NCBI RefSeq assembly: GCF_014203605.1 | Contig: NZ_JACHJJ010000025.1 | Span: 1 to 64,000 of the forward strand | Direction: 5' to 3' | DNA length: 64,000 nt | Source of the DNA: Thiemannella venezuelensis | GTDB taxonomy: Bacteria; Actinomycetota; Actinomycetes; Streptosporangiales; Streptosporangiaceae | Shown here: piece by piece, positions 1-64,000 of the stretch | Layout: each line of letters begins with the position of its first letter | Position numbering within the stretch: the stretch's first letter is position 1 | Made by a program: the position numbers and the translations under genes | The notes under the pieces: model-generated | Seen by the model: the letters and a program-made list of their open reading frames with translations, nothing else | Told to the model about the DNA's origin: nothing | Databases searched by the model: none

Positions 1-232
1 AACTCCGGCGGATAGTTGTTCGGCACAGTGGACTCCTTCTTCCGGGAACCAGGGTTCCCCAGAGGTCAGGTGTCCACCAAACCGGGTCAACTCCAGAAAT
101 CACCAACGGTGTGGAGCCCCACCACGACATCACCGTTGATCACCTTGTGGGGGGAGCTTAAGGTCAAGCTTCTCCCCTCAACTCCCTCGAAAACAGGAGA
201 CACAAGCACGACCGCAATGCCATCCTACGGTT
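1..232. other. Upstream region with an inverted repeat
   Basis: No gene is supported here. CAACGGTG at 104-111 is repeated in inverted form as CACCGTTG at 131-138, enclosing a GTGG/CCAC pair, so a hairpin is possible. AACAGGAGAC at 192-201 resembles a ribosome binding site, but it lies about 32 bases before the ATG at 233 and has no start codon of that frame at normal spacing. Confidence 0.3.
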
Positions 233-2269
233 ATGGAAGTGAACCTGCCTCAAGACCTGGGTGAAGTGCAACATGAGGTGCGGGAGGCGACTCGTGCTCT
301 GATTCGGAATCTTCACCTCTCTCTCCCCTCACCGGTGGACGGGAGTCGACAACGAGAGGCATTCGTACCGCTCACGTCTGCTCAATGGAGGACCGTCCTT
401 GAGGATGCTCAATTAATCAAACAGTGGCATCAGACTAAGGAAATAATAAATAGTTTAGCTTCGATCACTTCCACCTCAGGCCGAACAATCGGGAAGCGAC
501 TTCCTGGCCTAATGAGGCTACTCGCCACGGCAGCAAATAGAATTGCATATACCAAATTCGAGATCGCCAAATTTAATCCGCCCGAAAATTTCATGGACCA
601 GAAAAGCCTATCCGAAGATCTTTGCCTATCTGTAATTCGGGTAGTGCGAGAAATGTTTGCATGCGTGAGTCAGGGATGGGAATCCCCTGCATGGCTGTCA
701 GTTAAATCGCACGCCCTCACATCAGACACTTTAGCCAATCAATTGAGAATAATAATTTCCTCGCCTGTTAACGAAAACGAGGACGTATATGAGCGAGTCC
801 TAGGCTTGTCGGGAGACGAGTTCAGAAAGGGTGATCCGGTAGCAGGCTGGGCACGTCTCGGAGCGGCTTGGGCCCGAGATCAAGAGAATCTTGATAAGAG
901 ATTACGTCACCAGATGCGACACCTAATCGTCGACAGCCTGTTGCCCATTACAGTTAAGCTTCGTCAGCATCTAGTCGCTCTTGCGACAGCGAATCGACCG
1001 CTGATCGCACATCATTCCGCAATTCTAGCGCGCGACTTCATAACGGATAAATTAAGAGAAGATCTAGATCACACTCGTATCGTCATTGGACGGCACGTGA
1101 AGACTGTACCCTTGATGTTGTCTGCACATCGAGGAAAGAAAAATTCATGGAAAATGTATATTGAAGCCGCCCATCCAGAAGACCAAGTGCGACCACTTTT
1201 AGACCTGTATAAGATCGTCTCGGAAGGGGATGTGAAGCGGACCGCTATCGTTGTCCTAGAGCTCCTTGGCAGGACAGTCCCCACCACGGTTACGCTGGCC
1301 ACAGTCAAAGACTTACTCAGCGCCGAAGGCAACGCTCCGATGTGCGAGATGCTGGCTGCTTTAATACGTCCAGAGTGGCGCAATGCAATCGCCCATGAGG
1401 ATTTCCTCTGGGATTCAGAAAAGTCGATGGCGATACTTGATGGCAAGCTAGTTAGCCTTGGTGAGCTGCTTCATACATCCATTGCGGCTATGAACATTTG
1501 TGAAGGTTTCGAACACGGAGTTGCCGTGTCCTATGCGCAAAATTCGAAGCTGAACCCTTGGGATGAAACTGTCTCTACTAGTCTTGACGGATTGACCCGC
1601 GTTCTTCAAACGATGGGCAACGTTGGCCAACCCGTACTAGACGGTCGCAAACGAGGACCCTGTATTCGGCTTGATGTACCAGATATCTCCATTGAGTCCA
1701 TTCAAACATTGCTTCGAGCCATTTTAATGGCCGCACAAGTGGACAATTCGATTGACCTGTGGGAAGTTAGACAAGGGCCCGATCGACCAATACTAAATAT
1801 CGACAGATTCGCTATAGAGGCGGCCTTGAAAGTCGCCAGCGGACTCTGGGAAAGTACTGACCCCACACCGTTTGCAAGTCTACCTCTAATTGCGAACGGC
1901 ATGAGGAATGCGGGAGAAGATGACACCGTTTCCGCTGGAACAATTCTGGCTCTAGCCGCAGCACACGTAACCGGGGAAAGGAGTCGACTAACACCTTCTC
2001 TTGCTAGTGCAGATCCCGCAGCGAAAAACGAAATGCTCACTACCGTAAGGCTAATCTCCGACGGAGTCAACGTGGCCTCAACCTTCCTTGAAGGGGATCG
2101 ACCAAAAAGGAAGTTGCTTATGTTTGCCCAAATTCTGTCCGGGGATTGCCAGTGGCATGAGAACGCCCCCCCATCTGCCCTCATATCAGGATTCTCCCCT
2201 GCCGACCGTGCTCTAAATCGGAACATGCCAGCGCACATACCGTGGATTATGCCAAGCGCAGGCCGGTAA
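233..2269 (+). CDS. Large unknown protein with a HEPN-type RNxxxH motif
   Basis: The 678-residue protein has no family I recognise over its full length, no signal peptide and no membrane segment. It looks mostly helical. Residues 383-388 read RNAIAH, followed by acidic residues. This is the Rx4H signature of HEPN domains, which are RNA-cleaving modules in many toxin-antitoxin, abortive-infection and CRISPR effector proteins. Base composition is clearly lower in G+C than in all neighbours. At least eight leucines are encoded by TTA, which is very rare in such genomes and makes translation dependent on the bldA-type tRNA. ATG 233 is the first start in frame; GTG 239 is an alternative. Both lack a well-placed ribosome binding site. 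A defence role is an inference from the motif, composition and position beside a mobile element. Confidence 0.85.
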   Translation: MEVNLPQDLGEVQHEVREATRALIRNLHLSLPSPVDGSRQREAFVPLTSAQWRTVLEDAQLIKQWHQTKEIINSLASITSTSGRTIGKRLPGLMRLLATAANRIAYTKFEIAKFNPPENFMDQKSLSEDLCLSVIRVVREMFACVSQGWESPAWLSVKSHALTSDTLANQLRIIISSPVNENEDVYERVLGLSGDEFRKGDPVAGWARLGAAWARDQENLDKRLRHQMRHLIVDSLLPITVKLRQHLVALATANRPLIAHHSAILARDFITDKLREDLDHTRIVIGRHVKTVPLMLSAHRGKKNSWKMYIEAAHPEDQVRPLLDLYKIVSEGDVKRTAIVVLELLGRTVPTTVTLATVKDLLSAEGNAPMCEMLAALIRPEWRNAIAHEDFLWDSEKSMAILDGKLVSLGELLHTSIAAMNICEGFEHGVAVSYAQNSKLNPWDETVSTSLDGLTRVLQTMGNVGQPVLDGRKRGPCIRLDVPDISIESIQTLLRAILMAAQVDNSIDLWEVRQGPDRPILNIDRFAIEAALKVASGLWESTDPTPFASLPLIANGMRNAGEDDTVSAGTILALAAAHVTGERSRLTPSLASADPAAKNEMLTTVRLISDGVNVASTFLEGDRPKRKLLMFAQILSGDCQWHENAPPSALISGFSPADRALNRNMPAHIPWIMPSAGR

Positions 2270-2660
2270 TCAGGGAGACTGCACGCTGCTGCGCACATAG
2301 CTCGTTCTCTCATCCGCCCCGCCAGCCAGCGTCATTCGATGGCAAGCGGACCCGGAGCACAGGGCCGCCAGGCCCGAGCACCGGAAGCCGCGCGGCAGCC
2401 GATCGTCCCGACCGCACGCGATCAGAACCGAAGCAGGTGATCGCCATGACGTTAAGGATGTTCTCTTCGACTCCTAGGCGCGTAGGCGGCGTGGCCGCGA
2501 CCGGCCGAAGAGCCGCAGCGCGGCCGGCGACCGCCCAACGCGCGGCGGGCCGCGGAGCGGACCGCCCTTGAAGACGTAGAGAAAGTTCTCATCCACGGCT
2601 GCGGCCAGTAAATGATCTTGCTCCTGTTGGCTGCTACCGGCGTGATGGTGGGCTGCCGCG
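2270..2660. other. 391-base gap without a convincing gene
   Basis: This stretch separates the AT-rich gene from the next minus-strand gene, and its composition changes from mixed to GC-rich along its length. An arginine- and alanine-rich frame of 41 codons (2446-2571) starts with ATG behind AGCAGGTGATC, but it has no recognisable features. I saw no tRNA and no copy of the rnpB 3' end. Confidence 0.4.
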
Positions 2661-3353
2661 TCAGAGCCCGAGGTCACAGAGCAGGGCTTTGAGCTCCTCC
2701 GCCTGATGCTCCGATTCGGCATAGAGGGCGGTGAACGCTGACCTTTCGCTCCGGAACACTCTGGCCTCGCCGTCATAGGCGGCGAAGAGCACCCCGTTGT
2801 CCTGCCACCAGTTGTCGGCGAGTCCCTCGACCTCGGGCACGGGCGTCAGCCCTGGGAGCACATGAGTGAGAATCCGTGCTCGCCGGGCCTCCTCGCCCCG
2901 CCAGGTCCCGATCCTCTCCATCGCCTGTGCCGCGTCGGCAAGGGCGCATGCCTCGATCCACCCGGACACCGAGGAGTGGAGGGCTACCCAGTGCTCATAC
3001 AAGATGCCGAATCGCCCCTGAGGGTCGACGCAGAACCAGTGGGCAACCGAGTAGTGATCCATACCGGCGCCGAAGCACCAGCTCGCTTCCTCAAGTTCGC
3101 CAAGGTCCTCTCCGTACATGACGGCCACACCGCCGTCGTAGAGAGGTACGGCCAGTTCGGGGAGGGCAAGCCCGCCCCAGCGGGCCTGGTAGTCCACCAT
3201 TTTGTCGATCAGCGGCCCGCTCCTGCCCCAGCTTCGCCAGTGCTCGCGAAGTTCTTCGGCGGTCAGTACGTCCTCGCGCCGGCCCTTCTCCCGGATGAAC
3301 CTCCGTGCCCGCGGCGACAGGGCCGATGGGTCGTCAAGAACGTGGAGAGTCAC
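2661..3353 (-). CDS. Uncharacterised protein, possibly SMI1/KNR4 (SUKH)-like
   Basis: This is a soluble 230-residue protein without signal peptide or membrane segments. The N-terminal third resembles loosely the SMI1/KNR4 (SUKH) fold: an arginine-rich helix, then a tryptophan- and glycine-rich region with VPLYDGG around residue 90 and an aromatic stretch near 115-135. SUKH proteins often act as immunity proteins against secreted or contact-dependent toxins. The assignment is by eye only. The gene starts 18 bases after the end of the GntR gene on the same strand, so the two are probably cotranscribed and controlled by that regulator. Confidence 0.65.
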   Translation of the reverse strand: MTLHVLDDPSALSPRARRFIREKGRREDVLTAEELREHWRSWGRSGPLIDKMVDYQARWGGLALPELAVPLYDGGVAVMYGEDLGELEEASWCFGAGMDHYSVAHWFCVDPQGRFGILYEHWVALHSSVSGWIEACALADAAQAMERIGTWRGEEARRARILTHVLPGLTPVPEVEGLADNWWQDNGVLFAAYDGEARVFRSERSAFTALYAESEHQAEELKALLCDLGL

Positions 3354-3371
3354 CGGTGCCCCGTCCGGTCA

Positions 3372-3605
3372 TCAGTCTTCGGCAGGGCTGACGATCGATC
3401 CCTTGCCGGGCTTGGTCGTGATCAGCCCTTGCTCGCGCAGGGCCTCCATCGCCTTGCGAACGGTGACCCGGGCAACGTCGAACTCCTCCTGAAGCTTCAC
3501 CTCAGAGATCAGCGTCAGGGGCGGATAGGTGCCGTCCTTGATCCGCCCGGCGACGACGTTCGCTATCTGCTCCCACTTGTAGAGCCTGGGGTCCCATTCG
3601 ATCAC
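3372..3605 (-). CDS. Short GntR-family regulator
   Basis: The protein has 77 residues and is essentially only the winged helix-turn-helix domain of the GntR family. Residues 13-75 include the helix-turn-helix with VARVTVRKAMEALREQGL and the wing with TTKPGKGSIV. The usual ligand-binding domain is absent, as in several plasmid and AICE-borne GntR proteins. It precedes the SUKH-like gene on the same strand. A perfect 12-bp palindrome at 3650-3661 and an AGGTA/TACCT repeat at 3617-3632 lie just upstream and are likely operator sites, which would give autoregulation and control of the divergent gene. Confidence 0.85.
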   Translation of the reverse strand: MIEWDPRLYKWEQIANVVAGRIKDGTYPPLTLISEVKLQEEFDVARVTVRKAMEALREQGLITTKPGKGSIVSPAED

Positions 3606-3649
3606 AAGACGACTCTAGGTATGCCCCTACCTGCGAACATAGAACAGCA

Positions 3650-3661
3650 ATTCCTAGGAAT
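3650..3661. promoter_or_regulatory. Perfect palindrome, likely GntR operator
   Basis: ATTCCTAGGAAT is a perfect 12-bp palindrome in the 78-base gap between the divergent GntR gene and the small plus-strand gene. A second, weaker repeat (AGGTA-6-TACCT, 3617-3632) is next to it. Position suggests binding of the adjacent GntR regulator. Confidence 0.5.
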
Positions 3662-3683
3662 GGTGTAGACAGGATAGGACAGG

Positions 3684-3911
3684 TTGACCTATGGTCAGAT
3701 CATGACCCCGGTGACCTACGACCTCGACGCAGTCCGCGCGGTCTTCCCCGCCTGGTCGGTGTTCCGCAGCGACGCGGGCGCCTTCTACGCCACCCGGCGC
3801 GGCGAGACGCTCACAGACCAGCAGATCGACGCCGGCCTTCAGCGCACGGTCTGCGCCGACGACCTGGCGGACTTCATCCAGCTCCTTCAGGTGCAAGAGG
3901 ACCTGCGGTAG
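3684..3911 (+). CDS. Small hypothetical protein of the AICE
   Basis: This is a 75-residue soluble protein of unknown function. A TTG at 3684 is preceded closely by AGGATAGGACAGG. The first ATG in frame is at 3702 and would give 69 residues beginning MTPVTYDLDAV; either start is possible. The sequence has an aromatic N-terminal part and an acidic helical C-terminus. It lies seven bases before the next small gene and is probably cotranscribed with it. Codon usage is normal for the strain. No function is proposed. Confidence 0.6.
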   Translation: MTYGQIMTPVTYDLDAVRAVFPAWSVFRSDAGAFYATRRGETLTDQQIDAGLQRTVCADDLADFIQLLQVQEDLR

Positions 3912-3917
3912 GCGGCC

Positions 3918-4214
3918 ATGAGCGACCAGGGCCGAACCGCGGAGGGCTACCACACGCTCCACCTGGCGCCGCTGCAAGCCGCCTACGAGCGCATGACCTG
4001 GAGGCCGGCGACTCCCCGCGCGGACAGGGTCCGCATCCGCGAACACACCTGCCCGAACCACACGGTCAGCTATGAGTTCTGCCTCGGCGGGGGCCTGGCG
4101 TTCATCCGCCGGACGTACCGCTCGGACGGCGTGGTCGTGCATGAGAGCGAGTGGCTGCGCATCCGGGACGCCGAGCGCCTGTGGCTGCGGCTCCTCCTCG
4201 GACAGGCCCGATGA
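3918..4214 (+). CDS. Small hypothetical protein of the AICE
   Basis: This 98-residue basic protein starts at ATG 3918, seven bases after the preceding stop. It has two cysteines around residues 45 and 55 and a C-terminal arginine- and leucine-rich helix. No family is recognised. Third-codon-position G+C is high throughout, which supports real coding. Together with the gene before it, it forms a short transcript between the first GntR gene and the XRE regulator. Confidence 0.65.
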   Translation: MSDQGRTAEGYHTLHLAPLQAAYERMTWRPATPRADRVRIREHTCPNHTVSYEFCLGGGLAFIRRTYRSDGVVVHESEWLRIRDAERLWLRLLLGQAR

Positions 4215-4351
4215 CCGCCTTCGGATTCACCCGGAATTGAGAGGAGATAGAAATAGCGGATATGTTCTGACCGATCCGGTAACCGGAATACGCGACACGG
4301 CACGTTGAACATGCCGCGCGCAGTCGCGAGCAACTTCATCATCGTCTATTT

Positions 4352-4375
4352 CCGCAGGTCACGACCGACCTGCGG
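4352..4375. promoter_or_regulatory. 9-bp perfect inverted repeat upstream of XRE gene
   Basis: CCGCAGGTC at 4352-4360 and GACCTGCGG at 4367-4375 are perfect inverted arms with a 6-base loop. The site lies in the 245-base gap before the XRE-TPR regulator. It could be an operator or part of a terminator for the upstream genes. Confidence 0.45.
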
Positions 4376-4389
4376 CTACAGGCGTTTGC

Positions 4390-4414
4390 CCACTGGCAGT
4401 TTTTCTGCCAGTGG
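4390..4414. terminator. 10-bp inverted repeat with T5 loop
   Basis: CCACTGGCAG at 4390-4399 and CTGCCAGTGG at 4405-4414 are perfect arms around TTTTT. The site sits 15 bases after the previous inverted repeat and 46 bases before the regulator start. There is no T tract after the stem, so it may equally be an operator read by the downstream XRE protein. Confidence 0.45.
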
Positions 4415-4459
4415 TGCGGATCACCCGGCTTATCGTCGAGGCAAGCGACGACAGGGAGG

Positions 4460-5683
4460 GTGAACGTGGCTACCGAACAGATGACGACGGGCCAGCGGAT
4501 CGCGCGGGCCCGTCACCGCAAGGGCTGGGATCAGGCCACCCTCGCGGAGAAGATCGGCCGTTCGGTCTCCTGGCTGTCGAAGGTGGAGAACGGCCGGCTG
4601 CCGCTGGACCGGATGAGCGTCGTCGGCCAGCTCGCCGAAGCGCTCGGGGTGGAGATGGCCGAGCTCACCGGTCAGCCGTACCGGCACGAGACCAACGACC
4701 TCGACTCCGGGCACTCGGCGGTCCCCGGTCTGCGCCTTGCGCTCCAGCAGGCGACCATGCCGGGCGGGGCCGCGCTCCTGGGCAACCGGGAACCGCGGGG
4801 CCTGGCCGAGCTGGAGGCGAACGTGCGGCTGGCCGAACAGCTCCGCCAGGACGCCAAGTTCACCGCCCTCGGCGAGGTGCTGCCGAGCATCATCACGGAC
4901 CTGCTGCTCATCACCTCGGGCGGGACGGCCGACCGGGACCGGGCGGAGGCGCTGATGCTGCGGGCCTGCCACATGGCGCGCGTCTCCTCCAACCTCCTCG
5001 GTCACCACGACCTCGGGTGGACGGCGGTACAGCGGGAGCTCGTCGCCGCCCAGCAGGTCGGCGCTCCCGAACTCGTCGCCGCCGCGTCCTGGGACCTGTG
5101 CGGCGTCTGGCTCCACGAGGCGGCGCTTGATCCGGCGAAGAACGCGGCGCTGTCGGCGCTCGATCAGCTTGAGCCGTACGTGGGGACGGGTGACGACACG
5201 ATCCGGGCGCTGTGGGGAGCGCTGCACCTGCGGGCGGCCGTCGCCTACTCGCGGCTGTGGGACCAGACCGAGGCGGAAAGCCATCTGGCCGAGGCGCGGC
5301 AGATCGCCGAGCGCCTGCCGGCGAACGGCAACGCCTTCCAGACCCAGTTCAACCGCGTCAACACGACGATTCACGCGGTCGAGGTCAGCATGGAGCTGGG
5401 GCGCCCCCGGGATGTGATCACGCGGGCGGAGCAGGTGGAGATCGCGCAGATCGCCTCGTCGGAGAGGCAGGCGCACTACTGGACCTGCACCGCGGCGGGC
5501 TACCACATGAACCGCAAGGACAACGAGGCTGTGGAAGCGCTGCTCCGCGCGGATCGCATCGCACCTCAGCACGTCCGTAACCGCCCGCTGGTCCGCAACA
5601 TCGTGCGTGACCTGCGCGACAGCGGCAAGCATCGTCGTCAGCGTGAGGTCGCCGGCCTCGCCCAGGCGATGCGGCTGCCCTGA
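4460..5683 (+). CDS. XRE-family regulator with C-terminal TPR-like region
   Basis: This is a 407-residue transcription factor. Residues 8-68 form a lambda-repressor type helix-turn-helix (QATLAEKIGRSVSWLSKVENG). The remaining 330 residues are helical repeats of TPR type, as in actinomycete XRE regulators that sense peptides or other small ligands. The GTG at 4460 is preceded by AGGGAGGG at good spacing. The gene stands alone between the small AICE genes and the second GntR gene, behind two tandem inverted repeats. A role in controlling the element is likely from position; the signal is unknown. Confidence 0.88.
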   Translation: MNVATEQMTTGQRIARARHRKGWDQATLAEKIGRSVSWLSKVENGRLPLDRMSVVGQLAEALGVEMAELTGQPYRHETNDLDSGHSAVPGLRLALQQATMPGGAALLGNREPRGLAELEANVRLAEQLRQDAKFTALGEVLPSIITDLLLITSGGTADRDRAEALMLRACHMARVSSNLLGHHDLGWTAVQRELVAAQQVGAPELVAAASWDLCGVWLHEAALDPAKNAALSALDQLEPYVGTGDDTIRALWGALHLRAAVAYSRLWDQTEAESHLAEARQIAERLPANGNAFQTQFNRVNTTIHAVEVSMELGRPRDVITRAEQVEIAQIASSERQAHYWTCTAAGYHMNRKDNEAVEALLRADRIAPQHVRNRPLVRNIVRDLRDSGKHRRQREVAGLAQAMRLP

Positions 5684-5770
5684 CCAAAGCTCATCGGTGA
5701 GCCTGTCCGCGCTCTGGCTCTCCCCATCCATGAAGGTTCCACAGGTCGTGCTCGCGGCCTGCCTAAGCGA

Positions 5771-5935
5771 ATGAATGGGGCACTACTCGTGGGTCTCAAC
5801 GAGATCGAACGGCAGATCCTGCTACGCGAACTGGCGGAGATCGCGACCGAGCTCGCCGAGCTTCAACGGCGGGCGCTCGTGATCACTGCTCGGGTCGATC
5901 TGGACGAGTCCGGGCGTCTAGCTCGTCCAGCCTGA
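5771..5935 (+). CDS. Small helical hypothetical protein
   Basis: This frame of 54 codons begins at ATG 5771, with GTG 5789 as an alternative start. The predicted product is one amphipathic, leucine- and glutamate-rich helix (RQILLRELAEIATELAELQ) suited to coiled-coil pairing. Its last 53 bases overlap the end of the convergent GntR gene. The codon pattern agrees with translation, but the ribosome binding site is weak, so the gene is only probable. Confidence 0.4.
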   Translation: MNGALLVGLNEIERQILLRELAEIATELAELQRRALVITARVDLDESGRLARPA

Positions 5936-6281
5936 AGCTCAGCTTCTTGACGTGCTCGCGGATCTCCTGGAGCTGCTGGGAGATGAGAAGGAACTCCTCG
6001 CTGTGCTCCTCGTCCGAACCTCCGGTGACGGCGGGGCGCGGGGCCTCCTCGTCGGGCGTGCGGAGAACGAAGCTGCCGGACCCCTGGCGGGTCTCGATCA
6101 GTCCTTCGTCGCGTAGGACGGCGAGCGCGTTGCCGATGGTCATCATCGCGACGCCGTACTTGTCGGCGAGTTCCCGGGCCACGGGGAGCTGTTCCCCGAC
6201 CGCGTACCTGCCGGCGGCTATCTCACGGCGGATGTCGTCGGCGATACGCAGGTAAGGCCGTCGCCGGTCGGTGGTGCCCAT
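5883..6281 (-). CDS. GntR-family regulator, KorSA-like
   Basis: The 132-residue protein has an N-terminal winged helix domain (residues 8-75, with LADKYGVAMMTIGNALAVL and TRQGSGSFV). It ends in a charged helical tail at about 93-125 that probably forms a coiled coil for dimerisation. A GntR-type repressor in this position, divergent from pra and the tra genes, matches KorSA of the pSAM2 element, which represses pra and so keeps the element integrated. The gap before pra carries palindromes at 6300-6311 and 6370-6381 that suit this protein. Autoregulation is inferred. Confidence 0.87.
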   Translation of the reverse strand: MGTTDRRRPYLRIADDIRREIAAGRYAVGEQLPVARELADKYGVAMMTIGNALAVLRDEGLIETRQGSGSFVLRTPDEEAPRPAVTGGSDEEHSEEFLLISQQLQEIREHVKKLSFRLDELDARTRPDRPEQ

Positions 6282-6299
6282 GCCTCCACAGTAGCCGTT

Positions 6300-6392
6300 C
6301 TAGGCATCTAGGTCTCTGGGCAACCCGTAACAAAACATGGAGGCAACCTAGCTGTGTCGGTTTACATTTCTAGATATCTAGATATCTTGATA
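6300..6392. promoter_or_regulatory. Divergent promoter with CTAG-type operators
   Basis: CTAGGCATCTAG at 6300-6311 is an imperfect palindrome and CTAGATATCTAG at 6370-6381 a perfect one. The latter is followed at once by a second partial copy (AGATATCTTGATAG). The sites flank the region between the GntR gene and the Pra-like gene and are the best candidates for operator sequences that keep the element silent. Confidence 0.6.
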
Positions 6393-6425
6393 GGCAGAAC
6401 AATCATTCTCTGGAGGTCCACCCTC

Positions 6426-6764
6426 ATGCGCAACATCCCCATCCCCGTCGACGTCTCCCGGCTCCAGTTCATCTGCGTCAAGGCACCCTGCCCCCGCGTC
6501 ATCAACAGGGACACGGGCGAGATCAAGACCGACAAGGCCAGCGGCCAGACGGTCTACGAGGTCCTGTGCTCGGTGGAGGACGCCTTCGGCAAGATCGAGC
6601 TGGTCAAGGTCAGCGTCGTCGGAGAGCCCCCGGTCAGCCCCGGTGATCAGGTCAACCCGGTCGGCCTGGTGGGGTACGTCTGGGAGCTGTCCGGCCGCTG
6701 GGGCATCGCCTACCGGGCGTCGGCCATGCTGCCCGCCGCCGCGGCGGAGGTGCGCGGTGTCTGA
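6426..6764 (+). CDS. pra: Pra-like activator (SCO3933 family)
   Basis: The 112-residue protein belongs to the SCO3933/Pra family of actinomycete plasmids and AICEs. Recognisable features are the N-terminal MRNIPIPVDVSRLQF, the segment RDTGEIKTDKASGQTVYEV, and the C-terminal GLVGYVWELSGRWGIAYRAS. In pSAM2, Pra activates rep, xis and int, switching the element to replication and excision. The ATG at 6426 is chosen because CTGGAGG precedes it at correct spacing; a longer frame from 6354 would run through the operator. The last eight bases overlap the translocase gene, so the two are translationally coupled. Confidence 0.85.
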   Translation: MRNIPIPVDVSRLQFICVKAPCPRVINRDTGEIKTDKASGQTVYEVLCSVEDAFGKIELVKVSVVGEPPVSPGDQVNPVGLVGYVWELSGRWGIAYRASAMLPAAAAEVRGV

Positions 6765-8085
6765 TCGCTTCCTCCTGGCGCTCCTCGATGTCCTCGTGGT
6801 TCTGGTCGTCACCGTGGCCGGCCTGTGGGCTTGGCGGCGCTGGCACTACCGGTCGTTCTGGCTGGTGGTCGGCTACCCGCTCATGGCGATCAGCGTCCGC
6901 GCCACCTGGCGGAAGGTCGCCCTCGGCTGCGGCCTGACCAAGAAGCGGCAGCGTTTCTGGTTCACCACCGTCCCCGGCCTGGTCTCCTCGACCGGCGTCG
7001 TGAAGGTCAAGCGGCGTTTCCAGCGAATCGCGGTCGACACCAAGCCGTGGATGTGGCTGCCCCTGCCCACGCGGTACGGCTGGCGCGTCACGCTCCACAC
7101 CCTCGAAGGGCAGACCCCCGACGACTACCGCCAAGCGGCCGAACAGCTCGCGCACTCCTGGCGGGTGCACGCCGTACGGGTCTCCTCGCCCCGGCCCGGC
7201 CGGGTCGTGCTGGCCGCGACCATGCGTGATCCGCTGGTGCGGGTGGATGAGATCCCGCCCTCGTCGGAGCTGCTGAAGGTCACCGTGGGACGGCTGGAGA
7301 CCGGCAAACCGTGGGAGATCGACTTCCGCACCGTGCCGCACTGGCTGAACGCCGGGGCGACGCAATCCGGGAAGTCGAACCTCGCCAACGCGCTCATCGT
7401 CGGCCTGGCTCCGCAGCCGGTCGCCCTGGTCGGCTTCGACCTCAAGGGCGGCGTGGAGTTCACCCCCTACGCACCCCGGCTGTCGGCGCTGGCCACGTCC
7501 CGTGCCGAGTGCGTCGGCCTGCTCGATGACCTCGTGAGCCTGATGGCCGACCGGATGACCGCATGCCGTACGGCCGGCGCCCGCAACATCTGGCAGCTCC
7601 CGCCGGACCTGCGGCCGGTGCCGGTCGTGGTCCTGGTCGACGAGCTCGCCGAGTTGTACCTGATGGCCGACAAGAGCGAGAAAGACGAGATCGCACGTAC
7701 CTCGACGGCGCTGCTGCGGGTGGCGCAGCTCGGGCGGGCCTTCGGCATCTACCTGTTCTGCTGCGGCCAGCGCATCGGCTCCGACCTCGGCCCCGGCGTC
7801 ACGGCGCTGCGCGCCCAGTGCTCGGGCCGCATCTGCCACCGGGTCAACGATCCGGAGACCGCGACCATGACCCTCGGCGACCTCGACCCGGCCGCGCTGG
7901 TCTCCGCCCGCGCCATCCCCGCCGAGACATCCGGGGTCGCGATCGTGGCCGGCCAGGACGGCCAGTGGTACCGCGCCCGCTCCTTCTACGTCTCCGAGCA
8001 CGCGGCCGAACACGCCGCCCGCATGTACGCCGATCTCACCCCTCCTTGGAGGAGATCACCAGCGGCGCTCAGCCGATCGAGATGA
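6757..8085 (+). CDS. FtsK/SpoIIIE-type DNA translocase (Tra), 3' frameshift
   Basis: This is the conjugation motor of the AICE, expected to move double-stranded DNA between mycelial cells as a membrane hexamer. The GTG start at 6757 overlaps pra. Residues 5-22 form a membrane segment. Walker A is GATQSGKS at 200-207 (lysine 206) and Walker B is VVVLVDE with Asp295-Glu296. After about residue 427 the present frame gives an odd arginine-rich tail and ends at 8085. From 8040 the next frame has proper codon usage for 36 more residues (SLEEITSGAQPIEMTDDDL and on) and stops at 8150, just before the next gene. A lost C in the CCCC run at 8039-8042 would explain this. A programmed slip is less likely but possible. 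Confidence 0.85.
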   Translation: MSDRFLLALLDVLVVLVVTVAGLWAWRRWHYRSFWLVVGYPLMAISVRATWRKVALGCGLTKKRQRFWFTTVPGLVSSTGVVKVKRRFQRIAVDTKPWMWLPLPTRYGWRVTLHTLEGQTPDDYRQAAEQLAHSWRVHAVRVSSPRPGRVVLAATMRDPLVRVDEIPPSSELLKVTVGRLETGKPWEIDFRTVPHWLNAGATQSGKSNLANALIVGLAPQPVALVGFDLKGGVEFTPYAPRLSALATSRAECVGLLDDLVSLMADRMTACRTAGARNIWQLPPDLRPVPVVVLVDELAELYLMADKSEKDEIARTSTALLRVAQLGRAFGIYLFCCGQRIGSDLGPGVTALRAQCSGRICHRVNDPETATMTLGDLDPAALVSARAIPAETSGVAIVAGQDGQWYRARSFYVSEHAAEHAARMYADLTPPWRRSPAALSRSR

Positions 8086-8150
8086 CCGATGACGACCTTG
8101 CCCAGTTCCTCACTCCCGCCGCCATCGTCCCGGAACCTCGGAAGGGCTGA
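8040..8150 (+). pseudogene. Displaced C-terminal codons of the translocase
   Basis: In the frame beginning at 8040 the sequence encodes an acidic, proline-ended tail that would complete the FtsK-like protein. Third positions are almost all G or C here, while in the annotated frame they are not. The stop at 8148-8150 is followed by the ribosome binding region and ATG of the DUF2637 gene. Confidence 0.6.
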
Positions 8151-8156
8151 GAGAGC

Positions 8157-8807
8157 ATGCGACGCCTCGCCTCCTGGCTGCTGGACTCCGGTTCCGTCCT
8201 CGTCCTGGCGCTCATCGCCGGGGCCGGCTCCTTCTCCCACATCCGCCAGACCGCCGTAGAGCACGGCCAGACCGGCTGGATGGCCTGGGCCGTGGCCGTA
8301 TGCGTCGATCTCACCTGTGTCATGGCCGCCCGCGAACGCCAGCGCGACAAGAAGACCGGACGCGAGCGGACCGGCCCGCTCTCCTGGCCGACCTTCATCC
8401 TCGTCGCCGGGATCGTGCTGTCCCTGGCCGCCAACCTCCACCAGGCCGAACCCTCGGTGTGGGGCTGGCTGACCGCCGGAACCCCCGCGGTGGCGTTCCT
8501 GGTGGCCGTCTCCATGCTGGAGCGGCGGGCCGCCGCTCCCAGTCCTCACCCGTCGCCGGAACCGTCACCGATGACCGCTGCGGCACCTTCGGTGCCGGCC
8601 ATCGCCCCGGCCGCCGACGACCACCAGGCCGACGCTCCGGGGCCGGCCCCGGCCCTCCTCGACTACGCCCGGCGGATCGTCGACGAGCACCACGCCAAGC
8701 ACGGAAAGCCGATCACCTGCGACCTCCTGCGCGCCCGCCTGGGCGTGTCCGACCAACTCGCCTCCGACCTGCTCCGCCACCTGCGGACCGCGCCGGACGC
8801 CCTGTGA
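8157..8807 (+). CDS. DUF2637 membrane protein, likely spread (Spd) protein
   Basis: The 216-residue protein has four predicted membrane segments (about residues 10-28, 41-59, 79-99 and 107-124), matching the DUF2637 family. These proteins lie beside tra genes in actinomycete plasmids and AICEs and are thought to aid spread of the element through the mycelium. A proline- and alanine-rich linker (130-160) leads to a C-terminal domain (about 163-213) that resembles a small winged helix (KPITCDLLRARLGVSDQLASDL). This suggests DNA binding on the cytoplasmic side. The gene starts six bases after the stop of the displaced translocase frame. Confidence 0.8.
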   Translation: MRRLASWLLDSGSVLVLALIAGAGSFSHIRQTAVEHGQTGWMAWAVAVCVDLTCVMAARERQRDKKTGRERTGPLSWPTFILVAGIVLSLAANLHQAEPSVWGWLTAGTPAVAFLVAVSMLERRAAAPSPHPSPEPSPMTAAAPSVPAIAPAADDHQADAPGPAPALLDYARRIVDEHHAKHGKPITCDLLRARLGVSDQLASDLLRHLRTAPDAL

Positions 8808-8821
8808 AAGGAAACGCACCC

Positions 8822-9178
8822 ATGCCCACCGACCCGACACGCCGCGCGGCGTTCATCACCGGACTGCGGGACCTGGCCGACTTCATCGAGGCCAACCCCG
8901 GCATCCCCGTCCCTCGCCAGTCGACGGCGATCACCTACTTTCCCGAGCAGGCGACGGACGCCGAAATGTGCGCGGAGGTCGACCGGATCGCCGGCCTGTG
9001 CGGCGCCCGGATCGACCCGGCACCCCTGCCGTACGGCCACTACATGATCACTCTGCCCTTCGGGCCGCTCCGCTACGAGATCGCCGCGATCCTGGCCGAC
9101 GCCCGCGCCCGGTACGGCGCCCTCAGCAGCTACCACGGCTGCGTCACCCCTGATTCCGACCCGGCACACGCCGCCTGA
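8822..9178 (+). CDS. Hypothetical AICE protein
   Basis: The ATG at 8822 follows GAAAGGA at good spacing and gives 118 residues. The sequence is soluble and mixed alpha/beta, with a helical N-terminus (LRDLADFIEANPGIPVP) and a middle part of beta character (PLPYGHYMITLPFGP). Proteins of this type are common in actinomycete mobile elements and prophages, where they are unassigned. It is in line with the spread gene upstream and the two tiny genes downstream. No function is proposed. Confidence 0.75.
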   Translation: MPTDPTRRAAFITGLRDLADFIEANPGIPVPRQSTAITYFPEQATDAEMCAEVDRIAGLCGARIDPAPLPYGHYMITLPFGPLRYEIAAILADARARYGALSSYHGCVTPDSDPAHAA

Positions 9179-9194
9179 CCGAAGGACAACCACC

Positions 9195-9365
9195 ATGCGC
9201 ATCCGCCTCGACGGCACCCACGCCGAGATCACCTACAGCATGTTCCGCCTCCGCGAGATCTTCACCGTGACCTCGGTCTCGCGGGCCTACCCCGACCGCA
9301 CCCGCCCCCGGAACTACCGGGTCTTCGTCAACATCATCCCGCGCGAGATCAGAGGCGCCCGATGA
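9195..9365 (+). CDS. Small hypothetical AICE protein
   Basis: A 56-residue basic protein starts at ATG 9195 behind GAAGGAC. It has a beta-rich N-terminus (MRIRLDGTHAEITYS) and an arginine-rich C-terminus. Its stop overlaps the start of the next small gene (ATGA at 9362-9365), so the two are coupled. Codon usage is normal. The function is unknown. Confidence 0.65.
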   Translation: MRIRLDGTHAEITYSMFRLREIFTVTSVSRAYPDRTRPRNYRVFVNIIPREIRGAR

Positions 9366-9484
9366 CCGAACTCCTCCCGGTGCTCCGCTGCCGCTGCGGC
9401 ACCTGCAACGGGACCGGCGTCACCGGAGACGGCGAGACCTGCCCCGACTGCCACGGGACCGGAATCGACAACCACGGCGCATAG
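9362..9484 (+). CDS. Tiny zinc-ribbon protein with DnaJ-like CxxCxGxG repeats
   Basis: This 40-residue protein contains CGTCNGTG (residues 12-19) and CPDCHGTG (28-35). These are two repeats of the CxxCxGxG type that binds zinc in the cysteine-rich region of DnaJ. One zinc ion held by four cysteines is expected. It starts inside the stop of the preceding gene. Such mini zinc ribbons are frequent in actinomycete elements next to rep genes. A role in protein or nucleic-acid binding is only a guess. Confidence 0.7.
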   Translation: MTELLPVLRCRCGTCNGTGVTGDGETCPDCHGTGIDNHGA

Positions 9485-9492
9485 CCGTAAGC

Positions 9493-9541
9493 GCCCCCCG
9501 CCTGGCCGCACAACCGCCAAGTTCCGCGCCAGGCCGGGGGC
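9493..9541 (+). terminator. Long GC hairpin before rep
   Basis: A 14-base arm at 9493-9506 (GCCCCCCGCCTGGC) pairs with 9528-9541 with one mismatch, across a 21-base loop. It follows the zinc-ribbon gene and precedes the replication gene by 40 bases. It may terminate the spd transcript or take part in rep control or origin function. Confidence 0.5.
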
Positions 9542-9581
9542 CATCCCTCACAGATCACCTCTGGATAGGACGGAACCCATC

Positions 9582-10949
9582 TTGCCCCACCCGCACGCCG
9601 TAGCCGGGATGGTCTCCCGGCTCAACGATCCCCACTACGCCCGCTGGGCCTCCCAGGTCCGCGCCACCGGCGGCTGCCGACAGCCGATCCACCTGCGCGG
9701 CAAGGTCCAGCACATCGACCGCGCGACCGGTGAACTCCTCCACTCCTACAGCACCCGCACCGAACCCGGCGGCGTGCTCCGGGTCCCGTGCAAGACCCGC
9801 CGGGCCTCGCGCTGCCCGGCCTGCGCCGAGGTCTACCGCGCCGACACCTACCAGTTGATCCGCGCGGGCCTGGCCGGCGGCAAGGGCGTGCCCGAAAGCG
9901 TGACCGCTCACCCGTGTCTGTTCGTCACCCTGACCACCCCGTCCTTCGGCGTCGTCCACACCCGCCGGGAGAAGAACGGCACGGTCCTGCCCTGCCACGC
10001 CCGCCGCGACGCGGCCACCTGCCCGCATGGGCGGGTCATGTCCTGCACCGCCCGCCACGGCACCGAAGAGACCTCCCTCGGCGAACCGCTCTGCCCCGAC
10101 TGCTACGACTACGCGGGCTCGGTCCTGTTCAACGCCCTGTCGCCGGAGCTGTGGCGACGCTTCACCCTGGCCCTGCGCCGCCGCCTGGCCAAGACCGCGG
10201 GCCTGACCGTTCGGGAGCTGCGCGAGCAGGTGACGGTGTCCTTCGCCAAGGTCGCCGAGTACCAGCGGCGCGGCGTCGTGCACTTCCACGCCGTCATCCG
10301 CCTCGACGGCCCCGACGGACCCACCGCCTCGCCTCCGGCCTGGGCGACGGCCGACGCCCTGGCGGACGCCGTCCGGCACGCTGCCTCGGCCGTCTCCGTG
10401 CCGGTCCCGGCCGCCGAGGGTGAACCGGCGCGGGTACTGCGCTGGGGAGCTCAGCTCGACGTCCGCCCGATCACGATGGGCGGGGAACTGACCGATCAGG
10501 CGGTGGCCGGCTACATCGCCAAGTACGCCACCAAGGCCGCCGAGTGCGTCGGCACCCTCGACCGGCGCATCAGCCCCCTTGACGACCTGGACGCGCTGCC
10601 CATCCGCGAGCATGCCCGGCGGCTCATCGCCGAGTGCTTCCGCCTGGGCGCCCTCGACGGCCTGGCCGAGCTACGGCTGACCCAGTGGGCGCACATGCTG
10701 GGCTTCCGCGGCCACTTCTCCACCAAGTCCCGCCGCTACTCCACCACCTTCGGGCAGATCCGCGAGGAACGCGCCGAGCACATGCGGGCCGAAGCGGTCA
10801 CCACCGGACGGCTCCCCCTCTTCGAGGAGGACACCGTCCTCGTGATCGCCGAATGGGAGTACGCCGGACAGGGCTACTCCCTCGGTGACGCGCTCCTCGC
10901 CGCAGCGTTGACCGGCGTCCCCCTGGCCGATCCCGGGGGCTCGCGATGA
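9582..10949 (+). CDS. RepSA-type rolling-circle replication initiator
   Basis: The protein (455 residues) is the HUH-type replication initiator of pSAM2-like elements, which nicks the double-strand origin to start rolling-circle replication after excision. The HUH motif is at residues 234-236 (VVHFHAVI). The catalytic tyrosine region is YIAKYATK, with Tyr311, Lys314 and Tyr315. Cysteine pairs near residue 83 (CPAC) and at about 168 (CPDC) suggest zinc binding. A TTG at 9582 behind AGGACGG is the best start; ATG 9609 is an alternative. The stop overlaps the excisionase start (ATGA). Confidence 0.88.
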   Translation: MPHPHAVAGMVSRLNDPHYARWASQVRATGGCRQPIHLRGKVQHIDRATGELLHSYSTRTEPGGVLRVPCKTRRASRCPACAEVYRADTYQLIRAGLAGGKGVPESVTAHPCLFVTLTTPSFGVVHTRREKNGTVLPCHARRDAATCPHGRVMSCTARHGTEETSLGEPLCPDCYDYAGSVLFNALSPELWRRFTLALRRRLAKTAGLTVRELREQVTVSFAKVAEYQRRGVVHFHAVIRLDGPDGPTASPPAWATADALADAVRHAASAVSVPVPAAEGEPARVLRWGAQLDVRPITMGGELTDQAVAGYIAKYATKAAECVGTLDRRISPLDDLDALPIREHARRLIAECFRLGALDGLAELRLTQWAHMLGFRGHFSTKSRRYSTTFGQIREERAEHMRAEAVTTGRLPLFEEDTVLVIAEWEYAGQGYSLGDALLAAALTGVPLADPGGSR

Positions 10950-11122
10950 AGACGACGGACCGGCTCTGGACGGTGGAGGAGGTCGCCGAGTACCTCGGCG
11001 TGCCGGTCGGGACCCTCTACCAGTGGCGCTGCAAGCGGATCGGCCCACCCGGCCGGCGGATCGGCAAGCACCTGCGCTACCTCCCCGAGGACGTGTACGT
11101 CTGGGTCCGGGAGCAGACATGA
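10946..11122 (+). CDS. xis: Excisionase (Xis), helix-turn-helix
   Basis: The 58-residue protein is one MerR-like winged helix: WTVEEVAEYLGVPVGTLYQW is the helix-turn-helix and RRIGKHLRYLPEDVYVW the wing and last helix. Small proteins of this type next to AICE integrases direct excision together with the integrase. The gene overlaps rep at its start and the integrase at its end (ATGA, 11119-11122), so rep-xis-int form one coupled operon, presumably switched on by the Pra-like protein. Confidence 0.88.
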   Translation: MKTTDRLWTVEEVAEYLGVPVGTLYQWRCKRIGPPGRRIGKHLRYLPEDVYVWVREQT

Positions 11123-12315
11123 CCGTCTACGACCGGTGGCACAAGTCCCGCCCCGAGCCCGGAGAGGCGAAGTGCTCCGAGCACAAGCGCGTGCCGACCG
11201 CCAAGCACGGCCAGGGAGCACGCTGGCAGGTCCGCTACCGCGACGAGAAGGGCCAGCAGCTCAAGCGCAACTTCGAGCGGAAGGCCGACGCCGACCGCTT
11301 CGACGTGACACGCCGTGCCGACGAGCCGCGCGGCGAGTGGATCGACCCCAAGCTCGGGCAGACCAGGTTCCAGGTGTACGCGCAGACGTGGATGGCGTCG
11401 CGGCTGCACAAGCCCGGGACCGCGATGACCTACGCCGGGCACCTGAAGAACCACATCAACCCGGTCTTCGGCCTGGTCCCGCTGATCTCCATACGGCCCA
11501 CCGCCGTGCAGCGGTGGGTGAAGGACCTCCACGTGAAGGGCCTGGCGCCGCGTACGGTCGAGACCGTCTATGTGATCTTCTCCAGCGTCATGCGCGGTGC
11601 CGTGCGGGACGGCATGATCCGCCGTTCTCCCTGTGTCGACATCCGCTTGCCGGAGCCGGACAAGACCACGATCCGGCTCCTCTCCCCCGCCGAGGTGATC
11701 GCGCTCTACCGGGCCATGCGGCCCGAGTACGCGCCGCTGGTCCTCCTGGGTGCCGCGGCCGGTCTCCGGCAGGGTGAGGCCCTCGGCCTGGCCGTCGACC
11801 GGATCGACTTCGCCGAGGGCATGCTGACGGTGGACCAGCAGGTCGTGGTGATCGACCGGCGTCCGGTGCTGGCCCCGCCGAAGACGCGGGCCTCCGTCCG
11901 CGACGTCCCGGTGCCGGCCGTTCTCGCCGACGCGCTGGCCGAGCACATCGACCGGTGCGAACCCGAGGACGTGCTGTTCCGGACGACGCGCGGCAATCTG
12001 ATCCGGCGCGACTACTTCAACGCCGACGTCCTGCGGCCCGCGATCCTCGCGGCCGGGGTGCCGGCGGACATGACGTTCCACGATCTGCGGCACACCTTCG
12101 CCAGTACGGCGCTCGCCGAGGGCGTGCCGATCTCCGAGGTGTCCCGGTGGCTCGGGCACGAGTCCATCACGACGACCGTGGACCTGTACGGGCACCTGGT
12201 CCCGGAGGCCTCCGAGCGGGCGCGGACGGCGCTGGACAACGCCTTCGCCTCGGCGCTCGGGTCCGCCGGATGTGCCCCCGATGTGCCCTCTCAGGGCTTC
12301 GATCTTCCCGGGTGA
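11119..12315 (+). CDS. int: Tyrosine site-specific integrase
   Basis: The start at ATG 11119 overlaps xis and gives 398 residues. An arm-binding, AP2-like N-terminus (residues 30-80) is followed by a SAM-like core-binding domain (about 85-175) and the catalytic domain. All catalytic residues are present: Arg217 (GLRQGEAL), Lys255, His321-x-x-Arg324 (HDLRH), His347 (LGHES) and Tyr357 (DLYGH). The gene ends 32 bases before the 3' end of rnpB on the other strand, as is usual for integrases whose attachment site lies in an RNA gene. Confidence 0.95.
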   Translation: MTVYDRWHKSRPEPGEAKCSEHKRVPTAKHGQGARWQVRYRDEKGQQLKRNFERKADADRFDVTRRADEPRGEWIDPKLGQTRFQVYAQTWMASRLHKPGTAMTYAGHLKNHINPVFGLVPLISIRPTAVQRWVKDLHVKGLAPRTVETVYVIFSSVMRGAVRDGMIRRSPCVDIRLPEPDKTTIRLLSPAEVIALYRAMRPEYAPLVLLGAAAGLRQGEALGLAVDRIDFAEGMLTVDQQVVVIDRRPVLAPPKTRASVRDVPVPAVLADALAEHIDRCEPEDVLFRTTRGNLIRRDYFNADVLRPAILAAGVPADMTFHDLRHTFASTALAEGVPISEVSRWLGHESITTTVDLYGHLVPEASERARTALDNAFASALGSAGCAPDVPSQGFDLPG

Positions 12316-12339
12316 GGGTTCCGCCGCAGGTCAGGGGCG

Positions 12340-12385
12340 GGTGGGGCGGACGAGTCGGCCTGTAGGCCGGGTTTTGTCCTTCGCT
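12340..12385. other. Candidate att site at the rnpB 3' end
   Basis: The integrase gene ends at 12315 and the mature rnpB 3' end lies near 12348. By analogy with tRNA- and tmRNA-targeting elements, the core att sequence should overlap the last bases of rnpB, around GGCCTGTAGGCC at 12357-12368. The exact core cannot be set, because no second copy was found to the left within the window. Confidence 0.5.
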
Positions 12386-12742
12386 CGCGCGAAGGGGCGA
12401 CCATCCATCTAGGACCGCCGTTGCCGGCGGCCTCAAGCGGTCTACCCGCGCGGCTCGGGCGGGCCGCCCTCAGGCGCCGCGCGCGGGACGCCCCGGAGGG
12501 CGTCCCTTCTTGACCTTGCTCCGGGTGGGGTTTACCTAGCCGCCCACGTCACCGTGGGCGCTGGTGGTCTCTTACACCACCCTTTCACCCTTACCCCCCT
12601 CGAGGAGGGGCGGTCTGCTCTCTGTGGCACTGTCCCGCGGGTCACCCCGGGTCGGCGTTACCGACCACCCTGCCCTGTGGAGCCCGGACCTTCCTCGGCG
12701 GGCCTTCGTGAAGACCCGACGCGGCCGCCCGGCCGGCTCGTC
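12348..12742 (-). ncRNA. rnpB: RNase P RNA (bacterial class A)
   Basis: The minus strand carries all the conserved parts of actinomycete RNase P RNA. Near the 5' end, CCGGGCTCCACAGGGCAG leads into the GACAGTGCCACAGAGA region. Then come GGGTGAAAGGGTGGTGTAAG and GGCTAGGTAAACCCCACCCG, followed by AGAGGATGG-type CCTAGATGGATGG. The 3' part ends with ACAAAACCCGGCCTACAG followed by GCCGACTCG. This RNA is the catalytic subunit that removes tRNA 5' leaders. Both ends are estimated to a few bases. The 3' end appears intact even though an integrated element adjoins it. Confidence 0.97.
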
Positions 12743-12818
12743 CGCCGTACCGCCAAGCTTAGCGGCTCCCGGACGGGCCCCACCCGGACGGCGGGCCCGC
12801 GGGCTCGCATCCTCGCCG

Positions 12819-14120
12819 TCAGCGCAGGTGCGAGGTGTCGTTGAACGCCTTCACCACGGCGGGCCCGTCGGCGTAGTACTCGATCACCGAGACGCAGGCC
12901 AGGTCGAGGTGCATGCGGTACAGCGCGGCGGGCGGAGCCAGCAGCGCGAACCGGAGCAGCGTCTTGATCGGCGTGACGTGGGAGACGGCGAGGACCGTCC
13001 TGCCCTCGTATCGTTCGGCGATCCTGTCCCCGGCCGCCCGCACCCGCCGGGCCACCGTCTCGAAGCTCTCCCCGCCCGGCGGCGCGACGGATGGGTCGGC
13101 GAGCCAGGCCGCGAGCTCGTCCGGCCAGCGCCGCTGGATCTCGGTGAAGGTGCAGCCCTCCCAGTCGCCGAAGTCGGCCTCCCGCAGGTCCTCTTCGACG
13201 GTCACCTCCAGGCCGGTCCTGGCGGCGACGGCCTCGGCGGTGGTGCGGGCCCTCCGGAGAGGGGAGCTGACGATCACCTGCACGCCGTACGGCTCCCGCG
13301 AGAGCCTGTCGGCCGCGGCCTCGGCCTGGGCGACGCCGTCGGGGGTGAGCTCGGGGTCGCCGAGCCCGGAGAAGCGGCGCTCGACGGAGAGCAGGGTCTC
13401 GCCGTGGCGGAGCAGGACCAGGGTGGTGGCGGCGGTCGCGGGGGGCCGCCAGCCGGTGCCCCTGGCCGCGGCCGCGGGGGCGTCCGATGCCGCTTCGGAG
13501 ACGTCCGTGGAGTCGAAGAGGGACTCCTGCGCCATTCCCTCCCCCGCGGTCCGGGACCGGGCGGTCACCGCCTGCGTGCCGGGGCCCGCGTCCGCGGCGC
13601 CGGAGACGGCCGCCCCTCCTCCGGAGCCCGGGAGCCCGTCTCCGGAGGCCGGCGGGCCTGCGGCGGGACGGCCGGGGACGGCGGAGGCCGCCGAGTGCCA
13701 GGGGAGGCCCTTCGCGGCGGCGTCCATGGCCTCGTTGGCCAGCCGGTCGGCCTCCCGGTTCTTCTCCCGGGGGATCCAGCGCCAGGTGACCCGGAGCCTG
13801 CGGGCCAGCGCCCCGGCCTCCATCGCGAGCGGGCGCAGCCCCTCGTTCTTGATCTTCCAGCGGCCGGCCATCTGCTCGATGACCAGTTTGGAGTCCATCC
13901 GGACCTCGGCCGCGGCCCCGTCACCGGCCAGTTCCAGCAGGGCCCGCAGGCCGGCGACCAGCCCGCGGTACTCGGCGACGTTGTTGGTGGCGGTGCCGAT
14001 CGCCGCGGCGTCCTCGACGAGGATCTGGCCGTCGGCGGCGTCCCTGACCACCGCGCCGTACCCGGCGGGCCCGGGATTGCCCCGGGATCCGCCGTCGGCC
14101 TCGACGACGTAGGAGGTCAC
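12819..14120 (-). CDS. Bifunctional RNase H / acid phosphatase
   Basis: This protein matches the mycobacterial Rv2228c type: an RNase HI-like domain (residues 1-140) followed by a phosphoglycerate-mutase/CobC-like phosphatase domain. RNase H acidic residues are visible in VVEADGGSRGNPG, NNVAEYRGL, MDSKLVIEQM and NREADRLANE. The phosphatase has the LRHGET signature and the later HVTPIKT histidine. A long Pro/Ala-rich linker of about 80 residues joins the domains. The GTG at 14120 is chosen because it overlaps the upstream stop (GTGA); a start at 14159 is possible but unlikely. The product should act on RNA-DNA hybrids and small phosphate esters. Confidence 0.9.
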   Translation of the reverse strand: MTSYVVEADGGSRGNPGPAGYGAVVRDAADGQILVEDAAAIGTATNNVAEYRGLVAGLRALLELAGDGAAAEVRMDSKLVIEQMAGRWKIKNEGLRPLAMEAGALARRLRVTWRWIPREKNREADRLANEAMDAAAKGLPWHSAASAVPGRPAAGPPASGDGLPGSGGGAAVSGAADAGPGTQAVTARSRTAGEGMAQESLFDSTDVSEAASDAPAAAARGTGWRPPATAATTLVLLRHGETLLSVERRFSGLGDPELTPDGVAQAEAAADRLSREPYGVQVIVSSPLRRARTTAEAVAARTGLEVTVEEDLREADFGDWEGCTFTEIQRRWPDELAAWLADPSVAPPGGESFETVARRVRAAGDRIAERYEGRTVLAVSHVTPIKTLLRFALLAPPAALYRMHLDLACVSVIEYYADGPAVVKAFNDTSHLR

Positions 14121-14857
14121 AGGCCCGACTCGGGCGTGCGGACCAGGATCCGGCGGCACTCCTCGCAGCGGACCACCTCGTCGTGCGCGGCGGCCTTGAT
14201 CCGGTTGATGTCGGCGATCGACAGGCTCGTCCGGCAGCCGAGGCAGCGGCCGCCCTGGAGCATCGCGGCGCCCACGCCCGACTGCTCGCGGAGCTTCTCG
14301 TACAGCGCCAGCAGGTCGGCGGGGATGTCGGCCACGACGGCCGCGCGACCGCCCTTGACCTCCGCGCTCTCCTTGTCGATCTCGGCGAAGGCGGCGTCCC
14401 TGCGGTCCTCGGCGGCGCCGCGGGCGGCGGCGAGCTCGTCGCGCTCCGCGGCCAGCTTCGCCACCTGCGCGTCGGCGCTCTCCCTGCGCTCCATGATCTC
14501 CAGAACGACCTCCTCCAGGTCGCCCTGGCGGCGGGCCAGCGAGACGATCTCCGACTGGAGGCTGGCCAGGTCCTTCGGCGAGGAGACCTGGCCGGAGTCG
14601 AGGCGCTTCTGGTCCCGCTCGGCGCGGATGCGGACCGAGTCGACGTCGCTCTCGGCCTTGGCCTGCTCCCTGGCGAGGTCTCCCGCCTCGGTCTCGGCGG
14701 CGATCACCTGGGTCGCCAGCCGGGCCACGCGGGCGGCGAGCTCGTCGATCTCGGCCAGCTCGGGCAGGGTCCGGCGGCGGTGGGCCAGCCGGTCGATCAC
14801 GGAGTCGAGTTCGGCCAGGTCGAGCAGGCGCTTCTGGGCTGCCGGGGCTGCTTTCAC
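14117..14857 (-). CDS. Coiled-coil protein with C-terminal C4 zinc ribbon
   Basis: The 246-residue protein matches the Rv2229c type. A long coiled coil (about residues 5-175, rich in Glu, Arg, Ala and Leu) is followed by a zinc ribbon with CLGCRTSL (near 205) and CEEC (near 231). Such proteins are conserved next to the RNase H/phosphatase gene in actinobacteria; a role in RNA or DNA handling is suspected but not proven. GTG 14857 follows GGAGATAACTG, which lies only a few bases inside the native flank of the IscB insertion. The original upstream linkage to the Nif3 gene is therefore broken. Confidence 0.88.
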   Translation of the reverse strand: MKAAPAAQKRLLDLAELDSVIDRLAHRRRTLPELAEIDELAARVARLATQVIAAETEAGDLAREQAKAESDVDSVRIRAERDQKRLDSGQVSSPKDLASLQSEIVSLARRQGDLEEVVLEIMERRESADAQVAKLAAERDELAAARGAAEDRRDAAFAEIDKESAEVKGGRAAVVADIPADLLALYEKLREQSGVGAAMLQGGRCLGCRTSLSIADINRIKAAAHDEVVRCEECRRILVRTPESGL

Positions 14858-15560
14858 CAGTTATCTCCAGCGGGGAGGCCCCGGCCTTCAGGCCGGGGAG
14901 AAAATACGGAACGGGTGGTCATAGTGGCTTCCTCAATCGTGGTGTAGCCGTAGCCGTCGGCTCTTTGCAGCAGCCGCACGTGCCGGTGGCCGATGCCTTG
15001 GACCAGACCGCGGACGGTGCTGATATTGAAGTAGCCGGTGGTGCGGACCGCGACCCGCCCCGTATGGACCCCGGCCTTCTTTCCCGCCGGGACGACCGCC
15101 CGGACCAGGTCCCCGGTGTCGCGAACCCGTGTATCTGCTTGACGCGGAGCAGCCGCAGCCGGGGAAACCCGTAACGGTTCGGCGCGGTGCGGGCGTAGGA
15201 GCCGCGCCCGGTCGCGGCTGCGGTGAGTACGGCTGCCGGCCAGGCGGTGACGTTCCCCAGGTCGCCGACGTGCAGGGCGTCCAGGGTATGGGACTTGGGT
15301 GCACCGGTCCGCGAACGGTTCCACTTGGTCCGTCCACCCGAGCCGGTGTACACGGGCAGGCCGGCCTCCACCCCTGGCACGACCGACTCGGCCACCGTGC
15401 GGTCTGTGAGGCGGATGACGAACGGCGTGTGCCGGTGAACCACCGCTCGCCCTGAGGCCAGGAGTTTGCGGGCGCGGGCCGGATGGCACGGCATCAACGG
15501 ATCGCCGTTCTTGTCCAAAACGAAAACATGTGGGGCGGTAAGGCCCCGGTCTCCCTCGGC
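14854..15560 (-). pseudogene. iscB: Broken iscB (RNA-guided nuclease of IS605-type elements)
   Basis: The N-terminal PLMP domain is clear around 15530-15400 (VFVLDKNGDPLMPCHPARAR). It then jumps from ESVVPGVE straight to AGLPVYTGSGGRTKWNRSR, the RuvC-III region. The RuvC-I aspartate, bridge helix and HNH domain are therefore missing (internal deletion near 15360). A two-base insertion after HGFAT shifts the frame; the true C-terminal sequence (GDLVRAVVPAGKKAG and GVHTGRVAVR) continues in another frame to 14854. No start codon is seen just before VFVLDK. The gene cannot make an active nuclease. Confidence 0.85.
14879..14898. repeat. Right-end hairpin of the IscB element
   Basis: A perfect 8-bp stem (CCCCGGCC/GGCCGGGG) with TTCA loop lies 22 bases before the zinc-ribbon gene start, on the far side of the iscB 3' end. 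It matches the hairpin at the other end of the element. Confidence 0.75.
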
Positions 15561-15820
15561 GGCCGTGGCCGTCTCGGGGTGACGCCCGTGCGCGCGGGTG
15601 CGGCGCGTACGGGTCTCCCCTCGCCCATGTCCGATACCCGGTACCCGACCGTTTCCGGTCAGATCTGCACGGGCCGTTCCGTCCCGACCCGGGGTGTCTG
15701 CTCCCGTGCATTCCAGAGCGGCGGGCTGAGGAAGCACCCGCCGGTGGGTCCGCTGTCGTGCATCGGACGTAGCCATCAATGGCACCTCCATTCGCTGATG
15801 GCTGGGGCTGGTCAATGCGG

Positions 15821-15853
15821 GCTTGAGATCTCGGCAGAGCCGAGATCTCAAGC
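15821..15853. repeat. 15-bp perfect inverted repeat at the IscB element left end
   Basis: GCTTGAGATCTCGGC at 15821-15835 and its exact complement at 15839-15853 enclose only AGA. It directly adjoins the CCCCGGCC hairpin at 15853-15872. It lies 5' of iscB, where the guide (omega) RNA of such elements is encoded, so it may be a piece of that RNA. Confidence 0.7.
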
Positions 15854-16714
15854 CCCGGCCTTCAGACCGGGGGTCCTTGACGTGAGTTCCTCGCACTTTG
15901 CTGTTGTGATCCAGGCGTCCGTGACCGTCTCGGAGACGCGCGTCTCAACATTAATCCCACCGGCGGCCGTCCCGGACGTCAGCAGCCGCGCCGCCTCGGC
16001 CAGCCAGGGCCACTCGGTGGCCCAGTGCGCCGCGTCGACCAGGGCGGGACCGCTGCCCGCCTCGATGAACTCGCTCGCCGGGTGGTGGCGCAGGTCGGCG
16101 GTGAGGAACACGTCCACTCCGGCGGCGCGGGCCGTGCCGAGCAGGGAGTCGCCCGCTCCGCCGCTCACCGCGACCCGCAGGACCTCGCGGTCGAGGTCCC
16201 CGGCGACGCGCAGCCCGCCCGCCGTGCCGGGCAGCCCGGCGGCGGCCTGCCGCACGAAGTCGCGCAGGGGCATGGGGGACGGCAGGGAGCCGATGCGGCC
16301 GAGGCCGCGCCGGGGGTCGTCCGCGGAGGGGCTCAGCGGGACCAGCGGGCCGGTCAGGCCGACCGCGCGGGCCAGGGCGTCGGAGACGCCGGGGTCGGCG
16401 ACGTCGGCGTTGGTGTGGGCGGTGTAGAGGGCGACGTCGTTCTTGATCAGGGTGTGGACCAGGCGGCCCTTGAAGGTGGTGGCGGCCACGCTCGTGGTGC
16501 CGCGCAGGTAGAGCGGGTGGTGCGTGACGATCAGGTCGGCGCCCCAGGAGAGCGCCTCGTCGGCGACGGCCGCCACCGGGTCCACCGCGAACAGGACCTT
16601 CCTCACCGGCTGGGACGGGTCGCCGCAGACGAGCCCGACCGCGTCCCACGACTCCGCCCACCGGGGGTCGTACCGGGATTCGAGCTCTCTGATGACGTCG
16701 GCAAGCGTAGGCAC
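15848..16714 (-). CDS. Nif3-like dinuclear metal centre protein
   Basis: The 288-residue protein belongs to the Nif3/YbgI (DUF34, Rv2230c) family, hexameric proteins with two metal ions per subunit. Metal-binding features are VTHHPLY near residue 64, HTNADVADPG near 104, and DAAHWATEWP near 228. The family often acts as a GTP cyclohydrolase I-like or metal-handling protein, but the role is unproven. The C-terminus has been changed: after VTDAWITTAK about 15 residues (to LKAGA) are read from the end hairpin of the IscB element, which replaced the native stop. The extension is short and may be harmless. Confidence 0.9.
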   Translation of the reverse strand: MPTLADVIRELESRYDPRWAESWDAVGLVCGDPSQPVRKVLFAVDPVAAVADEALSWGADLIVTHHPLYLRGTTSVAATTFKGRLVHTLIKNDVALYTAHTNADVADPGVSDALARAVGLTGPLVPLSPSADDPRRGLGRIGSLPSPMPLRDFVRQAAAGLPGTAGGLRVAGDLDREVLRVAVSGGAGDSLLGTARAAGVDVFLTADLRHHPASEFIEAGSGPALVDAAHWATEWPWLAEAARLLTSGTAAGGINVETRVSETVTDAWITTAKCEELTSRTPGLKAGA

Positions 16715-16880
16715 GTGCGCAGACTACCGGCCCGTCCCCGGGGCGGGCGCGGATCCCGCCCCCGGGGGCGCGGGCGCCCCCGGGGATCCCGGCCGGGAAG
16801 GACCCCGGGCGGCCTGTTCCCGAGCGGGCGCGGATCGCCTAGTGTAAGTGAATCCTGACTTCCCCCCGGAGGGCTGCGCA

Positions 16881-18320
16881 ATGGGTCCTGCTGTCGCGAT
16901 CATCGGTGCCGGGTTCGGCGGGCTGTGCATGGCCATCCGGCTCCAGCAGGCCGGCATCGACTCCTACACGGTCTTCGAGAAGGGCCACGACGTCGGGGGC
17001 ACCTGGCGCGACAACACCTATCCGGGAGCGGGCTGCGACATCCCCTCCCACCTGTACTCCTACTCCTTCGAGCGCTACTCCAGCTGGACCCGCCGCTACC
17101 CCGGCCAGCCGGAGATCCTCGCCTACCTGGAGATGTGCGCCGACAAGTACGGCGTGCGCCCGCACCTGCGGCTGAACACCGAGGTCGTCTCGGCCGCCTT
17201 CGACGAGGCGCTGGGCAGGTGGCGGGTGCGCACCGACGGCGGCGAGGAGCTGTTCGACGTGGTGGTCTCGGCCGTGGGCCAGCTCAACCGGCCGCACCTG
17301 CCCGAGATCCCCGGCGGGTCCTCCTTCGCCGGCCCGTCGTTCCACTCCGCCCGCTGGGACCACGCGACGGACCTGACCGGCAGGCGGGTGGCCGTGATCG
17401 GGAGCGGGTCGTCGGCCGCCCAGCTCATCCCGCCGGTGGCCGAGGCCGCCGCGCACCTGGACGTCTTCCAGCGGACCCCCAACTGGGTGATCCCCAAGCC
17501 GGACGCCGCGTTCGGCCCCCTGACGCAGACGGCGTTCCACCGCGTGCCGCTCGTGCAGCGGGCCTACCGCGAGTGGATCTACCGTTACGCCGAGGGCACC
17601 CTCTACCAGGCCCTCGCGGGCGGATGGAGCGCCGGCCTGCTGCGCAAGCGCGCCCTGGAGCACCTGAACGACCAGGTCCCCGACGCCGGGCTGCGGGCCA
17701 GGCTCACCCCGGACTACCCGATCGGCTGCAAGCGGGTCATCATCGACAGCAAGTTCTACCCCGCGCTGACCCGGCCGGACGTGGACGTCGTCACCGACCG
17801 GATCACCCGGATCGTCCCGGAGGGCGTGGAGACCTCGGCCGGGCTCCGCGAGGCCGACGTGATCGTCTACGCGACCGGTTTCCGGACCACCGATTTCCTG
17901 TCCCCGGTCGAGATCACCGGCAGGCAGGGCCGCCGCCTCGGCGACGAGTGGAAGGACGGCGCCGAGGCCTACCTCGGCATCGCGGTTCCGCACTTCCCGA
18001 ACCTGTTCCTGCTCTACGGGCCCAACACCAACCTCGGCCACAACTCGATCGTCTTCATGATCGAGTGCCAGGTCCGCTACATCATGGGCTGCCTGCCGTA
18101 CCTGGCGGACCGGGGGCCGATGGAGGTGCGGCCGGAGGCGATGGAGTCCTGGCGGCGGAGCCTGGAGCGGGCCATGGACGGCATGGTCTGGCAGGCGGGC
18201 TGCGCGAGCTGGTACAAGAACGCGGCGGGCCGGGTGACCAACAACTGGCCGGGCCCGACCCCGCTCTACCGGCGGCTCACCCGGGCGCCGCGCCCGGCGG
18301 CGTTCCGCTTCGCGCGCTGA
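16881..18320 (+). CDS. Flavin monooxygenase, Baeyer-Villiger type
   Basis: The protein (479 residues) is an FAD- and NADPH-dependent monooxygenase. The FAD site GAGFGG lies at residues 9-14 and the NADPH site GSGSSA at 174-179. The Baeyer-Villiger fingerprint FxGxxxHxxxW(D) lies at 149-160, with Phe149, His155 and Trp159. DVIVYATGF near 330 completes the family pattern. It would insert oxygen beside a ketone or oxidise a heteroatom; the substrate is unknown. The ATG at 16881 follows CGGAGGG at good spacing. The gene stands alone upstream of the dipeptidase gene. Confidence 0.9.
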   Translation: MGPAVAIIGAGFGGLCMAIRLQQAGIDSYTVFEKGHDVGGTWRDNTYPGAGCDIPSHLYSYSFERYSSWTRRYPGQPEILAYLEMCADKYGVRPHLRLNTEVVSAAFDEALGRWRVRTDGGEELFDVVVSAVGQLNRPHLPEIPGGSSFAGPSFHSARWDHATDLTGRRVAVIGSGSSAAQLIPPVAEAAAHLDVFQRTPNWVIPKPDAAFGPLTQTAFHRVPLVQRAYREWIYRYAEGTLYQALAGGWSAGLLRKRALEHLNDQVPDAGLRARLTPDYPIGCKRVIIDSKFYPALTRPDVDVVTDRITRIVPEGVETSAGLREADVIVYATGFRTTDFLSPVEITGRQGRRLGDEWKDGAEAYLGIAVPHFPNLFLLYGPNTNLGHNSIVFMIECQVRYIMGCLPYLADRGPMEVRPEAMESWRRSLERAMDGMVWQAGCASWYKNAAGRVTNNWPGPTPLYRRLTRAPRPAAFRFAR

Positions 18321-18406
18321 GCGGCGGGACGGGCGCGGGCCGGATGTCACGGCGCCGCCGGGCCGGTAGGGTCCCGGACACAGCCACCGTGAGGAAGGAC
18401 CCGCCC

Positions 18407-19453
18407 GTGTCCGCCGCCGCCGACCTCCACCACGACGCCGTCGTCGCCGACACCCACAACGACCTGCTGATGGCGGTGACGGCCCGGCCGCCGGAGCGGT
18501 GGGCCCCGTTCTTCCGCGAGCGCTGGCTGCCCCAGCTCCGCGAGGGCGGGGTGGACCTGCAGGTGCTGCCGGTCTTCGTCGACGAGCAGTACCGGCCGGA
18601 GGGCGCGCTCCGGCAGACCCTGCGCATGATCGAGTGCGCGCACGCGCTGGCCGAGGGCAACGCCGACGAGGTACGGCTCTGCACGGACGGCGCCGAGGTC
18701 GACCAGGCGCTCGCCGAGGGCAGGATCGCCCTGGTCCTGGCGCTGGAGAGCATGCCGGGCCTGGACGCGAGCGTGGAGCTGCTGCCCACCCTGCACCGGC
18801 TGGGCGTGCGGATCGCCTCGATCGCGCACTGGGGCCGTACGGCTCTGGCCGACGGCAGCGGCGAGGACGCCACCGGGAGCAGGCTGACGGCGGCGGGCGT
18901 GGCGGCGGTCCGGGAGATGGAGCGCCTGGGGATGATCTTCGATGTCTCCCACCTGGGCGCGGCGGGCGTCGAACACGTGCTGGAGCTGGCCTCCCGCCCG
19001 GTCGTGGCGACCCACTCGTCGGCCCGCGCCCTGCGCGACCACCACCGCAACCTGACCGACGAGCAGATCCGGGGCGTCGCCGCGACCGGCGGCGTGGTCT
19101 GCGTGAACTTCCTGGCGGCCTTCCTCTCGGAGGACCCGGCCGAGTACACGGCCGACCGCCTGGTGGACCACATCGCGCACGTCGCGGGCGTCGCCGGGAT
19201 CGACCATGTCGGGCTGGGCCCCGACTTCGTCCGCGAGGTCCTGCACGACGTGACCCCGCCCTGCTGCGAGTTCAGCGTCAGCGGCCTCGACGTGATGGCG
19301 ACCGTGCCCGGCCTCGACGGGCCGCGCGGCCTGCCCCTGCTCACCGAGGCGCTGGACAAGCACGGCTTCGCGGAGGAGGAGATCGTCAAGATCCTCGGCG
19401 ACAACGTGCTGCGCCTGTTCCGCGCGGAGCTGGGCAGGCCCGCCTCCGCGTGA
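18407..19453 (+). CDS. Membrane-dipeptidase-like M19 hydrolase
   Basis: The 348-residue enzyme is of the renal-dipeptidase (peptidase M19) family, zinc hydrolases that cleave dipeptides and related amides. Metal ligands are visible in VADTHNDLL (His and Asp near residue 17), in the LALES glutamate near 112, and in FDVSHLG and VATHSSAR further on. GLGPDFV (near 271) marks the last active-site loop. There is no signal peptide, so it should act in the cytosol. GTG 18407 follows GAGGAAGGA by seven bases; GTG 18389 is a weaker choice. Confidence 0.92.
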   Translation: MSAAADLHHDAVVADTHNDLLMAVTARPPERWAPFFRERWLPQLREGGVDLQVLPVFVDEQYRPEGALRQTLRMIECAHALAEGNADEVRLCTDGAEVDQALAEGRIALVLALESMPGLDASVELLPTLHRLGVRIASIAHWGRTALADGSGEDATGSRLTAAGVAAVREMERLGMIFDVSHLGAAGVEHVLELASRPVVATHSSARALRDHHRNLTDEQIRGVAATGGVVCVNFLAAFLSEDPAEYTADRLVDHIAHVAGVAGIDHVGLGPDFVREVLHDVTPPCCEFSVSGLDVMATVPGLDGPRGLPLLTEALDKHGFAEEEIVKILGDNVLRLFRAELGRPASA

Positions 19454-19517
19454 GGGACGGCCGCGGACCGGCCCCGCCCGCGTGCAGAGGCCGGTCGCGC
19501 GCGAGCGGGCCGCCCGG

Positions 19518-20342
19518 TCAGCCCTTCCAGACGCCGGTGGCGGCGGCCTCGGCCGCGTAGTCGGCGAAGTCGCGGGGCGGGCGGCCCAGCGCGCGCTGGA
19601 CGCCGTCGCCCAGGAAGGCGTTGCGGCCGTCCAGGATCTCGGCGAACATGCCGGCGAACAGCTCCGCCTCCCCGGCCGGCATGCCGTACTCCACCAGCGT
19701 GGCCGCGTACCCGTCGGTGGAGACCGGCAGGTAGCGGACCTCCCGCCCGGATGCCCCGGAGATCTCCGCGGCCGCCTCGGCGAAGGTCAGCAGCCGGGGG
19801 CCGGTCACCTCGTACACCTGTCCCGCGTGCCCGTCCTCGGTGAGCGCCGCGACCGCGACGTCCGCGATGTCCCCGGCGTCGACGAACGGCTCGGCGACCT
19901 CCCCGGCGGGCAGCACGACGGTGCCGCCGAGCACCGGCTCCAGCAGGTGGCCCTCGTCGAAGTTCTGGTTGAACCAGCTCGCGCGCACGACGGTCCACTC
20001 GGCGCCGGAGTCCCGCACCGCCTCCTCGCTGCGCCGGGCGGCCTCCTCGCCCCTGCCGGACAGCAGCACCAGCCGGCGGACACCGGCGTCCGCGGCCCGC
20101 CGGGCCAGCTCGCCGACCGCCTCCACGGCCCCGGGGGCCGCCAGGTCGGGGTAGTAGGTCACGTACGCCGAGTCCGCGCCCCGCAGCACGGGCTCCCAGG
20201 TGGCCGGGTCGGCCCAGTCGAACGGCGGGGTGCCGGAGCGGGAGCCGGGCCGCACCGTCACGCCGCGCTCCCGGAGCCGGTCGGCCACCCGCCGGCCGGT
20301 CTTGCCGTTGCTTCCGATGGCCAAGGTCGTCTTCTCTGTCAT
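19518..20342 (-). CDS. NmrA-like NAD(P)-binding protein
   Basis: This 274-residue protein is an atypical short-chain dehydrogenase fold of the NmrA/YtfG type. The dinucleotide site is AIGSNGKTGRRV at residues 8-19. LVLLSGRGEE (near 95) and VVRASWFNQNF (near 116) are typical of NAD(P)H:quinone oxidoreductase-like members, which bind the cofactor as redox sensors or reduce quinones. The catalytic YxxxK pair of classical SDRs is absent. It is divergent from an AraC-type regulator 95 bases away, which probably controls it. Confidence 0.88.
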   Translation of the reverse strand: MTEKTTLAIGSNGKTGRRVADRLRERGVTVRPGSRSGTPPFDWADPATWEPVLRGADSAYVTYYPDLAAPGAVEAVGELARRAADAGVRRLVLLSGRGEEAARRSEEAVRDSGAEWTVVRASWFNQNFDEGHLLEPVLGGTVVLPAGEVAEPFVDAGDIADVAVAALTEDGHAGQVYEVTGPRLLTFAEAAAEISGASGREVRYLPVSTDGYAATLVEYGMPAGEAELFAGMFAEILDGRNAFLGDGVQRALGRPPRDFADYAAEAAATGVWKG

Positions 20343-20365
20343 GGGAACAGTAGATCCCGGACCCC

Positions 20366-20415
20366 ATGAGACGTTCCATGGCCGAGATGCTCGATTCCAT
20401 GTTCGTGCGTCTCAT
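20366..20415. promoter_or_regulatory. Spaced inverted repeat between divergent genes
   Basis: ATGAGACG at 20366-20373 and CGTCTCAT at 20408-20415 are exact inverted copies 34 bases apart. Between them, TTCCATG occurs twice as a direct repeat. AraC-type regulators bind such spaced half-sites, so this may be the operator shared by the NmrA-like gene and the regulator. Confidence 0.4.
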
Positions 20416-20436
20416 CCGTGATCTATGCTGGGCGGC

Positions 20437-21384
20437 ATGGACGCGCTGGCGGGACTCCTGGACGGGCCGAGGGCGCGGGAGGCGTTCCTGCTCCGCGCGA
20501 TGCTGAGCCCGCCGTGGTCGCTGCGGATCGAGGACCGGGCGCCGATCTCCCTGACGGCCGTGGTGCGCGGCGAGGCGTGGGCGGTCCCCGAGCGGGGCGA
20601 GCCGGTGCCGATGCGCCCCGGGGACGTCGCGATCATGCGCGGCCCCGATCCGTACGTCCTCGCCGACGACCCGGCCACCCCGCCCCAGGTCGTCGTCCAC
20701 CCGGGGCAGCGCTGCACCACCCCGGAGGGCGAGGACCTGTCCGAGGCGATGACCCTGGGCGTGCGGACCTGGGGCAACGACCCGGACGGCCGGATGATGG
20801 CGCTGGTGGGCACCTACCAGCCGCACTCCGAGATCAGCCGGCGGCTGCTGCGGGCGCTGCCCGCGCTGCTGGTCCTGCCCGGCGAAGTGCTGGACAGCCC
20901 GCTCGTCCCGCTGCTCGGGCAGGAGATCACCAGGGACGAGCCGGGCCAGGAGGTCGTCCTCGACCGGCTGCTGGACCTGCTGCTCATCACCGTGCTGCGC
21001 GCCTGGTTCTCCCGCCCGGAGGCCGAGGCCCCGGCCTGGTACCACGCGCTCGGCGACCCGGTGGTGGGCCGGGCGCTCCGGCTGCTCCACGCCCACCCCG
21101 CGCGGCCCTGGACGGTGGCGGACCTCGCCGCCGAGGTCGGCGTCTCCCGGGCGGCGCTCGCCCGTTCCTTCACCTCGCTGGTCGGCGAGCCGCCCATGGC
21201 CTACCTGACGGACTGGCGGCTGACGCTCGCCGCCGACCTGCTGCGCGGCTCCGACGCCACCGTCGGGGCGGTGGCCGCGCGGGTCGGGTACGGCAGCGCC
21301 TTCGCGCTGAGCACCGCCTTCAAGCGGGTGCGCGGCGTCAGCCCTCAGGAGCACCGCCGGACCGCGACAGGTACTCCTCCCTGA
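20437..21384 (+). CDS. AraC-family transcription regulator
   Basis: The protein (315 residues) has an N-terminal cupin sensor domain (about residues 5-180, AraC_binding/cupin_6 type). The C-terminal AraC domain (215-310) has two helix-turn-helices: [19 protein letters not shown] and [20 protein letters not shown], followed by the family end [13 protein letters not shown] 20437 ([10 protein letters not shown]) is chosen because homologues of this class usually begin so; ATG 20425 is also in frame. Its 3' end overlaps the convergent fadD-like gene by 47 bases. The adjacent NmrA-like gene is the likely target. Confidence 0.9.
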
Positions 21385-22816
21385 CCTTCGAGCGGGAGAG
21401 CTTCCCGGTGGGGGTCCGGGGCAGCTCCTCACGGAACTCGATCACCCTCGGGTGCTTGAACCGGGCGAGCCGCGGGCCGAGGTGCTCCAGCAGTTCCTCC
21501 GCCCCCGGCCGGGAGTCCGGCACCACCTGGACGAGCGCGACCACGGTGTGGCCCCACTCGGGGTCCGGCACGCCGATCACCGCGACGTCGGCGACCGCCG
21601 GGTGCTCCAGCAGCGCCGCCTCGATCTCGGCGGGGTAGATGTTCACCCCGCCGGAGATGATCAGATCGGTACGGCGGTCGCAGAGGAACAGGTAGCCCTC
21701 CTTGTCCATGAAGCCGATGTCGCCGGGGGCGTACCACTCCCCCCGCATGCTGGCGGCCGTCTTCCCGGGGTCCTTGTGGTACTCGAAGCCGCCCAGCCCC
21801 GACTTGACGTAGATCATGCCGGGTTCGCCCGCCGGGAGCTCCGCCCCGTTCTCGTCGAGGATCTTCGCCTCGAAGGCGGGGACCGGGCGGCCGACCGTGC
21901 CGGGACGCTCCAGCCACTCGTGCGGCTTGACGGCGAAGGCGATGGCCGACTCGGTGGAGCCGTAGTACTCGTACAGGACCGGCCCCCACCAGTCCATGAT
22001 CCCCTTCTTGACCGCCACCGGGCAGGCCGCCGCGGTGTGGATCACCTGCCGGAGCGAGGAGACGTCGTAGCGCGCCCGGACCTCCGGCGGCAGGAGCAGC
22101 ATCCGGTGGAACATGGTCGGCACCATCATGGCGTTGGTGACCCGGTACCGCCCGACCAGCTCCAGCACGGTCTCCGGCTCGAACTTCGGCGCGACGACCA
22201 GCGTGTGCCCCAGGTGCAGGGCGAACAGGGTGTGCGCGCACGGGGAGGAGTGGTACATCGGCGAGGTCACCAGGTGGACCTCGTCGCCGGGCCGCAGGTC
22301 GCAGACCTCGCCGAGGAACCAGGTGTAGAGCGGGACCGTCGCCTCCGGCTCCGCTCCGGACAGCGGGCGCCGCACCCCCTTGGGGAAGCCGGTGGTGCCG
22401 GAGGTGTACCACATGACGGCGCCGGACGTCCGGTCCTCGGGATCGGTGTCCGGCTGCCCCTCGGCCAGGGCCCCGGCCCCGCCCGCCTCCGGGGTGACCA
22501 CCAGCCGGGAGTCGCTGTCGGCCACGATGTAGTCGATCTCGTTCTGCGTGAGGTGCCAGTTGACCGGGACGTAGTACAGCCCGATCTGACCGGTGGCCAT
22601 CAGCATGGTCACCGCGTCGATCCCGTTGGGCAGCACGCCCGCGACCGCGTCCCCCGCGCGGAGCCCCCGCGCCCGCAGCCCGTGCGAGACCCGGTTGACC
22701 CGGGCGAGCAGCTCTCCGTAGGTGGTCACCGCGCCGTCGGCGTCGATCACCGCCCGGCGGCCGGGGTCGGCCTGCGCGATCCGGTAGAAGCCGGGCAGCC
22801 CGCTGATGTCGGCCAT
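21338..22816 (-). CDS. Acyl-CoA synthetase (FadD-like)
   Basis: The 492-residue protein is an adenylate-forming fatty-acid or related acyl-CoA ligase. It shows the AMP-binding loop [11 protein letters not shown] (137-147), [31 protein letters not shown], and the C-terminal [12 protein letters not shown] with catalytic Lys472. It activates an acid with ATP and CoA. It is the last gene of a minus-strand operon after two acyl-CoA dehydrogenase genes (13-base gap), so the unit should activate and dehydrogenate the same unusual acyl substrate, perhaps branched or sterol-derived. Confidence 0.93.
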
Positions 22817-22828
22817 GGATTCTCTCCC

Positions 22829-23905
22829 TTACAGCTCCAGCAGGTCGGCGAGACGGGTCCGGTGGGCGCGCGGCGGGCCGAGGAGCACCTCGTCGGCCTT
22901 GGCGCGCTTGTAGAACAGGTGGGCGTCGTGCTCCCAGGTGAAGCCGATGCCGCCGTGCAGCAGGAGGCTGTCGCGGGCCACCTCGAAGCAGGCCCGGCCC
23001 AGGTAGACCTGGGCGAGCGCGGCGGCGGCGGGCAGCTCGCCGGGGGCCTCGTCGGCGGTCCAGGCGGCGTACCTGACGACCGACTCGGCCTGCTCCAGCT
23101 TGCAGTGCATGTCGGCGAGTTTGTGCTTGACGCCCTGGTAGGAGCCGATGAGCCGGTTGAAGGCGACCCTGATCTTGCTGTAGGCGACGATCGCGTCCAG
23201 CGAGGCCCGCAGCACGCCGAGCTGCTCGGCCGCCACCGCCACCGCCAGCAGGTCCCGCGCCCGTGCCAGGCCCGCCTCGTCGGCGCCCGAGAGGATCCGG
23301 CCCGGGGACCCGTCGAAGGTCACCCTGGCCTGGCGCCGGGTGGGGTCGAGCGTGGTGAGCGCCTCGCGGGCGACGCCCGCGCCGCCGGCCTCCACCGCCA
23401 CCAGGACGGGGCCGTCCGGCGCGGCGGCCTCCACCAGCAGCACGTCGGCGTCCAGTCCGTTGAGCAGGTGCGGCACGGTGCCGCTCAGCGCGGCCCGCCC
23501 GTCCCCGTCCGCCGTGCCGGCGGTCACGCCGGAGGCGGGGGCGAAGGCGGCGGTCACGCGGCCCTCGGCGATGCCGCCGAGCAGTTCCTTGTCCGGCGTC
23601 TGGAGCTGGGTCAGCGCGATCGCGGCGGCGGTGGTGGCCAGGAACGGCCCCGGGAGCAGCGCCGCACCGGTCTCCTCCAGGGCGACCGCGAGCTCGGCGA
23701 ATCCGGCCCCGGCGCCGCCGTACTCCTCGGGGACGATCAGCCCGGACAGGCCCAGCTCGCCGTTGAGCCGCCGGTAGACGGCGGGGTCGTACCCGGTCTC
23801 GGAGTCCATCGCGGCCCGTACGGCGGGCAGCGGCGAGGCGCCGGAGAGGAAGCCGCGGACGGCCTCGCGCAGCTCCCGCTGCTCCGGGGTGAGCACGAGT
23901 TTCAT
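22829..23905 (-). CDS. Acyl-CoA dehydrogenase, small-subunit-like
   Basis: The 358-residue flavoprotein of the FadE family keeps the three-part fold. An N-terminal helical domain carries the YGGAGAG motif near residue 60, but the middle beta domain is divergent and gives LSGTVPHLLNG instead of the usual FAD-binding pattern. The C-terminal domain has the FAD-contacting RVAFNRLIGSYQG and HGGIGFTWEHDAH. Such divergent FadE chains often pair with a second FadE as alpha2beta2 heteromers. The next upstream gene encodes a full FadE, which fits that model. Confidence 0.9.
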   Translation of the reverse strand: MKLVLTPEQRELREAVRGFLSGASPLPAVRAAMDSETGYDPAVYRRLNGELGLSGLIVPEEYGGAGAGFAELAVALEETGAALLPGPFLATTAAAIALTQLQTPDKELLGGIAEGRVTAAFAPASGVTAGTADGDGRAALSGTVPHLLNGLDADVLLVEAAAPDGPVLVAVEAGGAGVAREALTTLDPTRRQARVTFDGSPGRILSGADEAGLARARDLLAVAVAAEQLGVLRASLDAIVAYSKIRVAFNRLIGSYQGVKHKLADMHCKLEQAESVVRYAAWTADEAPGELPAAAALAQVYLGRACFEVARDSLLLHGGIGFTWEHDAHLFYKRAKADEVLLGPPRAHRTRLADLLEL

Positions 23906-23951
23906 GCGAACCGCCCTTCCGCGGAGGCCGTCCGTGCGGTCGTCGGCGTCG

Positions 23952-25154
23952 TCACGAGGCAGGCCCTCCGCTCGTCTTCAGGTCCTTGAACGGCACGTTC
24001 TTGTCCGTGCGCGGCTCGGGGGGCAGGTTCAGCACCCGTTCGCCCACGATGTTGCGCATGATCTCGTTGGTCCCGCCGCCCAGGGCCATCGCGGGGGCGA
24101 GCGCGAGCGAGTGGGCCAGCCGTGCGCCCCCGTCCCCCTCGGCCCCGGAGTGGGCCACGGCCTCCGGCCCGGCCAGCGAGGAGGCCAGGTCGGCCTGGAA
24201 CAGGGTCAGCTCGGCCAGCAGCAGCTTGGCGGCGCTGCCCCGGGCACCGGGGAAGATGCCGGCCTTGGTCTCCTGGGAGAGCCGCTGGTTGAACAGGGCG
24301 AGCGCGCGGGAGCGGACGTAGAGCTCGACGAGCTGGTCCCTGACCAGGGGGTCGCCGGTGTCGGCGGACTCGCGCAGCGCCTCGAAGGCGACCGGGTTGT
24401 CCTTCTGCCCGCTCATGCCGACCCCGCCGGCGATCGAGAGGCGCTCGTGCAGCAGGGTCGTGACCGCGCAGCTCCAGCCGCCGCCGACCTGCCCGACGAG
24501 GTTCTCGGCCGGGATGTGCACGCCGTCGAAGAAGATCTCGTTGAAGTGGGCGCGGCCGGTCATGTCCCGCAGCGGCCGGACGGTGACGCCGGGGGCGTGC
24601 ATGTCCACGATGAACATCGTCAGGCCCTTGTGCTTGGGCACGTCCACGTCGGTCCGGGTGAGCAGCAGGCCCCAGTCCGCGTTCTGGGCGACGGAGGTCC
24701 AGACCTTCTGCCCGTCGACCACCCAGCCGCCGTCGGTCGGCACGGCCCGGGTCTGCAGCGCCGCGACGTCGCTGCCCGCGCCGGGCTCGGAGAAGAGCTG
24801 GCACCAGATCTCCTCGCCGCGCAGCAGCGGCCGGACGTACCGGCGGCGCTGCTCGTCGGTGCCCAGGTCGACCAGGGTCGGCCCGCACATGCCCAGGCCG
24901 ATGGAGAACACGTAGGTCGGCAGCGTGAAGCGCGCCGCCTCGGCGGCGAAGGCCCGTTCCTCCGCCTGGGTCAGGCCCTGCCCGCCCCACTCCGCGGGCC
25001 AGGTGATGCCCGAGTAGCCCGCGTCGTACAGCTCCGCCATGAACGCCTTCGCGGCGGCGACCCCGCCCGCGTCCGGGGTGCCCTCAACTCTGGCCTGGGG
25101 GGCGTTCGCCTCCAGCCAGACTCGGGCACGCCGCCGGTAGTCCTCAAGATCCAT
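23952..25154 (-). CDS. Acyl-CoA dehydrogenase
   Basis: The 400-residue FadE protein has the standard motifs: WPAEWGGQGL near residue 50, QLFSEPGAGSD near 125 (FAD binding), and a C-terminal part ending with the FAD contact GGGTNEIMRNIVGER. It would form an alpha-beta double bond in acyl-CoA using FAD and pass electrons to ETF. It is the first gene of the operon fadE-fadE-fadD. A promoter should lie in the 64-base gap before the DMT gene, which contains the 4-base-arm repeat AGTGCTCACT. Confidence 0.93.
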   Translation of the reverse strand: MDLEDYRRRARVWLEANAPQARVEGTPDAGGVAAAKAFMAELYDAGYSGITWPAEWGGQGLTQAEERAFAAEAARFTLPTYVFSIGLGMCGPTLVDLGTDEQRRRYVRPLLRGEEIWCQLFSEPGAGSDVAALQTRAVPTDGGWVVDGQKVWTSVAQNADWGLLLTRTDVDVPKHKGLTMFIVDMHAPGVTVRPLRDMTGRAHFNEIFFDGVHIPAENLVGQVGGGWSCAVTTLLHERLSIAGGVGMSGQKDNPVAFEALRESADTGDPLVRDQLVELYVRSRALALFNQRLSQETKAGIFPGARGSAAKLLLAELTLFQADLASSLAGPEAVAHSGAEGDGGARLAHSLALAPAMALGGGTNEIMRNIVGERVLNLPPEPRTDKNVPFKDLKTSGGPAS

Positions 25155-25206
25155 ACCCGCTCCAATCAGTGCTCACTTACTCTAACGAGCGGGCGATCAG
25201 TCGTAC

Positions 25207-25219
25207 AGAGCATTGCTCT
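25207..25219. promoter_or_regulatory. Short palindrome between fadE operon and DMT gene
   Basis: AGAGCA-T-TGCTCT is perfect apart from its single central base. It covers the stop of the DMT gene and lies about 55 bases upstream of the fadE start. AGTG-CT-CACT lies between them. Either could be an operator of a TetR-type lipid regulator; none is encoded nearby. Confidence 0.35.
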
Positions 25220-26120
25220 ACTGAGATCGCACCCGGACCTGCCGGCCGCCGGGCAGGACCACCAGGAGCATCGCCCCGGCGATCAGGCCCCCGCCGAGGA
25301 AGACGGTCCAGGTGAGCGACTCGCCGTACGCCAGGGTGGCCAGGGCGGTCACCCAGAGCGGCTGGGCGGACAGGATCACCGCCGCGGGCACCGGCGGGAC
25401 GTGGACCTGGCCGAACGAGCGGGCGAGGAAGCCGAGGGCGCAGGCCACGATGGACAGGTGGCCGAGGATCGCCCAGTCGGCGGGGGTCTCGGGCAGCGTC
25501 AGCCCGTCCGGCACGGCCAGCACCCCCGTCAGGAGGGCGATGACGCCGAGCTGGATCACCGCGATCGCGTAGGCGTCCTGGCGGGCCCGCTCGAAGGCGC
25601 CGAGCACCAGGGTGTGCGCGGAGTACAGCACCGCGGAGAACAGGGTGACGGCGAGCGCGGGCAGGGAGATCTCGGCGCCCTCGGCCCCGCGCAGGATGGT
25701 GAAGACCGTCATCGCGGCCATCGCCAGCGCCACCGCCCACCAGGTCCGCCCCGAGACCCTGGCGCCCAGCACGACCAGCCCGAGGACCGGCGTGATCACC
25801 ACGTAGGAGCCGACGGTGAACCCCGAGACCGACGAGGGCAGGCCGTGCAGGGCCACCGCCTGGGCGGTCTGCCCCACCCCGAACAGCAGGCCGAGCAGGA
25901 TGCCGGTGAACCAGGTGCCCTCCGGAAGCCCCCGCAGGCAGCGCGGGCGCAGCGCCAGCAGCGCCAGTGTGGCCAGGCCGTACCGCTCGGCGACCAGGTC
26001 GGCGACCGGGATGCGTTCGATGAGGTCCTTCATCAGCGGGAAGGCCGACCCCCAGGCGGCGCTGACGAACAGCAGAAGCACGGCTCCCAGCAGGGGCCGG
26101 GGAGCGGTCGCCACTGTCAT
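25218..26120 (-). CDS. EamA/DMT-family exporter
   Basis: The 300-residue protein has ten predicted membrane helices in two EamA repeats (about residues 10-140 and 150-290). It belongs to the drug/metabolite transporter superfamily (RhtA or YdcZ-like), exporters of amino acids, metabolites or drugs driven by proton motive force. The N-terminal FVSAAWGSAFPLMKDL is typical. The substrate is unknown. The gene is upstream of the fad operon on the same strand and separated by 63 bases; a shared function is not evident. Confidence 0.9.
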   Translation of the reverse strand: MTVATAPRPLLGAVLLLFVSAAWGSAFPLMKDLIERIPVADLVAERYGLATLALLALRPRCLRGLPEGTWFTGILLGLLFGVGQTAQAVALHGLPSSVSGFTVGSYVVITPVLGLVVLGARVSGRTWWAVALAMAAMTVFTILRGAEGAEISLPALAVTLFSAVLYSAHTLVLGAFERARQDAYAIAVIQLGVIALLTGVLAVPDGLTLPETPADWAILGHLSIVACALGFLARSFGQVHVPPVPAAVILSAQPLWVTALATLAYGESLTWTVFLGGGLIAGAMLLVVLPGGRQVRVRSQ

Positions 26121-26303
26121 AAGGGAAGAGTGACATCACTGCGAGCAACCATGAGCTGACCCGCAGGATCGGGAGTGGACTGAATACAACCCTGAGTTAA
26201 GGACGTCCCTCCGGCAGGGGAGACCTGCCACCCCGACGGGCTCGCGGGCTACACAGAGTGACAGAGGTCACACCCTGGAGGGTACTTCCCGGGCTATTGG
26301 ATT

Positions 26304-26321
26304 CTCCGTACAATTACGGAG
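26304..26321. promoter_or_regulatory. Inverted repeat upstream of the AurF-like gene
   Basis: CTCCGTA-CAAT-TACGGAG is a perfect 7-bp inverted repeat ending 26 bases before the ATG at 26348. Position and symmetry suggest an operator for the oxygenase-SDR operon. Confidence 0.5.
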
Positions 26322-26347
26322 CAGGACACGCGATGGGAGTGCAGACG

Positions 26348-27340
26348 ATGACACCTGCTCCGAGCACCACCGCAGCCAGGGAGAGCGACCAGACGGTCGC
26401 GGAGAAACGCGCCTACGAGGCTGTCATCGAGCGCCTGTCGAAGGCCTCGGTCGACAAGCACTGGGAGCCCTACGTCGACATCCCCTGGGACGACCCCGAC
26501 TTCCTGGTCCACCAGGACGACCCCCGCTGGGAGCTGCCCTCGGTCGACAAGCTGGGCGGCCACCCGTGGTACCGGGCGCAGCCGCCCGAGGTCCGGGCGA
26601 AGATCGGGCTCTGGCGGGTGGCGACCGCCATGAAGATCGGCCTGCAGTTCGAGAACCTGCTCAAGCGCGGGCTGCTCAACTACGCCTACCGGCTGCCGAA
26701 CGGCTCCCCCGAGTTCCGCTACGTCTACCACGAGACCATCGAAGAGGGACATCACGGGATGATGTTCCAGGAGTTCGTCAACCGCACGAAGCTCCCTATC
26801 AGGGGCATGCCCGGCCCGCTCAGCCTGCTCGCCCAGGTCGCCCCGTGGATCCCGCTGATCTCCACCGAGCTGTTCTTCATCTTCGTGCTCGGCGGCGAGG
26901 ACCCGATCGACCACGTGCAGCGCAAGACCCTCAAGGAAGGCCAGATCAAGCACCCGCTCGAAGAGACCATCATGCGCATCCACATCGCGGAGGAGGCCAG
27001 GCACATCTCCTTCGCCCGGCACTACCTGCGCCGCCGGGTGCCGAGGATGCCGCGCTACCGCCGCTTCGTGCTGGGCCTGGTCTCCCCCGTCGTGCTGGGA
27101 CTCATGGCCAGGATCATGCTCTCCCCGCCCGGGCCGATGATCAGGGCGTTCCGCATCCCGGAGCAGGTCGTCAAGGACGTCTACACGAACAGCCCCGAGG
27201 CCGCGGCGGAGATCCGCGACTCGGTGGGCAAGACCCGGGAGCTCTGCGCCGAGCTGGGCATGATGAACTCGCTCCAGCGCAGGGTCTGGAAGGCCATGCG
27301 GATCTACGACGACCCCCCCACGAAGAGAGCGGCGCGGTGA
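26348..27340 (+). CDS. AurF-like diiron oxygenase
   Basis: The 330-residue protein resembles the AurF (p-aminobenzoate N-oxygenase) family of diiron enzymes. Candidate iron ligands lie in FENLLKRGLLNYAY (Glu102), HETIEEGHHGMMFQ (129-140), STELFF (Glu174) and HIAEEARHISFARH (212-225). Many mycobacterial and actinomycete members act on lipids or unknown substrates, so N-oxygenation is not assured. ATG 26348 has GGGAG at good spacing; ATG 26333 is possible, and a GTG at 26258 would run through the inverted repeat. The stop overlaps the SDR start, so the two enzymes are coupled. Confidence 0.85.
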   Translation: MTPAPSTTAARESDQTVAEKRAYEAVIERLSKASVDKHWEPYVDIPWDDPDFLVHQDDPRWELPSVDKLGGHPWYRAQPPEVRAKIGLWRVATAMKIGLQFENLLKRGLLNYAYRLPNGSPEFRYVYHETIEEGHHGMMFQEFVNRTKLPIRGMPGPLSLLAQVAPWIPLISTELFFIFVLGGEDPIDHVQRKTLKEGQIKHPLEETIMRIHIAEEARHISFARHYLRRRVPRMPRYRRFVLGLVSPVVLGLMARIMLSPPGPMIRAFRIPEQVVKDVYTNSPEAAAEIRDSVGKTRELCAELGMMNSLQRRVWKAMRIYDDPPTKRAAR

Positions 27341-28209
27341 GCGGAGCAGCGGAGAACGGCGGAACGGCCGGCGGGGACGGCACGGGTGCGCGCACCGGCG
27401 CGGCCGGGGGCAGGGCCAGGACCGCGATCGTGACGGGGGGCGCGTCCGGCATCGGCCGGGCGGTCTGCCGGGAGCTGAGCAGGCGCGGCGTGCACGTGGT
27501 CGCCGCCGACCTCGACGAGGCGGGGGCCGAGCGCACGGCCAAGGAGTTCGGCTGCGCGAGCGCCGGGCTCGACGTCACCGACGCGCGGGCGGTGCGGGAG
27601 CTCGTCGAGCGGGTGAGACGCGAGCGCGGCCGGCTGGACTTCGTGTTCAACAACGCCGGGATCGCGGTCGGCGGCACCGCCGACGAGCTCACCCTCGACC
27701 ACTGGGACCGCACGATCGACGTGAACCTGCGGGGCGTGGTGCACGGCGTGCACGCCGCCTATCCGATCATGCTGGAGCAGGGCCACGGCCACATCGTGAA
27801 CACCGCCTCGCTGGCCGGACTGACCCCCGCTCCGCTGATGCTGCCCTACACCGCGACCAAGCACGCGGTGGTCGGGCTCTCGCTCGCGCTCCGGGCCGAG
27901 GCGCGCGCGCACGGCGTGCGGGTGAGTGTGGTCTGCCCCGGATTCACCGACACCCCGCTGCTGGACCACGCCAACCCCGGCCTGCCGCAGACCGCCACGG
28001 GCTCCGGCGCCCGCGAGTCGGCGACCAGGACCATGGGACGGCTCTACTCCGTCGACGCCCTGGCCGCGGACATCATGCGGGGCGTGGCGCGGAACAGGGC
28101 GCTCATCGTGGCCCCGGCCTCGGGCCGGTTGGCCTGGCGGGGGGTACGGCTCTCGCCCTCGGCCGCGGTCCGGGTGGCCGCGCTCGCCGTACGGCGCCTG
28201 CGCGGCTGA
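27337..28209 (+). CDS. Short-chain dehydrogenase/reductase
   Basis: The 290-residue SDR has the cofactor motif VTGGASGIGRA near residue 34, NNAGIAVGG near 107 and the catalytic serine in IVNTASLAG. YTATKHAVVG holds the YxxxK pair. A Gly/Ala-rich N-terminal extension of about 28 residues precedes the fold. The GTG start overlaps the stop of the AurF-like gene (GTGA). The enzyme probably oxidises or reduces an alcohol/ketone in the same pathway as the oxygenase. It ends before a strong bidirectional hairpin. Confidence 0.92.
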   Translation: MSGAAENGGTAGGDGTGARTGAAGGRARTAIVTGGASGIGRAVCRELSRRGVHVVAADLDEAGAERTAKEFGCASAGLDVTDARAVRELVERVRRERGRLDFVFNNAGIAVGGTADELTLDHWDRTIDVNLRGVVHGVHAAYPIMLEQGHGHIVNTASLAGLTPAPLMLPYTATKHAVVGLSLALRAEARAHGVRVSVVCPGFTDTPLLDHANPGLPQTATGSGARESATRTMGRLYSVDALAADIMRGVARNRALIVAPASGRLAWRGVRLSPSAAVRVAALAVRRLRG

Positions 28210-28310
28210 GCCGCCGTCAAGTCCACCCGCCAGGTCCGCACGTCAGGTCCGCCCGCCCGGCCCGCGCCTCCGGCCCGTACGGCGGTGCGGCCGGGCCCTC
28301 CGAGCGGCGT

Positions 28311-28354
28311 ACGGCCGTCCGGGATCCATGTCGGGTTGCCTCCCGGACGGCCGT
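28311..28354. terminator. Bidirectional terminator hairpin
   Basis: ACGGCCGTCCGGGA at 28311-28324 is repeated in perfect inverted form at 28341-28354 with a 16-base loop. It lies between two convergent genes and should stop transcription from both sides. Confidence 0.8.
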
Positions 28355-28367
28355 GCGTCCTGAGCCG

Positions 28368-29756
28368 TCAGCGCTCCCCGGAGGTCCCCAGGTTCCCGGC
28401 GAGCAACTCGATCAGGGGCTCACGGCGCACGCAGGACGACAGTGCGAACGAGTCGGCCAGCGCGAGCAGCTCCTCGTCGGACAGGCCCTTGAACAGGGCG
28501 GCGTACTCCGGCAGCAGCGCCTGCGCGATCAGGATGTGCCGGACGAGGTCGTCGGTCTGGTAGCGGGCCCCCCACGGGTAGGCGTCCCAGTCCGGGAACT
28601 CGGCGGCCACCAGCTCGTGCAGCGGCGCGAGGACGTCCGCCGACTCCTCCATGGTGGAGCCCCACCGGTCGGCGCCGAGCCGGTTCTTCTTGGCGATGAA
28701 CGGCCCGAACCGCTCCAGGTACGGCCCGGCCGGGTCCGCGGTCACCAGGCCCTGCAGCCCGACGTCCTTGTAGGTCCAGAGCGACCAGCCGGCCCCGTGC
28801 GCGTCGTAGATCTCCAGCTGGTCCCGGAGGATCTGGTAGCGCTGGGCGTCCACCTCCGGGTCCCCGGTGTAGACGGGCCCGAACTCCCCCACCCAGATCG
28901 GCGTGCCGGTCTGGCGCTGGAAGACCGTGCGCTTGTCGAAGGTCCGTTCCAGCCGCTCCCGGTCCACCCACTCGCCCCGGGTGCGGCCGGGGTACGGCCC
29001 GCCGTGCGCGAAGCCGGCCAGGGCGTAGTCGTGGCAGACGAAGACGGTGTTCTCGTAGACCTCATGGAAGATCGAGAAGTCGGTGGAGTAGGTGTTGCCG
29101 TCGAGGAAGAGCGCGTGGTCCGGGTCGGCGGCGCGCACCGCCTTGACCAGCCGGTCGTAGAACGGGCCGATCGCGCGGCCGGTGGGGTCGCCGGGCTCGT
29201 TGACCGGGTTGTACCCGGCCACCCAGGGGTTGCCCCTGTACCGGTCGGCCATGACCTCCCACAGGTGGACGACCCGGTCCTGGAAGTGGCGGTGCCGCCA
29301 GAAGGAGGCCACGTGCGTCGGGTTGTCGGAGTGCCAGTGCTGGTTCTGCGAGCCCGGCACCGCGTGCAGGTCGATCACGCTGTAGATGCCGTACCGGCCG
29401 AGCAGCTCGATCACCCGGTCCAGGTGGCGGAAGCCGTGCTCGATGATCTCCAAAGGCCGGTCGTCGGACTCGAAGTGGCGGTAGTTGACCGGGATCCGCA
29501 CGCAGTTCATGCCGATCCCGCTGAGCAGCGCCGCGTCGGCCTCGGTGAACAGCGACGTCAGCAGCCGGTCGAAGAACAGCTCGGCGCGGTCCTCGCCGAT
29601 CGCCTCGGCCACGGCCTCGCGCATCGCGGACTCGTTGGCGGGGTAGCCGGTGATGAAGTTCTCCATGTTCATCCAGCCCCCGAGGCCCACTCCGCGCAGC
29701 CGGACGGGGGTGCCGTCGGCGGTGACGAGGCGGGTTCCGGACACATGCAGGGTCAC
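28368..29756 (-). CDS. Cytosolic GH5 glycoside hydrolase
   Basis: This 462-residue protein has the glycoside hydrolase family 5 barrel. The acid/base is Glu187 in GYNPVNEPGDP and the nucleophile Glu291 in WVGEFGPVY. Other GH5 landmarks are the N-terminal RGVGLGGW and the substrate-binding HAVPGSQNQ. No signal peptide is present, so it acts inside the cell on imported beta-linked oligosaccharides, not on polymers outside. It starts at GTG 29756, four bases after the permease stop, as the last gene of the sugar ABC operon. Confidence 0.92.
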   Translation of the reverse strand: MTLHVSGTRLVTADGTPVRLRGVGLGGWMNMENFITGYPANESAMREAVAEAIGEDRAELFFDRLLTSLFTEADAALLSGIGMNCVRIPVNYRHFESDDRPLEIIEHGFRHLDRVIELLGRYGIYSVIDLHAVPGSQNQHWHSDNPTHVASFWRHRHFQDRVVHLWEVMADRYRGNPWVAGYNPVNEPGDPTGRAIGPFYDRLVKAVRAADPDHALFLDGNTYSTDFSIFHEVYENTVFVCHDYALAGFAHGGPYPGRTRGEWVDRERLERTFDKRTVFQRQTGTPIWVGEFGPVYTGDPEVDAQRYQILRDQLEIYDAHGAGWSLWTYKDVGLQGLVTADPAGPYLERFGPFIAKKNRLGADRWGSTMEESADVLAPLHELVAAEFPDWDAYPWGARYQTDDLVRHILIAQALLPEYAALFKGLSDEELLALADSFALSSCVRREPLIELLAGNLGTSGER

Positions 29757-29760
29757 GCGT

Positions 29761-30612
29761 TCATCCCTTCGTAGCTCCAGCGGTCAGTCCGCTGATCAGG
29801 TGTCGTTCGGCGACCGCGTAGAAACCCAGCGCGGGCACCATGGCCAGGACGACGTAGGCGAGGGTCCGGGCGATGTCGCTGGAGTACTGTCCCTGGAACT
29901 GCTGGACGCCCAGCGGGACGGTCCACCAGTCGGGGTCGTTGAACACCGCCAGCGGCAGGAAGAAGTTGTTCCAGCTGGCCACGATCGCCAGCACCGAGAC
30001 GGTGGCGAGAGCGGGCCTGGCCATCGGCAGCAGGATGCGCCAGAAGACGCCGAACGGCGTGCAGCCGTCGATGACGGCGGCCTCCTCCACCTCGCGCGGG
30101 ACCCCGGCGAAGAAGCCGCGCAGGATGATGATCGTCATCGGCAGGCCGAACGCGGCCTGGACCAGGACCACCCCCAGCGGGTTGTCCAGCAGCCCGAAGG
30201 CGCGCATCAGGACGAAGAGCGGCAGGATCGCCACCGCGAACGGGAACATCAGGCCGGCCGTGAAGACCGTGAAGAGCAGTTCCCTGCCCCGGAACGCGAA
30301 GCGCGCGAACGCGAACGCGGCCAGCGCCGAGAGCCCCACGACGAGCACCGTGGTGGCCAGCGCGATGAGGACGCTGTTGGCGACCTGCCGCCAGAAGGAG
30401 CCCGAGGCGAGCACCTCGGTGTAGTTCTCCGGGTGCCAGGGCGCGGGCAGCCCGAACGGGTTGGTGGCGAGCTGGGCGTTGTCCTTGAACCCGCCGAGCA
30501 GGCCGAACAGGAGCGGGACGAGGACGAGCACGGCCAGGGTCCCGGCCAGCAGGTGCAGGGAGACCCCCTTGGCGCGCGACGGCCCGGCGGGGCGGCGACG
30601 GCGGCTGCTCAT
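29761..30612 (-). CDS. Sugar ABC transporter permease (MalG type)
   Basis: The 283-residue inner-membrane permease of the CUT1 family has six membrane helices. The EAA loop that contacts the ATPase reads EEAAVIDGCTPFGVFWRILLP. The start at 30612 overlaps the MalF-type gene (ATGA). The operon lacks its own ATPase gene, so a shared ATPase such as MsiK is expected, as in other actinomycetes. Confidence 0.93.
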   Translation of the reverse strand: MSSRRRRPAGPSRAKGVSLHLLAGTLAVLVLVPLLFGLLGGFKDNAQLATNPFGLPAPWHPENYTEVLASGSFWRQVANSVLIALATTVLVVGLSALAAFAFARFAFRGRELLFTVFTAGLMFPFAVAILPLFVLMRAFGLLDNPLGVVLVQAAFGLPMTIIILRGFFAGVPREVEEAAVIDGCTPFGVFWRILLPMARPALATVSVLAIVASWNNFFLPLAVFNDPDWWTVPLGVQQFQGQYSSDIARTLAYVVLAMVPALGFYAVAERHLISGLTAGATKG

Positions 30613-31607
30613 CGGTGGTCTCCCATCGTGGTGACGGCGCCCTGGGTGTCGCGCCGCATGACGAAGCGCAGGTAGGCCAGGGCGAAGATCATGCTGAGGA
30701 GGAACATCACCACGCTGATCGCGCTGGCGTAGCCGATCTGGGTGCGCTTGAAGCCGAACTGGAACATGGTCACGGCCAGCGTCTCGGAGGCGTGGTCGGG
30801 TCCTCCTCCGGTGAGCACCCAGACCAGGTCGAAGAGCTGGACCGTGCCGATGATGGAGAGGAAGGCGGCGATGCGGACGGTCGGGCCGAGCAGCGGGAGC
30901 GTGACGTGGCGGAACTGCTCCCAGGCGGTGGCGCCGTCGATGGCGGCGGCCTCGCCGAGCTCTCTGGGGATGCCCTGCCTCCCGGCCAGGAACAGGATCA
31001 TGTAGAAGCCGAAGTACTTCCAGGTCATGACGGCGAAGAGGGCGGGGATGACCGTGGACGGGTCGGCGAGCCAGGCGCGTTCCAGTTCCTCCAGGCCGAC
31101 CGCGCGCAGGAGCTGGTTGGCCAGGCCGGTCTCCGGCGAGAGGATGAGCGAGAACAGCACGCCGGTGATCACTTCGGACAGGACGTAGGGCGCGAAGAAC
31201 AGCAGCCGGTAGACCGCCCTGCCGCGCATCCGCTGGTTGAGCAGGAGCGCCAGTCCCAGGGCGAACGGGAGCTGGACCAGCAGCGACAGGACGATGATGA
31301 TCAGGGCGTTCCGCAGGTCGCCGTGGAAGACGTCGCTGTCGAAGAGGCGGGTGAAGTTGTCGAAGCCGATGAAGTCCTCGGGCCACCCGCCCAGTCCGTT
31401 CCAGCGGAACAGGCTGGTGTACGCCGCGATCGCGATGGGGGCCAGCACCAGCAGGCCGTACAGCACGAAGGCGGGGGCGATGAAGAGGGCGACGGTCGCC
31501 AGGCCCCGCAGGCGGCGGCGCCGTACCGCGGCGGGGCGCGGGCGCGCGGGGGAGACTCCGGCCTGCGGCCGCTTCTCCGGGCGCTCCGTCAACGCCGGAT
31601 GTGTCAT
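30609..31607 (-). CDS. Sugar ABC transporter permease (MalF type)
   Basis: The 332-residue permease of the CUT1 family has about six membrane helices after a basic, proline-rich cytosolic N-terminus of 35 residues. The EAA motif is GEAAAIDGATAWEQFRHVTLP. ATG 31607 is preceded by CGGAGC. It forms the channel together with the MalG-type partner and receives substrate from the lipoprotein encoded upstream. Confidence 0.93.
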   Translation of the reverse strand: MTHPALTERPEKRPQAGVSPARPRPAAVRRRRLRGLATVALFIAPAFVLYGLLVLAPIAIAAYTSLFRWNGLGGWPEDFIGFDNFTRLFDSDVFHGDLRNALIIIVLSLLVQLPFALGLALLLNQRMRGRAVYRLLFFAPYVLSEVITGVLFSLILSPETGLANQLLRAVGLEELERAWLADPSTVIPALFAVMTWKYFGFYMILFLAGRQGIPRELGEAAAIDGATAWEQFRHVTLPLLGPTVRIAAFLSIIGTVQLFDLVWVLTGGGPDHASETLAVTMFQFGFKRTQIGYASAISVVMFLLSMIFALAYLRFVMRRDTQGAVTTMGDHR

Positions 31608-31693
31608 GTGGGTTGCTCCGTGTCGGGGGGCGGTACGGCGGGCGGGCCTGCTCGCGGCCCGCCCGCCGTACCGGATCTCACTGGCGGATGCCG

Positions 31694-32986
31694 CTATCCT
31701 TCGGCCTTGGCCGTCTCGGTGATGGCGGCCGCGACCTCTTCGGGCGTCTTCGACCCCGCGATGAGCCCGGCCACGCTGTCGTTGATCTCCTGGCCGACCG
31801 CGGGCGGGTAGGCCTGGTCCAGGTAGAGCTGGAAGCCGGTCGCGCCGGCCAGCGTGGTGGCCACGGTCTTGAGGTTGGCGTCCTTGATCGCCTCTTCGGC
31901 GCCCGTCTGGGACGGGAGCCCGGCGCCGGACTCCACGAACTTCTTCTGGTTCTCCATCTGGGAGATGAACTTCAGGAAGTCCACCGCCTCGGCCGGGGCG
32001 TCCGCGCCGACGGCGAAGCCGTTGCCGCCGCCGAGCGCCTCGGTGGCCGCGCCCTGGCCGCCCTCGACCGCGGGGAAGGGGAAGAAGCCGAGGTCCTCGC
32101 CGATGCCGCCGCCGGCGTCCTTCTCCACCGCCGGGGCCCACTGGCCCATCAGCTCCATGCCGGCCTTGCCGCCGCCCACCAGGGCCGCCTGCCCGTCGGG
32201 CGTGCTGTAGGCCGCGTTGGCGAAGCCCTTCTGGAAGGGCTCCAGGTCGGCGAGCTCCTTGAGCTTCCGGCCGGCGTCGACGAAGCCGGGCCCGGTGAAG
32301 TCGTGGGTGGTCGCCGCCTGCTTGAGCGCGTCGAGCCCGGCCGTCCGCATGGCGAGGTAGGTCCAGTAGTAGTGGCCGGGCCACTTCTCCTTGCCGGCCA
32401 GGGCGATGGGGGTGGTCCCCGCGGCCTTGAGCTTCTTGACGGTGTCGAGGAAGGCCGACCAGGTCGCGGGCGGCTCGGTGACACCGGCCTCGGCGAAGAG
32501 CTTCTTGTTGTACCAGAAGCCCACCATGCCGACGTCGACGGGGATCCCGTAGGTCTTGCCGTCGATCTGGTAGGCGGCGAGCGCCGCCGGGGTGAACGTC
32601 CCGATCGCGTCCGCGTCCACGCTGAGGTCCTTGATGATCCCGGCGTCGAGCTGCTGCTTGAGCACGCCCCCGCCCCAGGTCGAGAAGATGTCGGGAGCGC
32701 TGGCCGCCGTGGTGACGGTGGCCATCTTGGACTTGAACGCGTCGTTCTCCAGGGAGGTCACCTGGATGGTGACGTTCGGGTGCTGGGCCTGGTACGCCTT
32801 GACCCACCCGTCGTAGATCGTCTTGTTGGGCTCTGTGGTGCCGATGTGCCACCAGTCAATGGTGACCTTTCCTCCCGAGGCGGCCTCCGGGTCGCTCTCC
32901 GACCCGCCGCCGCAGCCTGCGAGGAGGAGGGAGGCCGCCGTTACCGCCGCACCCATGACCACCACACCGCGCCGACGCAGTGACAT
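31694..32986 (-). CDS. Sugar-binding lipoprotein of ABC transporter
   Basis: This extracytoplasmic solute-binding protein (family 1, 430 residues) has a lipoprotein signal peptide with lipobox LLLAGC around residue 24; the cysteine is lipidated and anchors it to the membrane. The mature part shows the two-lobed binding-protein pattern (FWYNKKLF, GFAVGADAPAEA, GLPS). ATG 32986 is chosen because AAAGGA lies nine bases upstream; ATG 32995 would touch that site. The cytosolic GH5 enzyme in the same operon suggests a beta-linked oligosaccharide as ligand. Confidence 0.93.
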   Translation of the reverse strand: MSLRRRGVVVMGAAVTAASLLLAGCGGGSESDPEAASGGKVTIDWWHIGTTEPNKTIYDGWVKAYQAQHPNVTIQVTSLENDAFKSKMATVTTAASAPDIFSTWGGGVLKQQLDAGIIKDLSVDADAIGTFTPAALAAYQIDGKTYGIPVDVGMVGFWYNKKLFAEAGVTEPPATWSAFLDTVKKLKAAGTTPIALAGKEKWPGHYYWTYLAMRTAGLDALKQAATTHDFTGPGFVDAGRKLKELADLEPFQKGFANAAYSTPDGQAALVGGGKAGMELMGQWAPAVEKDAGGGIGEDLGFFPFPAVEGGQGAATEALGGGNGFAVGADAPAEAVDFLKFISQMENQKKFVESGAGLPSQTGAEEAIKDANLKTVATTLAGATGFQLYLDQAYPPAVGQEINDSVAGLIAGSKTPEEVAAAITETAKAEG

Positions 32987-33013
32987 CGCCGTCATTCCTT
33001 TCCGCGTCGCGTT

Positions 33014-33149
33014 GAAATATTTCGGTTAACCCCCGAATGTTTCGTGCCCGAAGCCTAGGTAAAATGCGAGTTACGCGTCAATAGAGGGCCCGGACACAGC
33101 TCGGCATCGATGATCCGACCGGGCACTCTCAGGTTCCGAAAGTTTCGGA
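33014..33149. promoter_or_regulatory. LacI-type operators in the divergent promoter region
   Basis: TCCGAAA-G-TTTCGGA at 33135-33149 is a perfect palindrome with one central base, 14 bases before the LacI gene. GAAATATTTC at 33014-33023 is a second perfect palindrome, 27 bases before the lipoprotein gene. The two sites flank the region that must contain both promoters and suit repression of uptake genes and of the repressor itself. Confidence 0.65.
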
Positions 33150-33162
33150 TAGACTGCCGCGC

Positions 33163-34176
33163 ATGTCCAGCAAGAGGCGGGTAACGATCGCTCAGATCGC
33201 GGAAGAGGCCGGGGTCTCGATCCCCACGGTGTCCAAGGTCATCAACGGCAGGCCCGAAGTGGCCCCCGCAACCCGCCACCGGGTCGAGCGACTGCTCCAC
33301 AAGCACGGCTACCAGCGCCGGGTCAGCCAGGACGAGGGCCCCGCCGGCCTGGTCGACCTGGTCTTCGCCGAGATCGAGAGCCCGTGGGCCATGGAGATCG
33401 TGCGCGGCGCCGAGGACGCCGCCCACGAGGCGGGCGCCAGCGTCGTCATCTCCGTGCTGCACACCCACGCGGGCCCGGGCCGCGACTGGCTGGAGCGGCT
33501 CGCCGCCCGGCGCACCGACGGGGTGGTGATCGTCGCCTCCAAACTCTCCTCGACGGTCCAGGCGCAGCTCAGCGCCCGGTCGCTGCCGTTCGTCGTGGTC
33601 GATCCCGAGGGCGAGCCCGCACCCGGCGTCGTCTCGGTCGGCGCGACCAACTGGCACGGCGGCCTGGCCGCCACCCGGCACCTGCTGGAGCTGGGCCACC
33701 GGCGGATCGGCATGATCAGCGGTCCCGCCGACATGCTCTGCAGCCAGGCCCGGATCGACGGCTACCGCGCCGCGCTGGAGACCGCGGGCATCGAGGCGGC
33801 GCCCGAGCTCATCCGCCGCGGCACCTTCCTGGTCGACTCCGGGCACGACCACGGCCACGGCCTGCTCTCCCTCGACGACCCGCCGACCGCGATCTTCGCC
33901 GGGAGCGACCTGCAGGCCTTCGGCGTCTTCGAGGCGGCCCGGCAGCGCGGGCTGCGCGTCCCCGAGGACCTGTCCGTGGTCGGCTTCGACGACCTGCCGC
34001 TCTCCCGCTCGGCCTGGCCGCCGCTGACCACCGTCCGCCAGCCGCTGCAGGAGATGGCCGCGCTGGCCACCCGGACCGTGCTGGGCATAGGCCGCGGGGA
34101 GACGCCCGAGCTCCGGCGGGTGGAGCTGGCCACCGAGCTCATCGTCCGCGAGAGCACCGCCCCGCCCCGGTCCTGA
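33163..34176 (+). CDS. LacI-family repressor
   Basis: The 337-residue regulator has an N-terminal helix-turn-helix and hinge (TIAQIAEEAGVSIPTVSKVINGR at residues 8-30) and a periplasmic-binding-protein-like sensor domain. It is divergent from the sugar transport operon and should repress it until the imported sugar or its breakdown product binds. Two palindromic operator candidates lie in the shared upstream region. Confidence 0.94.
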   Translation: MSSKRRVTIAQIAEEAGVSIPTVSKVINGRPEVAPATRHRVERLLHKHGYQRRVSQDEGPAGLVDLVFAEIESPWAMEIVRGAEDAAHEAGASVVISVLHTHAGPGRDWLERLAARRTDGVVIVASKLSSTVQAQLSARSLPFVVVDPEGEPAPGVVSVGATNWHGGLAATRHLLELGHRRIGMISGPADMLCSQARIDGYRAALETAGIEAAPELIRRGTFLVDSGHDHGHGLLSLDDPPTAIFAGSDLQAFGVFEAARQRGLRVPEDLSVVGFDDLPLSRSAWPPLTTVRQPLQEMAALATRTVLGIGRGETPELRRVELATELIVRESTAPPRS

Positions 34177-34298
34177 CACCGGCGTGCGGACCCCCGGCCA
34201 CGCGGGAACCCCCCCCCGGCCGGCGGGCCCGTCCGTGTTTCCCGCACGGCTTAACGGACATAAGGGCATATAAGCGAAATATGCCTCGGGGGTTTCCG

Positions 34299-34538
34299 AT
34301 GAGTTCCAAGTCGCGCCAGACGAAGGCCCAGCACGAACAGAAGAGGGCGGAGCCGGTCCGCAAAGGTCCGGGTCCGGTGACCTCCGCCCAGCTCCGCGAG
34401 GAGCGGGGCGGAGGCGTCCGGGGCGGCGGCAGGAGCGGCGGCGGGCCTCAGGCGCAGCGCCAGACCGAGCGCCTGGCCAAGCAGTCGATGCCGCTCCGCC
34501 GGGCGCAGCGCGCCGGGACCGACAACCGCCAGCCCTGA
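34299..34538 (+). CDS. Small basic disordered protein
   Basis: The 79-residue protein is rich in Arg, Gln, Gly and Lys, with a low-complexity GGGVRGGGRSGGG stretch in the middle. It has no membrane segment and probably no stable fold; RNA or DNA binding is possible from charge alone. ATG 34299 follows CGGGGG at usable spacing; ATG 34281 in frame would add six residues. It is followed at once by a strong terminator hairpin, which supports a short single-gene transcript. Confidence 0.55.
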   Translation: MSSKSRQTKAQHEQKRAEPVRKGPGPVTSAQLREERGGGVRGGGRSGGGPQAQRQTERLAKQSMPLRRAQRAGTDNRQP

Positions 34539-34562
34539 CGCCGCCCGGCACGGCGCCGTCCC

Positions 34563-34604
34563 GGGAGGCCCGTCCGCGACCGACCGGCCGCGGACGGGCC
34601 TCCC
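34563..34604 (+). terminator. Strong hairpin terminator
   Basis: A perfect 16-bp stem (34563-34578 with 34589-34604, beginning GGGAGGCCCGTCCGCG) has a 10-base loop and is followed by an AT-rich stretch. It separates the small basic gene from the chitinase promoter. Confidence 0.8.
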
Positions 34605-34620
34605 GCTAATTATCAAGAAA

Positions 34621-34667
34621 GTTTCCTAAAAGAAAGCATTGACGTGCCTGGTGGGAGCGTTTAACTT
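34621..34667 (+). promoter_or_regulatory. Chitinase promoter
   Basis: TTGACG at 34639-34644 and TAACTT at 34662-34667 are 17 bases apart and fit a vegetative sigma factor promoter. AAGAAAG occurs twice just upstream (near 34616 and 34630), partly as GAAAGTTTC, which could bind a regulator. The start codon is 70 bases downstream. Confidence 0.45.
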
Positions 34668-34736
34668 CACGATCGACAACCTGAACGGGGGCGGGTTGCG
34701 GCTCCATCGACGCGTTCTCGAAAGGTGGCACCCCCC

Positions 34737-37046
34737 GTGTCCTCACGCCTGCGCACCGGCCTCGCAGCGGCCGGCGCGTCCCTCGCGCTCCTCGCCGGAG
34801 CGCTCACCGGAGCGCTCTCCGCGCCGGCCGCCGCGGCCGCCGACCACGAGACCTGCCGCCCGGACGGCCTCTACACGACCCCGGGCGTCGACGTCCCCTA
34901 CTGCCAGGCCTACGACGAGAACGGCCGGGAGAAGATGGGCGCGGACCACCCGCGCCGCATCATCGGCTACTTCACCGGCTGGCGCACCGGCAAGAACGGC
35001 CAGCCGTCCTACCTGGCCAAGGACATCCCGTGGGGCAAGGTCACCCACATCAACTACGCGTTCGCGCACGTCGGCAAGGACAACAGGATCTCGGTCGGCG
35101 CCGACGGCCCGGGCAACGCGGCCACCGGCATGGAGTGGCCGGGGATCGACACGCTCGACCCGGCCCTGCCGTACAAGGGCCACTTCAACCTGCTGAACAA
35201 GTACAAGAAGGCCAACCCCGACGTCAAGACGCTGATCAGCGTCGGCGGCTGGGCCGAGACCGGCGGCTACTTCGACGCCACGGGCAAGCGCGAGCCCTCC
35301 GGCGGCTTCTACTCGATGACCACCAACGCCGACGGCTCGGTCAACCAGGCGGGCATCGACGCCTTCGCCTCCTCCACGGTGGACTTCATCCGGAAGTACG
35401 GCTTCAACGGCGTCGACATCGACTACGAGTACCCGACCTCGATGAAGGACGCCGGCCACCCGCTGGACTGGCAGATCGCCAACGCCCGCCGCGGGTCGCT
35501 GATGAAGGGCTACGCCGCCCTGATGAAGACCCTGCGCGACAGGCTCAACGCCGCCTCCGCGGCCGACGGCAAGTACTACATGCTCACCATCGCCTCGCCC
35601 TCCTCCGGCTACCTGCTGCGCGGCATGGAGACCTTCCAGGTCACCCGGTACCTGGACTACGTCAACATCATGTCCTACGACCTGCACGGCGCCTGGAACG
35701 AGTTCGTCGGCCCCAACGCCGCCCTCTACGACGACGGCAAGGACGCCGAGCTGGCCAAGTGGGGCGTCTACACGACCTCCCAGTACGGCGGGATCGGCTA
35801 CCTCAACACCGACTGGGCCTACCACTACTTCCGCGGTGCCATGCAGTCCGGCCGGATCAACATCGGCGTGCCGTACTACACGCGCGGCTGGCGCAACGTC
35901 ACCGGCGGCACGAACGGCCTGTGGGGCAAGGCGGTCGGCTCCAACTGCCCGACCGGCCTGACCTCCTGCGGCGACGGCGCGCGCGGCGTCGACAACCTCT
36001 GGCACGACCTGGAGCACGACAAGGAGGTCAGCGGCGGCGGCAACCCGCTCTGGCACGCCAGGAACCTCGCCGAGGGCCGCATCGGCTCCTACGCCTCCGT
36101 CTACGGCCTCGACCCGAACGACCCCGAGGACAGGCTGACCGGCACCTACACCGAGCACTACGACTCGACCATGGCCGCGCCGTGGCTGTGGAACCCCGCC
36201 AAGAAGGTCTTCCTGTCCACCGAGAACGAGAAGTCGATCGGCACCAAGATCGACTACGTCAAGGACAGGGGCATCGGCGGCATCATGATCTGGGAGCTGG
36301 CCGGCGACTACGACTGGGACGCCGCCAAGGGCGAGTACTTCATGGGCGACACGCTCACGACCCTGATGTACGACAAGCTCAAGACCGCCGCGCCGTACGG
36401 CGCCGCCCGGTCCAAGGTCGCGATCCCCGCCGAGAAGCTGGACGTGCGGATCGAGGCGGGCGCCTTCCCCGCCGGTGACAGCAACTACCCGATCAGCCCC
36501 AAGCTGACCATCACCAACAAGTCCTCGATGACGATCCCCGGCGGCGCGGAGTTCCAGTGGGACTACTCCACCGCCGCGCCGAACAACGCCAAGGACCAGT
36601 CCGGCTTCGGTCTCAGGATCGTCAGCAGCGAGCACTCCACCGCCGGCAACGTCGGCGGCCTGAAGGGCGACTTCCACCGGGTCTCGGTGAAGCTGCCCGC
36701 CTGGCAGTCCCTGGCCCCCGGCGCCTCGGTGACCATGGACTACGTCTACTACCTCCCGGTCCCGGGCACGGCCAACCACACGCTGACCTTCGGCGGCAAG
36801 ACCTACGGCCTGGCCATGGACAACGCCCGCGGCGCCACCGAGCCCGACCCGAGCCCGACGCCGACCGTCACCGAGGACCCGGGCGGCGACTGCGCCTACC
36901 CGGCCTGGGAGCCCGGGAAGGTCTACAACGGCGGCGACCGGGTCTCGCACAAGGACCACAACTGGGAGGCCAAGTGGTGGACCCAGAACAACGAGCCCGG
37001 CACCACCGGCGAGTGGGGCGTCTGGAAGGACCTCGGCGCCTGCTGA
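34737..37046 (+). CDS. Secreted GH18 chitinase with C-terminal chitin-binding domain
   Basis: This extracellular chitinase (769 residues) starts at GTG 34737 behind AAAGGTGG; GTG 34725 is possible. A Sec signal peptide ends near residue 34 (APAAAAA). The GH18 barrel follows with the catalytic motif GVDIDYEYP, in which Glu231 is the proton donor, then the MSYDLHG substrate-assistance segment. After the barrel comes a beta-rich domain (about 560-690), a PDPSPTPT linker and a CBM5/12 module (CAYPAWEPGKVYNGGD to the last Cys). It degrades chitin outside the cell. Two hairpins follow the stop. Confidence 0.95.
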   Translation: MSSRLRTGLAAAGASLALLAGALTGALSAPAAAAADHETCRPDGLYTTPGVDVPYCQAYDENGREKMGADHPRRIIGYFTGWRTGKNGQPSYLAKDIPWGKVTHINYAFAHVGKDNRISVGADGPGNAATGMEWPGIDTLDPALPYKGHFNLLNKYKKANPDVKTLISVGGWAETGGYFDATGKREPSGGFYSMTTNADGSVNQAGIDAFASSTVDFIRKYGFNGVDIDYEYPTSMKDAGHPLDWQIANARRGSLMKGYAALMKTLRDRLNAASAADGKYYMLTIASPSSGYLLRGMETFQVTRYLDYVNIMSYDLHGAWNEFVGPNAALYDDGKDAELAKWGVYTTSQYGGIGYLNTDWAYHYFRGAMQSGRINIGVPYYTRGWRNVTGGTNGLWGKAVGSNCPTGLTSCGDGARGVDNLWHDLEHDKEVSGGGNPLWHARNLAEGRIGSYASVYGLDPNDPEDRLTGTYTEHYDSTMAAPWLWNPAKKVFLSTENEKSIGTKIDYVKDRGIGGIMIWELAGDYDWDAAKGEYFMGDTLTTLMYDKLKTAAPYGAARSKVAIPAEKLDVRIEAGAFPAGDSNYPISPKLTITNKSSMTIPGGAEFQWDYSTAAPNNAKDQSGFGLRIVSSEHSTAGNVGGLKGDFHRVSVKLPAWQSLAPGASVTMDYVYYLPVPGTANHTLTFGGKTYGLAMDNARGATEPDPSPTPTVTEDPGGDCAYPAWEPGKVYNGGDRVSHKDHNWEAKWWTQNNEPGTTGEWGVWKDLGAC

Positions 37047-37062
37047 CCCGCACGTGAGACCC

Positions 37063-37172
37063 GGGGCGGGCGCTCCCCCGCCCGCCCCCAGGCTCCCGCT
37101 GACCCGGCGTGACGGCCCACGACAGCGGAGACAGGCCCGCCCCCGACCGGCGATCCCGGACGGGGGCGGGCC
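37063..37172 (+). terminator. Two terminator hairpins after the chitinase gene
   Basis: GGGGCGGGCG at 37063-37072 pairs with 37079-37088 (6-base loop). GGCCCGCCCCCG at 37134-37145 pairs with 37161-37172 (15-base loop). Both stems are perfect and lie between the chitinase gene and copC. Confidence 0.65.
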
Positions 37173-37215
37173 GCGTTGCCCGGCTGAGCGGCCGGGATGG
37201 GAACATGGTCGGGTT

Positions 37216-37830
37216 ATGAGGACACTCGACAGAAGGCCGCGAGCGGTGCCGCGGCTACTCACGGTCCTGCTGCTGGCCGGTGCCGCGCTGTTCGGCGCGG
37301 GCACCCCGGCGCAGGCCCACAACGTGCTGATCGGCAGCGACCCCGAGGACGGCGCCCGGATCGCCGCCGGCCCGGAGCGGATCACCCTCACCTTCGACCA
37401 GCCGGTACGGCAGGGCTTCGCGAAGATCAGCGTGACCGGCCCGGACGGAACCCGCTGGGAGGAGGGCGAGACCGCCGTCAACGGCGAGAAGGTCACCATC
37501 GGCCTGCGGCCCCTCGGCCCGGCCGGGGAGTACGCCGTGGGCTACCGCATCCTCTCCTCCGACGGCCACCCCGTCGCGGACAAGGTGACCTTCACCCTGA
37601 CCACCCCGGGCTCGGGGGCCGCCTCCCAGGCGCCACCGGCCGCCACCGCCCCCGAGGCCACCGCCGCGCCCGTGACGACCACCCCCGACCTGAGCGCCCA
37701 GGCTGCCGAGGCCGCGCAGAACGGCGGCGCCGGGATGGCCGTGCTCTGGATCGCCGGCTCCCTGGTCGTGCTGGGCGGCGCCACCGTCGTGGCGATGCGC
37801 CGTACCCGCGACCGGGAGGGGGCGCGGTGA
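37216..37830 (+). CDS. copC: CopC-type copper-binding protein, membrane-anchored
   Basis: The 204-residue protein has a signal peptide ending in AQA before a histidine. This leaves His as the first residue of the mature chain, which is the copper(II) ligand of CopC proteins. The second conserved site is SSDGHPVADK near residue 120. A Thr/Ala-rich linker and a C-terminal membrane helix (about 177-196) tether the domain outside the membrane. The GTG start of copD overlaps its stop (GTGA), so CopC and CopD are produced together for copper uptake or homeostasis. Confidence 0.92.
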   Translation: MRTLDRRPRAVPRLLTVLLLAGAALFGAGTPAQAHNVLIGSDPEDGARIAAGPERITLTFDQPVRQGFAKISVTGPDGTRWEEGETAVNGEKVTIGLRPLGPAGEYAVGYRILSSDGHPVADKVTFTLTTPGSGAASQAPPAATAPEATAAPVTTTPDLSAQAAEAAQNGGAGMAVLWIAGSLVVLGGATVVAMRRTRDREGAR

Positions 37831-38912
37831 CCGCGGAAGGAGCCGAGGCGGCGGGCGGCGGCATGACCGCGCCCGCCGGTCCCGCCGGCGGGCGGACGGC
37901 CGCGCCGGAGGCGGTCGCGACGCTCCCGGCCTGGGGCCTCGCCGCCGGGGCGGTCTCCGCCGTCCTCGTCGCGACGGCGCTCGGCGCCGCGGAGGCCGTG
38001 CCCGGCATCGCACTGCCCGGCCCGCTGGTGGAGTACGGCCTGCCGGTGCTGCGCGTGCTGCTGGACCTGGCGGCGGTGGCGGTGGTCGGGCTGAGCTTCC
38101 TGCCCAAGCTGCTCGGCTTCGACGATCCGGAGCGCACCGAGCCGGTGATGCGCCGGGCCCGGCCGATGGCGGTGACGTTCGCCTGGGCCTGGGCGGTGCT
38201 GGCGCTGGTGACGATCGTCTTCCTGACCGCCGAGCTGCATGCGGGTGCGCTCCCCACTCCGGGGATGATCGCCGGGTACGTCGACGAGTTCGGCGCGGGC
38301 CAGGGCCTGCTCTTCAGCGCCGCCTGCGCACTGGCCTACGCGGGGATCGGACTGCTGGCGGTGCGCTTCGGGGAGAAGGTCCCGGCAGAGCTGCGGATCG
38401 TGATCGCCCTGTTCGGCCTGCTTCCGATCCCGGTCACCGGCCACGCGCTGGAGTCGGTCTGGCACGACCCCGTCATGATCTCGATGGAGCTGCACGTGCT
38501 GGGCGCGGCGGCGTGGACCGGCGGGCTGGCCGCGATCGCCCTTCTGACCGCCCGGAACCGCGAGCTGCTGGCCCGGATCCTGCCGAGGTTCTCCCGGCTG
38601 GCCACCATCGCGCTGGTCGTGGTCGGCGTCTCGGGGCTGGTGAACGGCCTGGCCACGATGGCGCTCACCCCCGGAGTCGAGCTGCCCGGCGACCTGCTGA
38701 CCAGCGAGTACGGCCTGCTGGTGGTGGCCAAGGTCGCGCTCACCGCCCTGCTGGTCCCGCTCGCCGCCCACATCCGCTTCCGCCTCCTGCCCCGGATCGA
38801 GCGGCGGGAGACGACGGCGATCGCCGGGTGGGCGGCGGCCGAGGTCACCGTCATGGGTCTGGCCTACGGGGTGGCGGTGGCGCTGACGACCGCCGGGATC
38901 CCTCCCGCCTGA
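37827..38912 (+). CDS. copD: CopD-type copper transport membrane protein
   Basis: The 361-residue protein with about nine membrane helices carries a CopD domain in its C-terminal half (HVLGAAAWTGGLAAI, with the conserved His and Trp). It is thought to take copper from CopC across the membrane. The N-terminal 25 residues are cytosolic and low in complexity. GTG 37827 overlaps copC; no other start fits. Confidence 0.9.
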   Translation: MTAEGAEAAGGGMTAPAGPAGGRTAAPEAVATLPAWGLAAGAVSAVLVATALGAAEAVPGIALPGPLVEYGLPVLRVLLDLAAVAVVGLSFLPKLLGFDDPERTEPVMRRARPMAVTFAWAWAVLALVTIVFLTAELHAGALPTPGMIAGYVDEFGAGQGLLFSAACALAYAGIGLLAVRFGEKVPAELRIVIALFGLLPIPVTGHALESVWHDPVMISMELHVLGAAAWTGGLAAIALLTARNRELLARILPRFSRLATIALVVVGVSGLVNGLATMALTPGVELPGDLLTSEYGLLVVAKVALTALLVPLAAHIRFRLLPRIERRETTAIAGWAAAEVTVMGLAYGVAVALTTAGIPPA

Positions 38913-38966
38913 CCGGCTCCGTGCGGGGCGACGGTCGCCCCGCACGGTCCCGGATCAGGCGCGGGC

Positions 38967-40109
38967 TCATGCGCCGGCCGTGACCTCGCGGTCCCGGGCC
39001 CGCAGCCGGTAGCGGGTGAGGAACCACTCGCCGCCCAGCCAGAGGGCGGTGAGCAGGGCCCCGCCGATCGCCATGGTCATCAGGGAGACCAGGGGCGGGG
39101 AGGCCAGCCAGCCGTTCTGCAGCCGGAGCGCCTGGTCCACCACGATGGTCGTGAGCAGGGAGCCGACCAGCGCCCGCAGGACCGGGTTGCGGAGCAGGAA
39201 CGCCAGGTCGATCGCGAGCGCCCCGGCGACCAGGAAGGCCGGGACAGCCGAGCGCGGGAAGTCGGCGACGGCGAGCAGCGGCCAGATCAGCGCGCGGTAG
39301 GCGACGTAGGCGCCGACCACGGCGGTGGCGGCGAACGCCCGGCCGATCATCGCTCGGGCGAAGACCAGCACGATCATCGCGGCGGCCGCGGCGTAGAGCG
39401 GATAGACGTGGTCGGGCACCGGCAGCGAGAAGTTGACCACCATCTCCCGGTCGATCGCACGGCCCATCTGGTCGGCGGCGAACTGCAGCAGGATCGGCTC
39501 GGCCTCCGGCTTGCCGGCGTCCCACGCCCGGATCCCGAAGACGCCGTACTCCTGGTGCTGCGCGGGGAACCAGACGTTCTCGAACATGAACACGAACAGG
39601 CCGCCCAGGACGAGCGTGCGCGTCCGGCCGGGCGGGGCGCCGATGAACCAGCCCCGGATCACCCCGCAGATCATGAAGAACGTGCCGATGTACAGCAACA
39701 TGTGCGACGGGCTCCACGAGGTGATGTCGAGCCCGTTGACGCGGTGGTTGATCAGGTCCAGCGGGACGGCGATCAGGAACGTCGCGGTGCCCCACTGGAT
39801 GAGGCGCTGCGCCGTCCTGTCCACGCCGTACCCGGTGTAGACGTGGATGATCGTCAGGGCGACCACGACGACCGTGCCGACGCTGTTGAGCAGGTGCGGC
39901 GGGGCCAGGTCGTCACGGAGCCACTTGAAGTGCCAGGAGACGTCCCAGGACGCCCCCAGCACCTTGAAGGAGAAGGCGACCAGCCAGCCGAGGTACAGCA
40001 CCCGGAACAGCTCGGCAGGGGTCTCCCTCCCCGCGGGGCCACGGGTCCAGTACGGCAGAGCCCACGCGACGACCGACGCGGCTCTTCTTCTCAGGCTCAC
40101 TGCTGTCAC
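38967..40109 (-). CDS. Polytopic membrane protein of unknown function
   Basis: The protein has about 380 residues from GTG 40109; GTG 40100 and an upstream start at 40181 are also in frame. It has nine or ten membrane helices. Conserved-looking polar residues within the helices include WDVSWHFKW, LINHRVNGLDITSWSPSHML and FPAQHQEYG, with several His and Trp that could bind a metal or haem. It converges on copD from the other side, so a role in copper or respiratory-oxidase biology is possible, but no family is recognised. Confidence 0.8.
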   Translation of the reverse strand: MTAVSLRRRAASVVAWALPYWTRGPAGRETPAELFRVLYLGWLVAFSFKVLGASWDVSWHFKWLRDDLAPPHLLNSVGTVVVVALTIIHVYTGYGVDRTAQRLIQWGTATFLIAVPLDLINHRVNGLDITSWSPSHMLLYIGTFFMICGVIRGWFIGAPPGRTRTLVLGGLFVFMFENVWFPAQHQEYGVFGIRAWDAGKPEAEPILLQFAADQMGRAIDREMVVNFSLPVPDHVYPLYAAAAAMIVLVFARAMIGRAFAATAVVGAYVAYRALIWPLLAVADFPRSAVPAFLVAGALAIDLAFLLRNPVLRALVGSLLTTIVVDQALRLQNGWLASPPLVSLMTMAIGGALLTALWLGGEWFLTRYRLRARDREVTAGA

Positions 40110-40186
40110 GCGTCGAAATGATGCCCGGCCTTGATGAAGACCGCAATCAGGGGCATCCCCCGGGCATACGTGGATAATCACAAGAT

Positions 40187-40702
40187 ATGGGAGCTTTTGT
40201 GCGGGATGGGGGTCCCGATGACGTCGGGGCCGTCCTGCGGGTCAAGAACGAGACCTGGCGGACCGCCTACCGGGGCCTGCTTCCCCAGGACTTCCTCGAC
40301 GGGCTGAGCGTCACGCCCCGGGCGGTGCAGGCCTGGCGGGCGCGGATCGGCTCCGGCGCGCAGCACCTCGCGGTCGGCGAGGCCGGCGGGGAGGTCTCCG
40401 GCTTCGTCCTGTACGGCCCGGCGGAGGACGAGGGCACCGGCGGCGCGGAGATCCATGCGATCTACGTGCTCGCCGAGCACTGGTCCACCGGACTGGGCCT
40501 GGCCCTGATGGCGCACGCCGTAGGGCACCTGGCCGAGCTGGGGTACCGCGAGGCGGGCCTGTGGGTGCTGGAGGGCAACGCCCGCGCCCGCCGCTTCTAC
40601 GAGCGCTTCGGCTTCACCCCCTCCGGCCGCGTCCAGGACGTGGATGGCCTGCCGTTCCCAGCCCCCGAGCTGCATTACCGGATGGCGCTGGCCACCGGCT
40701 GA
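40187..40702 (+). CDS. GNAT-family N-acetyltransferase
   Basis: The 171-residue GNAT protein transfers an acyl group from acyl-CoA to an amine. The CoA pyrophosphate loop is HWSTGLGLALM (near 104-114), and the C-terminal ARRFYERFGFTPSGR is typical of the family. No ribosome binding site is visible before ATG 40187, so the mRNA may be leaderless. The substrate is unknown. Confidence 0.9.
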   Translation: MGAFVRDGGPDDVGAVLRVKNETWRTAYRGLLPQDFLDGLSVTPRAVQAWRARIGSGAQHLAVGEAGGEVSGFVLYGPAEDEGTGGAEIHAIYVLAEHWSTGLGLALMAHAVGHLAELGYREAGLWVLEGNARARRFYERFGFTPSGRVQDVDGLPFPAPELHYRMALATG

Positions 40703-40750
40703 GCGGGGGCGTCTCAGCGAGCTCTCAGCTCCGGTCTGTAACCTCCCCGC

Positions 40751-43492
40751 ATGAGGCTTTCGGGGAGACGCGCCGTCTGGGCCGCGGTGACCGCCGTGCT
40801 GGTCATCGCCGTCGCGACCTGGGTGGTGTGGCCGTCCGGGCCGCGGGTACGGGTCCAGGACCAGGCCATCGCGGTGGTCGACGGACCCGCCGACGACCAG
40901 CGGGTCACGCTCGACACGAGCTTCTTCCCGCCCGCGGGCGGCGGCAAGGCTCCGGCGGTGCTGCTCGCGCACGGCTTCGGCGGCAGCAAGCAGAGCGTCC
41001 GCGCCGAAGCGCTCCGGCTCGCGCAGGAGGGCTACGCCGTGCTGACCTGGTCCGCGCGGGGCTTCGGCCGCTCGACCGGGCAGATCGCGCTCAACTCCCC
41101 CGACTACGAGGTCAAGGACGTCCGCCAGCTCGTCGACTGGCTGGCCGGGCGGCCCGAGGTCCGGCTCGACGGGAGCGGCGACCCGCGCGTCGGCATCGCG
41201 GGCGGGTCGTACGGCGGCGCCATCGCGCTGATGGCCGCCGCCCACGACGACCGGATCGACGCGATCGCCCCGCAGATCACCTGGCACGACCTGGCCGACG
41301 CGCTCTTCCCCGACGCCGGCGGGCGGGGTCCGGAGAACGGCGTGTTCAAGCGCATGTGGGCCGGGCTGTTCTTCAGCCGGGGCGGCCCGCAGGCCGGGGG
41401 CGGGCTGGCCGCGCTGACCGGGCAGGGCGGCTCCGGCCAGGACGCGGACGGCGAGGCCGGCCCGGACGCGCAGGGCGGCCGGGACCCGGGAACGGTCCAG
41501 CCGCTGACCGCCGAGGAGGTCCGGTGCGGCCGGTTCCTGCCGGCGATCTGCGACATGTACCAGCAGGTGGCCGAGACCGGCCGGGCGACCGCCGCGGCGG
41601 TCGAGACGCTGCGCAGGTCCAGCCCGGTCTCCGTGCCGGGCCGGATCAGGGTCCCGACCCTGCTGGTCCAGGGGCTGCGCGACTCGCTGTTCCCGCTGGG
41701 CCACGCCGACGCCAACGCCAGGGCCATCGCGGCGACCGGCGCCCCGGTCGGCGTGGCCTGGTTCGACGGCGGCCACGACGGCGGCAGCGGCGAGGCCGAC
41801 TGGCTGCACGAGCAGACCCTCGGCTGGTTCGACCACTACCTGAAGCAGGCCCCCGCGGGGAACACCGCCGGAGCGGCCCGCACCGGCACCGCCGCCCGGC
41901 TGCCGGAGGGCGTCAGCCCCTTCACCGTGACGCGTGACGGCGGCCGGGACCCCGGCACCCGCCAGCAGGTACGGCTGCACGCCACCGCCGGCGCCTACTC
42001 CGGCCTGGCGGGGGCGGAGCAGACCTCCGTCGCCCTCACCGGCCCCGAGCAGCCGGTGGCCAACCCCCCCGGCGGCTCGCCCTCCTCGATCTCGGCCATC
42101 CCGGGCTTCGGCGGCCTGGCCACCGGCACCGGCAACCTCAGCCTCTCGGTGGACATGGCGGGCCAGAGCGCGAGCTTCGAGTCCGCGCCCCTGACCGCAC
42201 CCCTGCAGGTCACCGGATCCTCCACCGTCAAGGTCAGGGTCCGGATCGACTCCACCGCGGGCGGCGAGGGCACCGGGGAGGGCACGACCGAGGACACTGC
42301 GGACGGCACGGCCGGGGACACTGCCGGGGACACTGCGGGCCCCCGGGAGGTGACGCTGTTCGCCAAGCTGTACGACGCCGCGGGGGGAAACCAGGCGCCG
42401 GTCCTTCCCGAAGGACTCGTCGCACCGGTCAGGATCGCCGTCCCCGAGGGCGGCGCGGGCGAGGCCACCGTCACCCTGCCCGCGGTCGACCACCGCTTCG
42501 ACGTCGGCCACCGGCTGCGCGTCACCTTCGCCACCACCGACCTCGGCTACGACACCCCGGACGCCCCGGCCGTCTACCACGTCGCCCTGGCCTCCCCGGC
42601 GCTGGCCGCGCCCACCGCCCCCGCCCTGAGCACTCCGCCCACCGGCCCCGCCTGGTGGACCTGGGCCCTGCCGCTGGCCTCCGTGGTCGCCGCGGCGGCC
42701 CTGGTCCTCGCCGGCCGCCGCCGGCTGCGCGACGACCACGAGCCGGCGCTGGAGGAGGTGCCCCTGCGGATCGAGGGGCTGACCAAGGCCTACCGCAACG
42801 GCGAGCTCGCGGTGAACGACCTGTCCTTCACCGTCGAGCAGGGCCAGGTGCTCGGCCTGCTCGGCCCCAACGGCGCGGGCAAGACCACCACGATGCGCAT
42901 GATGCTGGGCCTGATCCACCCCGATGCGGGCGAGATCAGGATCTTCGGCCACCGCGTCGTCCCCGGCGCCCCGGTCCTGTCCCGGCTGGGCTCGTTCGTC
43001 GAGGGCGCCGGATTCCTGCCGCATCTGTCGGGCCGGGCCAACCTGGAGCTGTACTGGAAGGCGACGGGCCGCCCCGCCTCCGACGCCCACCTCGACGAGG
43101 CCCTGGAGATCGCCGGACTCGGCGCCGCCCTGGAGCGCGCGGTGCGGACCTACTCCCAGGGCATGCGCCAGCGCCTGGCCATCGCCCAGGCCATGCTCGG
43201 CCTGCCCGACCTGCTGGTCCTCGACGAGCCCACCAACGGCCTCGACCCGCCCCAGATCCGCGAGATGCGCGAGGTCCTGATCCGCTACGCGGCGCGGGGC
43301 CGTACCGTCATCGTCTCCAGCCACCTGCTCGCCGAGGTGGAGCAGACGTGCAGCCACGTGGTGGTCATGCACCGCGGCCGCCTCGTCACGGCCGGCCCGG
43401 TGAGCGAGCTGCTGCGCGGCCGTACGGCCGGCAACGGCGCGGGCGCCCGCCTGGAGGACGTGTTCCTGGACCTGATCGGAGAGAAGGCTTGA
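40751..43492 (+). CDS. Fusion of extracytoplasmic S15-type hydrolase and ABC ATPase
   Basis: The protein (913 residues) joins two unlike parts. Residues 7-27 form a membrane anchor. Residues 35-620 form an alpha/beta hydrolase of the S15/CocE type, with nucleophile Ser153 in GGSYGG and a C-terminal jelly-roll-like domain that includes a Thr/Asp/Gly-rich insert near 505-530. Residues 635-657 form a second membrane helix. Residues 675-913 are an ABC ATPase with Walker A GPNGAGKT (Lys711), signature SQGMRQ and Walker B LLVLDEP. The hydrolase should face outside and the ATPase inside. The permease gene overlaps the stop. Confidence 0.92.
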   Translation: MRLSGRRAVWAAVTAVLVIAVATWVVWPSGPRVRVQDQAIAVVDGPADDQRVTLDTSFFPPAGGGKAPAVLLAHGFGGSKQSVRAEALRLAQEGYAVLTWSARGFGRSTGQIALNSPDYEVKDVRQLVDWLAGRPEVRLDGSGDPRVGIAGGSYGGAIALMAAAHDDRIDAIAPQITWHDLADALFPDAGGRGPENGVFKRMWAGLFFSRGGPQAGGGLAALTGQGGSGQDADGEAGPDAQGGRDPGTVQPLTAEEVRCGRFLPAICDMYQQVAETGRATAAAVETLRRSSPVSVPGRIRVPTLLVQGLRDSLFPLGHADANARAIAATGAPVGVAWFDGGHDGGSGEADWLHEQTLGWFDHYLKQAPAGNTAGAARTGTAARLPEGVSPFTVTRDGGRDPGTRQQVRLHATAGAYSGLAGAEQTSVALTGPEQPVANPPGGSPSSISAIPGFGGLATGTGNLSLSVDMAGQSASFESAPLTAPLQVTGSSTVKVRVRIDSTAGGEGTGEGTTEDTADGTAGDTAGDTAGPREVTLFAKLYDAAGGNQAPVLPEGLVAPVRIAVPEGGAGEATVTLPAVDHRFDVGHRLRVTFATTDLGYDTPDAPAVYHVALASPALAAPTAPALSTPPTGPAWWTWALPLASVVAAAALVLAGRRRLRDDHEPALEEVPLRIEGLTKAYRNGELAVNDLSFTVEQGQVLGLLGPNGAGKTTTMRMMLGLIHPDAGEIRIFGHRVVPGAPVLSRLGSFVEGAGFLPHLSGRANLELYWKATGRPASDAHLDEALEIAGLGAALERAVRTYSQGMRQRLAIAQAMLGLPDLLVLDEPTNGLDPPQIREMREVLIRYAARGRTVIVSSHLLAEVEQTCSHVVVMHRGRLVTAGPVSELLRGRTAGNGAGARLEDVFLDLIGEKA

Positions 43493-44421
43493 ACGACGCC
43501 AACGGTACGAGCGCGCCGGGGACGGCCGGCGCCGGCACGGCGCCGGCCGGGTCCCGCGGCCGCGACACGGCGCACGGGGCAGCCCGCGGGTACGCGCCGG
43601 GGCGCACGCTTCCGCTCGGGGTGGAGATCGTCCGCCAGTTCAGGCGGCGCCGGACCATGGTGATGTTCGGCCTGCTGCTGGCGCTGCCGTGGGTGCTGGT
43701 GGTCGCGTTCAAGGTCGGCGGCGGGTGGGGCCGGCCCGGCGGGAACACCCTGCGCATCTCCGACCTGGCCAGCCAGGGCGGGCTGAACTTCGCCGCGTTC
43801 GCGCTCTCGGTCTCGGCGAGCTTCCTGCTGGTCGTCGCGGTCGCGCTGTTCTGCGGGGACACCGTGGCCAGCGAGGCCGACTGGTCCTCGCTGCGCTACC
43901 TGCTGGCCGCCCCGATCCCCCGCGACCGGCTGCTGCGGCAGAAGCTGATCGTGGCGCTGGGCTACTCGGCGGCGGCGGTGGTCTGCCTGCCGCTGATGGC
44001 GCTGCTCGCCGGGACCCTGGCCTTCGGCTGGAACGACGTCCGGGTCCCGGGGACGGGAGAGACCATCGCGGCGCTGGACGTGCTGCCCCGGTTCGGGATC
44101 GTGATCGGCTACGCCCTGGTCAGCCAGCTCGTGGTCGCCGCGACGGCCTTCCTGCTCTCGGTCGGCACCGACTCCCCGCTCGGGGCGGTCGGCGGCGCGG
44201 TCGGACTGGTGATCGTGAGCACCATCCTGCAGGCGGTGGACGCGCTCGGCGCGCTCCGCGAGTTCCTTCCGACGTTCTGGAACACGGCCTGGCTGGACGC
44301 GCTCGCGCCGCAACCCGACTTCAGCGGCATGATCAAGGGTGTGGCCGTCTCGGTCACCTACGCGGCGATCCTGATCGCCTTCGCCTTCCGCCGCTTCCGG
44401 ACCAAGGACGTCGTCTCCTGA
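43489..44421 (+). CDS. ABC transporter permease (ABC-2 type)
   Basis: This 310-residue membrane protein has six membrane helices after a low-complexity cytosolic N-terminus of about 45 residues. TTG 43489 overlaps the stop of the fusion gene (TTGA) and follows GGAGAGAAGG, so translation is coupled. DTVASEADWSSLRYLLAAPIP is characteristic of ABC-2 permeases. With the ATPase part of the fusion protein it forms an exporter, perhaps for a peptide or lipid that the tethered hydrolase also processes. Confidence 0.9.
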   Translation: MNDANGTSAPGTAGAGTAPAGSRGRDTAHGAARGYAPGRTLPLGVEIVRQFRRRRTMVMFGLLLALPWVLVVAFKVGGGWGRPGGNTLRISDLASQGGLNFAAFALSVSASFLLVVAVALFCGDTVASEADWSSLRYLLAAPIPRDRLLRQKLIVALGYSAAAVVCLPLMALLAGTLAFGWNDVRVPGTGETIAALDVLPRFGIVIGYALVSQLVVAATAFLLSVGTDSPLGAVGGAVGLVIVSTILQAVDALGALREFLPTFWNTAWLDALAPQPDFSGMIKGVAVSVTYAAILIAFAFRRFRTKDVVS

Positions 44422-44453
44422 GGACACCGCCTCCTGGGGACACCGCCTCCTGG
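44422..44453. repeat. Two tandem 16-bp repeats
   Basis: GGACACCGCCTCCTGG occurs twice in direct tandem (44422-44437 and 44438-44453), starting right after the permease stop. It lies between two convergent genes and has no coding role. Confidence 0.8.
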
Positions 44454-44497
44454 GGATCCGGTCTCCCGAGGACGCCGCCCCCGGCGGTCCCGCGGGC

Positions 44498-44665
44498 CTA
44501 CCAGTGGGGCGGGCGGTCCTCCAGGAGCCGGTCGTCGTTGCCGCCGGAGTCGCGCCACTCGCCCCAGCCGAGGTCGGTGTCGTCGGAGGTCTGGTCGGGC
44601 AGGATCTCCGGACCGTCCTCGGAGAGGTCGACGGTGCGCAGGTCGTCTGGGTGCTGCTCTGTCAC
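44498..44665 (-). CDS. Small acidic protein
   Basis: A 55-residue acidic protein starts with GTG 44665 (MTEQHPDDLRTVDLSEDGPE). It ends in a Trp- and Asp-rich tail (DLGWGEWRDSGGNDDRLLED). It is soluble and probably disordered. Similar small acidic proteins with a WGEW-type tail occur as unassigned genes in actinomycetes. It is divergent from the STAND regulator gene 140 bases away. Confidence 0.65.
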   Translation of the reverse strand: MTEQHPDDLRTVDLSEDGPEILPDQTSDDTDLGWGEWRDSGGNDDRLLEDRPPHW

Positions 44666-44804
44666 CCGACCATGGTAACGAGAGTCACGGCAGGTGACGG
44701 CCGCCCGGGTAAAGCTCTTCACCGCGCCCACGGCCCAAAAGACAGCCAACGGCCCAAGCTGTACGATGCCAGAGCAGGTGTCAGCTACCCCCCGTGAGGC
44801 GGCC

Positions 44805-47036
44805 ATGGCAACGCCATCAGGTTGGCGGCGAGACGGCAATCTCCCCAACGAGCTCACGAGCTTCGTGGGGCGCACCAGGTTGCTGACGACGCTGCGCCAG
44901 CGCCTGCACGAACACCGTCTCGTGACGGTCACCGGGATCGGCGGCGTCGGCAAGTCCCGGACCGCCCTGCGCATCGCGCACATGGTCCGCAACCAGTTCA
45001 AGGACGGCGTGTGGTTCGCCGACCTGGCCCGCCTGCAGGACCAGGGCATGGTCCGGCACACGATCACCTCCGCGCTCGGCATCGCCGACCAGTCGCCGCG
45101 TTCGGCCGACGAGACGCTGGTCGAGTGGCTGGGCGACCGCGAGATCCTGCTGATCATCGACACCTGCGAGCACCTCGTCGACGCCTGCGCGGCGCTCTTC
45201 GAGGACCTGCTGAGCAACGCGCCGCAGCTGACCATCCTGGCGACCAGCCGCCAGTCGCTGAACGCCAGGGGCGAGCACACGGTCGCCATCCCGCCGCTGG
45301 CCGTCCCCGGCGACGCCCCGGGGGAGAACCCCTTCACCAACGAGGCGGTGCAGCTCTTCGCCGCCCGGGCCGGCGCGGTCCTGCCCAGCTTCACGCTCGA
45401 CGAGCACAACATCGACCCGGTCTCCGAGCTCTGCCGCAGGCTGGACGGCATCCCCCTGGCCATCGAGCTGGCGGCGGTCCGGATGCGGGCGCTCTCGGTG
45501 GAGCAGATCCTCGCGCTGCTGGCCGACCGCTTCAGCCTGCTGGCGGGCGCGAGCCGTACGGCGCTGCCCAGGCACCAGACGCTCCGCGCCGCGATCGGGT
45601 GGAGCCACGAGCTGTGCGAGCCCGCCGAGCGGCTGCTCTGGGCCCGGCTCTCGGTCTTCGCCGGGGACTTCGAGCTGGACGCCGCCCGCTACGTGTGCGC
45701 CGGGGACAACCTCTCCGCCGAAGAGATCATGGATCTCATCTCCAGCCTGGTGGAGAAGTCCATCCTGCTGAGCGACGGCACCCCCTCGGGGCATCGCTAC
45801 CGGCTGATCGACACCCTGCGCCAGTACGGCGAGGAGTGGCTGGAGAAGCTCGGCGAGACCGACGCGGTGCGCGAGCGGCACCGCGACTACTACCTGCAGC
45901 TCGCCATGCGCGGCGAGGACGCCTGGTCCGGTCCCCGCCAGGTCTACTGGTACGTCCGGATGCGGCACGAGCACGACAACGTCCGTGTCGCGCTCGACTA
46001 CTGCCTGAACAGACCCGGCGAGGCGACGGCCGGGCTGCAGCTGCTGTCCTCCCTGTGGTTCATGTGGGTGGCCTGCGGCCTGGCCCGCGAGGGCCGGCTC
46101 TACCTGGAGAAGGCGCTCTCGCTGGTCCCCAACCCGAGCTCCGAGCGGTGCAAGGCCCTGTGGGTGCTGTCCTACATCCACAGCGGCCAGGGCAACACCA
46201 CGGGCGCCGTCGAGGCCGCCGAGCAGTGCAGCTCGGACGCGGTCCGGGTGGGCGACTCGGGCGCGGTCATCCTGGCCACCAAGATGCTCGGCACCGCGGC
46301 CGTCCTCCAGAACGACCTGCAGAAGGCCAGCGCGCTGCTCGGAGTCGCCATCGAGTTCCACAAGAGCGGCCGGGAGCTGAACCCGGGGCTGCTCCCCTCG
46401 ATCGTCGAGCTCTCGCTGGTGCTGACGATGCAGAACGAGCCGGTGGAGGCCGAGGCCCTGCTCCAGGACTGCATCTCCGTCTGCACCCAGCGGGGCGAGC
46501 TCTGGCTGCGCTCCTACGCGCTGTACGCGCTGGCGATGGCCCAGATGGCGACGGGCCGCAGCGCCGAGGCGCTGGACAACGCCCAGGAGGCGCTCCGCCT
46601 CAAGCGCTACTTCCACGACGTCCTCGGGATCGGCCTGGCGATCGAGATCGTCGCCAGGCTCGTCCTCGACACCGGCCAGGCCGAGGTGGCGGCCCGGCTG
46701 CTCGGCGCGGGCCAGCAGAACTGGCGCACCTTCGGGATGCCCCAGATGAACTCGCCCTTCTTCAACGCCGAGCACGACCGGTGCGTGAAGGAGTGCAAGC
46801 GCATCCTCGGCGAGCCCGCCCTCCTTGTCCAGCATGCCCGAGGCTCCGAGCCAGGCGTGGCTCTCCTCGTCGACCTCTTCGACGTGCGGGTTGATCTCGC
46901 TGGGGAAGGGGCAGGGCAGCGGAGGAATCCTGAGGGGGAGCCGGTCGAACCTGTGCGCAGTTGGAGTTCCCACCCCTCCAGCATGCCGGAGCGTTACATG
47001 ATTTCCCATATCCGGGCAAACAATGGCAGATTATAG
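44805..47036 (+). CDS. STAND ATPase regulator lacking its usual C-terminus
   Basis: The predicted protein (743 residues) has an NB-ARC-like ATPase domain: Walker A TGIGGVGKS (Lys50), Walker B ILLIIDTCEH, then CRRLDGIPLAIELAA. TPR-like repeats follow to about residue 670. Related proteins end in a LuxR-type helix-turn-helix or a full TPR set. Here the family sequence breaks off near KECKRILGEPA (about 46815), and the rest, to 47036, is unlike any domain. That last part is the opposite strand of a terpene synthase start, so the gene has lost its 3' end by rearrangement. ATG 44805 follows GTGAGG. Confidence 0.82.
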   Translation: MATPSGWRRDGNLPNELTSFVGRTRLLTTLRQRLHEHRLVTVTGIGGVGKSRTALRIAHMVRNQFKDGVWFADLARLQDQGMVRHTITSALGIADQSPRSADETLVEWLGDREILLIIDTCEHLVDACAALFEDLLSNAPQLTILATSRQSLNARGEHTVAIPPLAVPGDAPGENPFTNEAVQLFAARAGAVLPSFTLDEHNIDPVSELCRRLDGIPLAIELAAVRMRALSVEQILALLADRFSLLAGASRTALPRHQTLRAAIGWSHELCEPAERLLWARLSVFAGDFELDAARYVCAGDNLSAEEIMDLISSLVEKSILLSDGTPSGHRYRLIDTLRQYGEEWLEKLGETDAVRERHRDYYLQLAMRGEDAWSGPRQVYWYVRMRHEHDNVRVALDYCLNRPGEATAGLQLLSSLWFMWVACGLAREGRLYLEKALSLVPNPSSERCKALWVLSYIHSGQGNTTGAVEAAEQCSSDAVRVGDSGAVILATKMLGTAAVLQNDLQKASALLGVAIEFHKSGRELNPGLLPSIVELSLVLTMQNEPVEAEALLQDCISVCTQRGELWLRSYALYALAMAQMATGRSAEALDNAQEALRLKRYFHDVLGIGLAIEIVARLVLDTGQAEVAARLLGAGQQNWRTFGMPQMNSPFFNAEHDRCVKECKRILGEPALLVQHARGSEPGVALLVDLFDVRVDLAGEGAGQRRNPEGEPVEPVRSWSSHPSSMPERYMISHIRANNGRL
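46815..47009 (-). pseudogene. N-terminal fragment of a terpene synthase gene
   Basis: Read from ATG 47009 on the minus strand, the first 60 or so residues include PPLPCPFPSEINPHVEEVD and SHAWLGASGML. This matches the N-terminus of bacterial class I terpene synthases (CPFPSxxNPHxEE, then xxWxxxxGML). The match stops near 46815, where the sequence becomes the reverse strand of the STAND regulator. The DDxxD and NSE metal-binding motifs are absent. It is therefore the remnant of a deletion that removed most of the synthase and the end of the regulator. Confidence 0.65.
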
Positions 47037-47294
47037 TTTCAGACCCAATTTCCTCACCATTTGTGGTGTTCTTCCTGACCGGACGTCCGCGCCGCGTCCG
47101 GCGGCGACGGCTCGCCGCCGTCCGGAGATCCGCGCCCACCTTCGGGGGCGCCCCGGTCACCCGGCGCTCCGGGTCGGGCTGCACGCCGTCCGCCGCCCCC
47201 CGGTAGGGTGCCCTCCAGATCGCCGGGGCCGCCGGAATTCACCGGGCCTCCCGCGGGTTCATCTGAAGAGACGATCGACGAAAGGCTGGAAACG

Positions 47295-48203
47295 GTGTTC
47301 GACCCGACGGATCTCTACCGGCTCAGCGGAGATCTTCCCGAGCTGACCGATCCGGTGCTGCTCTACCACTTCGACGGCTTCGTGGACGCGGGCGGGGCCG
47401 GTCGGCTGGCCGTCGGCCACCTCCTCGCCGAGCTGGAGCACCGGGTCATCGCGACCTTCGACGTGGACCGCCTGCTCGACTACCGGTCCCGGCGTCCGAT
47501 CATGACGTTCGACACCGACCGGTGGGTGGAGGTCGAGAGCCCGGAGCTGGTCCTGCGCCTCGTCCACGACACGACGGGCACGCCGTTCCTGCTGCTGTCC
47601 GGGCCCGAACCGGACCGGGAGTGGGAGCTGTTCACCGCCGCCGTCGAGTCGCTCGTCACCCGCCTGGGCGTCGGCAGGCTGGTCACCGCGCACGGCATCC
47701 CGATGGCCGTCCCGCATACCCGCCCGCTGGGCCTCACCGGCCACGCCAGCCGCCCGGAGCTGGTCGCCGGGCAGACCAGCGCCTTCGGCAGGGTCCAGGT
47801 CCCCGGCAGCGCGGCCGCCCTGATCGAGTTCCGGCTCGGCGCGAAGGGCCACGACGTCCTCGGCTACGCCGTGCACGTCCCGCACTACCTCGCCCAGGCC
47901 GAGTACCCCACGGCCGCCGTGACCGCGCTGGAGGCCGTCACCGGCGGCACCGGCCTGGTCTTCCCGATGGAGAGCCTGCGCGAGGCCGCCGTCCGGACCA
48001 CCGCGGAGATCGCCGCCCAGATCGAGGCGTCGGAGGAGCTGTCCACCGCGATCGGCGGCCTGGAGCAGCAGTACGACGCCTTCGCGGCCGGTTCCGAGCG
48101 GGGGAACCTGATCGCCGAACCGTCCGAGATGCCCACCGGTGACGAGCTCGCCGCCCAGTTCGAGGCCTTCCTCGCCGAACGGGACGAGCGCCGCAATGAC
48201 TGA
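47295..48203 (+). CDS. PAC2-family protein (proteasome assembly chaperone-like)
   Basis: The 302-residue protein of the PAC2 family resembles mycobacterial Rv2125. The family fold shows in LLYHFDGFVDAGGAGRLAV (near 22-40), FLLLSGPEPD (near 97) and AHGIPMAVPHTRP (near 131). The name comes from a eukaryotic proteasome chaperone, but the bacterial role is not settled. GTG 47295 follows AAGGCTGGAA. The stop overlaps the start of the oxidoreductase gene. Confidence 0.9.
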   Translation: MFDPTDLYRLSGDLPELTDPVLLYHFDGFVDAGGAGRLAVGHLLAELEHRVIATFDVDRLLDYRSRRPIMTFDTDRWVEVESPELVLRLVHDTTGTPFLLLSGPEPDREWELFTAAVESLVTRLGVGRLVTAHGIPMAVPHTRPLGLTGHASRPELVAGQTSAFGRVQVPGSAAALIEFRLGAKGHDVLGYAVHVPHYLAQAEYPTAAVTALEAVTGGTGLVFPMESLREAAVRTTAEIAAQIEASEELSTAIGGLEQQYDAFAAGSERGNLIAEPSEMPTGDELAAQFEAFLAERDERRND

Positions 48204-49233
48204 CCTCCGCGTCGGCCTGATCGGGTACGGCGTGGCCGGGGCGTTCTTCCACGCCCCGCTGATCGCCGCCACGCCCGGCCTGCGGCTCTCCTCCGTGGTG
48301 ACGCGGGACGCCGGGCGCGCCGCCGAGGTGTCGGCCCGGTACGGCGCGCGGCCGGTCGCCGACGCCGCCGAGCTGCACGGCTCCGTCGACCTGGTGGTGG
48401 TCGCCTCCCCCAACCGCACCCACGTCCCACTGGCCGAGGCGGCCCTGCGGGCGGGGCTGCCGGTGGTGGTGGACAAGCCGCTGGCGGCGACCGCGAAGGA
48501 GGCCGGCGCCCTGGCCGAACTGGCCCGGGAGCGGGACCTGATGCTGACCGTCTTCCAGAACCGGCGCTGGGACGGCGACTTCCTGACGATCCGGCGGCTG
48601 GTCGACTCGGGCGGGCTCGGCGCCGTGAACCGGCTGGAGTCCCGGTTCGAGCGGTGGCGGCCGGTCCCGAAGGGCGGCTGGCGGGAGCTGGGCGGCGCGG
48701 CGGAGGTCGGCGGCCTGCTGTACGACCTCGGCAGCCACCTGGTCGACCAGGCCCTGCGCCTGCTGGGCCCGGCCGTCTCGGTCTACGCGGAGTCCGACGT
48801 CCGCCGGGACGGGGTCGTCTCCGACGACGACACCTTCATCGCCCTCACCCACGCGGGCGGCGCCCGGTCCCACCTGTGGGTCAGCGCGGTGACCCCGCAG
48901 CTCGGGCCGCGCTTCCGCGTCCTTGGCTCACGGGCCGCCTACGTCAAGCACGGCCTGGACGTCCAGGAGGACCGCCTGCGCGCGGGGCTCACCCCGGACT
49001 CGCCCGGTTTCGGGGACGACCCCGAGGAGCGCTGGGGCGTGCTGGGCACCGACGCCGACGGCCGCAGGATCCGCACCGAGCCCGGCGACTACCTCGCCTT
49101 CTACCGGGCCGTGGCCGCGGCCCTCCGCGAGGGCGCTCCGCCCCCGGTCGGCGTCGAGGAGGTCGTCGAGGCCCTCACCGTCCTGGAGGCCGCCCGCCGC
49201 TCCGCCGCCGAGGGCTCGGCCGTCTCCCTCTAG
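48196..49233 (+). CDS. Gfo/Idh/MocA-family oxidoreductase
   Basis: The 345-residue NAD(P)-dependent dehydrogenase has a Rossmann motif GLIGYGVAGAFFHAP (residues 7-21), then VDKPLAATAKEA (near 95; the EKP-type catalytic lysine motif, here DKP), and a C-terminal beta-sheet domain with YDLGSHLVDQAL. It oxidises or reduces a sugar or cyclitol. It overlaps the PAC2 gene by eight bases and meets the phosphatase gene tail to tail without any gap. Confidence 0.93.
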   Translation: MTDLRVGLIGYGVAGAFFHAPLIAATPGLRLSSVVTRDAGRAAEVSARYGARPVADAAELHGSVDLVVVASPNRTHVPLAEAALRAGLPVVVDKPLAATAKEAGALAELARERDLMLTVFQNRRWDGDFLTIRRLVDSGGLGAVNRLESRFERWRPVPKGGWRELGGAAEVGGLLYDLGSHLVDQALRLLGPAVSVYAESDVRRDGVVSDDDTFIALTHAGGARSHLWVSAVTPQLGPRFRVLGSRAAYVKHGLDVQEDRLRAGLTPDSPGFGDDPEERWGVLGTDADGRRIRTEPGDYLAFYRAVAAALREGAPPPVGVEEVVEALTVLEAARRSAAEGSAVSL

Positions 49234-50034
49234 TCAGTCGCGCAGGCGGGACCGGAGCGCCCGGGAGTCGGCCTCGGTCCAGCCCTGGGCGCCGAGCCAC
49301 GCCAGCGGGCCGCCGAACCGCTCGTCCAGCACCCTCAGGAACTGCTCGATGTACTCGCGGCGCGGGCGGTGCTCGTCGGCCGTGCGGGTGTCGAGGTCGT
49401 CGCGGTAGGTGTCGCTGGCGCGCAGCCTGGCCAGGATGCCCTCGATGCGCTCACCGGTGGCGACGTAGTCGGTGACGATGGCCTCGCGGGTGGCTCCGGC
49501 GACCTCCAGGGCGAGGGCGCAGACCACTCCGGTGCGGTCCTTGCCCGCCGCGCAGTGCACGATCGCGGCGCCGTCGTCGTGGGCCATGGCCCGCAGGGCG
49601 GCCACCACGGAGTCGGGGCGGTCGCGCAGGTAGGCGTAGTAGAAGCCGGTGACCCGGAGCTCCGCCAGATCCTCCTCGACCCGGGTCTGCCAGGGCAGCA
49701 CCCGGTCGGCGTCGATCGTGTCGGCGTCGACGTCGGTGTGCCTGCCGCCCTCGGCGAAGAGGGTGAGGTGGTGGATGTTCACCTCGGGGACGCGGGTGAG
49801 CGGGCCCGGCCCCTCCAGGGAGACCTCGGGGCCGGAGCGCAGGTCGATCACGTGGCGGAGCTTGAGCTCGGCGACGAGCCGCTCGACGTCGCGCCCGGTC
49901 AGCCCCTGCAGGTTGTCCGACCGGTACACCCGGCCGAAGCTCGTGGTCCCGCCGTCCACTGTGGCGAGCCCACCGAGGTCGCGCACGTTGACGGCACCTT
50001 CAAGATCGATCCATCGCGTGAAGTCGTTCATCAT
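49234..50034 (-). CDS. Tyrosine/phosphoinositide phosphatase (PTP fold)
   Basis: The 266-residue protein has the signature HCAAGKDRTG with catalytic Cys161 and Arg167, typical of the bacterial PtpB-like group (Y_phosphatase3). The upstream NVRDLGG and RSDNLQGLT are also typical. It would remove phosphate from tyrosine, serine or phosphoinositides. Two ATG codons at 50034 and 50031 can serve as start. The upstream 160 bases are AT-rich and contain the divergent promoters for this gene and the membrane-anchored unknown. Confidence 0.92.
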   Translation of the reverse strand: MMNDFTRWIDLEGAVNVRDLGGLATVDGGTTSFGRVYRSDNLQGLTGRDVERLVAELKLRHVIDLRSGPEVSLEGPGPLTRVPEVNIHHLTLFAEGGRHTDVDADTIDADRVLPWQTRVEEDLAELRVTGFYYAYLRDRPDSVVAALRAMAHDDGAAIVHCAAGKDRTGVVCALALEVAGATREAIVTDYVATGERIEGILARLRASDTYRDDLDTRTADEHRPRREYIEQFLRVLDERFGGPLAWLGAQGWTEADSRALRSRLRD

Positions 50035-50192
50035 GGATGAGTCTATACATCGATATATGGCTGCACAGTTAACGGAGAGGATGCATTGCCGCAAATGCCG
50101 ATGTTTCCTCTGCAGCGTCCGAAATTGCCCTATAGCGCTCATGATGGAGAAAAGTGGGAAGCAGTTGACGATTCCCACCGTGAGGAGGTCGC
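50035..50192. promoter_or_regulatory. AT-rich divergent promoter region
   Basis: This stretch is markedly richer in A+T than the genome around it. It contains near-palindromic ATCGATATATG (50049-50059) and TTGACG at 50165-50170. GAGGAGG at 50180-50186 is the ribosome binding site for the plus-strand gene. Promoters for both divergent genes are expected here. Confidence 0.45.
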
Positions 50193-51068
50193 GTGGAGCC
50201 GCGCAGCCGCCCGCCCAGCCTGGTCGTCGATCCCTCCCTCCCCGCCGCGGTCTCCTCCGTCCTGCGCTCCAGCCCCGAGATCCTCCGCTCGGTACGGCTG
50301 GGCGACATCCCCTCCGCCCCGGGGCCGGACCCGGTCAAGGTGTTCTCCGCCGCCGCCCTGCTGGGGCTGGCCTGGGCGCTGACGAGCCTCACCGGCATGC
50401 TCCTGCTCCTGGCCGTGGCCGGCGTCCTGACCGGGATGCGCCGGCTGACCGCCGACCCCGCGGCGCGGCAGGCGCGGCGCCGCATGCGGGTGGCGCTCGA
50501 CCACAGCCACCGGTTCGTCCTGCCGGAGGACCTCGACGCCGACTGCGGCGCGCTGCTCCGCCGCGCGCAGGACGCCGCCGAGACCGTGCTCGGTTCCCAG
50601 GTCAACCGCGCCGGCCTGCTCGACGCGATCGACAACGCGGTGACGCTGCCCGACCAGGTCTGGCAGACCGCCACGAAGCTGGCCCGGCTCTCGGCGATGC
50701 GGGCGGAGCACCGGCGGATCGTCCCGGCCGCTCCCCCGCCCGAGGTCGCCGAGGCCTTCGCGCCCTACTCCGGGGCGCTGGAGCGGGCCGCGGACTCCCT
50801 GGCCGGACGGGTCCGGGCGCTGGAGGAGTACGCCGCCCAGGTCAGCAGAGCCGACGCGGTCTACCGCTCCTACCGGCAGCTGGAGCTGCTGGCCGAGCGG
50901 ACCCCGCAGTACGAGGACCTGCTCGCCGAGACCGCCGGCGACGAGCTGGCCGTACCGCGGCTGGAGGAGATGACCGGCCAGGCGCGGCGGATCAGGGAGC
51001 TGTTCCTGGAGAGCATGGCGGAGGCCCGCCGGGCCGCCGGGCACCTGACCGGCACCGGGACGGCGTGA
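50193..51068 (+). CDS. Membrane-anchored helical protein, unknown
   Basis: The 291-residue protein has one hydrophobic hairpin or long membrane segment at about residues 52-82. A cytosolic, almost fully helical, charged region of 200 residues with coiled-coil character follows. GTG 50193 has GAGGAGG at ideal spacing. No domain is recognised. It converges on the STAND ATPase gene, which also has an N-terminal membrane hairpin, but a link is not shown. Confidence 0.8.
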   Translation: MEPRSRPPSLVVDPSLPAAVSSVLRSSPEILRSVRLGDIPSAPGPDPVKVFSAAALLGLAWALTSLTGMLLLLAVAGVLTGMRRLTADPAARQARRRMRVALDHSHRFVLPEDLDADCGALLRRAQDAAETVLGSQVNRAGLLDAIDNAVTLPDQVWQTATKLARLSAMRAEHRRIVPAAPPPEVAEAFAPYSGALERAADSLAGRVRALEEYAAQVSRADAVYRSYRQLELLAERTPQYEDLLAETAGDELAVPRLEEMTGQARRIRELFLESMAEARRAAGHLTGTGTA

Positions 51069-51140
51069 CCGGGCGTCCGGCCGGGACGGGGAGACCGCGG
51101 TCCGCCGCCGGGCCGGGAACCGGGGAGCGCCCGGGCCGGG

Positions 51141-53765
51141 TCAGGAGCGGTCCGGGCACTCCCTGGCACGGCGCAGGGCCTCCAGGGTCCGGCCCATGCC
51201 CGCCTGGTTGCCGAGACTGCGGTAGATGTCCAGGGCGCCGCTGAGCGGGGGGACCGCCGCCTCGCACTCCCCCGCGCCCAGGTGCGCCTCCCCGAGGTAG
51301 CGCAGGCTCCGCGCCATCCACCACCGGTCCTCCAGTTCCTCGAAGGCGTCCGCGGCCCGCCGGAGCGACCGCTCCGCCTCCCGGATCCGGCCCGCCCTCG
51401 CGTGCACCCGGCCGGCCGAGAGCTCGGCCCTGGCCACGCCCCACGAGTCGCCCAGCTTGGCCAGCAGGTCGGCGGCCTGCCGGACGTACTTCAGCTCGTT
51501 GAGCCGGTTGGCCGGGTTGCCGACCTCTCCGGCCGCGCGCAGGCAGCGGGCGAACTCCCACTCCTCCCCGCGGAGCCGGAACATCTCCGCGGCGCGGTCC
51601 AGGCTGAACCCCGCCCGGGTGAAGTGCTCCTGGGCGGCCCGGAACTCCCCCCGCTCGTGCAGGCCCCGGGCGGTGGCGCCGAGCACCTCGCCGTAGGCGC
51701 GGAGCGTCTGCGCCTCGGAGTAGCGGTTGCGGTCGTGCTCGAAGACCGCCAGGGCGTCCTCCAGCAGTTCCCTGGCCTCGTCGGACCGGCGCTGGACGAG
51801 CCGGAGCTCGGCCAGGTTGCGCTGGGTCCTGGCCGACCACCAGCGGTCCTCCTCGCTCTTGAATGCGGCGATCGCGTCGATGAGGTAGACCTGTCCCCGG
51901 TCGAGGCTCCCGTCGCTGAACAGGGCCATGCCGACCGAGCGCATCGCCCGGGCGGCCCACCACCGCTCGCCGAGCTCGGTGAAGAGGGCCAGCGCCCGCT
52001 CGGCGTCCTCGCGGGCGGACTGGTGGCCGCCCTGCCCGCCCGCCACCGCGGCCCGGTCCAGCAGCGCGATGCCCAGCGCCCGGCGGTCGCCCATGTGCCC
52101 GGCGGCCTCGCACAGCACCCCGGCCACCGTCCGCCAGTCGGACCAGTAGGCCCGCAGCGAGTGGCAGAGCGAGCAGAAGGCCCGCCCCAGGCCCCAGGCC
52201 AGCTCCCACAGCTCCCGGCTCCTCGCCTCATTGATCATGGCGACCATGGTGAGCCGCTCGGCGTTGAGCCAGTCGGCCGCCGAGACCTGGGCACGCACCG
52301 CGGCGTCCTGGTCCCCGCCCTGCCCGCCCCGCCCGCTGCGGCCCCAGTCCTGCGGCCAGCGGGCCACCGCGGCGGCCTCCGCCCGGCGGCGGTAGCCCGA
52401 CAGCACCCGCTCGACGGCGGCCCGGCCGGAACCGTCGGCGTCGTAGGAGCCGGCCAGCTCGCGGGCGAAGATCCGGACCAGGTCGTGCAGCCGGTAGCGC
52501 ATCGTGCCGGAGAAGTCGGTGCCCGAGCACTCGGCGAGCTGGGTGTCGATGAGCGCCTCCAGCTGGTCGGCGCCGTCCGGCTCGGAGGTGGCGAGCAGCT
52601 CGCCGGCGACCCAGCCGGGCACGTCCGGGGCGGTGAGCAGGCTGAGCCTGCGGAGCAGGCGGCGCTGGATGCCGGTGCAGGCGTCGTAGCTGAGCTGGAG
52701 CGAGGCGCGCACGCTCTTGTCCAGGCTGGGGGCGAGTTCGAGCTGGTCCAGGCGGCGGCGCTCGTCCCTGAGCCGCACGGCCAGCTCGCGCAGCGACCAG
52801 TTCTCCCGGGTGGCCAGGCGCCCGCCGCAGATGCTGATGGCCAGCGGCAGGCGGTCGCACATGGCGACGATCTCCCGGGCGGACTCCAGGTCGGCGGCGA
52901 TCCGGTCGTCCCCGGCCAGCCGGGCCAGCAGTTCCACGCCCTGCGCCTCGCCGAACTCCGAGAGCCGCTTGTCGTAGGTGTTGAGCAGGTGCAGCGGGTG
53001 CCTGGAGGTGATCATGACGGCGCAGTCGGGCTCGGCCGGGATCAGGTCCTTGACCTGGTCGCCGCTCTCGGCGTTGTCCAGGCCGATCAGGATCCGCTTG
53101 CCCTTGGTCCAGGTCAGCCAGAGCTTGCGCAGCTCGTCCAGGCCGCCGGGGTCGGTGGTGAGCCGGACGCCGAGCGCCCGCAGGAAACCGGTCAGCACCT
53201 CCTCGGGCCTGATCGGGGCGTCCACCTCGCCGCGCAGGTCCGCGTAGAGCCGCCCGTCGGGGAACCGGCCGGCGACCTCGTGGCTGAACCTGGTCACCAG
53301 CATGGACTTGCCGACGCCGCCCCTGCCGTACACCGAGACGACCAGCGGCGAGGCGCCCTCCTCCTGGCCGCGCGGGCGGCGCCACCGGGCGAGCACCTCG
53401 CGCAGCTCGGCCAGCGAATCGGTCCGGCCGGTGAAGTGCGCGGGGACCGGCGGCCACTGGTCGGGCGGCCGCCAGGAGAGGTCGGGCGGGGCGTCGGACA
53501 GGGCGGGCCGCCGGTCGGTCGTGGCCCAGGTCAGCAGGCCGACCAGAACCCCGGCGAGCACGGTGATGGCGACCTTCACCGAGGTGGGCAGGTCCCACAC
53601 GTCCAGGGAGGTGGCGAGGACGCTGGCCACCGCGGCGGCGAGCCCGGCCGCGGCGGGCGCCGCCAGGGCCCGGCTCCTGCCCGGCCCGGCGTACGGCTTG
53701 TCGTCGTGGTGGCCGGCCTGCGGCCTGCCGTCGTGGCGGTCAGGGACGTGCGGCGAGCCTGGCAT
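51141..53765 (-). CDS. Membrane-anchored STAND ATPase with TPR repeats
   Basis: The 874-residue protein has two N-terminal membrane helices (about 36-52 and 64-81). The NB-ARC domain follows, with Walker A YGRGGVGKS (Lys153), a Walker B-like ILIGLDN (Leu-Asp in place of Asp-Asp), TSRHPL and CDRLPLAISICGG. A winged-helix-like segment spans about 340-420, and TPR repeats run from about 460 to the end. It resembles the central part of AfsR/SARP regulators but has no SARP DNA-binding domain. A signalling or defence-sensor role at the membrane is inferred. Confidence 0.9.
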   Translation of the reverse strand: MPGSPHVPDRHDGRPQAGHHDDKPYAGPGRSRALAAPAAAGLAAAVASVLATSLDVWDLPTSVKVAITVLAGVLVGLLTWATTDRRPALSDAPPDLSWRPPDQWPPVPAHFTGRTDSLAELREVLARWRRPRGQEEGASPLVVSVYGRGGVGKSMLVTRFSHEVAGRFPDGRLYADLRGEVDAPIRPEEVLTGFLRALGVRLTTDPGGLDELRKLWLTWTKGKRILIGLDNAESGDQVKDLIPAEPDCAVMITSRHPLHLLNTYDKRLSEFGEAQGVELLARLAGDDRIAADLESAREIVAMCDRLPLAISICGGRLATRENWSLRELAVRLRDERRRLDQLELAPSLDKSVRASLQLSYDACTGIQRRLLRRLSLLTAPDVPGWVAGELLATSEPDGADQLEALIDTQLAECSGTDFSGTMRYRLHDLVRIFARELAGSYDADGSGRAAVERVLSGYRRRAEAAAVARWPQDWGRSGRGGQGGDQDAAVRAQVSAADWLNAERLTMVAMINEARSRELWELAWGLGRAFCSLCHSLRAYWSDWRTVAGVLCEAAGHMGDRRALGIALLDRAAVAGGQGGHQSAREDAERALALFTELGERWWAARAMRSVGMALFSDGSLDRGQVYLIDAIAAFKSEEDRWWSARTQRNLAELRLVQRRSDEARELLEDALAVFEHDRNRYSEAQTLRAYGEVLGATARGLHERGEFRAAQEHFTRAGFSLDRAAEMFRLRGEEWEFARCLRAAGEVGNPANRLNELKYVRQAADLLAKLGDSWGVARAELSAGRVHARAGRIREAERSLRRAADAFEELEDRWWMARSLRYLGEAHLGAGECEAAVPPLSGALDIYRSLGNQAGMGRTLEALRRARECPDRS

Positions 53766-53863
53766 GCGCTCCCCCGGGGAAGGCCGCGCCCCCGACGCGG
53801 TCAGCGTGTCATCTCAAGATTCATTCAAGCAGACGCAAAGCCGGTGGTCCCCTTCGGAGGTGA

Positions 53864-53879
53864 TACCGACCGGTCGGTA
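53864..53879. promoter_or_regulatory. Perfect 16-bp palindrome, TetR-type operator
   Basis: TACCGACCGGTCGGTA is perfectly symmetric and ends 12 bases before the acyl-CoA dehydrogenase start. The ACCGACCGGTCGGT core is the common operator form of actinomycete TetR-family lipid regulators. No tetR gene is in the window. Confidence 0.7.
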
Positions 53880-53891
53880 CACTGATATGCC

Positions 53892-55037
53892 ATGAAACGT
53901 ACTCTCTACGGTCCCGACCACGACGCCTTCCGCGCGTCGGTCCGGGAGTTCGTCGCCCGCTCGGTCGCCCCGCGCGCCGAGGAGTTCATCGAGAACCGGA
54001 TGATCGGACGCGAGGTCTGGCTGGAGGCCGGGCGGCAGGGCTTCCTCGGCCTGGAGGTCCCGGAGGAGTACGGCGGGAGCGCGGCCGGGGACTACCGCTT
54101 CAACGCGGTGCTGGGCGAGGAGCTGTCCGCGCAGAGCGCGGCCCTGTCCTCCAGCTTCGGCATCCACTACGACGTGGTCGCGCCGTACCTGGTGGAGCTG
54201 ACCACCGAGGAGCAGAAGAAGCGCTGGCTGCCGCGCTTCTGCTCCGGTGAGATGATCACGGCCATCGGCATGACCGAGCCGAGCGGCGGCTCCGACCTGG
54301 CCGCGCTGCGCACCACCGCGGTCCGCGACGGCTCCGACTGGATCGTCAACGGCTCCAAGACGTTCATCACCAACGGCTACTGCGCCGACCTGGTCGTGGT
54401 CGCCGCCCGGACCAGCCCGGAGAAGCGGGCCAAGGGCATCACGCTGTTCGCGCTGGAGACCGGGATGGAGGGCTTCACGCGGGGCCGCAAGCTCGACAAG
54501 GTGGGCCAGCCGGAGGCCGACACCGCCGAGCTGTTCTTCGAGAACGTGCGCGTGCCCGGCGAGAACGTGATCGGCGAGGTCGACCGGGGCTTCATCGCGA
54601 TGATGGAGCGGCTCCCGCAGGAGCGGCTCGGCTCGGCGGTGGCGAACCTGGCGCACGCGGCGGCCGTGCTGACCGAGACGCTGGGCTACGTCAAGGAGCG
54701 CAAGGCCTTCGGCCAGGCGGTCGGCTCCTTCCAGCACAACAAGTTCGTCCTGGCCGACCTGGTCACCAAGGTCGAGGTCTCCCAGGCCTTCGTGGACCAG
54801 TGCACCGCGGCGCACGCCGAGGGGGAGCTGAGCGCCGTCGACGCCGCCAAGGCCAAGATGTGGACCTCCGAGGTGCAGAACGAGGTGCTGGACGCCTGCG
54901 TGCAGCTGTTCGGCGGCTACGGCTACATGAAGGAGTACCGCGTGGCCCGCGCCTGGATGGACGCGCGGGTGACCCGCATCTGGGCCGGGTCCAACGAGAT
55001 CATGCGCGAGATCATCGGCCGCGACCTGGGCCTCTAG
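53892..55037 (+). CDS. Acyl-CoA dehydrogenase
   Basis: This full-length FadE protein (381 residues) has EEYGGS near 56, the FAD motif GMTEPSGGSDLAAL near 123 and NGSKTFITNG near 150. The C-terminal QLFGGYGYMKEY (with catalytic glutamate upstream of it) and AGSNEIMREI complete the pattern. It introduces a double bond in acyl-CoA with electrons passing to ETF. It stands alone, downstream of a perfect palindrome that suggests TetR control by a distant regulator. Confidence 0.94.
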   Translation: MKRTLYGPDHDAFRASVREFVARSVAPRAEEFIENRMIGREVWLEAGRQGFLGLEVPEEYGGSAAGDYRFNAVLGEELSAQSAALSSSFGIHYDVVAPYLVELTTEEQKKRWLPRFCSGEMITAIGMTEPSGGSDLAALRTTAVRDGSDWIVNGSKTFITNGYCADLVVVAARTSPEKRAKGITLFALETGMEGFTRGRKLDKVGQPEADTAELFFENVRVPGENVIGEVDRGFIAMMERLPQERLGSAVANLAHAAAVLTETLGYVKERKAFGQAVGSFQHNKFVLADLVTKVEVSQAFVDQCTAAHAEGELSAVDAAKAKMWTSEVQNEVLDACVQLFGGYGYMKEYRVARAWMDARVTRIWAGSNEIMREIIGRDLGL

Positions 55038-55135
55038 GCGGTCCCGGACCCGGCGGGCCGCCGGGGGGGCCGCCCCGGCGGCCCGGCCCGGTGGAGGGGG
55101 GTACGGCGGGCGCGCCGTACCCCCGTGCGGTTCCG

Positions 55136-57235
55136 TCACAGACCTGCCACGTGGCAGGTCGCCCTGGCCGTCTTCGAGGGGTCGCTCTCGGAGACGGCGG
55201 TCAGCGTCACCTTGGCCAGCCGGCTGCCGCCCGGCGCCCGCAGGGCGTGGACGGCCGCCGTCGTGTGCCGGCCGGACTCCGCGGCCGCCAGCTCGTTCGG
55301 GAGCGAGACCGTCCAGCCGCGGCCCTCGACGGCGGCCGAGAGCCGGTAGACGTCACTGCCCAGGTAGGCGCGCACGTCCTCGGGGTGCTGCCCCTGGGCG
55401 GGAGCCTTGGCGCCGGTGTTGAACAGCGGGAAGCGACAGGTCGAGTACCCCTTGCCGGGGACGGGGATCCCCGCGGCCGGGAGCAGCCGCACGCCGCGCC
55501 TGGCCGGGCCCGCCCCGTCCAGGGAGCGGATCGCGACCGTGTAGGAGAGCACGCCCGTACGGTCGCGGTGCACGTCCAGCACGTAGAAGTGCAGGCGGTT
55601 GGCCTCGTCGACGTACTCGAACTCGCTGCCGGAGCCGGTCCCCGCGTGGAACAGGGCGTCCGAGAGCTGGCGGTAGTCGCCGATCGTGATGGGCACGGCG
55701 GTGCCGTCCGGCAGGACGTAGTCGGTCATCCCGATGTCCTGGGGGTTGGCGTCGATGACCCACTCGAACGGGGCCCGGTCGGCGTTCTTGGTCTTGGCCA
55801 GCAGCACGCCGGAGTCCGGGGTGAAGGAGTCGGCGCCCATCCGGTCGACGACCTCGACGGTGTAGTTCTCGTAGCCGCCGCCGTCGCAGAACGGGTCGGC
55901 GGCCACGTCGCAGGCCGGGCTCCGGTCGCCGGTGTCGAAGGCGACGTTGATCCCCGCCAGCCCGTTCTCACCCGGCTGCACGGTGCGGGCGGTCACCCTG
56001 GCGACCACCGCGCCGGACTCGTCGAGCGCCTCGCGCGACAGGCGCAGGACGTTCTTCTCGTCGACCATCTCCAGTTTGATCTTGTTGCGGAGCATGTGCT
56101 GGGCGCCCATCGAGCCGCCGCCGGTGGGCGGGATCGTCCAGCGGCTGTGCGGGCCGCCGGGGCCGTTGAAGCTGCCCCGGCTGAGCATCTCCCAGATGCC
56201 GGTGTAGGAGCGGCGCGGCGGCACCCCGAACGGGTTGTTGTAGTTGTCGCCGATGCCGAGGATGTGGCTGAGCTCGTGGGCGTAGACGCCCTGGCCCGAG
56301 CTCTCGGCCTGGGTCGAGGAGCCGCCGCCGGCGTTGGGCCAGATGGAGGCGGCCGAGGCCCAGGAGGTCCACTCGACGTAGCGGGTCCTGGCCCAGTTGG
56401 GCAGGGCCGGGTCCGGCGGGCCGAAGTCGTCGGTCACCGCCTCCTTGGTCGGGAACTTGATCGGCCCGAACTCCTGCCAGGTGGCCGACTCGTCCTGCCC
56501 GGCGCTCAGGTAGAAGACGAAGTCGAACCCGGCGGGGACCTCCTCGCCCACGTCGGCGGTCCACGCGGCCCGCCCGTCGGTCCTGATGTTCCTGGTGCAG
56601 GTGTCCCCGGCCGGGCAGGCCGTGCCGCCCTGGAACTCCATGGCGTACTCGTGGGACTTGCCGGGCATCTGGTACGGCCCGAAGGCGGTCAGGTCGACGC
56701 CGTAGCGCCCGCCGGAGTCCTCCATCCAGTACTCGTGGATGGTGTGGCCGCGGTTGAGCCGGTTCGGAGTGTTGAGGAAGTCCTTGTAGAACCCGGCGAC
56801 CTGCTCGCGCGGGACGTCGTGGGCCTCGGCGCTGGGGTTGCCGAAGACCGTCGACCCCTTCGGCCGGGTGACCACGAACGGCTGGCCGGGGTAGTCGAGC
56901 AGGACCAGCGCGCCGCGGAAGGTGCGTACGGAGCCCTGGACCGCCGGATCGGCCCAGTTCGTGCCCGGGGGCTTGACGTAGTCGGCCCACGTCATGTGGT
57001 CCGGGTTCTTCCAGTTCTGCGGATCGATCGGGGCGGGGGCGCCGGGCCGGCCGCCGCGCAGCGCGGCCGCCGGGGCGTCCTGCTGCCAGGGCTGCTGCTG
57101 CGGCCAGTGGTTCAGCCGCCAGGGGTGTTCTGGGTCGGGGGCGGGTTCGGCGGACGCGGGGATGGAGGCGAGGCCGAGAGGGAGCAGGATCACTGCCGCG
57201 ATCAGCGCCTTCGCCAACCTGGGGGGTTTGATCAC
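55136..57235 (-). CDS. Secreted M6-family metalloprotease
   Basis: The 699-residue protein has a Sec signal peptide (ending near ASA at residue 29). It belongs to the immune inhibitor A-type M6 proteases. The zinc site is HELSHILGIGDNYN: His320, Glu321 and His324, with a further acidic ligand downstream in GIGDN. Cysteine pairs at about 213-220 and 446-454 suggest disulfides. It degrades proteins outside the cell, probably for nutrition. A short AT-rich promoter precedes it. Confidence 0.93.
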   Translation of the reverse strand: MIKPPRLAKALIAAVILLPLGLASIPASAEPAPDPEHPWRLNHWPQQQPWQQDAPAAALRGGRPGAPAPIDPQNWKNPDHMTWADYVKPPGTNWADPAVQGSVRTFRGALVLLDYPGQPFVVTRPKGSTVFGNPSAEAHDVPREQVAGFYKDFLNTPNRLNRGHTIHEYWMEDSGGRYGVDLTAFGPYQMPGKSHEYAMEFQGGTACPAGDTCTRNIRTDGRAAWTADVGEEVPAGFDFVFYLSAGQDESATWQEFGPIKFPTKEAVTDDFGPPDPALPNWARTRYVEWTSWASAASIWPNAGGGSSTQAESSGQGVYAHELSHILGIGDNYNNPFGVPPRRSYTGIWEMLSRGSFNGPGGPHSRWTIPPTGGGSMGAQHMLRNKIKLEMVDEKNVLRLSREALDESGAVVARVTARTVQPGENGLAGINVAFDTGDRSPACDVAADPFCDGGGYENYTVEVVDRMGADSFTPDSGVLLAKTKNADRAPFEWVIDANPQDIGMTDYVLPDGTAVPITIGDYRQLSDALFHAGTGSGSEFEYVDEANRLHFYVLDVHRDRTGVLSYTVAIRSLDGAGPARRGVRLLPAAGIPVPGKGYSTCRFPLFNTGAKAPAQGQHPEDVRAYLGSDVYRLSAAVEGRGWTVSLPNELAAAESGRHTTAAVHALRAPGGSRLAKVTLTAVSESDPSKTARATCHVAGL

Positions 57236-57288
57236 GATAAATGACGCTATAGATCTCTTTACAGGAGATCAACGGTCTGCGGTAAGGA

Positions 57289-59856
57289 TCAGGCTCCGGA
57301 CGCCTCCGCAGGCGGCGCGGATCCGGGCGAGGAGGGCGGGTCGGCCGGCAGCCGTACGACGAAGACCGTCCCGCCCTCGTCCCCGGGCCGGGCCGCGATC
57401 GTGCCGCCGTGCGCGGTGACGATCGCCCGGGTGATGGCCAGGCCCAGCCCGGTGCCCTTGACCCCCGACTCCAGCGCGGTGGAGGCGCGGAAGAAGCGGG
57501 TGAACAGCTGCGGGTACTGCTCGGGGGGAATGCCGATGCCCGTGTCGGCGATGCTCAGCACCACCTCGCCGCCCTCGCGCCCGGCGGTGACGGTGACGGC
57601 GCCGCCGTCGGGGGTGTACTTGATCGCGTTGGACAGCAGGTTGTCCAGCGCCTGGCGCAGCCGTACCGGGTCGGCGTGCACGGGCAGCAGGCCCGCCGGC
57701 TCGACACTGACCGTCAGCCGCTTGGCCTGGGCGGCGGGCCGGTGCTCGTCGGCGGCCAGGCGCACCAGCCGGGCCAGCGACACGGGGCGGGGGTCGATGT
57801 CGACGTGCCCGGCGTCGAAGCGCGCCAGGTCCAGCAGGTCGTCGACCAGGTTCTGCAGGTGGGCGCTCTTGCGGTCGATGACGTCGGCGAACAGGCGGTG
57901 CTCACCGGTGAGCTCGGGGTCCCCGGCGAGCATCTCGGCGTAGCCGCGGATGGTGCCGACGGGATTGCGCAGCTCGTGGCTGACCACCGCCACCAGTTCG
58001 TCCTTCATCCGGTCGAGTTCCTGCAGCCGGCGGACCTGCTGCCGCTCCCTGGCGAGCAGCAGCTCGCGCTCCTCGGCCAGGTAGTGGCGCTCGGTGATGT
58101 CGGTGGAGATGCCGTCGATGAGCAGCCGGTCGCCCTCCCGGCGGGGCGTCGCGCGGCTCCACACCCAGCGGGTGACCCCGTCCAGGCCGATGAAGCGGCA
58201 CTCGACCTCGGCTGCTCTCCCGGAGGCGAGCGTGGTGTGGAACTCGGTGAAGACGGCCAGGTCGTCGGGGTGGAGGCGCTCACGGGTGACGGCGACCATG
58301 TCGGAGCCGACGGGAGGCGTGCCGCCGAACACCTTGGTGCTGTTGGACGGGACGTACACCGGCTTGATCACCCCGTCCGCGGCCACCTCGACGCTCCACA
58401 CATGGTCGTCGATCTTGGTGACGACCTGCTCGAAGCGGCGGCGGCTGGCGGCGAGGGTCAGCGTCAGCTCCTCGGCGCGGCGCCGTTCCATGTACCGGCC
58501 GACGTGGGCGCAGATCCCGTCGAGCAGCCCGGCCAGGTCGTCGTCGGGCTCCTGGACGGTGTCGGAGAAGAAGGTCAGCACGCCCAGCACCTGCCGGCCG
58601 CTGCGGACGGGCAGCGCCATGGCGGCGCGCAGGCCGACCCGGAGCACGGCCGGTTTGCGGATGAAGTCGCGCGGGTCGGCGCGCAGGTCGGGGATCCAGA
58701 TCTCGTGGCCGGCCGCCCACGCCAGCCCCGCCAGCCCCTCTCCGCGGTGGAACGACGACGGCTGGTCCCTGGTGAGCGGGGACAGGTCCCGGCCCGGCCC
58801 GGTCCACAGGCCGGTGCGGGAGATGAGATCGCCGCCGGGCTCGACCTGCCAGTACTCGCCGCACGCCCAGCCCAGCACGCCGGTGACCGCGGCGGTCACG
58901 TCGGCGGCGGCCTGCTCGGCGGAGCCCGCGTCGGCCAGCGCCTGGGCCACGGCCTGCTGCGCGTCGCGCAGGACCGCGATCCGGCGCCGGTCGGTGATGT
59001 CGTGCAGGAACAGGTGGTAGACCGGTTCGCCGCGCTCGCTGCAGGCCTGCAGGACCACCTCGGCGTGGAACTCCTGCCCGGTCCGGTCCACGACGGTCAG
59101 CTCCAGCCGCCTCCCGTCCAGCGCCGCGCCGCCGCCGCGTCCCTGGATCAGGGCCTCGCCGTAGGACCGCCGCAGCCGCTCCGGCATGATCAGGTCGCTG
59201 ACCGGCCGGCCCACGGCCTCGGCGGGCGACCAGCCGAACAGCCGCTCGGCCGCGGCGTTCCACGCCGTCACGGCCCCGCCGCCGTCGATCGAGACGAAGG
59301 CGTCCGGGGCCCGGTCGAGCACCGTCTGCATCCGCGTCTCCGACAGTTGCGCCTCGGTCCTGGCGAGCCGCAGCGCGATCTCCGACTCCGCGATCGCGGC
59401 GAGGTTCTCGAGTTCCTCCAGCTCTTCCCGGCTCCACCGGCGGGGTTCGGCGTCGACCACGCAGAGCGTGCCCAGCACCTGGTCGCCGGAGGCGTGCAGC
59501 GGAACCCCGGCGTAGGCCGCCACCTCGCCCTCGGACACGGCGGAGAGGCCGCACCACCGCCTGTCGGCCCTCGCGTCGGCCACGATCAGCGGCTCGTCGG
59601 CGACCACGACGTGGACGCACATGGACTGCGACAGGGGAGTGTCCCGCACCGCCTGCCGCACGCCGGGTCCCGCCGCGCTGACGACCACCTGCCGGTCCAG
59701 GTCGATCAGGGACACCATCGCGGCGGACGCCTCCAGCAACCGGGCCGTCAGCCGGGTGACCCGGTCCAGCGACGGCACCGGGGCGGCGTCGAGCAGGCCG
59801 GTGGCGCGCAGCGCCTGCAGCCGCCGCGCGTCGCGAACACGATCCGCCGTCTCCAC
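57289..59856 (-). CDS. Hybrid-sensor histidine kinase with GAF and PAS domains
   Basis: This cytosolic kinase (855 residues) contains in order: GAF (about 20-165), PAS (170-290, with VLDRAPDAFVSIDGGGAV), a second GAF (300-455), a second PAS/PAC (470-595), HisKA with His627 in VVSHELRNP, and the ATPase domain with DNLLSNAIKY, ADTGIGIP and GTGLGLAI. It has no membrane segment. A partner response regulator is not adjacent, so it is an orphan. Inputs may be redox, light or small molecules bound by the GAF and PAS domains. Confidence 0.94.
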   Translation of the reverse strand: METADRVRDARRLQALRATGLLDAAPVPSLDRVTRLTARLLEASAAMVSLIDLDRQVVVSAAGPGVRQAVRDTPLSQSMCVHVVVADEPLIVADARADRRWCGLSAVSEGEVAAYAGVPLHASGDQVLGTLCVVDAEPRRWSREELEELENLAAIAESEIALRLARTEAQLSETRMQTVLDRAPDAFVSIDGGGAVTAWNAAAERLFGWSPAEAVGRPVSDLIMPERLRRSYGEALIQGRGGGAALDGRRLELTVVDRTGQEFHAEVVLQACSERGEPVYHLFLHDITDRRRIAVLRDAQQAVAQALADAGSAEQAAADVTAAVTGVLGWACGEYWQVEPGGDLISRTGLWTGPGRDLSPLTRDQPSSFHRGEGLAGLAWAAGHEIWIPDLRADPRDFIRKPAVLRVGLRAAMALPVRSGRQVLGVLTFFSDTVQEPDDDLAGLLDGICAHVGRYMERRRAEELTLTLAASRRRFEQVVTKIDDHVWSVEVAADGVIKPVYVPSNSTKVFGGTPPVGSDMVAVTRERLHPDDLAVFTEFHTTLASGRAAEVECRFIGLDGVTRWVWSRATPRREGDRLLIDGISTDITERHYLAEERELLLARERQQVRRLQELDRMKDELVAVVSHELRNPVGTIRGYAEMLAGDPELTGEHRLFADVIDRKSAHLQNLVDDLLDLARFDAGHVDIDPRPVSLARLVRLAADEHRPAAQAKRLTVSVEPAGLLPVHADPVRLRQALDNLLSNAIKYTPDGGAVTVTAGREGGEVVLSIADTGIGIPPEQYPQLFTRFFRASTALESGVKGTGLGLAITRAIVTAHGGTIAARPGDEGGTVFVVRLPADPPSSPGSAPPAEASGA

Positions 59857-60106
59857 GATCCGTCCCCCCGCGCTGTCCGCACCCGCCGAACCAGGCCCCA
59901 GCAGCCACGTTAGGCAGTGGAAGGGCGCAAGGCCGCAGATACCCCCCGGATCCGCCGCCGGGCGTGGCGGAGCGGACGCACGCCGGTTCCGGGGCCGCGG
60001 GCCGCCCCGCGCAACCGGCCGGCCCCGGGAACCCTCAGGATGATTGAGAAGTGCCGACAGATCCCTTTAATCTCTCCCAAGGGGACGACCAGACGGGAGC
60101 ATCCAC

Positions 60107-61237
60107 ATGCCCATGCGTGCCGGACCGCTCTCCGGCGCGCACGCGCTCCCCGCGGTGACGGTGCACAGCGCTCCGCTGGTCCTGACCGTCTCCGGGCCGC
60201 CGGTCGCCGACGGCGCGCTCGCCGTCCGGAGCGGCCGGGTGGTCGCCGTCGGTCCCCGCGAGGAGATCGAGGCCGCCTATCCCGGCTCCGGGCCGACGCG
60301 CTGGCCCGGCATGATCGTTCCCGGGCTGGTCGACGCGCACGTCCGGCTCGGCCGCGGTCTCCTGTCCGCCTCCGCCCACGGCGTCACCGCGGCCGGAGGC
60401 GTGGCCGCCGACCTGGACGCCGCCTCCCTGCCCGGCGAGGCCGCTCTGGCAGGGGTGACCTACCTGGAGACGCGCTGCGCGAGCGAGGTCCTCTGGGAGG
60501 CGGGCGAGCGCGACCGGCTCATCACCGCCATCCGCGAGGTCGACCATCCGGGGATCATCGGCATCGCCGCGCACTCCCCCGACCCCCTGGTCCTGGAGGA
60601 CCTGGCCATCCTGTCCCGGACGTTCGGCCTGCGGCTCCTGGTCGAGCTCGGTCACCGCCCCGCCGCCCCGCCGGACGCCGGATCCCCGGACGAGGCGTTC
60701 CCGGGCGCCCGGCCCCTGAGCCCCGCGTTCCTCGAGGAGGTGGGCGCCCTCGGCCCCGGCACCCACGTGGCGCTCTCCGCCCCGCTCGACGAGGCCGACC
60801 GCAAGCTCCTGCGCGTCCGGGGCACCGTCGCGGCCGTCACCTCCCCGTTCGCCGCCGAAGGACTGCTGGACGGCGGGAACCCGGTCGCCCTCGGCACCCG
60901 CGCCGGCGGCGACCCGCTGGCCGCCGCCCGCCGGATCAGCCGCGCGCTCCCCCGCGACCCCGGCCTGGACCGCCTCCTGATCGAGGCCCTGACCCTCGGC
61001 GGCGCCCGGGCCCTCGGCCTGGCCGACGGTCCCGGTCGCCTGGGCCGCCTGGAACCGGGCAGCCGCGCCGACTTCGCCGTCTTCGCGGTCGAGGCCGACG
61101 CGGCGGCCGCCTGCACCGCCCTGCTCCACGCCGGCCCGGGCCGCTGCCTGGCCGCCTACACCGCAGGCCGCCCCGCCTGGCGGCGTACGGCCCCGCGGCA
61201 GACCGCCGGACCGGCGGACGCCACCGCCACCGCATGA
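60107..61237 (+). CDS. Degenerate amidohydrolase-like protein
   Basis: The 376-residue protein has the amidohydrolase N-terminal beta domain (LAVRSGRVVAVGPREEI) and then PGLVDAHVRLGRG, where the first metal-binding HxH is reduced to His78-x-Arg80. The late GTD(x)S motif is also changed (GTRAGGDPL). Only scattered His remain (DHPGIIG, AAHSPDP, LGHRP). The C-terminal LTLGGARALGL and RLEPGSRADFAVF are normal for the family. It may have lost metal catalysis or use another mechanism. The gene stands alone. Confidence 0.8.
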   Translation: MPMRAGPLSGAHALPAVTVHSAPLVLTVSGPPVADGALAVRSGRVVAVGPREEIEAAYPGSGPTRWPGMIVPGLVDAHVRLGRGLLSASAHGVTAAGGVAADLDAASLPGEAALAGVTYLETRCASEVLWEAGERDRLITAIREVDHPGIIGIAAHSPDPLVLEDLAILSRTFGLRLLVELGHRPAAPPDAGSPDEAFPGARPLSPAFLEEVGALGPGTHVALSAPLDEADRKLLRVRGTVAAVTSPFAAEGLLDGGNPVALGTRAGGDPLAAARRISRALPRDPGLDRLLIEALTLGGARALGLADGPGRLGRLEPGSRADFAVFAVEADAAAACTALLHAGPGRCLAAYTAGRPAWRRTAPRQTAGPADATATA

Positions 61238-61461
61238 ACCGTCCGGCGTGACACGCGTCCGGGCCCGTCGCTGAGCGTTCCGGCCCGGGTGGCCGACCTG
61301 CTGTCAAAGGTGTCGCTGGACGGCCGGACGTCGGTCCTGGCCACCGCCAGGCACCACATCGGGGACGGCGGCACCACCGGCGGCGACAACCGGGGCGACA
61401 CCAGGCCGAGCGAGGCCGGACCTCCGTACGGCCCGCGCCCGCCGCCGGCCCCCGCCACCGG

Positions 61462-63243
61462 CTACGCCGTCGTCCCGTGCTCCCCCTCCGCCCGGCGGAC
61501 GACTGCCGGCAGGCGCACCTCGACCCGTGTTCCGGCGCCGGCCGTCCCGGGGCCGCTCGTTCCGGCTGCGTCGCACGGTCCGGTCACGGCGGCGGCGCCT
61601 CCGTGCAGGGCCGCCTGCCGGCGGACCAGGGTGAGGCCGAGGCCGGAGCCGGGGCTGCCGGGGCGGCGGTGGAAGCGGTCGAAGATCTGCTCCCGGTCGG
61701 CGGGCGGGATGCCGGGACCGGTGTCGCGGACGGCGAGTACGGCGACGCCGCCGTCCGGAGCCGGACGGGCGGGAGCCGGACCGGCCGCCGCCGGGGCCGC
61801 CGGGGCTGCCGGGGCCGCCGGGGCTGCCGGGGCTGCCGGGGCCAGGGTGACGGTGATCTCCGCCCGGCCGCGGGCGTCCGTACCGTGGAGTGCGGCGTTG
61901 TCGAGGAGGTTGTCCACGATCATCCGCAGCCCCTCCGGCCATCCGCGGACGGGGAGGCCGTCCGCGAGCGCGGTGGTGATCACGGCGTGCGGGTGGCGGC
62001 GGTCGGCGTCCTCGGCCGCGGCGGCGACGACCTCGGTCAGGTCCACCTCGGTGAAGGCCCCCGGGTCGAGCAGTTCGCCGCGGGCCAGCGCGCGCAGCAT
62101 CGTGATCAGCCGCTGCATCCGGGCGTGCTCGGCGACCAGGTCCGCGAGGGTCTCGGCGCGCCCGGCCGGGTCCAGCTCCGGGTGGCCGAGCAGGTCCAGA
62201 TTGGTGCCCATGCTGGTCAGCGGGGTCCGCAGCTCGTGCGCGGCGGTGGCGGCGAAGGCGCGGGCGGTCTCCAGGGCCTCGCCGGTGCGCGCCACCGCCG
62301 CGTCCCGCCGGTCGAGCAGTTCGTTGAGCAGGGCGGCCAGCTCGTCGATCTCGGTCACCCCGGAGGCGGTCCCCAGCCGGGTCCCCGTCCGGGACGGCTC
62401 GTCGATCCCGCGCGCCTGCCCGTGGAGCGCCGTCAGCGGCCGGACCGCGAAGCGGCCGAGCGCCAGACCGGCCGCGGCCCCCGCACCCGCCGCGATCAGC
62501 GTGGTCAGCCCCACTCTCCTGACGAGTGTCCGGAACTGCCCGGCCAGGCGGTCCTCCGGGTCGAACACCCACAGCCGGCCCCGGTCGCCGCGCACGCCGA
62601 GATCCACCGCCGCGAACCGCCACCGCCGCCCGCCCTCGGTGAAGGTGGCCGGGCCGACGACTCCGCCCCCTCCGGTGGCCGCCGGTCCGTCCTCCTCGGC
62701 GGTGACCCGGCCGGGCGTCCCGGTGGCGGATCCGTCCTCTCCTCTGACGGCCCCGCCGGGCGTCTCGGCGGGCAGCGTCCCGGGCACGTCTCCGACGACG
62801 AGCGGCTCGGCCCCGGGCGCCTCCAGGTACATCCCGCCCGGACTCTCGGCTCCCGCGGCCGCCGTCGCCAGCCGGCGGCCGAGGAGCTCCGGCGTGCCGC
62901 CGGGGGCGAGGCCGGTCCGCCGGGCGTAGGCGGCGGCCATCGGCGTGAGGGCGCGCAGCCGTACCGTCAGCTGCCGGTCCCGCTCGGCGCGCAGGTCCTG
63001 GGCGGCCAGGCCCAGCACGAGCGCCCCGGCCAGCAGCACCAGCAGCGGGACCAGTACGGCGAGGCAGACGGCGAAGCGGGTGGACAGCCGCACGGCCGGG
63101 CGTCCCGTGAACCGGCTCCCGGCCGTTCCCCGGGCCGCGGCCGGCGGGCCCGTGACCGTCCCCGGAGCGGCGGAGGGGGGACTCCCGCCCGTTCCGGAGA
63201 GGGCGGGGGACGGGTTCCGGGGCTCCCCGGCAGGCGGGTTCAC
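61462..63243 (-). CDS. Membrane sensor histidine kinase
   Basis: The 593-residue kinase of the OmpR partner class has two membrane helices (about residues 55-78 and 258-280) flanking an extracytoplasmic sensor of about 180 residues with a Gly/Thr-rich low-complexity part. HAMP follows (about 282-334), then HisKA with His336 in [11 protein letters not shown], then the ATPase with [11 protein letters not shown] and RDTGPGIPP. Between those ATPase motifs is a Pro-Ala-Ala repeat. GTG 63243 overlaps the response regulator stop (GTGA). Confidence 0.93.
61787..61840 (-). repeat. Six 9-bp tandem repeats in the kinase ATPase domain
   Basis: GCCGCCGGG or GCTGCCGGG repeats six times without interruption. 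On the minus strand it encodes Pro-Ala-Ala six times, within the histidine kinase. Copy number may vary between strains. Confidence 0.9.
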
Positions 63244-63929
63244 CGCCGGGGGTCCCGGAGCACGAATCCGACGCCGCGCACCGTGTGCACCAGGCGGGGC
63301 TCTCCCCCGGCCTCCAGCTTGCGCCGCAGGTAGCCGACGAAGGTGTCCACTGCGTTGCCGGTCACCGCGAAGTCGTACCCCCAGACCCGCTCCAGCAGCA
63401 CCGGCCGGGACAGCACGACCCCGGCGTTGCGCGCCAGCACCTCCAGCAGGTCGAACTCCCGCCGCGTCAGCTCGATCTCCCGGCCGTTCAGGGTGACCCG
63501 GCGGGTGTCCGGGTCGACCGTCAGCGGGCCCGCCCGGACCGGCGCGCCGGGAGCGCCGGAGGCGCCGCCGGCCCTGCGCAGCAGGGCGCGCAGCCGGAGC
63601 ACCAGCTCCTCCAGGTCGAACGGCTTGACGACGTAGTCGTCGGCCCCGGCGGCCAGCCCGGCCACCCGGTCGGCCGTCTCGTCCATGGCCGAGAGCATCA
63701 GCACCGGCACGTCCGAGGCCGAGGCCCGCAGCCGGGCGCACACCTCCGTCCCGGTCATCCCGGGCATCGAGACGTCGAGGACGATCGCGTCGGCCCCTCC
63801 GGCCAGTTCCAGCGCCCGCGTCCCGGAGCCGGCGGCCTCCACGGAGAATCCGGCCAGTCGCAGGCCCCTGCCCAGAGAGCGCAGGATCGCCGGATCGTCG
63901 TCGACGACGAGAATCCGATGCCCTGCCAT
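63240..63929 (-). CDS. OmpR/PhoB-type response regulator
   Basis: The 229-residue regulator has an N-terminal receiver domain with acidic Asp10-Asp11, phospho-acceptor Asp52 (VLDVSMPG) and Lys102 (VKPF). The C-terminal winged helix (about 135-225) has [13 protein letters not shown] and [11 protein letters not shown]. The kinase gene downstream overlaps it, so the pair forms one operon. Sequence style resembles the MprA/MprB or TcrA class; the stimulus is unknown. Confidence 0.95.
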
Positions 63930-64000
63930 CGAGTGCTCCTGCGGGGACGACGCGGCCCGGCGGATCCGGGGACGCCCGACACCCTATGGCAGCGGTGGCG

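Follow-up and report, generated by a model that had tools for sequence, protein, structure and literature searches.

What is encoded by a low-GC gene with a ribonuclease-like motif that lies at the edge of a mobile element, and does it belong to that element? The question is raised by the first gene in a 64,000-nucleotide stretch of Thiemannella venezuelensis DNA (positions 1 to 64,000 of contig NZ_JACHJJ010000025.1, here contig C25), which is referred to as the window. An earlier note on this sequence proposed the gene as a candidate for an unnamed anti-phage or toxin system containing a HEPN domain. The analysis presented here suggests, with moderate confidence, that the gene belongs to an unnamed family of actinomycete HEPN effectors, mostly an optional accessory of Mza-type restriction, which in this genome is solo and mobile on an AICE. 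The gene is probably a mobile anti-phage or suicide gene. The features of the locus are collected in Table 1.

Table 1. Features of the HEPN-motif gene and the adjoining element (positions in the window)
Feature	Position	Strand	Evidence or remark
Insertion sequence (IS) end; left edge of contig C25 falls within the IS	1–95	-	Same 95 bp end contig C37
Gene for the 678-residue HEPN-motif protein	233–2269	+	GC 50.7%, nine TTA codons; homologues found
Second Rx4H match, RHQMRH, residues 225–230	905–922	+	Kept in 13 of 14 aligned proteins
Predicted HEPN domain, residues ~310–440 (helices, motif, hairpin, helix)	1160–1552	+	Conservation and predicted secondary structure; fold of low confidence
RNAIAH, Rx4H motif with N after R, residues 383–388	1379–1396	+	R, N and H unchanged throughout the 14-protein alignment
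FtsK/TraB-type DNA translocase, AICE	6643–8085	+	PF01580
RepSA replication initiator (pSAM2 type), AICE	9582–10949	+	PF20199, E 4.8e-168
Tyrosine integrase, AICE	11023–12315	+	PF00589
att repeat, 29 bp, at the rnpB 3' end	12345–12373	+	Exact copy at C11:6883-6911
rnpB (RNase P RNA), AICE host target, directly behind the integrase	12347–12740	-	RF00010, 276.5 bits

A gene of foreign composition with homologues in actinomycetes

The open reading frame begins with ATG and is fully open, the closest in-frame stop upstream lying at position 137, and the presence of full-length homologues in other genomes establishes it as a real gene. Both the reading frame and the foreign composition described earlier are borne out: the AICE genes to the right have a GC content of approximately 71%, and GC3 is 48.5% in this gene compared with approximately 90% in those genes. 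The TTA codons, previously given as at least eight, lie at residues 61, 75, 167, 224, 274, 323, 361, 377 and 498. Dependence on the rare leucyl-tRNA (bldA), which the earlier note had proposed, does not hold as a feature of the family: conserved bldA control was rejected because the homologues carry only zero to two TTA codons, and those of the window gene therefore reflect its low-GC composition. They could still delay expression in a host with limiting leucyl-tRNA.

A conserved DNA block (TGYCATCCT...) is located at positions 215–232, directly 5' of the start codon, and has the same position in the homologous loci L007–L010 and L024–L026. It is possibly a promoter or operator, and since it lies between the IS and the gene, the promoter need not have been removed by the IS.

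Fifteen further homologous loci, all from actinomycetes, were obtained from a two-row alignment search of genome contigs and from whole-genome and collection searches. Thirteen are intact and two are frameshifted; the alignment used below comprises the window protein and the 13 intact homologues, and counts of 16 loci comprise the window and all 15. Identity to the window protein is 45–46% in the main Streptomyces clade, 33% for G249, 28–29% for G738, G756 and G845, and 21% for G893. The gene is rare: among sampled genomes, 10 of 394 in the Streptomyces family carry it, as do two of 341 in the window's own family, the window genome counted. Single-protein searches of genome contigs, plasmids and phages returned no homologue, nor did alignment searches of viral contigs.

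Conservation of the HEPN motif

The Rx4H signature RNAIAH is present as previously described, and the conservation of its arginine and histidine among homologues, suggested as a check, proved complete: all 14 aligned proteins and both frameshifted genes have R383, N384 and H388, which are hence present at all 16 loci. The alignment has 29 invariant columns, which include these three residues together with E331, W393 and D394, although pairwise identity falls to 16–21%. Across the protein, conservation over 15 residues peaks in the stretch that begins at residue 381. At the composition of this protein, RNxxxH is expected by chance approximately 0.05 times per protein, and Rx4-6H in general approximately four times, so the significance of the motif comes mainly from its conservation at 16 loci. 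The second Rx4H match has no N after the R and is lost in the most distant of the 14 proteins.

Three marks of active HEPN domains have been published (Anantharaman et al. 2013, PMC3710099): helix 3 ends in an Rx4-6H motif, the R is followed by a polar residue, and helix 2 has an acidic residue. At the level of sequence all three marks are matched, the invariant upstream acidic residue E331 falling within a predicted helix (residues 316–331) of a low-confidence model.

An AICE integrated at rnpB

To the right of the gene lies an element that resembles the pSAM2-type AICEs in its RepSA, FtsK/TraB-type and tyrosine integrase genes and in its att repeats. The usual integration sites of AICEs are tRNA genes; the window element instead occupies the 3' end of rnpB, and a limited literature search yielded no report of rnpB as an AICE target. 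Approximately 3 kb past rnpB, a match to the HEARO RNA (RF02033, 83.6 bits, against a gathering score of 83) is found at positions 15609–15881 on the minus strand.

A second contig, C11, terminates in the other end of the kind of IS found at the left edge of the window contig. The att copy on C11 has the direct-repeat orientation expected if C11, the IS and C25 are joined. In a relative of the same genus (G001, contig C3, about 417.7–421.8 kb), a decayed element occupies the same rnpB site and comprises a remnant of a homologous integrase together with C11-side genes. The exact att repeats and the IS end on C11 make it most likely that the HEPN gene is cargo of an AICE of approximately 20 kb and is situated between its att repeats. 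We infer the join of C25 to C11 rather than read it directly, because opposite IS ends occur in two copies (C11:70-94 and C45:24406-24430), the second of which leaves C45 as an alternative partner, and because no alignment with G001 was obtained for the chromosome past the C11 repeat. It was the att repeat that pointed to C11; target-site duplication did not single out a partner. The mobile setting noted earlier is thus upheld, with the gene most likely inside the AICE and not, as had been described, beside it.

Linkage of the family to Mza-type restriction

A search of the homologues' neighbourhoods for defence genes, also suggested in the earlier note, gave a positive result. At 12 of the 15 homologous loci a cluster of the Dcm-Vsr-AIPR-DUF4420-Z1 type is located within 27 kb, and at ten it directly adjoins the HEPN gene. 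The cluster genes at these ten loci are drawn from those for a cytosine-5 methylase, a Vsr endonuclease, AIPR, DUF4420 (PD-(D/E)XK) and a Z1 ATPase, and some of the loci add genes for a GHKL ATPase and for a response-regulator protein; in G398 and G1019, other genes intervene between the HEPN gene and a cluster within approximately 27 kb. The G1019 region (L026) also has PDC-S18 and STAND_TPR, and in two Streptomyces genomes (L027 and L028) the HEPN gene is split by a frameshift while the adjoining Mza-type genes look intact.

The cluster genes match MzaB, MzaC, MzaD and MzaE in PADLOC, on which the name Mza rests here, and we equate this MzaB-E system with the MORC/paraMORC operons with a DThhQXuRhFG helicase (Iyer et al. 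2008, PMC2292703). Mza thereby supplies the usual neighbours of the family (Z1, DUF4420, AIPR, the GHKL ATPase, Dcm and Vsr), but neither PADLOC nor PMC2292703 describes a HEPN gene as part of it. Z1-type operons are described in PMC2292703, and loci with GHKL, response-regulator and cytosine-methylase genes in PMC8011034; the term 'HEPN' is absent from the main texts of both.

A Z1 gene is present in nine of ten Streptomyces-family carriers, compared with 49 in a sample of 200 genomes of that family (Fisher p ~4e-5, a value that overstates independence because the carrier genomes are related). Since most Z1 genomes are without the HEPN protein, Mza is not dependent on it; with the HEPN gene in 10 of 394 genomes and Z1 in 49 of 200, the gene is at most an optional Mza accessory. 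These frequencies would also suit a single HEPN gene for abortive infection or a toxin that acts independently of Mza and merely occupies the same defence islands, a reading that we regard as possible but clearly less probable than an accessory role. It is favoured further by the varying orientation of the gene relative to Mza, by the copies in G249, G845 and G893, which like the window copy do not adjoin Mza, and by the pair G738 and G756, whose HEPN proteins are 83% identical whereas the adjoining Mza types differ (Z1 ~29% identical). That pair also indicates that the association survives partner exchange, and a linkage at 12 of 15 loci that spans two HEPN clades, themselves ~30% identical to each other, exceeds the expectation for random island mates.

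The Mza-unlinked homologues lie in varied surroundings: L029 (G845) has PDC-S11 and JetD (Wadjet) genes in its region, L032 has an FtsK-type AICE gene nearby, and L005 is located near genes read as putatively integrase-like. The window copy is likewise solo. Mza-type genes were found neither beside it on C25 nor in the stretches of C11 and C45 that were read, and a link to Mza across the IS was therefore rejected. The window genome has its own Z1/DUF4420/Vsr/Dcm cluster on contig C16 (L037, C16:158000-177900), with no adjoining HEPN gene; this Mza-like cluster also has a protein weakly matching PDC-M33A.

It is unlikely, though somewhat less so than the alternatives concerning the fold discussed below, that the family supplies Mza-type restriction with a suicide arm, which would sense failure of the Dcm/GHKL/Z1 complex and cut RNA, with the Rx4H motifs at residues 225–230 and 383–388 as two HEPN sites per chain and with mobile elements spreading the arm alone.

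Profile and fold searches

No profile in Pfam, NCBIfam or PADLOC matches the window protein, in agreement with the earlier failure to recognize a full-length family, and no HEPN profile in these libraries matches any of the 14 proteins, a result limited by the divergence of many HEPN families beyond the reach of profile matching. In a profile comparison with RiboL-PSP-HEPN only RNxxxH was aligned (probability 3.5%), and a sequence search of the PDB gave no proof of HEPN. The AlphaFold models, which rest on an alignment five sequences deep (the window protein and genome-contig homologues), have a mean pLDDT of 57.1 for the full-length protein, with values below 50 over residues 366–453, motif included, and of 52.8 for the domain only. 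With these low-pLDDT models, Foldseek and VIA-align gave no significant fold match for the motif region, and the better-modelled parts (residues ~46–180 and ~470–670) match only generic helical bundles. The low-confidence models place helices before the motif and a hairpin and then a long helix after it; the N- and C-terminal parts flanking the HEPN region are conserved and predicted to be mostly helical. Because the models do not confirm the fold, membership of the HEPN superfamily rests on the sequence marks.

The protein might instead have an unrelated helical fold in which RNxxxH arose independently, as the low model confidence, the lack of a fold match and the second conserved Rx4H without N would allow; this is improbable, given that the motif ends a predicted helix, is followed by a hairpin and helix, and has an invariant acidic residue upstream. 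Marginally less probable still is a HEPN fold that retains the motif in a non-RNase, which would regulate the restriction system by binding RNA or protein: profile and fold searches lend no support to a known RNase family and some loci place the gene beside GHKL/response-regulator pairs, but invariance of R, N and H at 16 of 16 loci suits an enzyme better than a binder, and the HEPN domains described as non-catalytic are those without the motif (PMC3710099).

Proposed function and relation to known systems

Under the favoured reading, that of an effector mostly accessory to Mza, the protein is predicted to be a single-chain, metal-independent endoribonuclease of the HEPN type. HEPN enzymes are typically dimeric, and the R and H of Rx4-6H make up their active site. 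By analogy, R383, N384 and H388 would form the active site in a dimer, with E331 as a supporting acidic residue. Its Mza partners would be the Dcm methylase, the Vsr nuclease, the GHKL and Z1 ATPases, the DUF4420 nuclease and AIPR. The RNase would be idle in healthy cells; when a phage escapes or disables this DNA-targeting layer, it would cut host or phage RNA, with tRNA as a likely target, and the infected cell would be stopped. In the window genome it would travel alone as cargo of the rnpB-AICE and would bring about abortive infection by itself. Neither an antitoxin nor a trigger gene was identified. The proposal of an anti-phage or toxin gene is thus strengthened by the conservation of Rx4H, the mobile setting and the defence neighbourhood of the homologues, with RNase activity as the part predicted from the motif.

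Like members of the HEPN superfamily, the protein combines an Rx4H motif, with N after the R, an invariant acidic residue upstream, and ties to restriction systems and mobile DNA (PMC3710099); it differs in matching no catalogued profile and in having its HEPN part mid-chain. HEPN proteins are known to partner restriction systems, and in some restriction loci paraMORC GHKL ATPases occur as fusions with Ymh HEPN domains (PMC3710099), which provides a precedent for the coupling of HEPN proteins to such systems. In the loci described here, which also include GHKL-containing ones, the HEPN protein is encoded by a separate, unfused gene, and the Pfam Ymh profile gave no match. ApeA is likewise a large single-chain HEPN protein, present in restriction loci of some bacteria. 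It gave no PADLOC or Pfam match to the window protein at E values up to 10, and its N-terminal part is beta-rich (PMC3710099), whereas that of the window protein is predicted to be helical.

A HEPN protein adjoining a restriction system is therefore an arrangement known already; new are a family that none of three profile libraries matches, its recurrent linkage to Mza-type clusters, and its solo mobile form. The locus also adds an AICE that uses rnpB, an unusual target, as its integration site and has a likely defence cargo. HEPN RNases are a recurrent fail-safe in bacterial immunity. Mza is poorly understood, and this family offers a direct route to ask whether it has a suicide layer.

Follow-up and report, generated by a model that had tools for sequence, protein, structure and literature searches.

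A window of 64,000 nt from Thiemannella venezuelensis (the whole stretch of DNA analysed here) carries, as far as its sequence allows one to judge, what is almost certainly an AICE integrated site-specifically at the 3' end of rnpB, the gene for RNase P RNA, with restoration of the piece of the gene that was replaced. A first-pass annotation of this DNA had proposed rnpB as the integration site, and the proposal is upheld by a second copy of the core on another contig (C11), by the presence of AICE genes and arm-type repeats, and by the location of the integrase lineage at rnpB. Genomes, contigs and loci are designated below by G, C and L numbers, respectively, where they have to be told apart.

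Borders and gene content of the element

A whole-genome search with the rnpB region revealed that the 3' end of this gene (window 12345-12373) recurs exactly, over 29/29 bp, at C11:6883-6911. This is the sole further exact copy found in the genome, where about 6e-11 second exact 29-mers would be expected by chance in 8.2 Mb. Such a copy to the left of the window had been suggested as a check by the first-pass annotation and was encountered there in direct orientation. Window position 1 is the first base of contig C25, and the two att cores form a direct repeat once the starts of C11 and C25 face each other. Over their first ~97 bp, C25 matches the end of C37 and C11 matches the end of C45; the contigs break at these points because one IS-like repeat, present twice, collapsed at both. 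The second att copy and the shared IS ends therefore suggest an element reading C11:6883->1, IS, window 1->12344, with a length of at least 19.2 kb. That the C11 and C25 halves belong to one element is indicated by synteny and by the shared IS ends. The range initially assigned to the element, 2661-12742, thus corresponds to its right part only, its start lying beyond, on C11; it also included rnpB, which is host DNA, the element ending at window 12344/12373.

Within the core is an imperfect inverted repeat (CGGCC-TGTA-GGCCG), and the core itself was found again at element borders in relatives. Arm-type repeats such as those listed in Table 1 have been described for pSAM2 and pACPL (PMC3364876). 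Repeat pairs of the GGGCACAT type lie behind 12 of the 59 distinct rnpB 3' ends, a non-random sample of loci, versus 0/965 background stretches. To the left of attL, 3.8 kb of the T. venezuelensis genome are absent from G045 and Planobispora takensis and may represent an older remnant. A homologue of the gene next to attL on this side (C11:6916-7788) lies outside the left core in Planomonospora sp. ID82291 (G016) but inside the element in P. parontospora; given the latter placement this gene may be old cargo, and it was dropped as proof of a chromosomal flank.

Table 1. Features of the window in and around the predicted AICE
Feature	Position	Strand	Evidence or remark
Predicted right part of the integrated AICE (left part C11:1-6883)	1-12344		Second att copy on C11; match to contiguous G016 element
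End of IS-like repeat at the C25 break; element continues on C11 (C11:6883->1)	1-97		Ends shared with C37
Probable cargo, 678-aa ORF beside IS end	233-2269	plus	ORF list; inside element by position only
Cargo, 230-aa ORF, family unassigned	2661-3353	minus	ORF list; Pfam scan
HTH (HTH_31) regulator	4460-5683	plus	Pfam 1.2e-13
GntR-family regulator	5883-6281	minus	Pfam GntR 1.7e-18
Conserved ORF upstream of tra	6354-6764	plus	Kept in G016, G034, G059, L056, L059
tra, FtsK/SpoIIIE-type DNA translocase, true start uncertain	6643-8085	plus	Pfam 1.3e-24
DUF2637 membrane protein	8157-8807	plus	Pfam 8.1e-12
rep, RepSA replication initiator	9582-10949	plus	Pfam RepSA 4.8e-168; NCBIfam RepSA 2.9e-166, below curated cut-off
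xis, 58-aa excisionase-type HTH	10946-11122	plus	HTH_17 2.7e-12; TIGR01764 excise 2.6e-6 (27.7 bits, slightly under the curated cut-off of 28.8)
int, tyrosine integrase, rnpB-targeting clade	11119-12315	plus	PF00589 1.9e-20; catalytic motifs; tree
Arm-type-like repeat GATGTGCCCCCGATGTGCCCTC	12269-12290	plus	Also C11:6779-6758, same sense relative to element
Arm-type-like site TTCCGCCGCAGGTC	12319-12332	plus	Inverted copy C11:6851-6864, inside other end
attR core, 3' end of rnpB	12345-12373	plus	Identical to attL core C11:6883-6911, 29/29 bp
rnpB, RNase P RNA class A, intact, integration target	12347-12740	minus	RF00010, 276.5 bits, full model 1-367/367
Bifunctional RNase H/acid phosphatase, upstream of rnpB	12819-14159	minus	NCBIfam PRK07238 5.2e-155
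Overlapping HEARO RNA match and RRXRR-domain ORF	14919-15896 and 15609-15881	both minus	83.6 bits; 1e-15

The complete rep-xis-int module noticed at the outset near the 3' end of rnpB on the opposite strand was confirmed by RepSA, HTH and PF00589 matches. The rep/xis and xis/int overlaps measure 4 bp each, the integrase (Int) carries the R...HxxR...H...Y catalytic motifs, and the int stop is located 31 bp short of the rnpB 3' end and 29 bp from the core. The features by which AICEs are recognized are present: int, rep and an FtsK/SpoIIIE-type tra gene within one 9-60 kb region, int beside an att site, direct att repeats at both ends and an excisionase gene adjoining int. This gene content (RepSA, Xis, tyrosine Int and FtsK-type Tra) is that predicted for a pSAM2-like AICE. 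The position of the GntR regulator suggests a KorSA-like role, and the DUF2637 protein is possibly Spd-like. No Pfam or PADLOC match was obtained for the 678-aa ORF. On C11 (L004), in the left half of the element, a cargo gene at 2997-4253 (minus strand) displays weak similarity to PtuB-type HNH nucleases (3.4e-8, residues 279-395).

The rnpB 3' end is intact, as it had appeared at first sight, with RF00010 matched over the full model; full-length matches show that the gene is also restored in L039, L059, L108-L111 and L135. The RNase H/acid phosphatase gene is a conserved chromosomal neighbour that adjoins rnpB in relatives as well. In the RNase P RNA of the window, the fifth pair of helix P1 is a C.A mismatch, common to 36/67 compared rnpB genes. 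Its explanation by element-borne P1 strands is unsupported, the mismatch being present in 16/36 rnpB genes that have an element signature versus 20/31 of those lacking one (Fisher p=0.14). To the right of the element, a HEARO (OMEGA-type) RNA match barely over the cut-off (83.6 vs 83 bits) overlaps an ORF encoding an RRXRR (IscB-like N-terminal) domain; this ORF looks truncated and the locus is therefore probably a degenerate IscB locus.

Related elements and distribution of the rnpB site

Both ends of a closely related element are found on one contig in Planomonospora sp. ID82291, bounded by the same cores. It shares with the T. venezuelensis element 694 bp at 88% identity just inside the left core on C11, and it is 96% identical over window 3365-12376, up to the right core. 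P. parontospora JCM 3093 (L059, G114) harbours the same element, with an Int 98.7% identical; 17.9 kb separate its cores, of which the right one is that of rnpB. In G016 a second element, whose Int is only 36% identical, comes after the first and ends at rnpB. Removal of the 17,034 bp that separate the two cores of this second element yields the P. parontospora junction (811/829 identical), whereas without this removal the right half of G016 matches P. parontospora at chance level (103/400). These two genomes are a clean empty/occupied pair, exact to the rnpB core, for the neighbour element and not for that of the window itself. The first-pass annotation had named an unchanged int-rnpB junction in an empty-site strain as evidence against integration at rnpB; no such junction was found, and the sole clean pair, which concerns the neighbour element with its different Int, changes exactly at the core. 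Among the relatives compared, including G045, G001, Planobispora takensis and Herbidospora, none combined a bare rnpB with the left flank of the window's element. Instead of a bare site, G045, G001 and Planobispora takensis have remnants, an int fragment or int-tail arms. Herbidospora was rejected as a clean empty-site comparison: its flanks are syntenic, but about 2-2.7 kb of extra sequence is present.

In the Streptosporangiaceae, the core (<=2 mismatches) was detected in 176 of 251 genomes, 46 of these 176 carrying two to seven copies, and a reversed-core control gave 0 matches in the same 251 genomes. Besides G016, tandem cores occur in G135, where L161 has four of them in 10.2 kb at rnpB, and, in another family, in G076, with three (L111). 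The rnpB 3' end is a recurrent hot spot in this family. Its earlier description as a rarely noted target understates how often the site is used in Streptosporangiaceae. In the open-access literature we found no paper naming rnpB as attB (mention outside it is possible). Core copies far from rnpB and flanked by element-type sequence were observed in G183, G164, G135 and G059 (L154-L157, L159, L160, L162-L165); displaced att ends, or sites of secondary integration, may account for them. Two small actinomycete genomes (1.4-1.7 Mb) also contain 28 bp identical to the rnpB 3' end, at L115:3724-3751 and L116:2610-2637, where the context is conserved but includes neither Int nor rnpB.

Across 297 genomes sampled from the whole class, all five Int matches outside Streptosporangiaceae (E<1e-70, 39-42% identity, four families) adjoin either rnpB itself or a copy of its 3' end. 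Many of the weaker Int relatives across the phylum are located at tRNA genes. In the Int tree, the clade of the window comprises 10 members, all at rnpB (support 100/100). The rnpB label requires 5 changes (at least 3 forced) versus 15.7 with shuffled labels; in this tree the target was called by adjacency, 17/51 rows lack a known target and clustering is inflated by near-copies. One early origin of rnpB targeting followed by losses and a few separate switches both fit these data.

A scan of viral contigs recovered one exact core. The contig that carries it measures 35 kb and has genes for terminase, portal, protease, major head and tape-measure proteins. An Int gene on this contig, whose product is 34% identical to that of the window, stops 36 bp short of the core, and a temperate phage therefore appears to share the rnpB site; no rnpB was present within the 6-kb stretch scanned. 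No relatives of the window Int were retrieved from phage and plasmid records at E<1e-30. A faecal 'phage' record, MT836823, was rejected as attP: besides the core, it contains an rnpB gene of its own.

Proposed mechanism and alternative readings

The integration would follow the standard tyrosine recombinase reaction at a conserved RNA-gene 3' end, with rnpB in the role usually held by a tRNA gene. The element would have been inserted by a crossover within the core, separating rnpB from the neighbour that formerly lay downstream of it. In some Herbidospora elements one spacer base differs between the cores, being G in the left one and A in the one linked to rnpB; should A represent the host form, the crossover might tentatively be placed on the rnpB-distal side of this base. 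The displaced copy would persist as attL, and attR would rebuild a complete rnpB, its last bases being element-derived, because the attP core carries the last 27 bases of the gene. Int would bind the core, with its inverted repeat, as well as the arm-type repeats found within both ends, and Xis would drive excision, generating a circle with the predicted junction ...GGGCGGGTGG-core-CTAATTCCGCC... RepSA would replicate this circle, and the FtsK-like Tra protein would transfer it in double-stranded form.

Could the element instead have integrated elsewhere, for instance in a tRNA gene, its int end lying beside rnpB by chance or rearrangement? The 3' ends of tRNA genes are the target of most AICEs with tyrosine integrases (PMC3218068), and the more distant Ints of our survey are at tRNAs. 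However, an RNA gene scan found no tRNA or tmRNA gene in the window, nor, accordingly, an att repeat in a tRNA gene, which the first annotation would have counted against rnpB. An exact direct repeat of the rnpB 3' end occurs at the other end of the element and the same arrangement exists in many genera, making this reading very improbable. It is just as hard to credit that the repeated rnpB 3' ends are captured fragments, serving as regulatory RNA or decoy, or leftovers of duplication rather than att sites. The dispersed cores of G183, G164, G135 and G059, far from rnpB, and those of G068 and G095, with neither Int nor rnpB nearby, would be consistent with such an origin, but cores mark the borders of elements, usually no more than about 100 bp from an int end and flanked by arm repeats, and the difference between G016 and P. 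parontospora is an insertion exact to the core.

Decay of the integrated copy, left immobile and split by an IS insertion, is unlikely but deserves serious consideration, with an IS-like repeat inside the element and remnants common at the rnpB site. Against it, the rep, xis, int and tra ORFs are open and 92-99% identical to the copies of two other genomes, and both att cores are intact. This last alternative bears on the activity of the element and not on its integration site, for which rnpB is the preferred reading.

Significance and comparison with known systems

Because rnpB is an essential gene with a highly conserved 3' end, it would provide a landing site in practically every actinomycete. 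The preference of integrases for RNA 3' ends becomes testable, as a conserved sequence with an inverted repeat can be set against tRNA shape as such. The rnpB site also points to islands that tRNA-based finders would miss, and is a candidate site for integration vectors in rare actinomycetes for which few genetic tools exist.

The AICE, the RNA-gene attB and the accretion of elements at one site are already known kinds (PMC3218068, PMC9513070). The RNA genes serving as attB in the surveys consulted are those of tRNA and tmRNA, and a 2025 TIGER/Islander announcement lists tRNA/tmRNA, protein-coding and intergenic site classes, leaving rnpB unnamed (PMC12424338); rnpB as an attB target is likely, although not certainly, new. 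The element resembles AICEs of the pSAM2 type (pSAM2, pACPL) in its int-xis-rep cassette, RepSA, FtsK-like Tra and GntR regulator, as well as in its direct att repeats, arm-type repeats and use of an RNA-gene 3' end; it differs from them in its target, rnpB here versus tRNA genes for pACPL and the pSAM2 type (PMC3364876; PMC3218068). Like the tRNA/tmRNA islands recognized by Islander/TIGER, it brings with it an RNA-gene 3' end by which that gene is restored, whereas its core corresponds to the rnpB 3' end and not to part of a tRNA or tmRNA gene. Stacked elements with different integrases and decayed copies at one RNA-gene site recall the accretion of AICEs at a Streptomyces tRNA-Arg gene (PMC9513070), with the difference that the site described here is rnpB and is common to several families.
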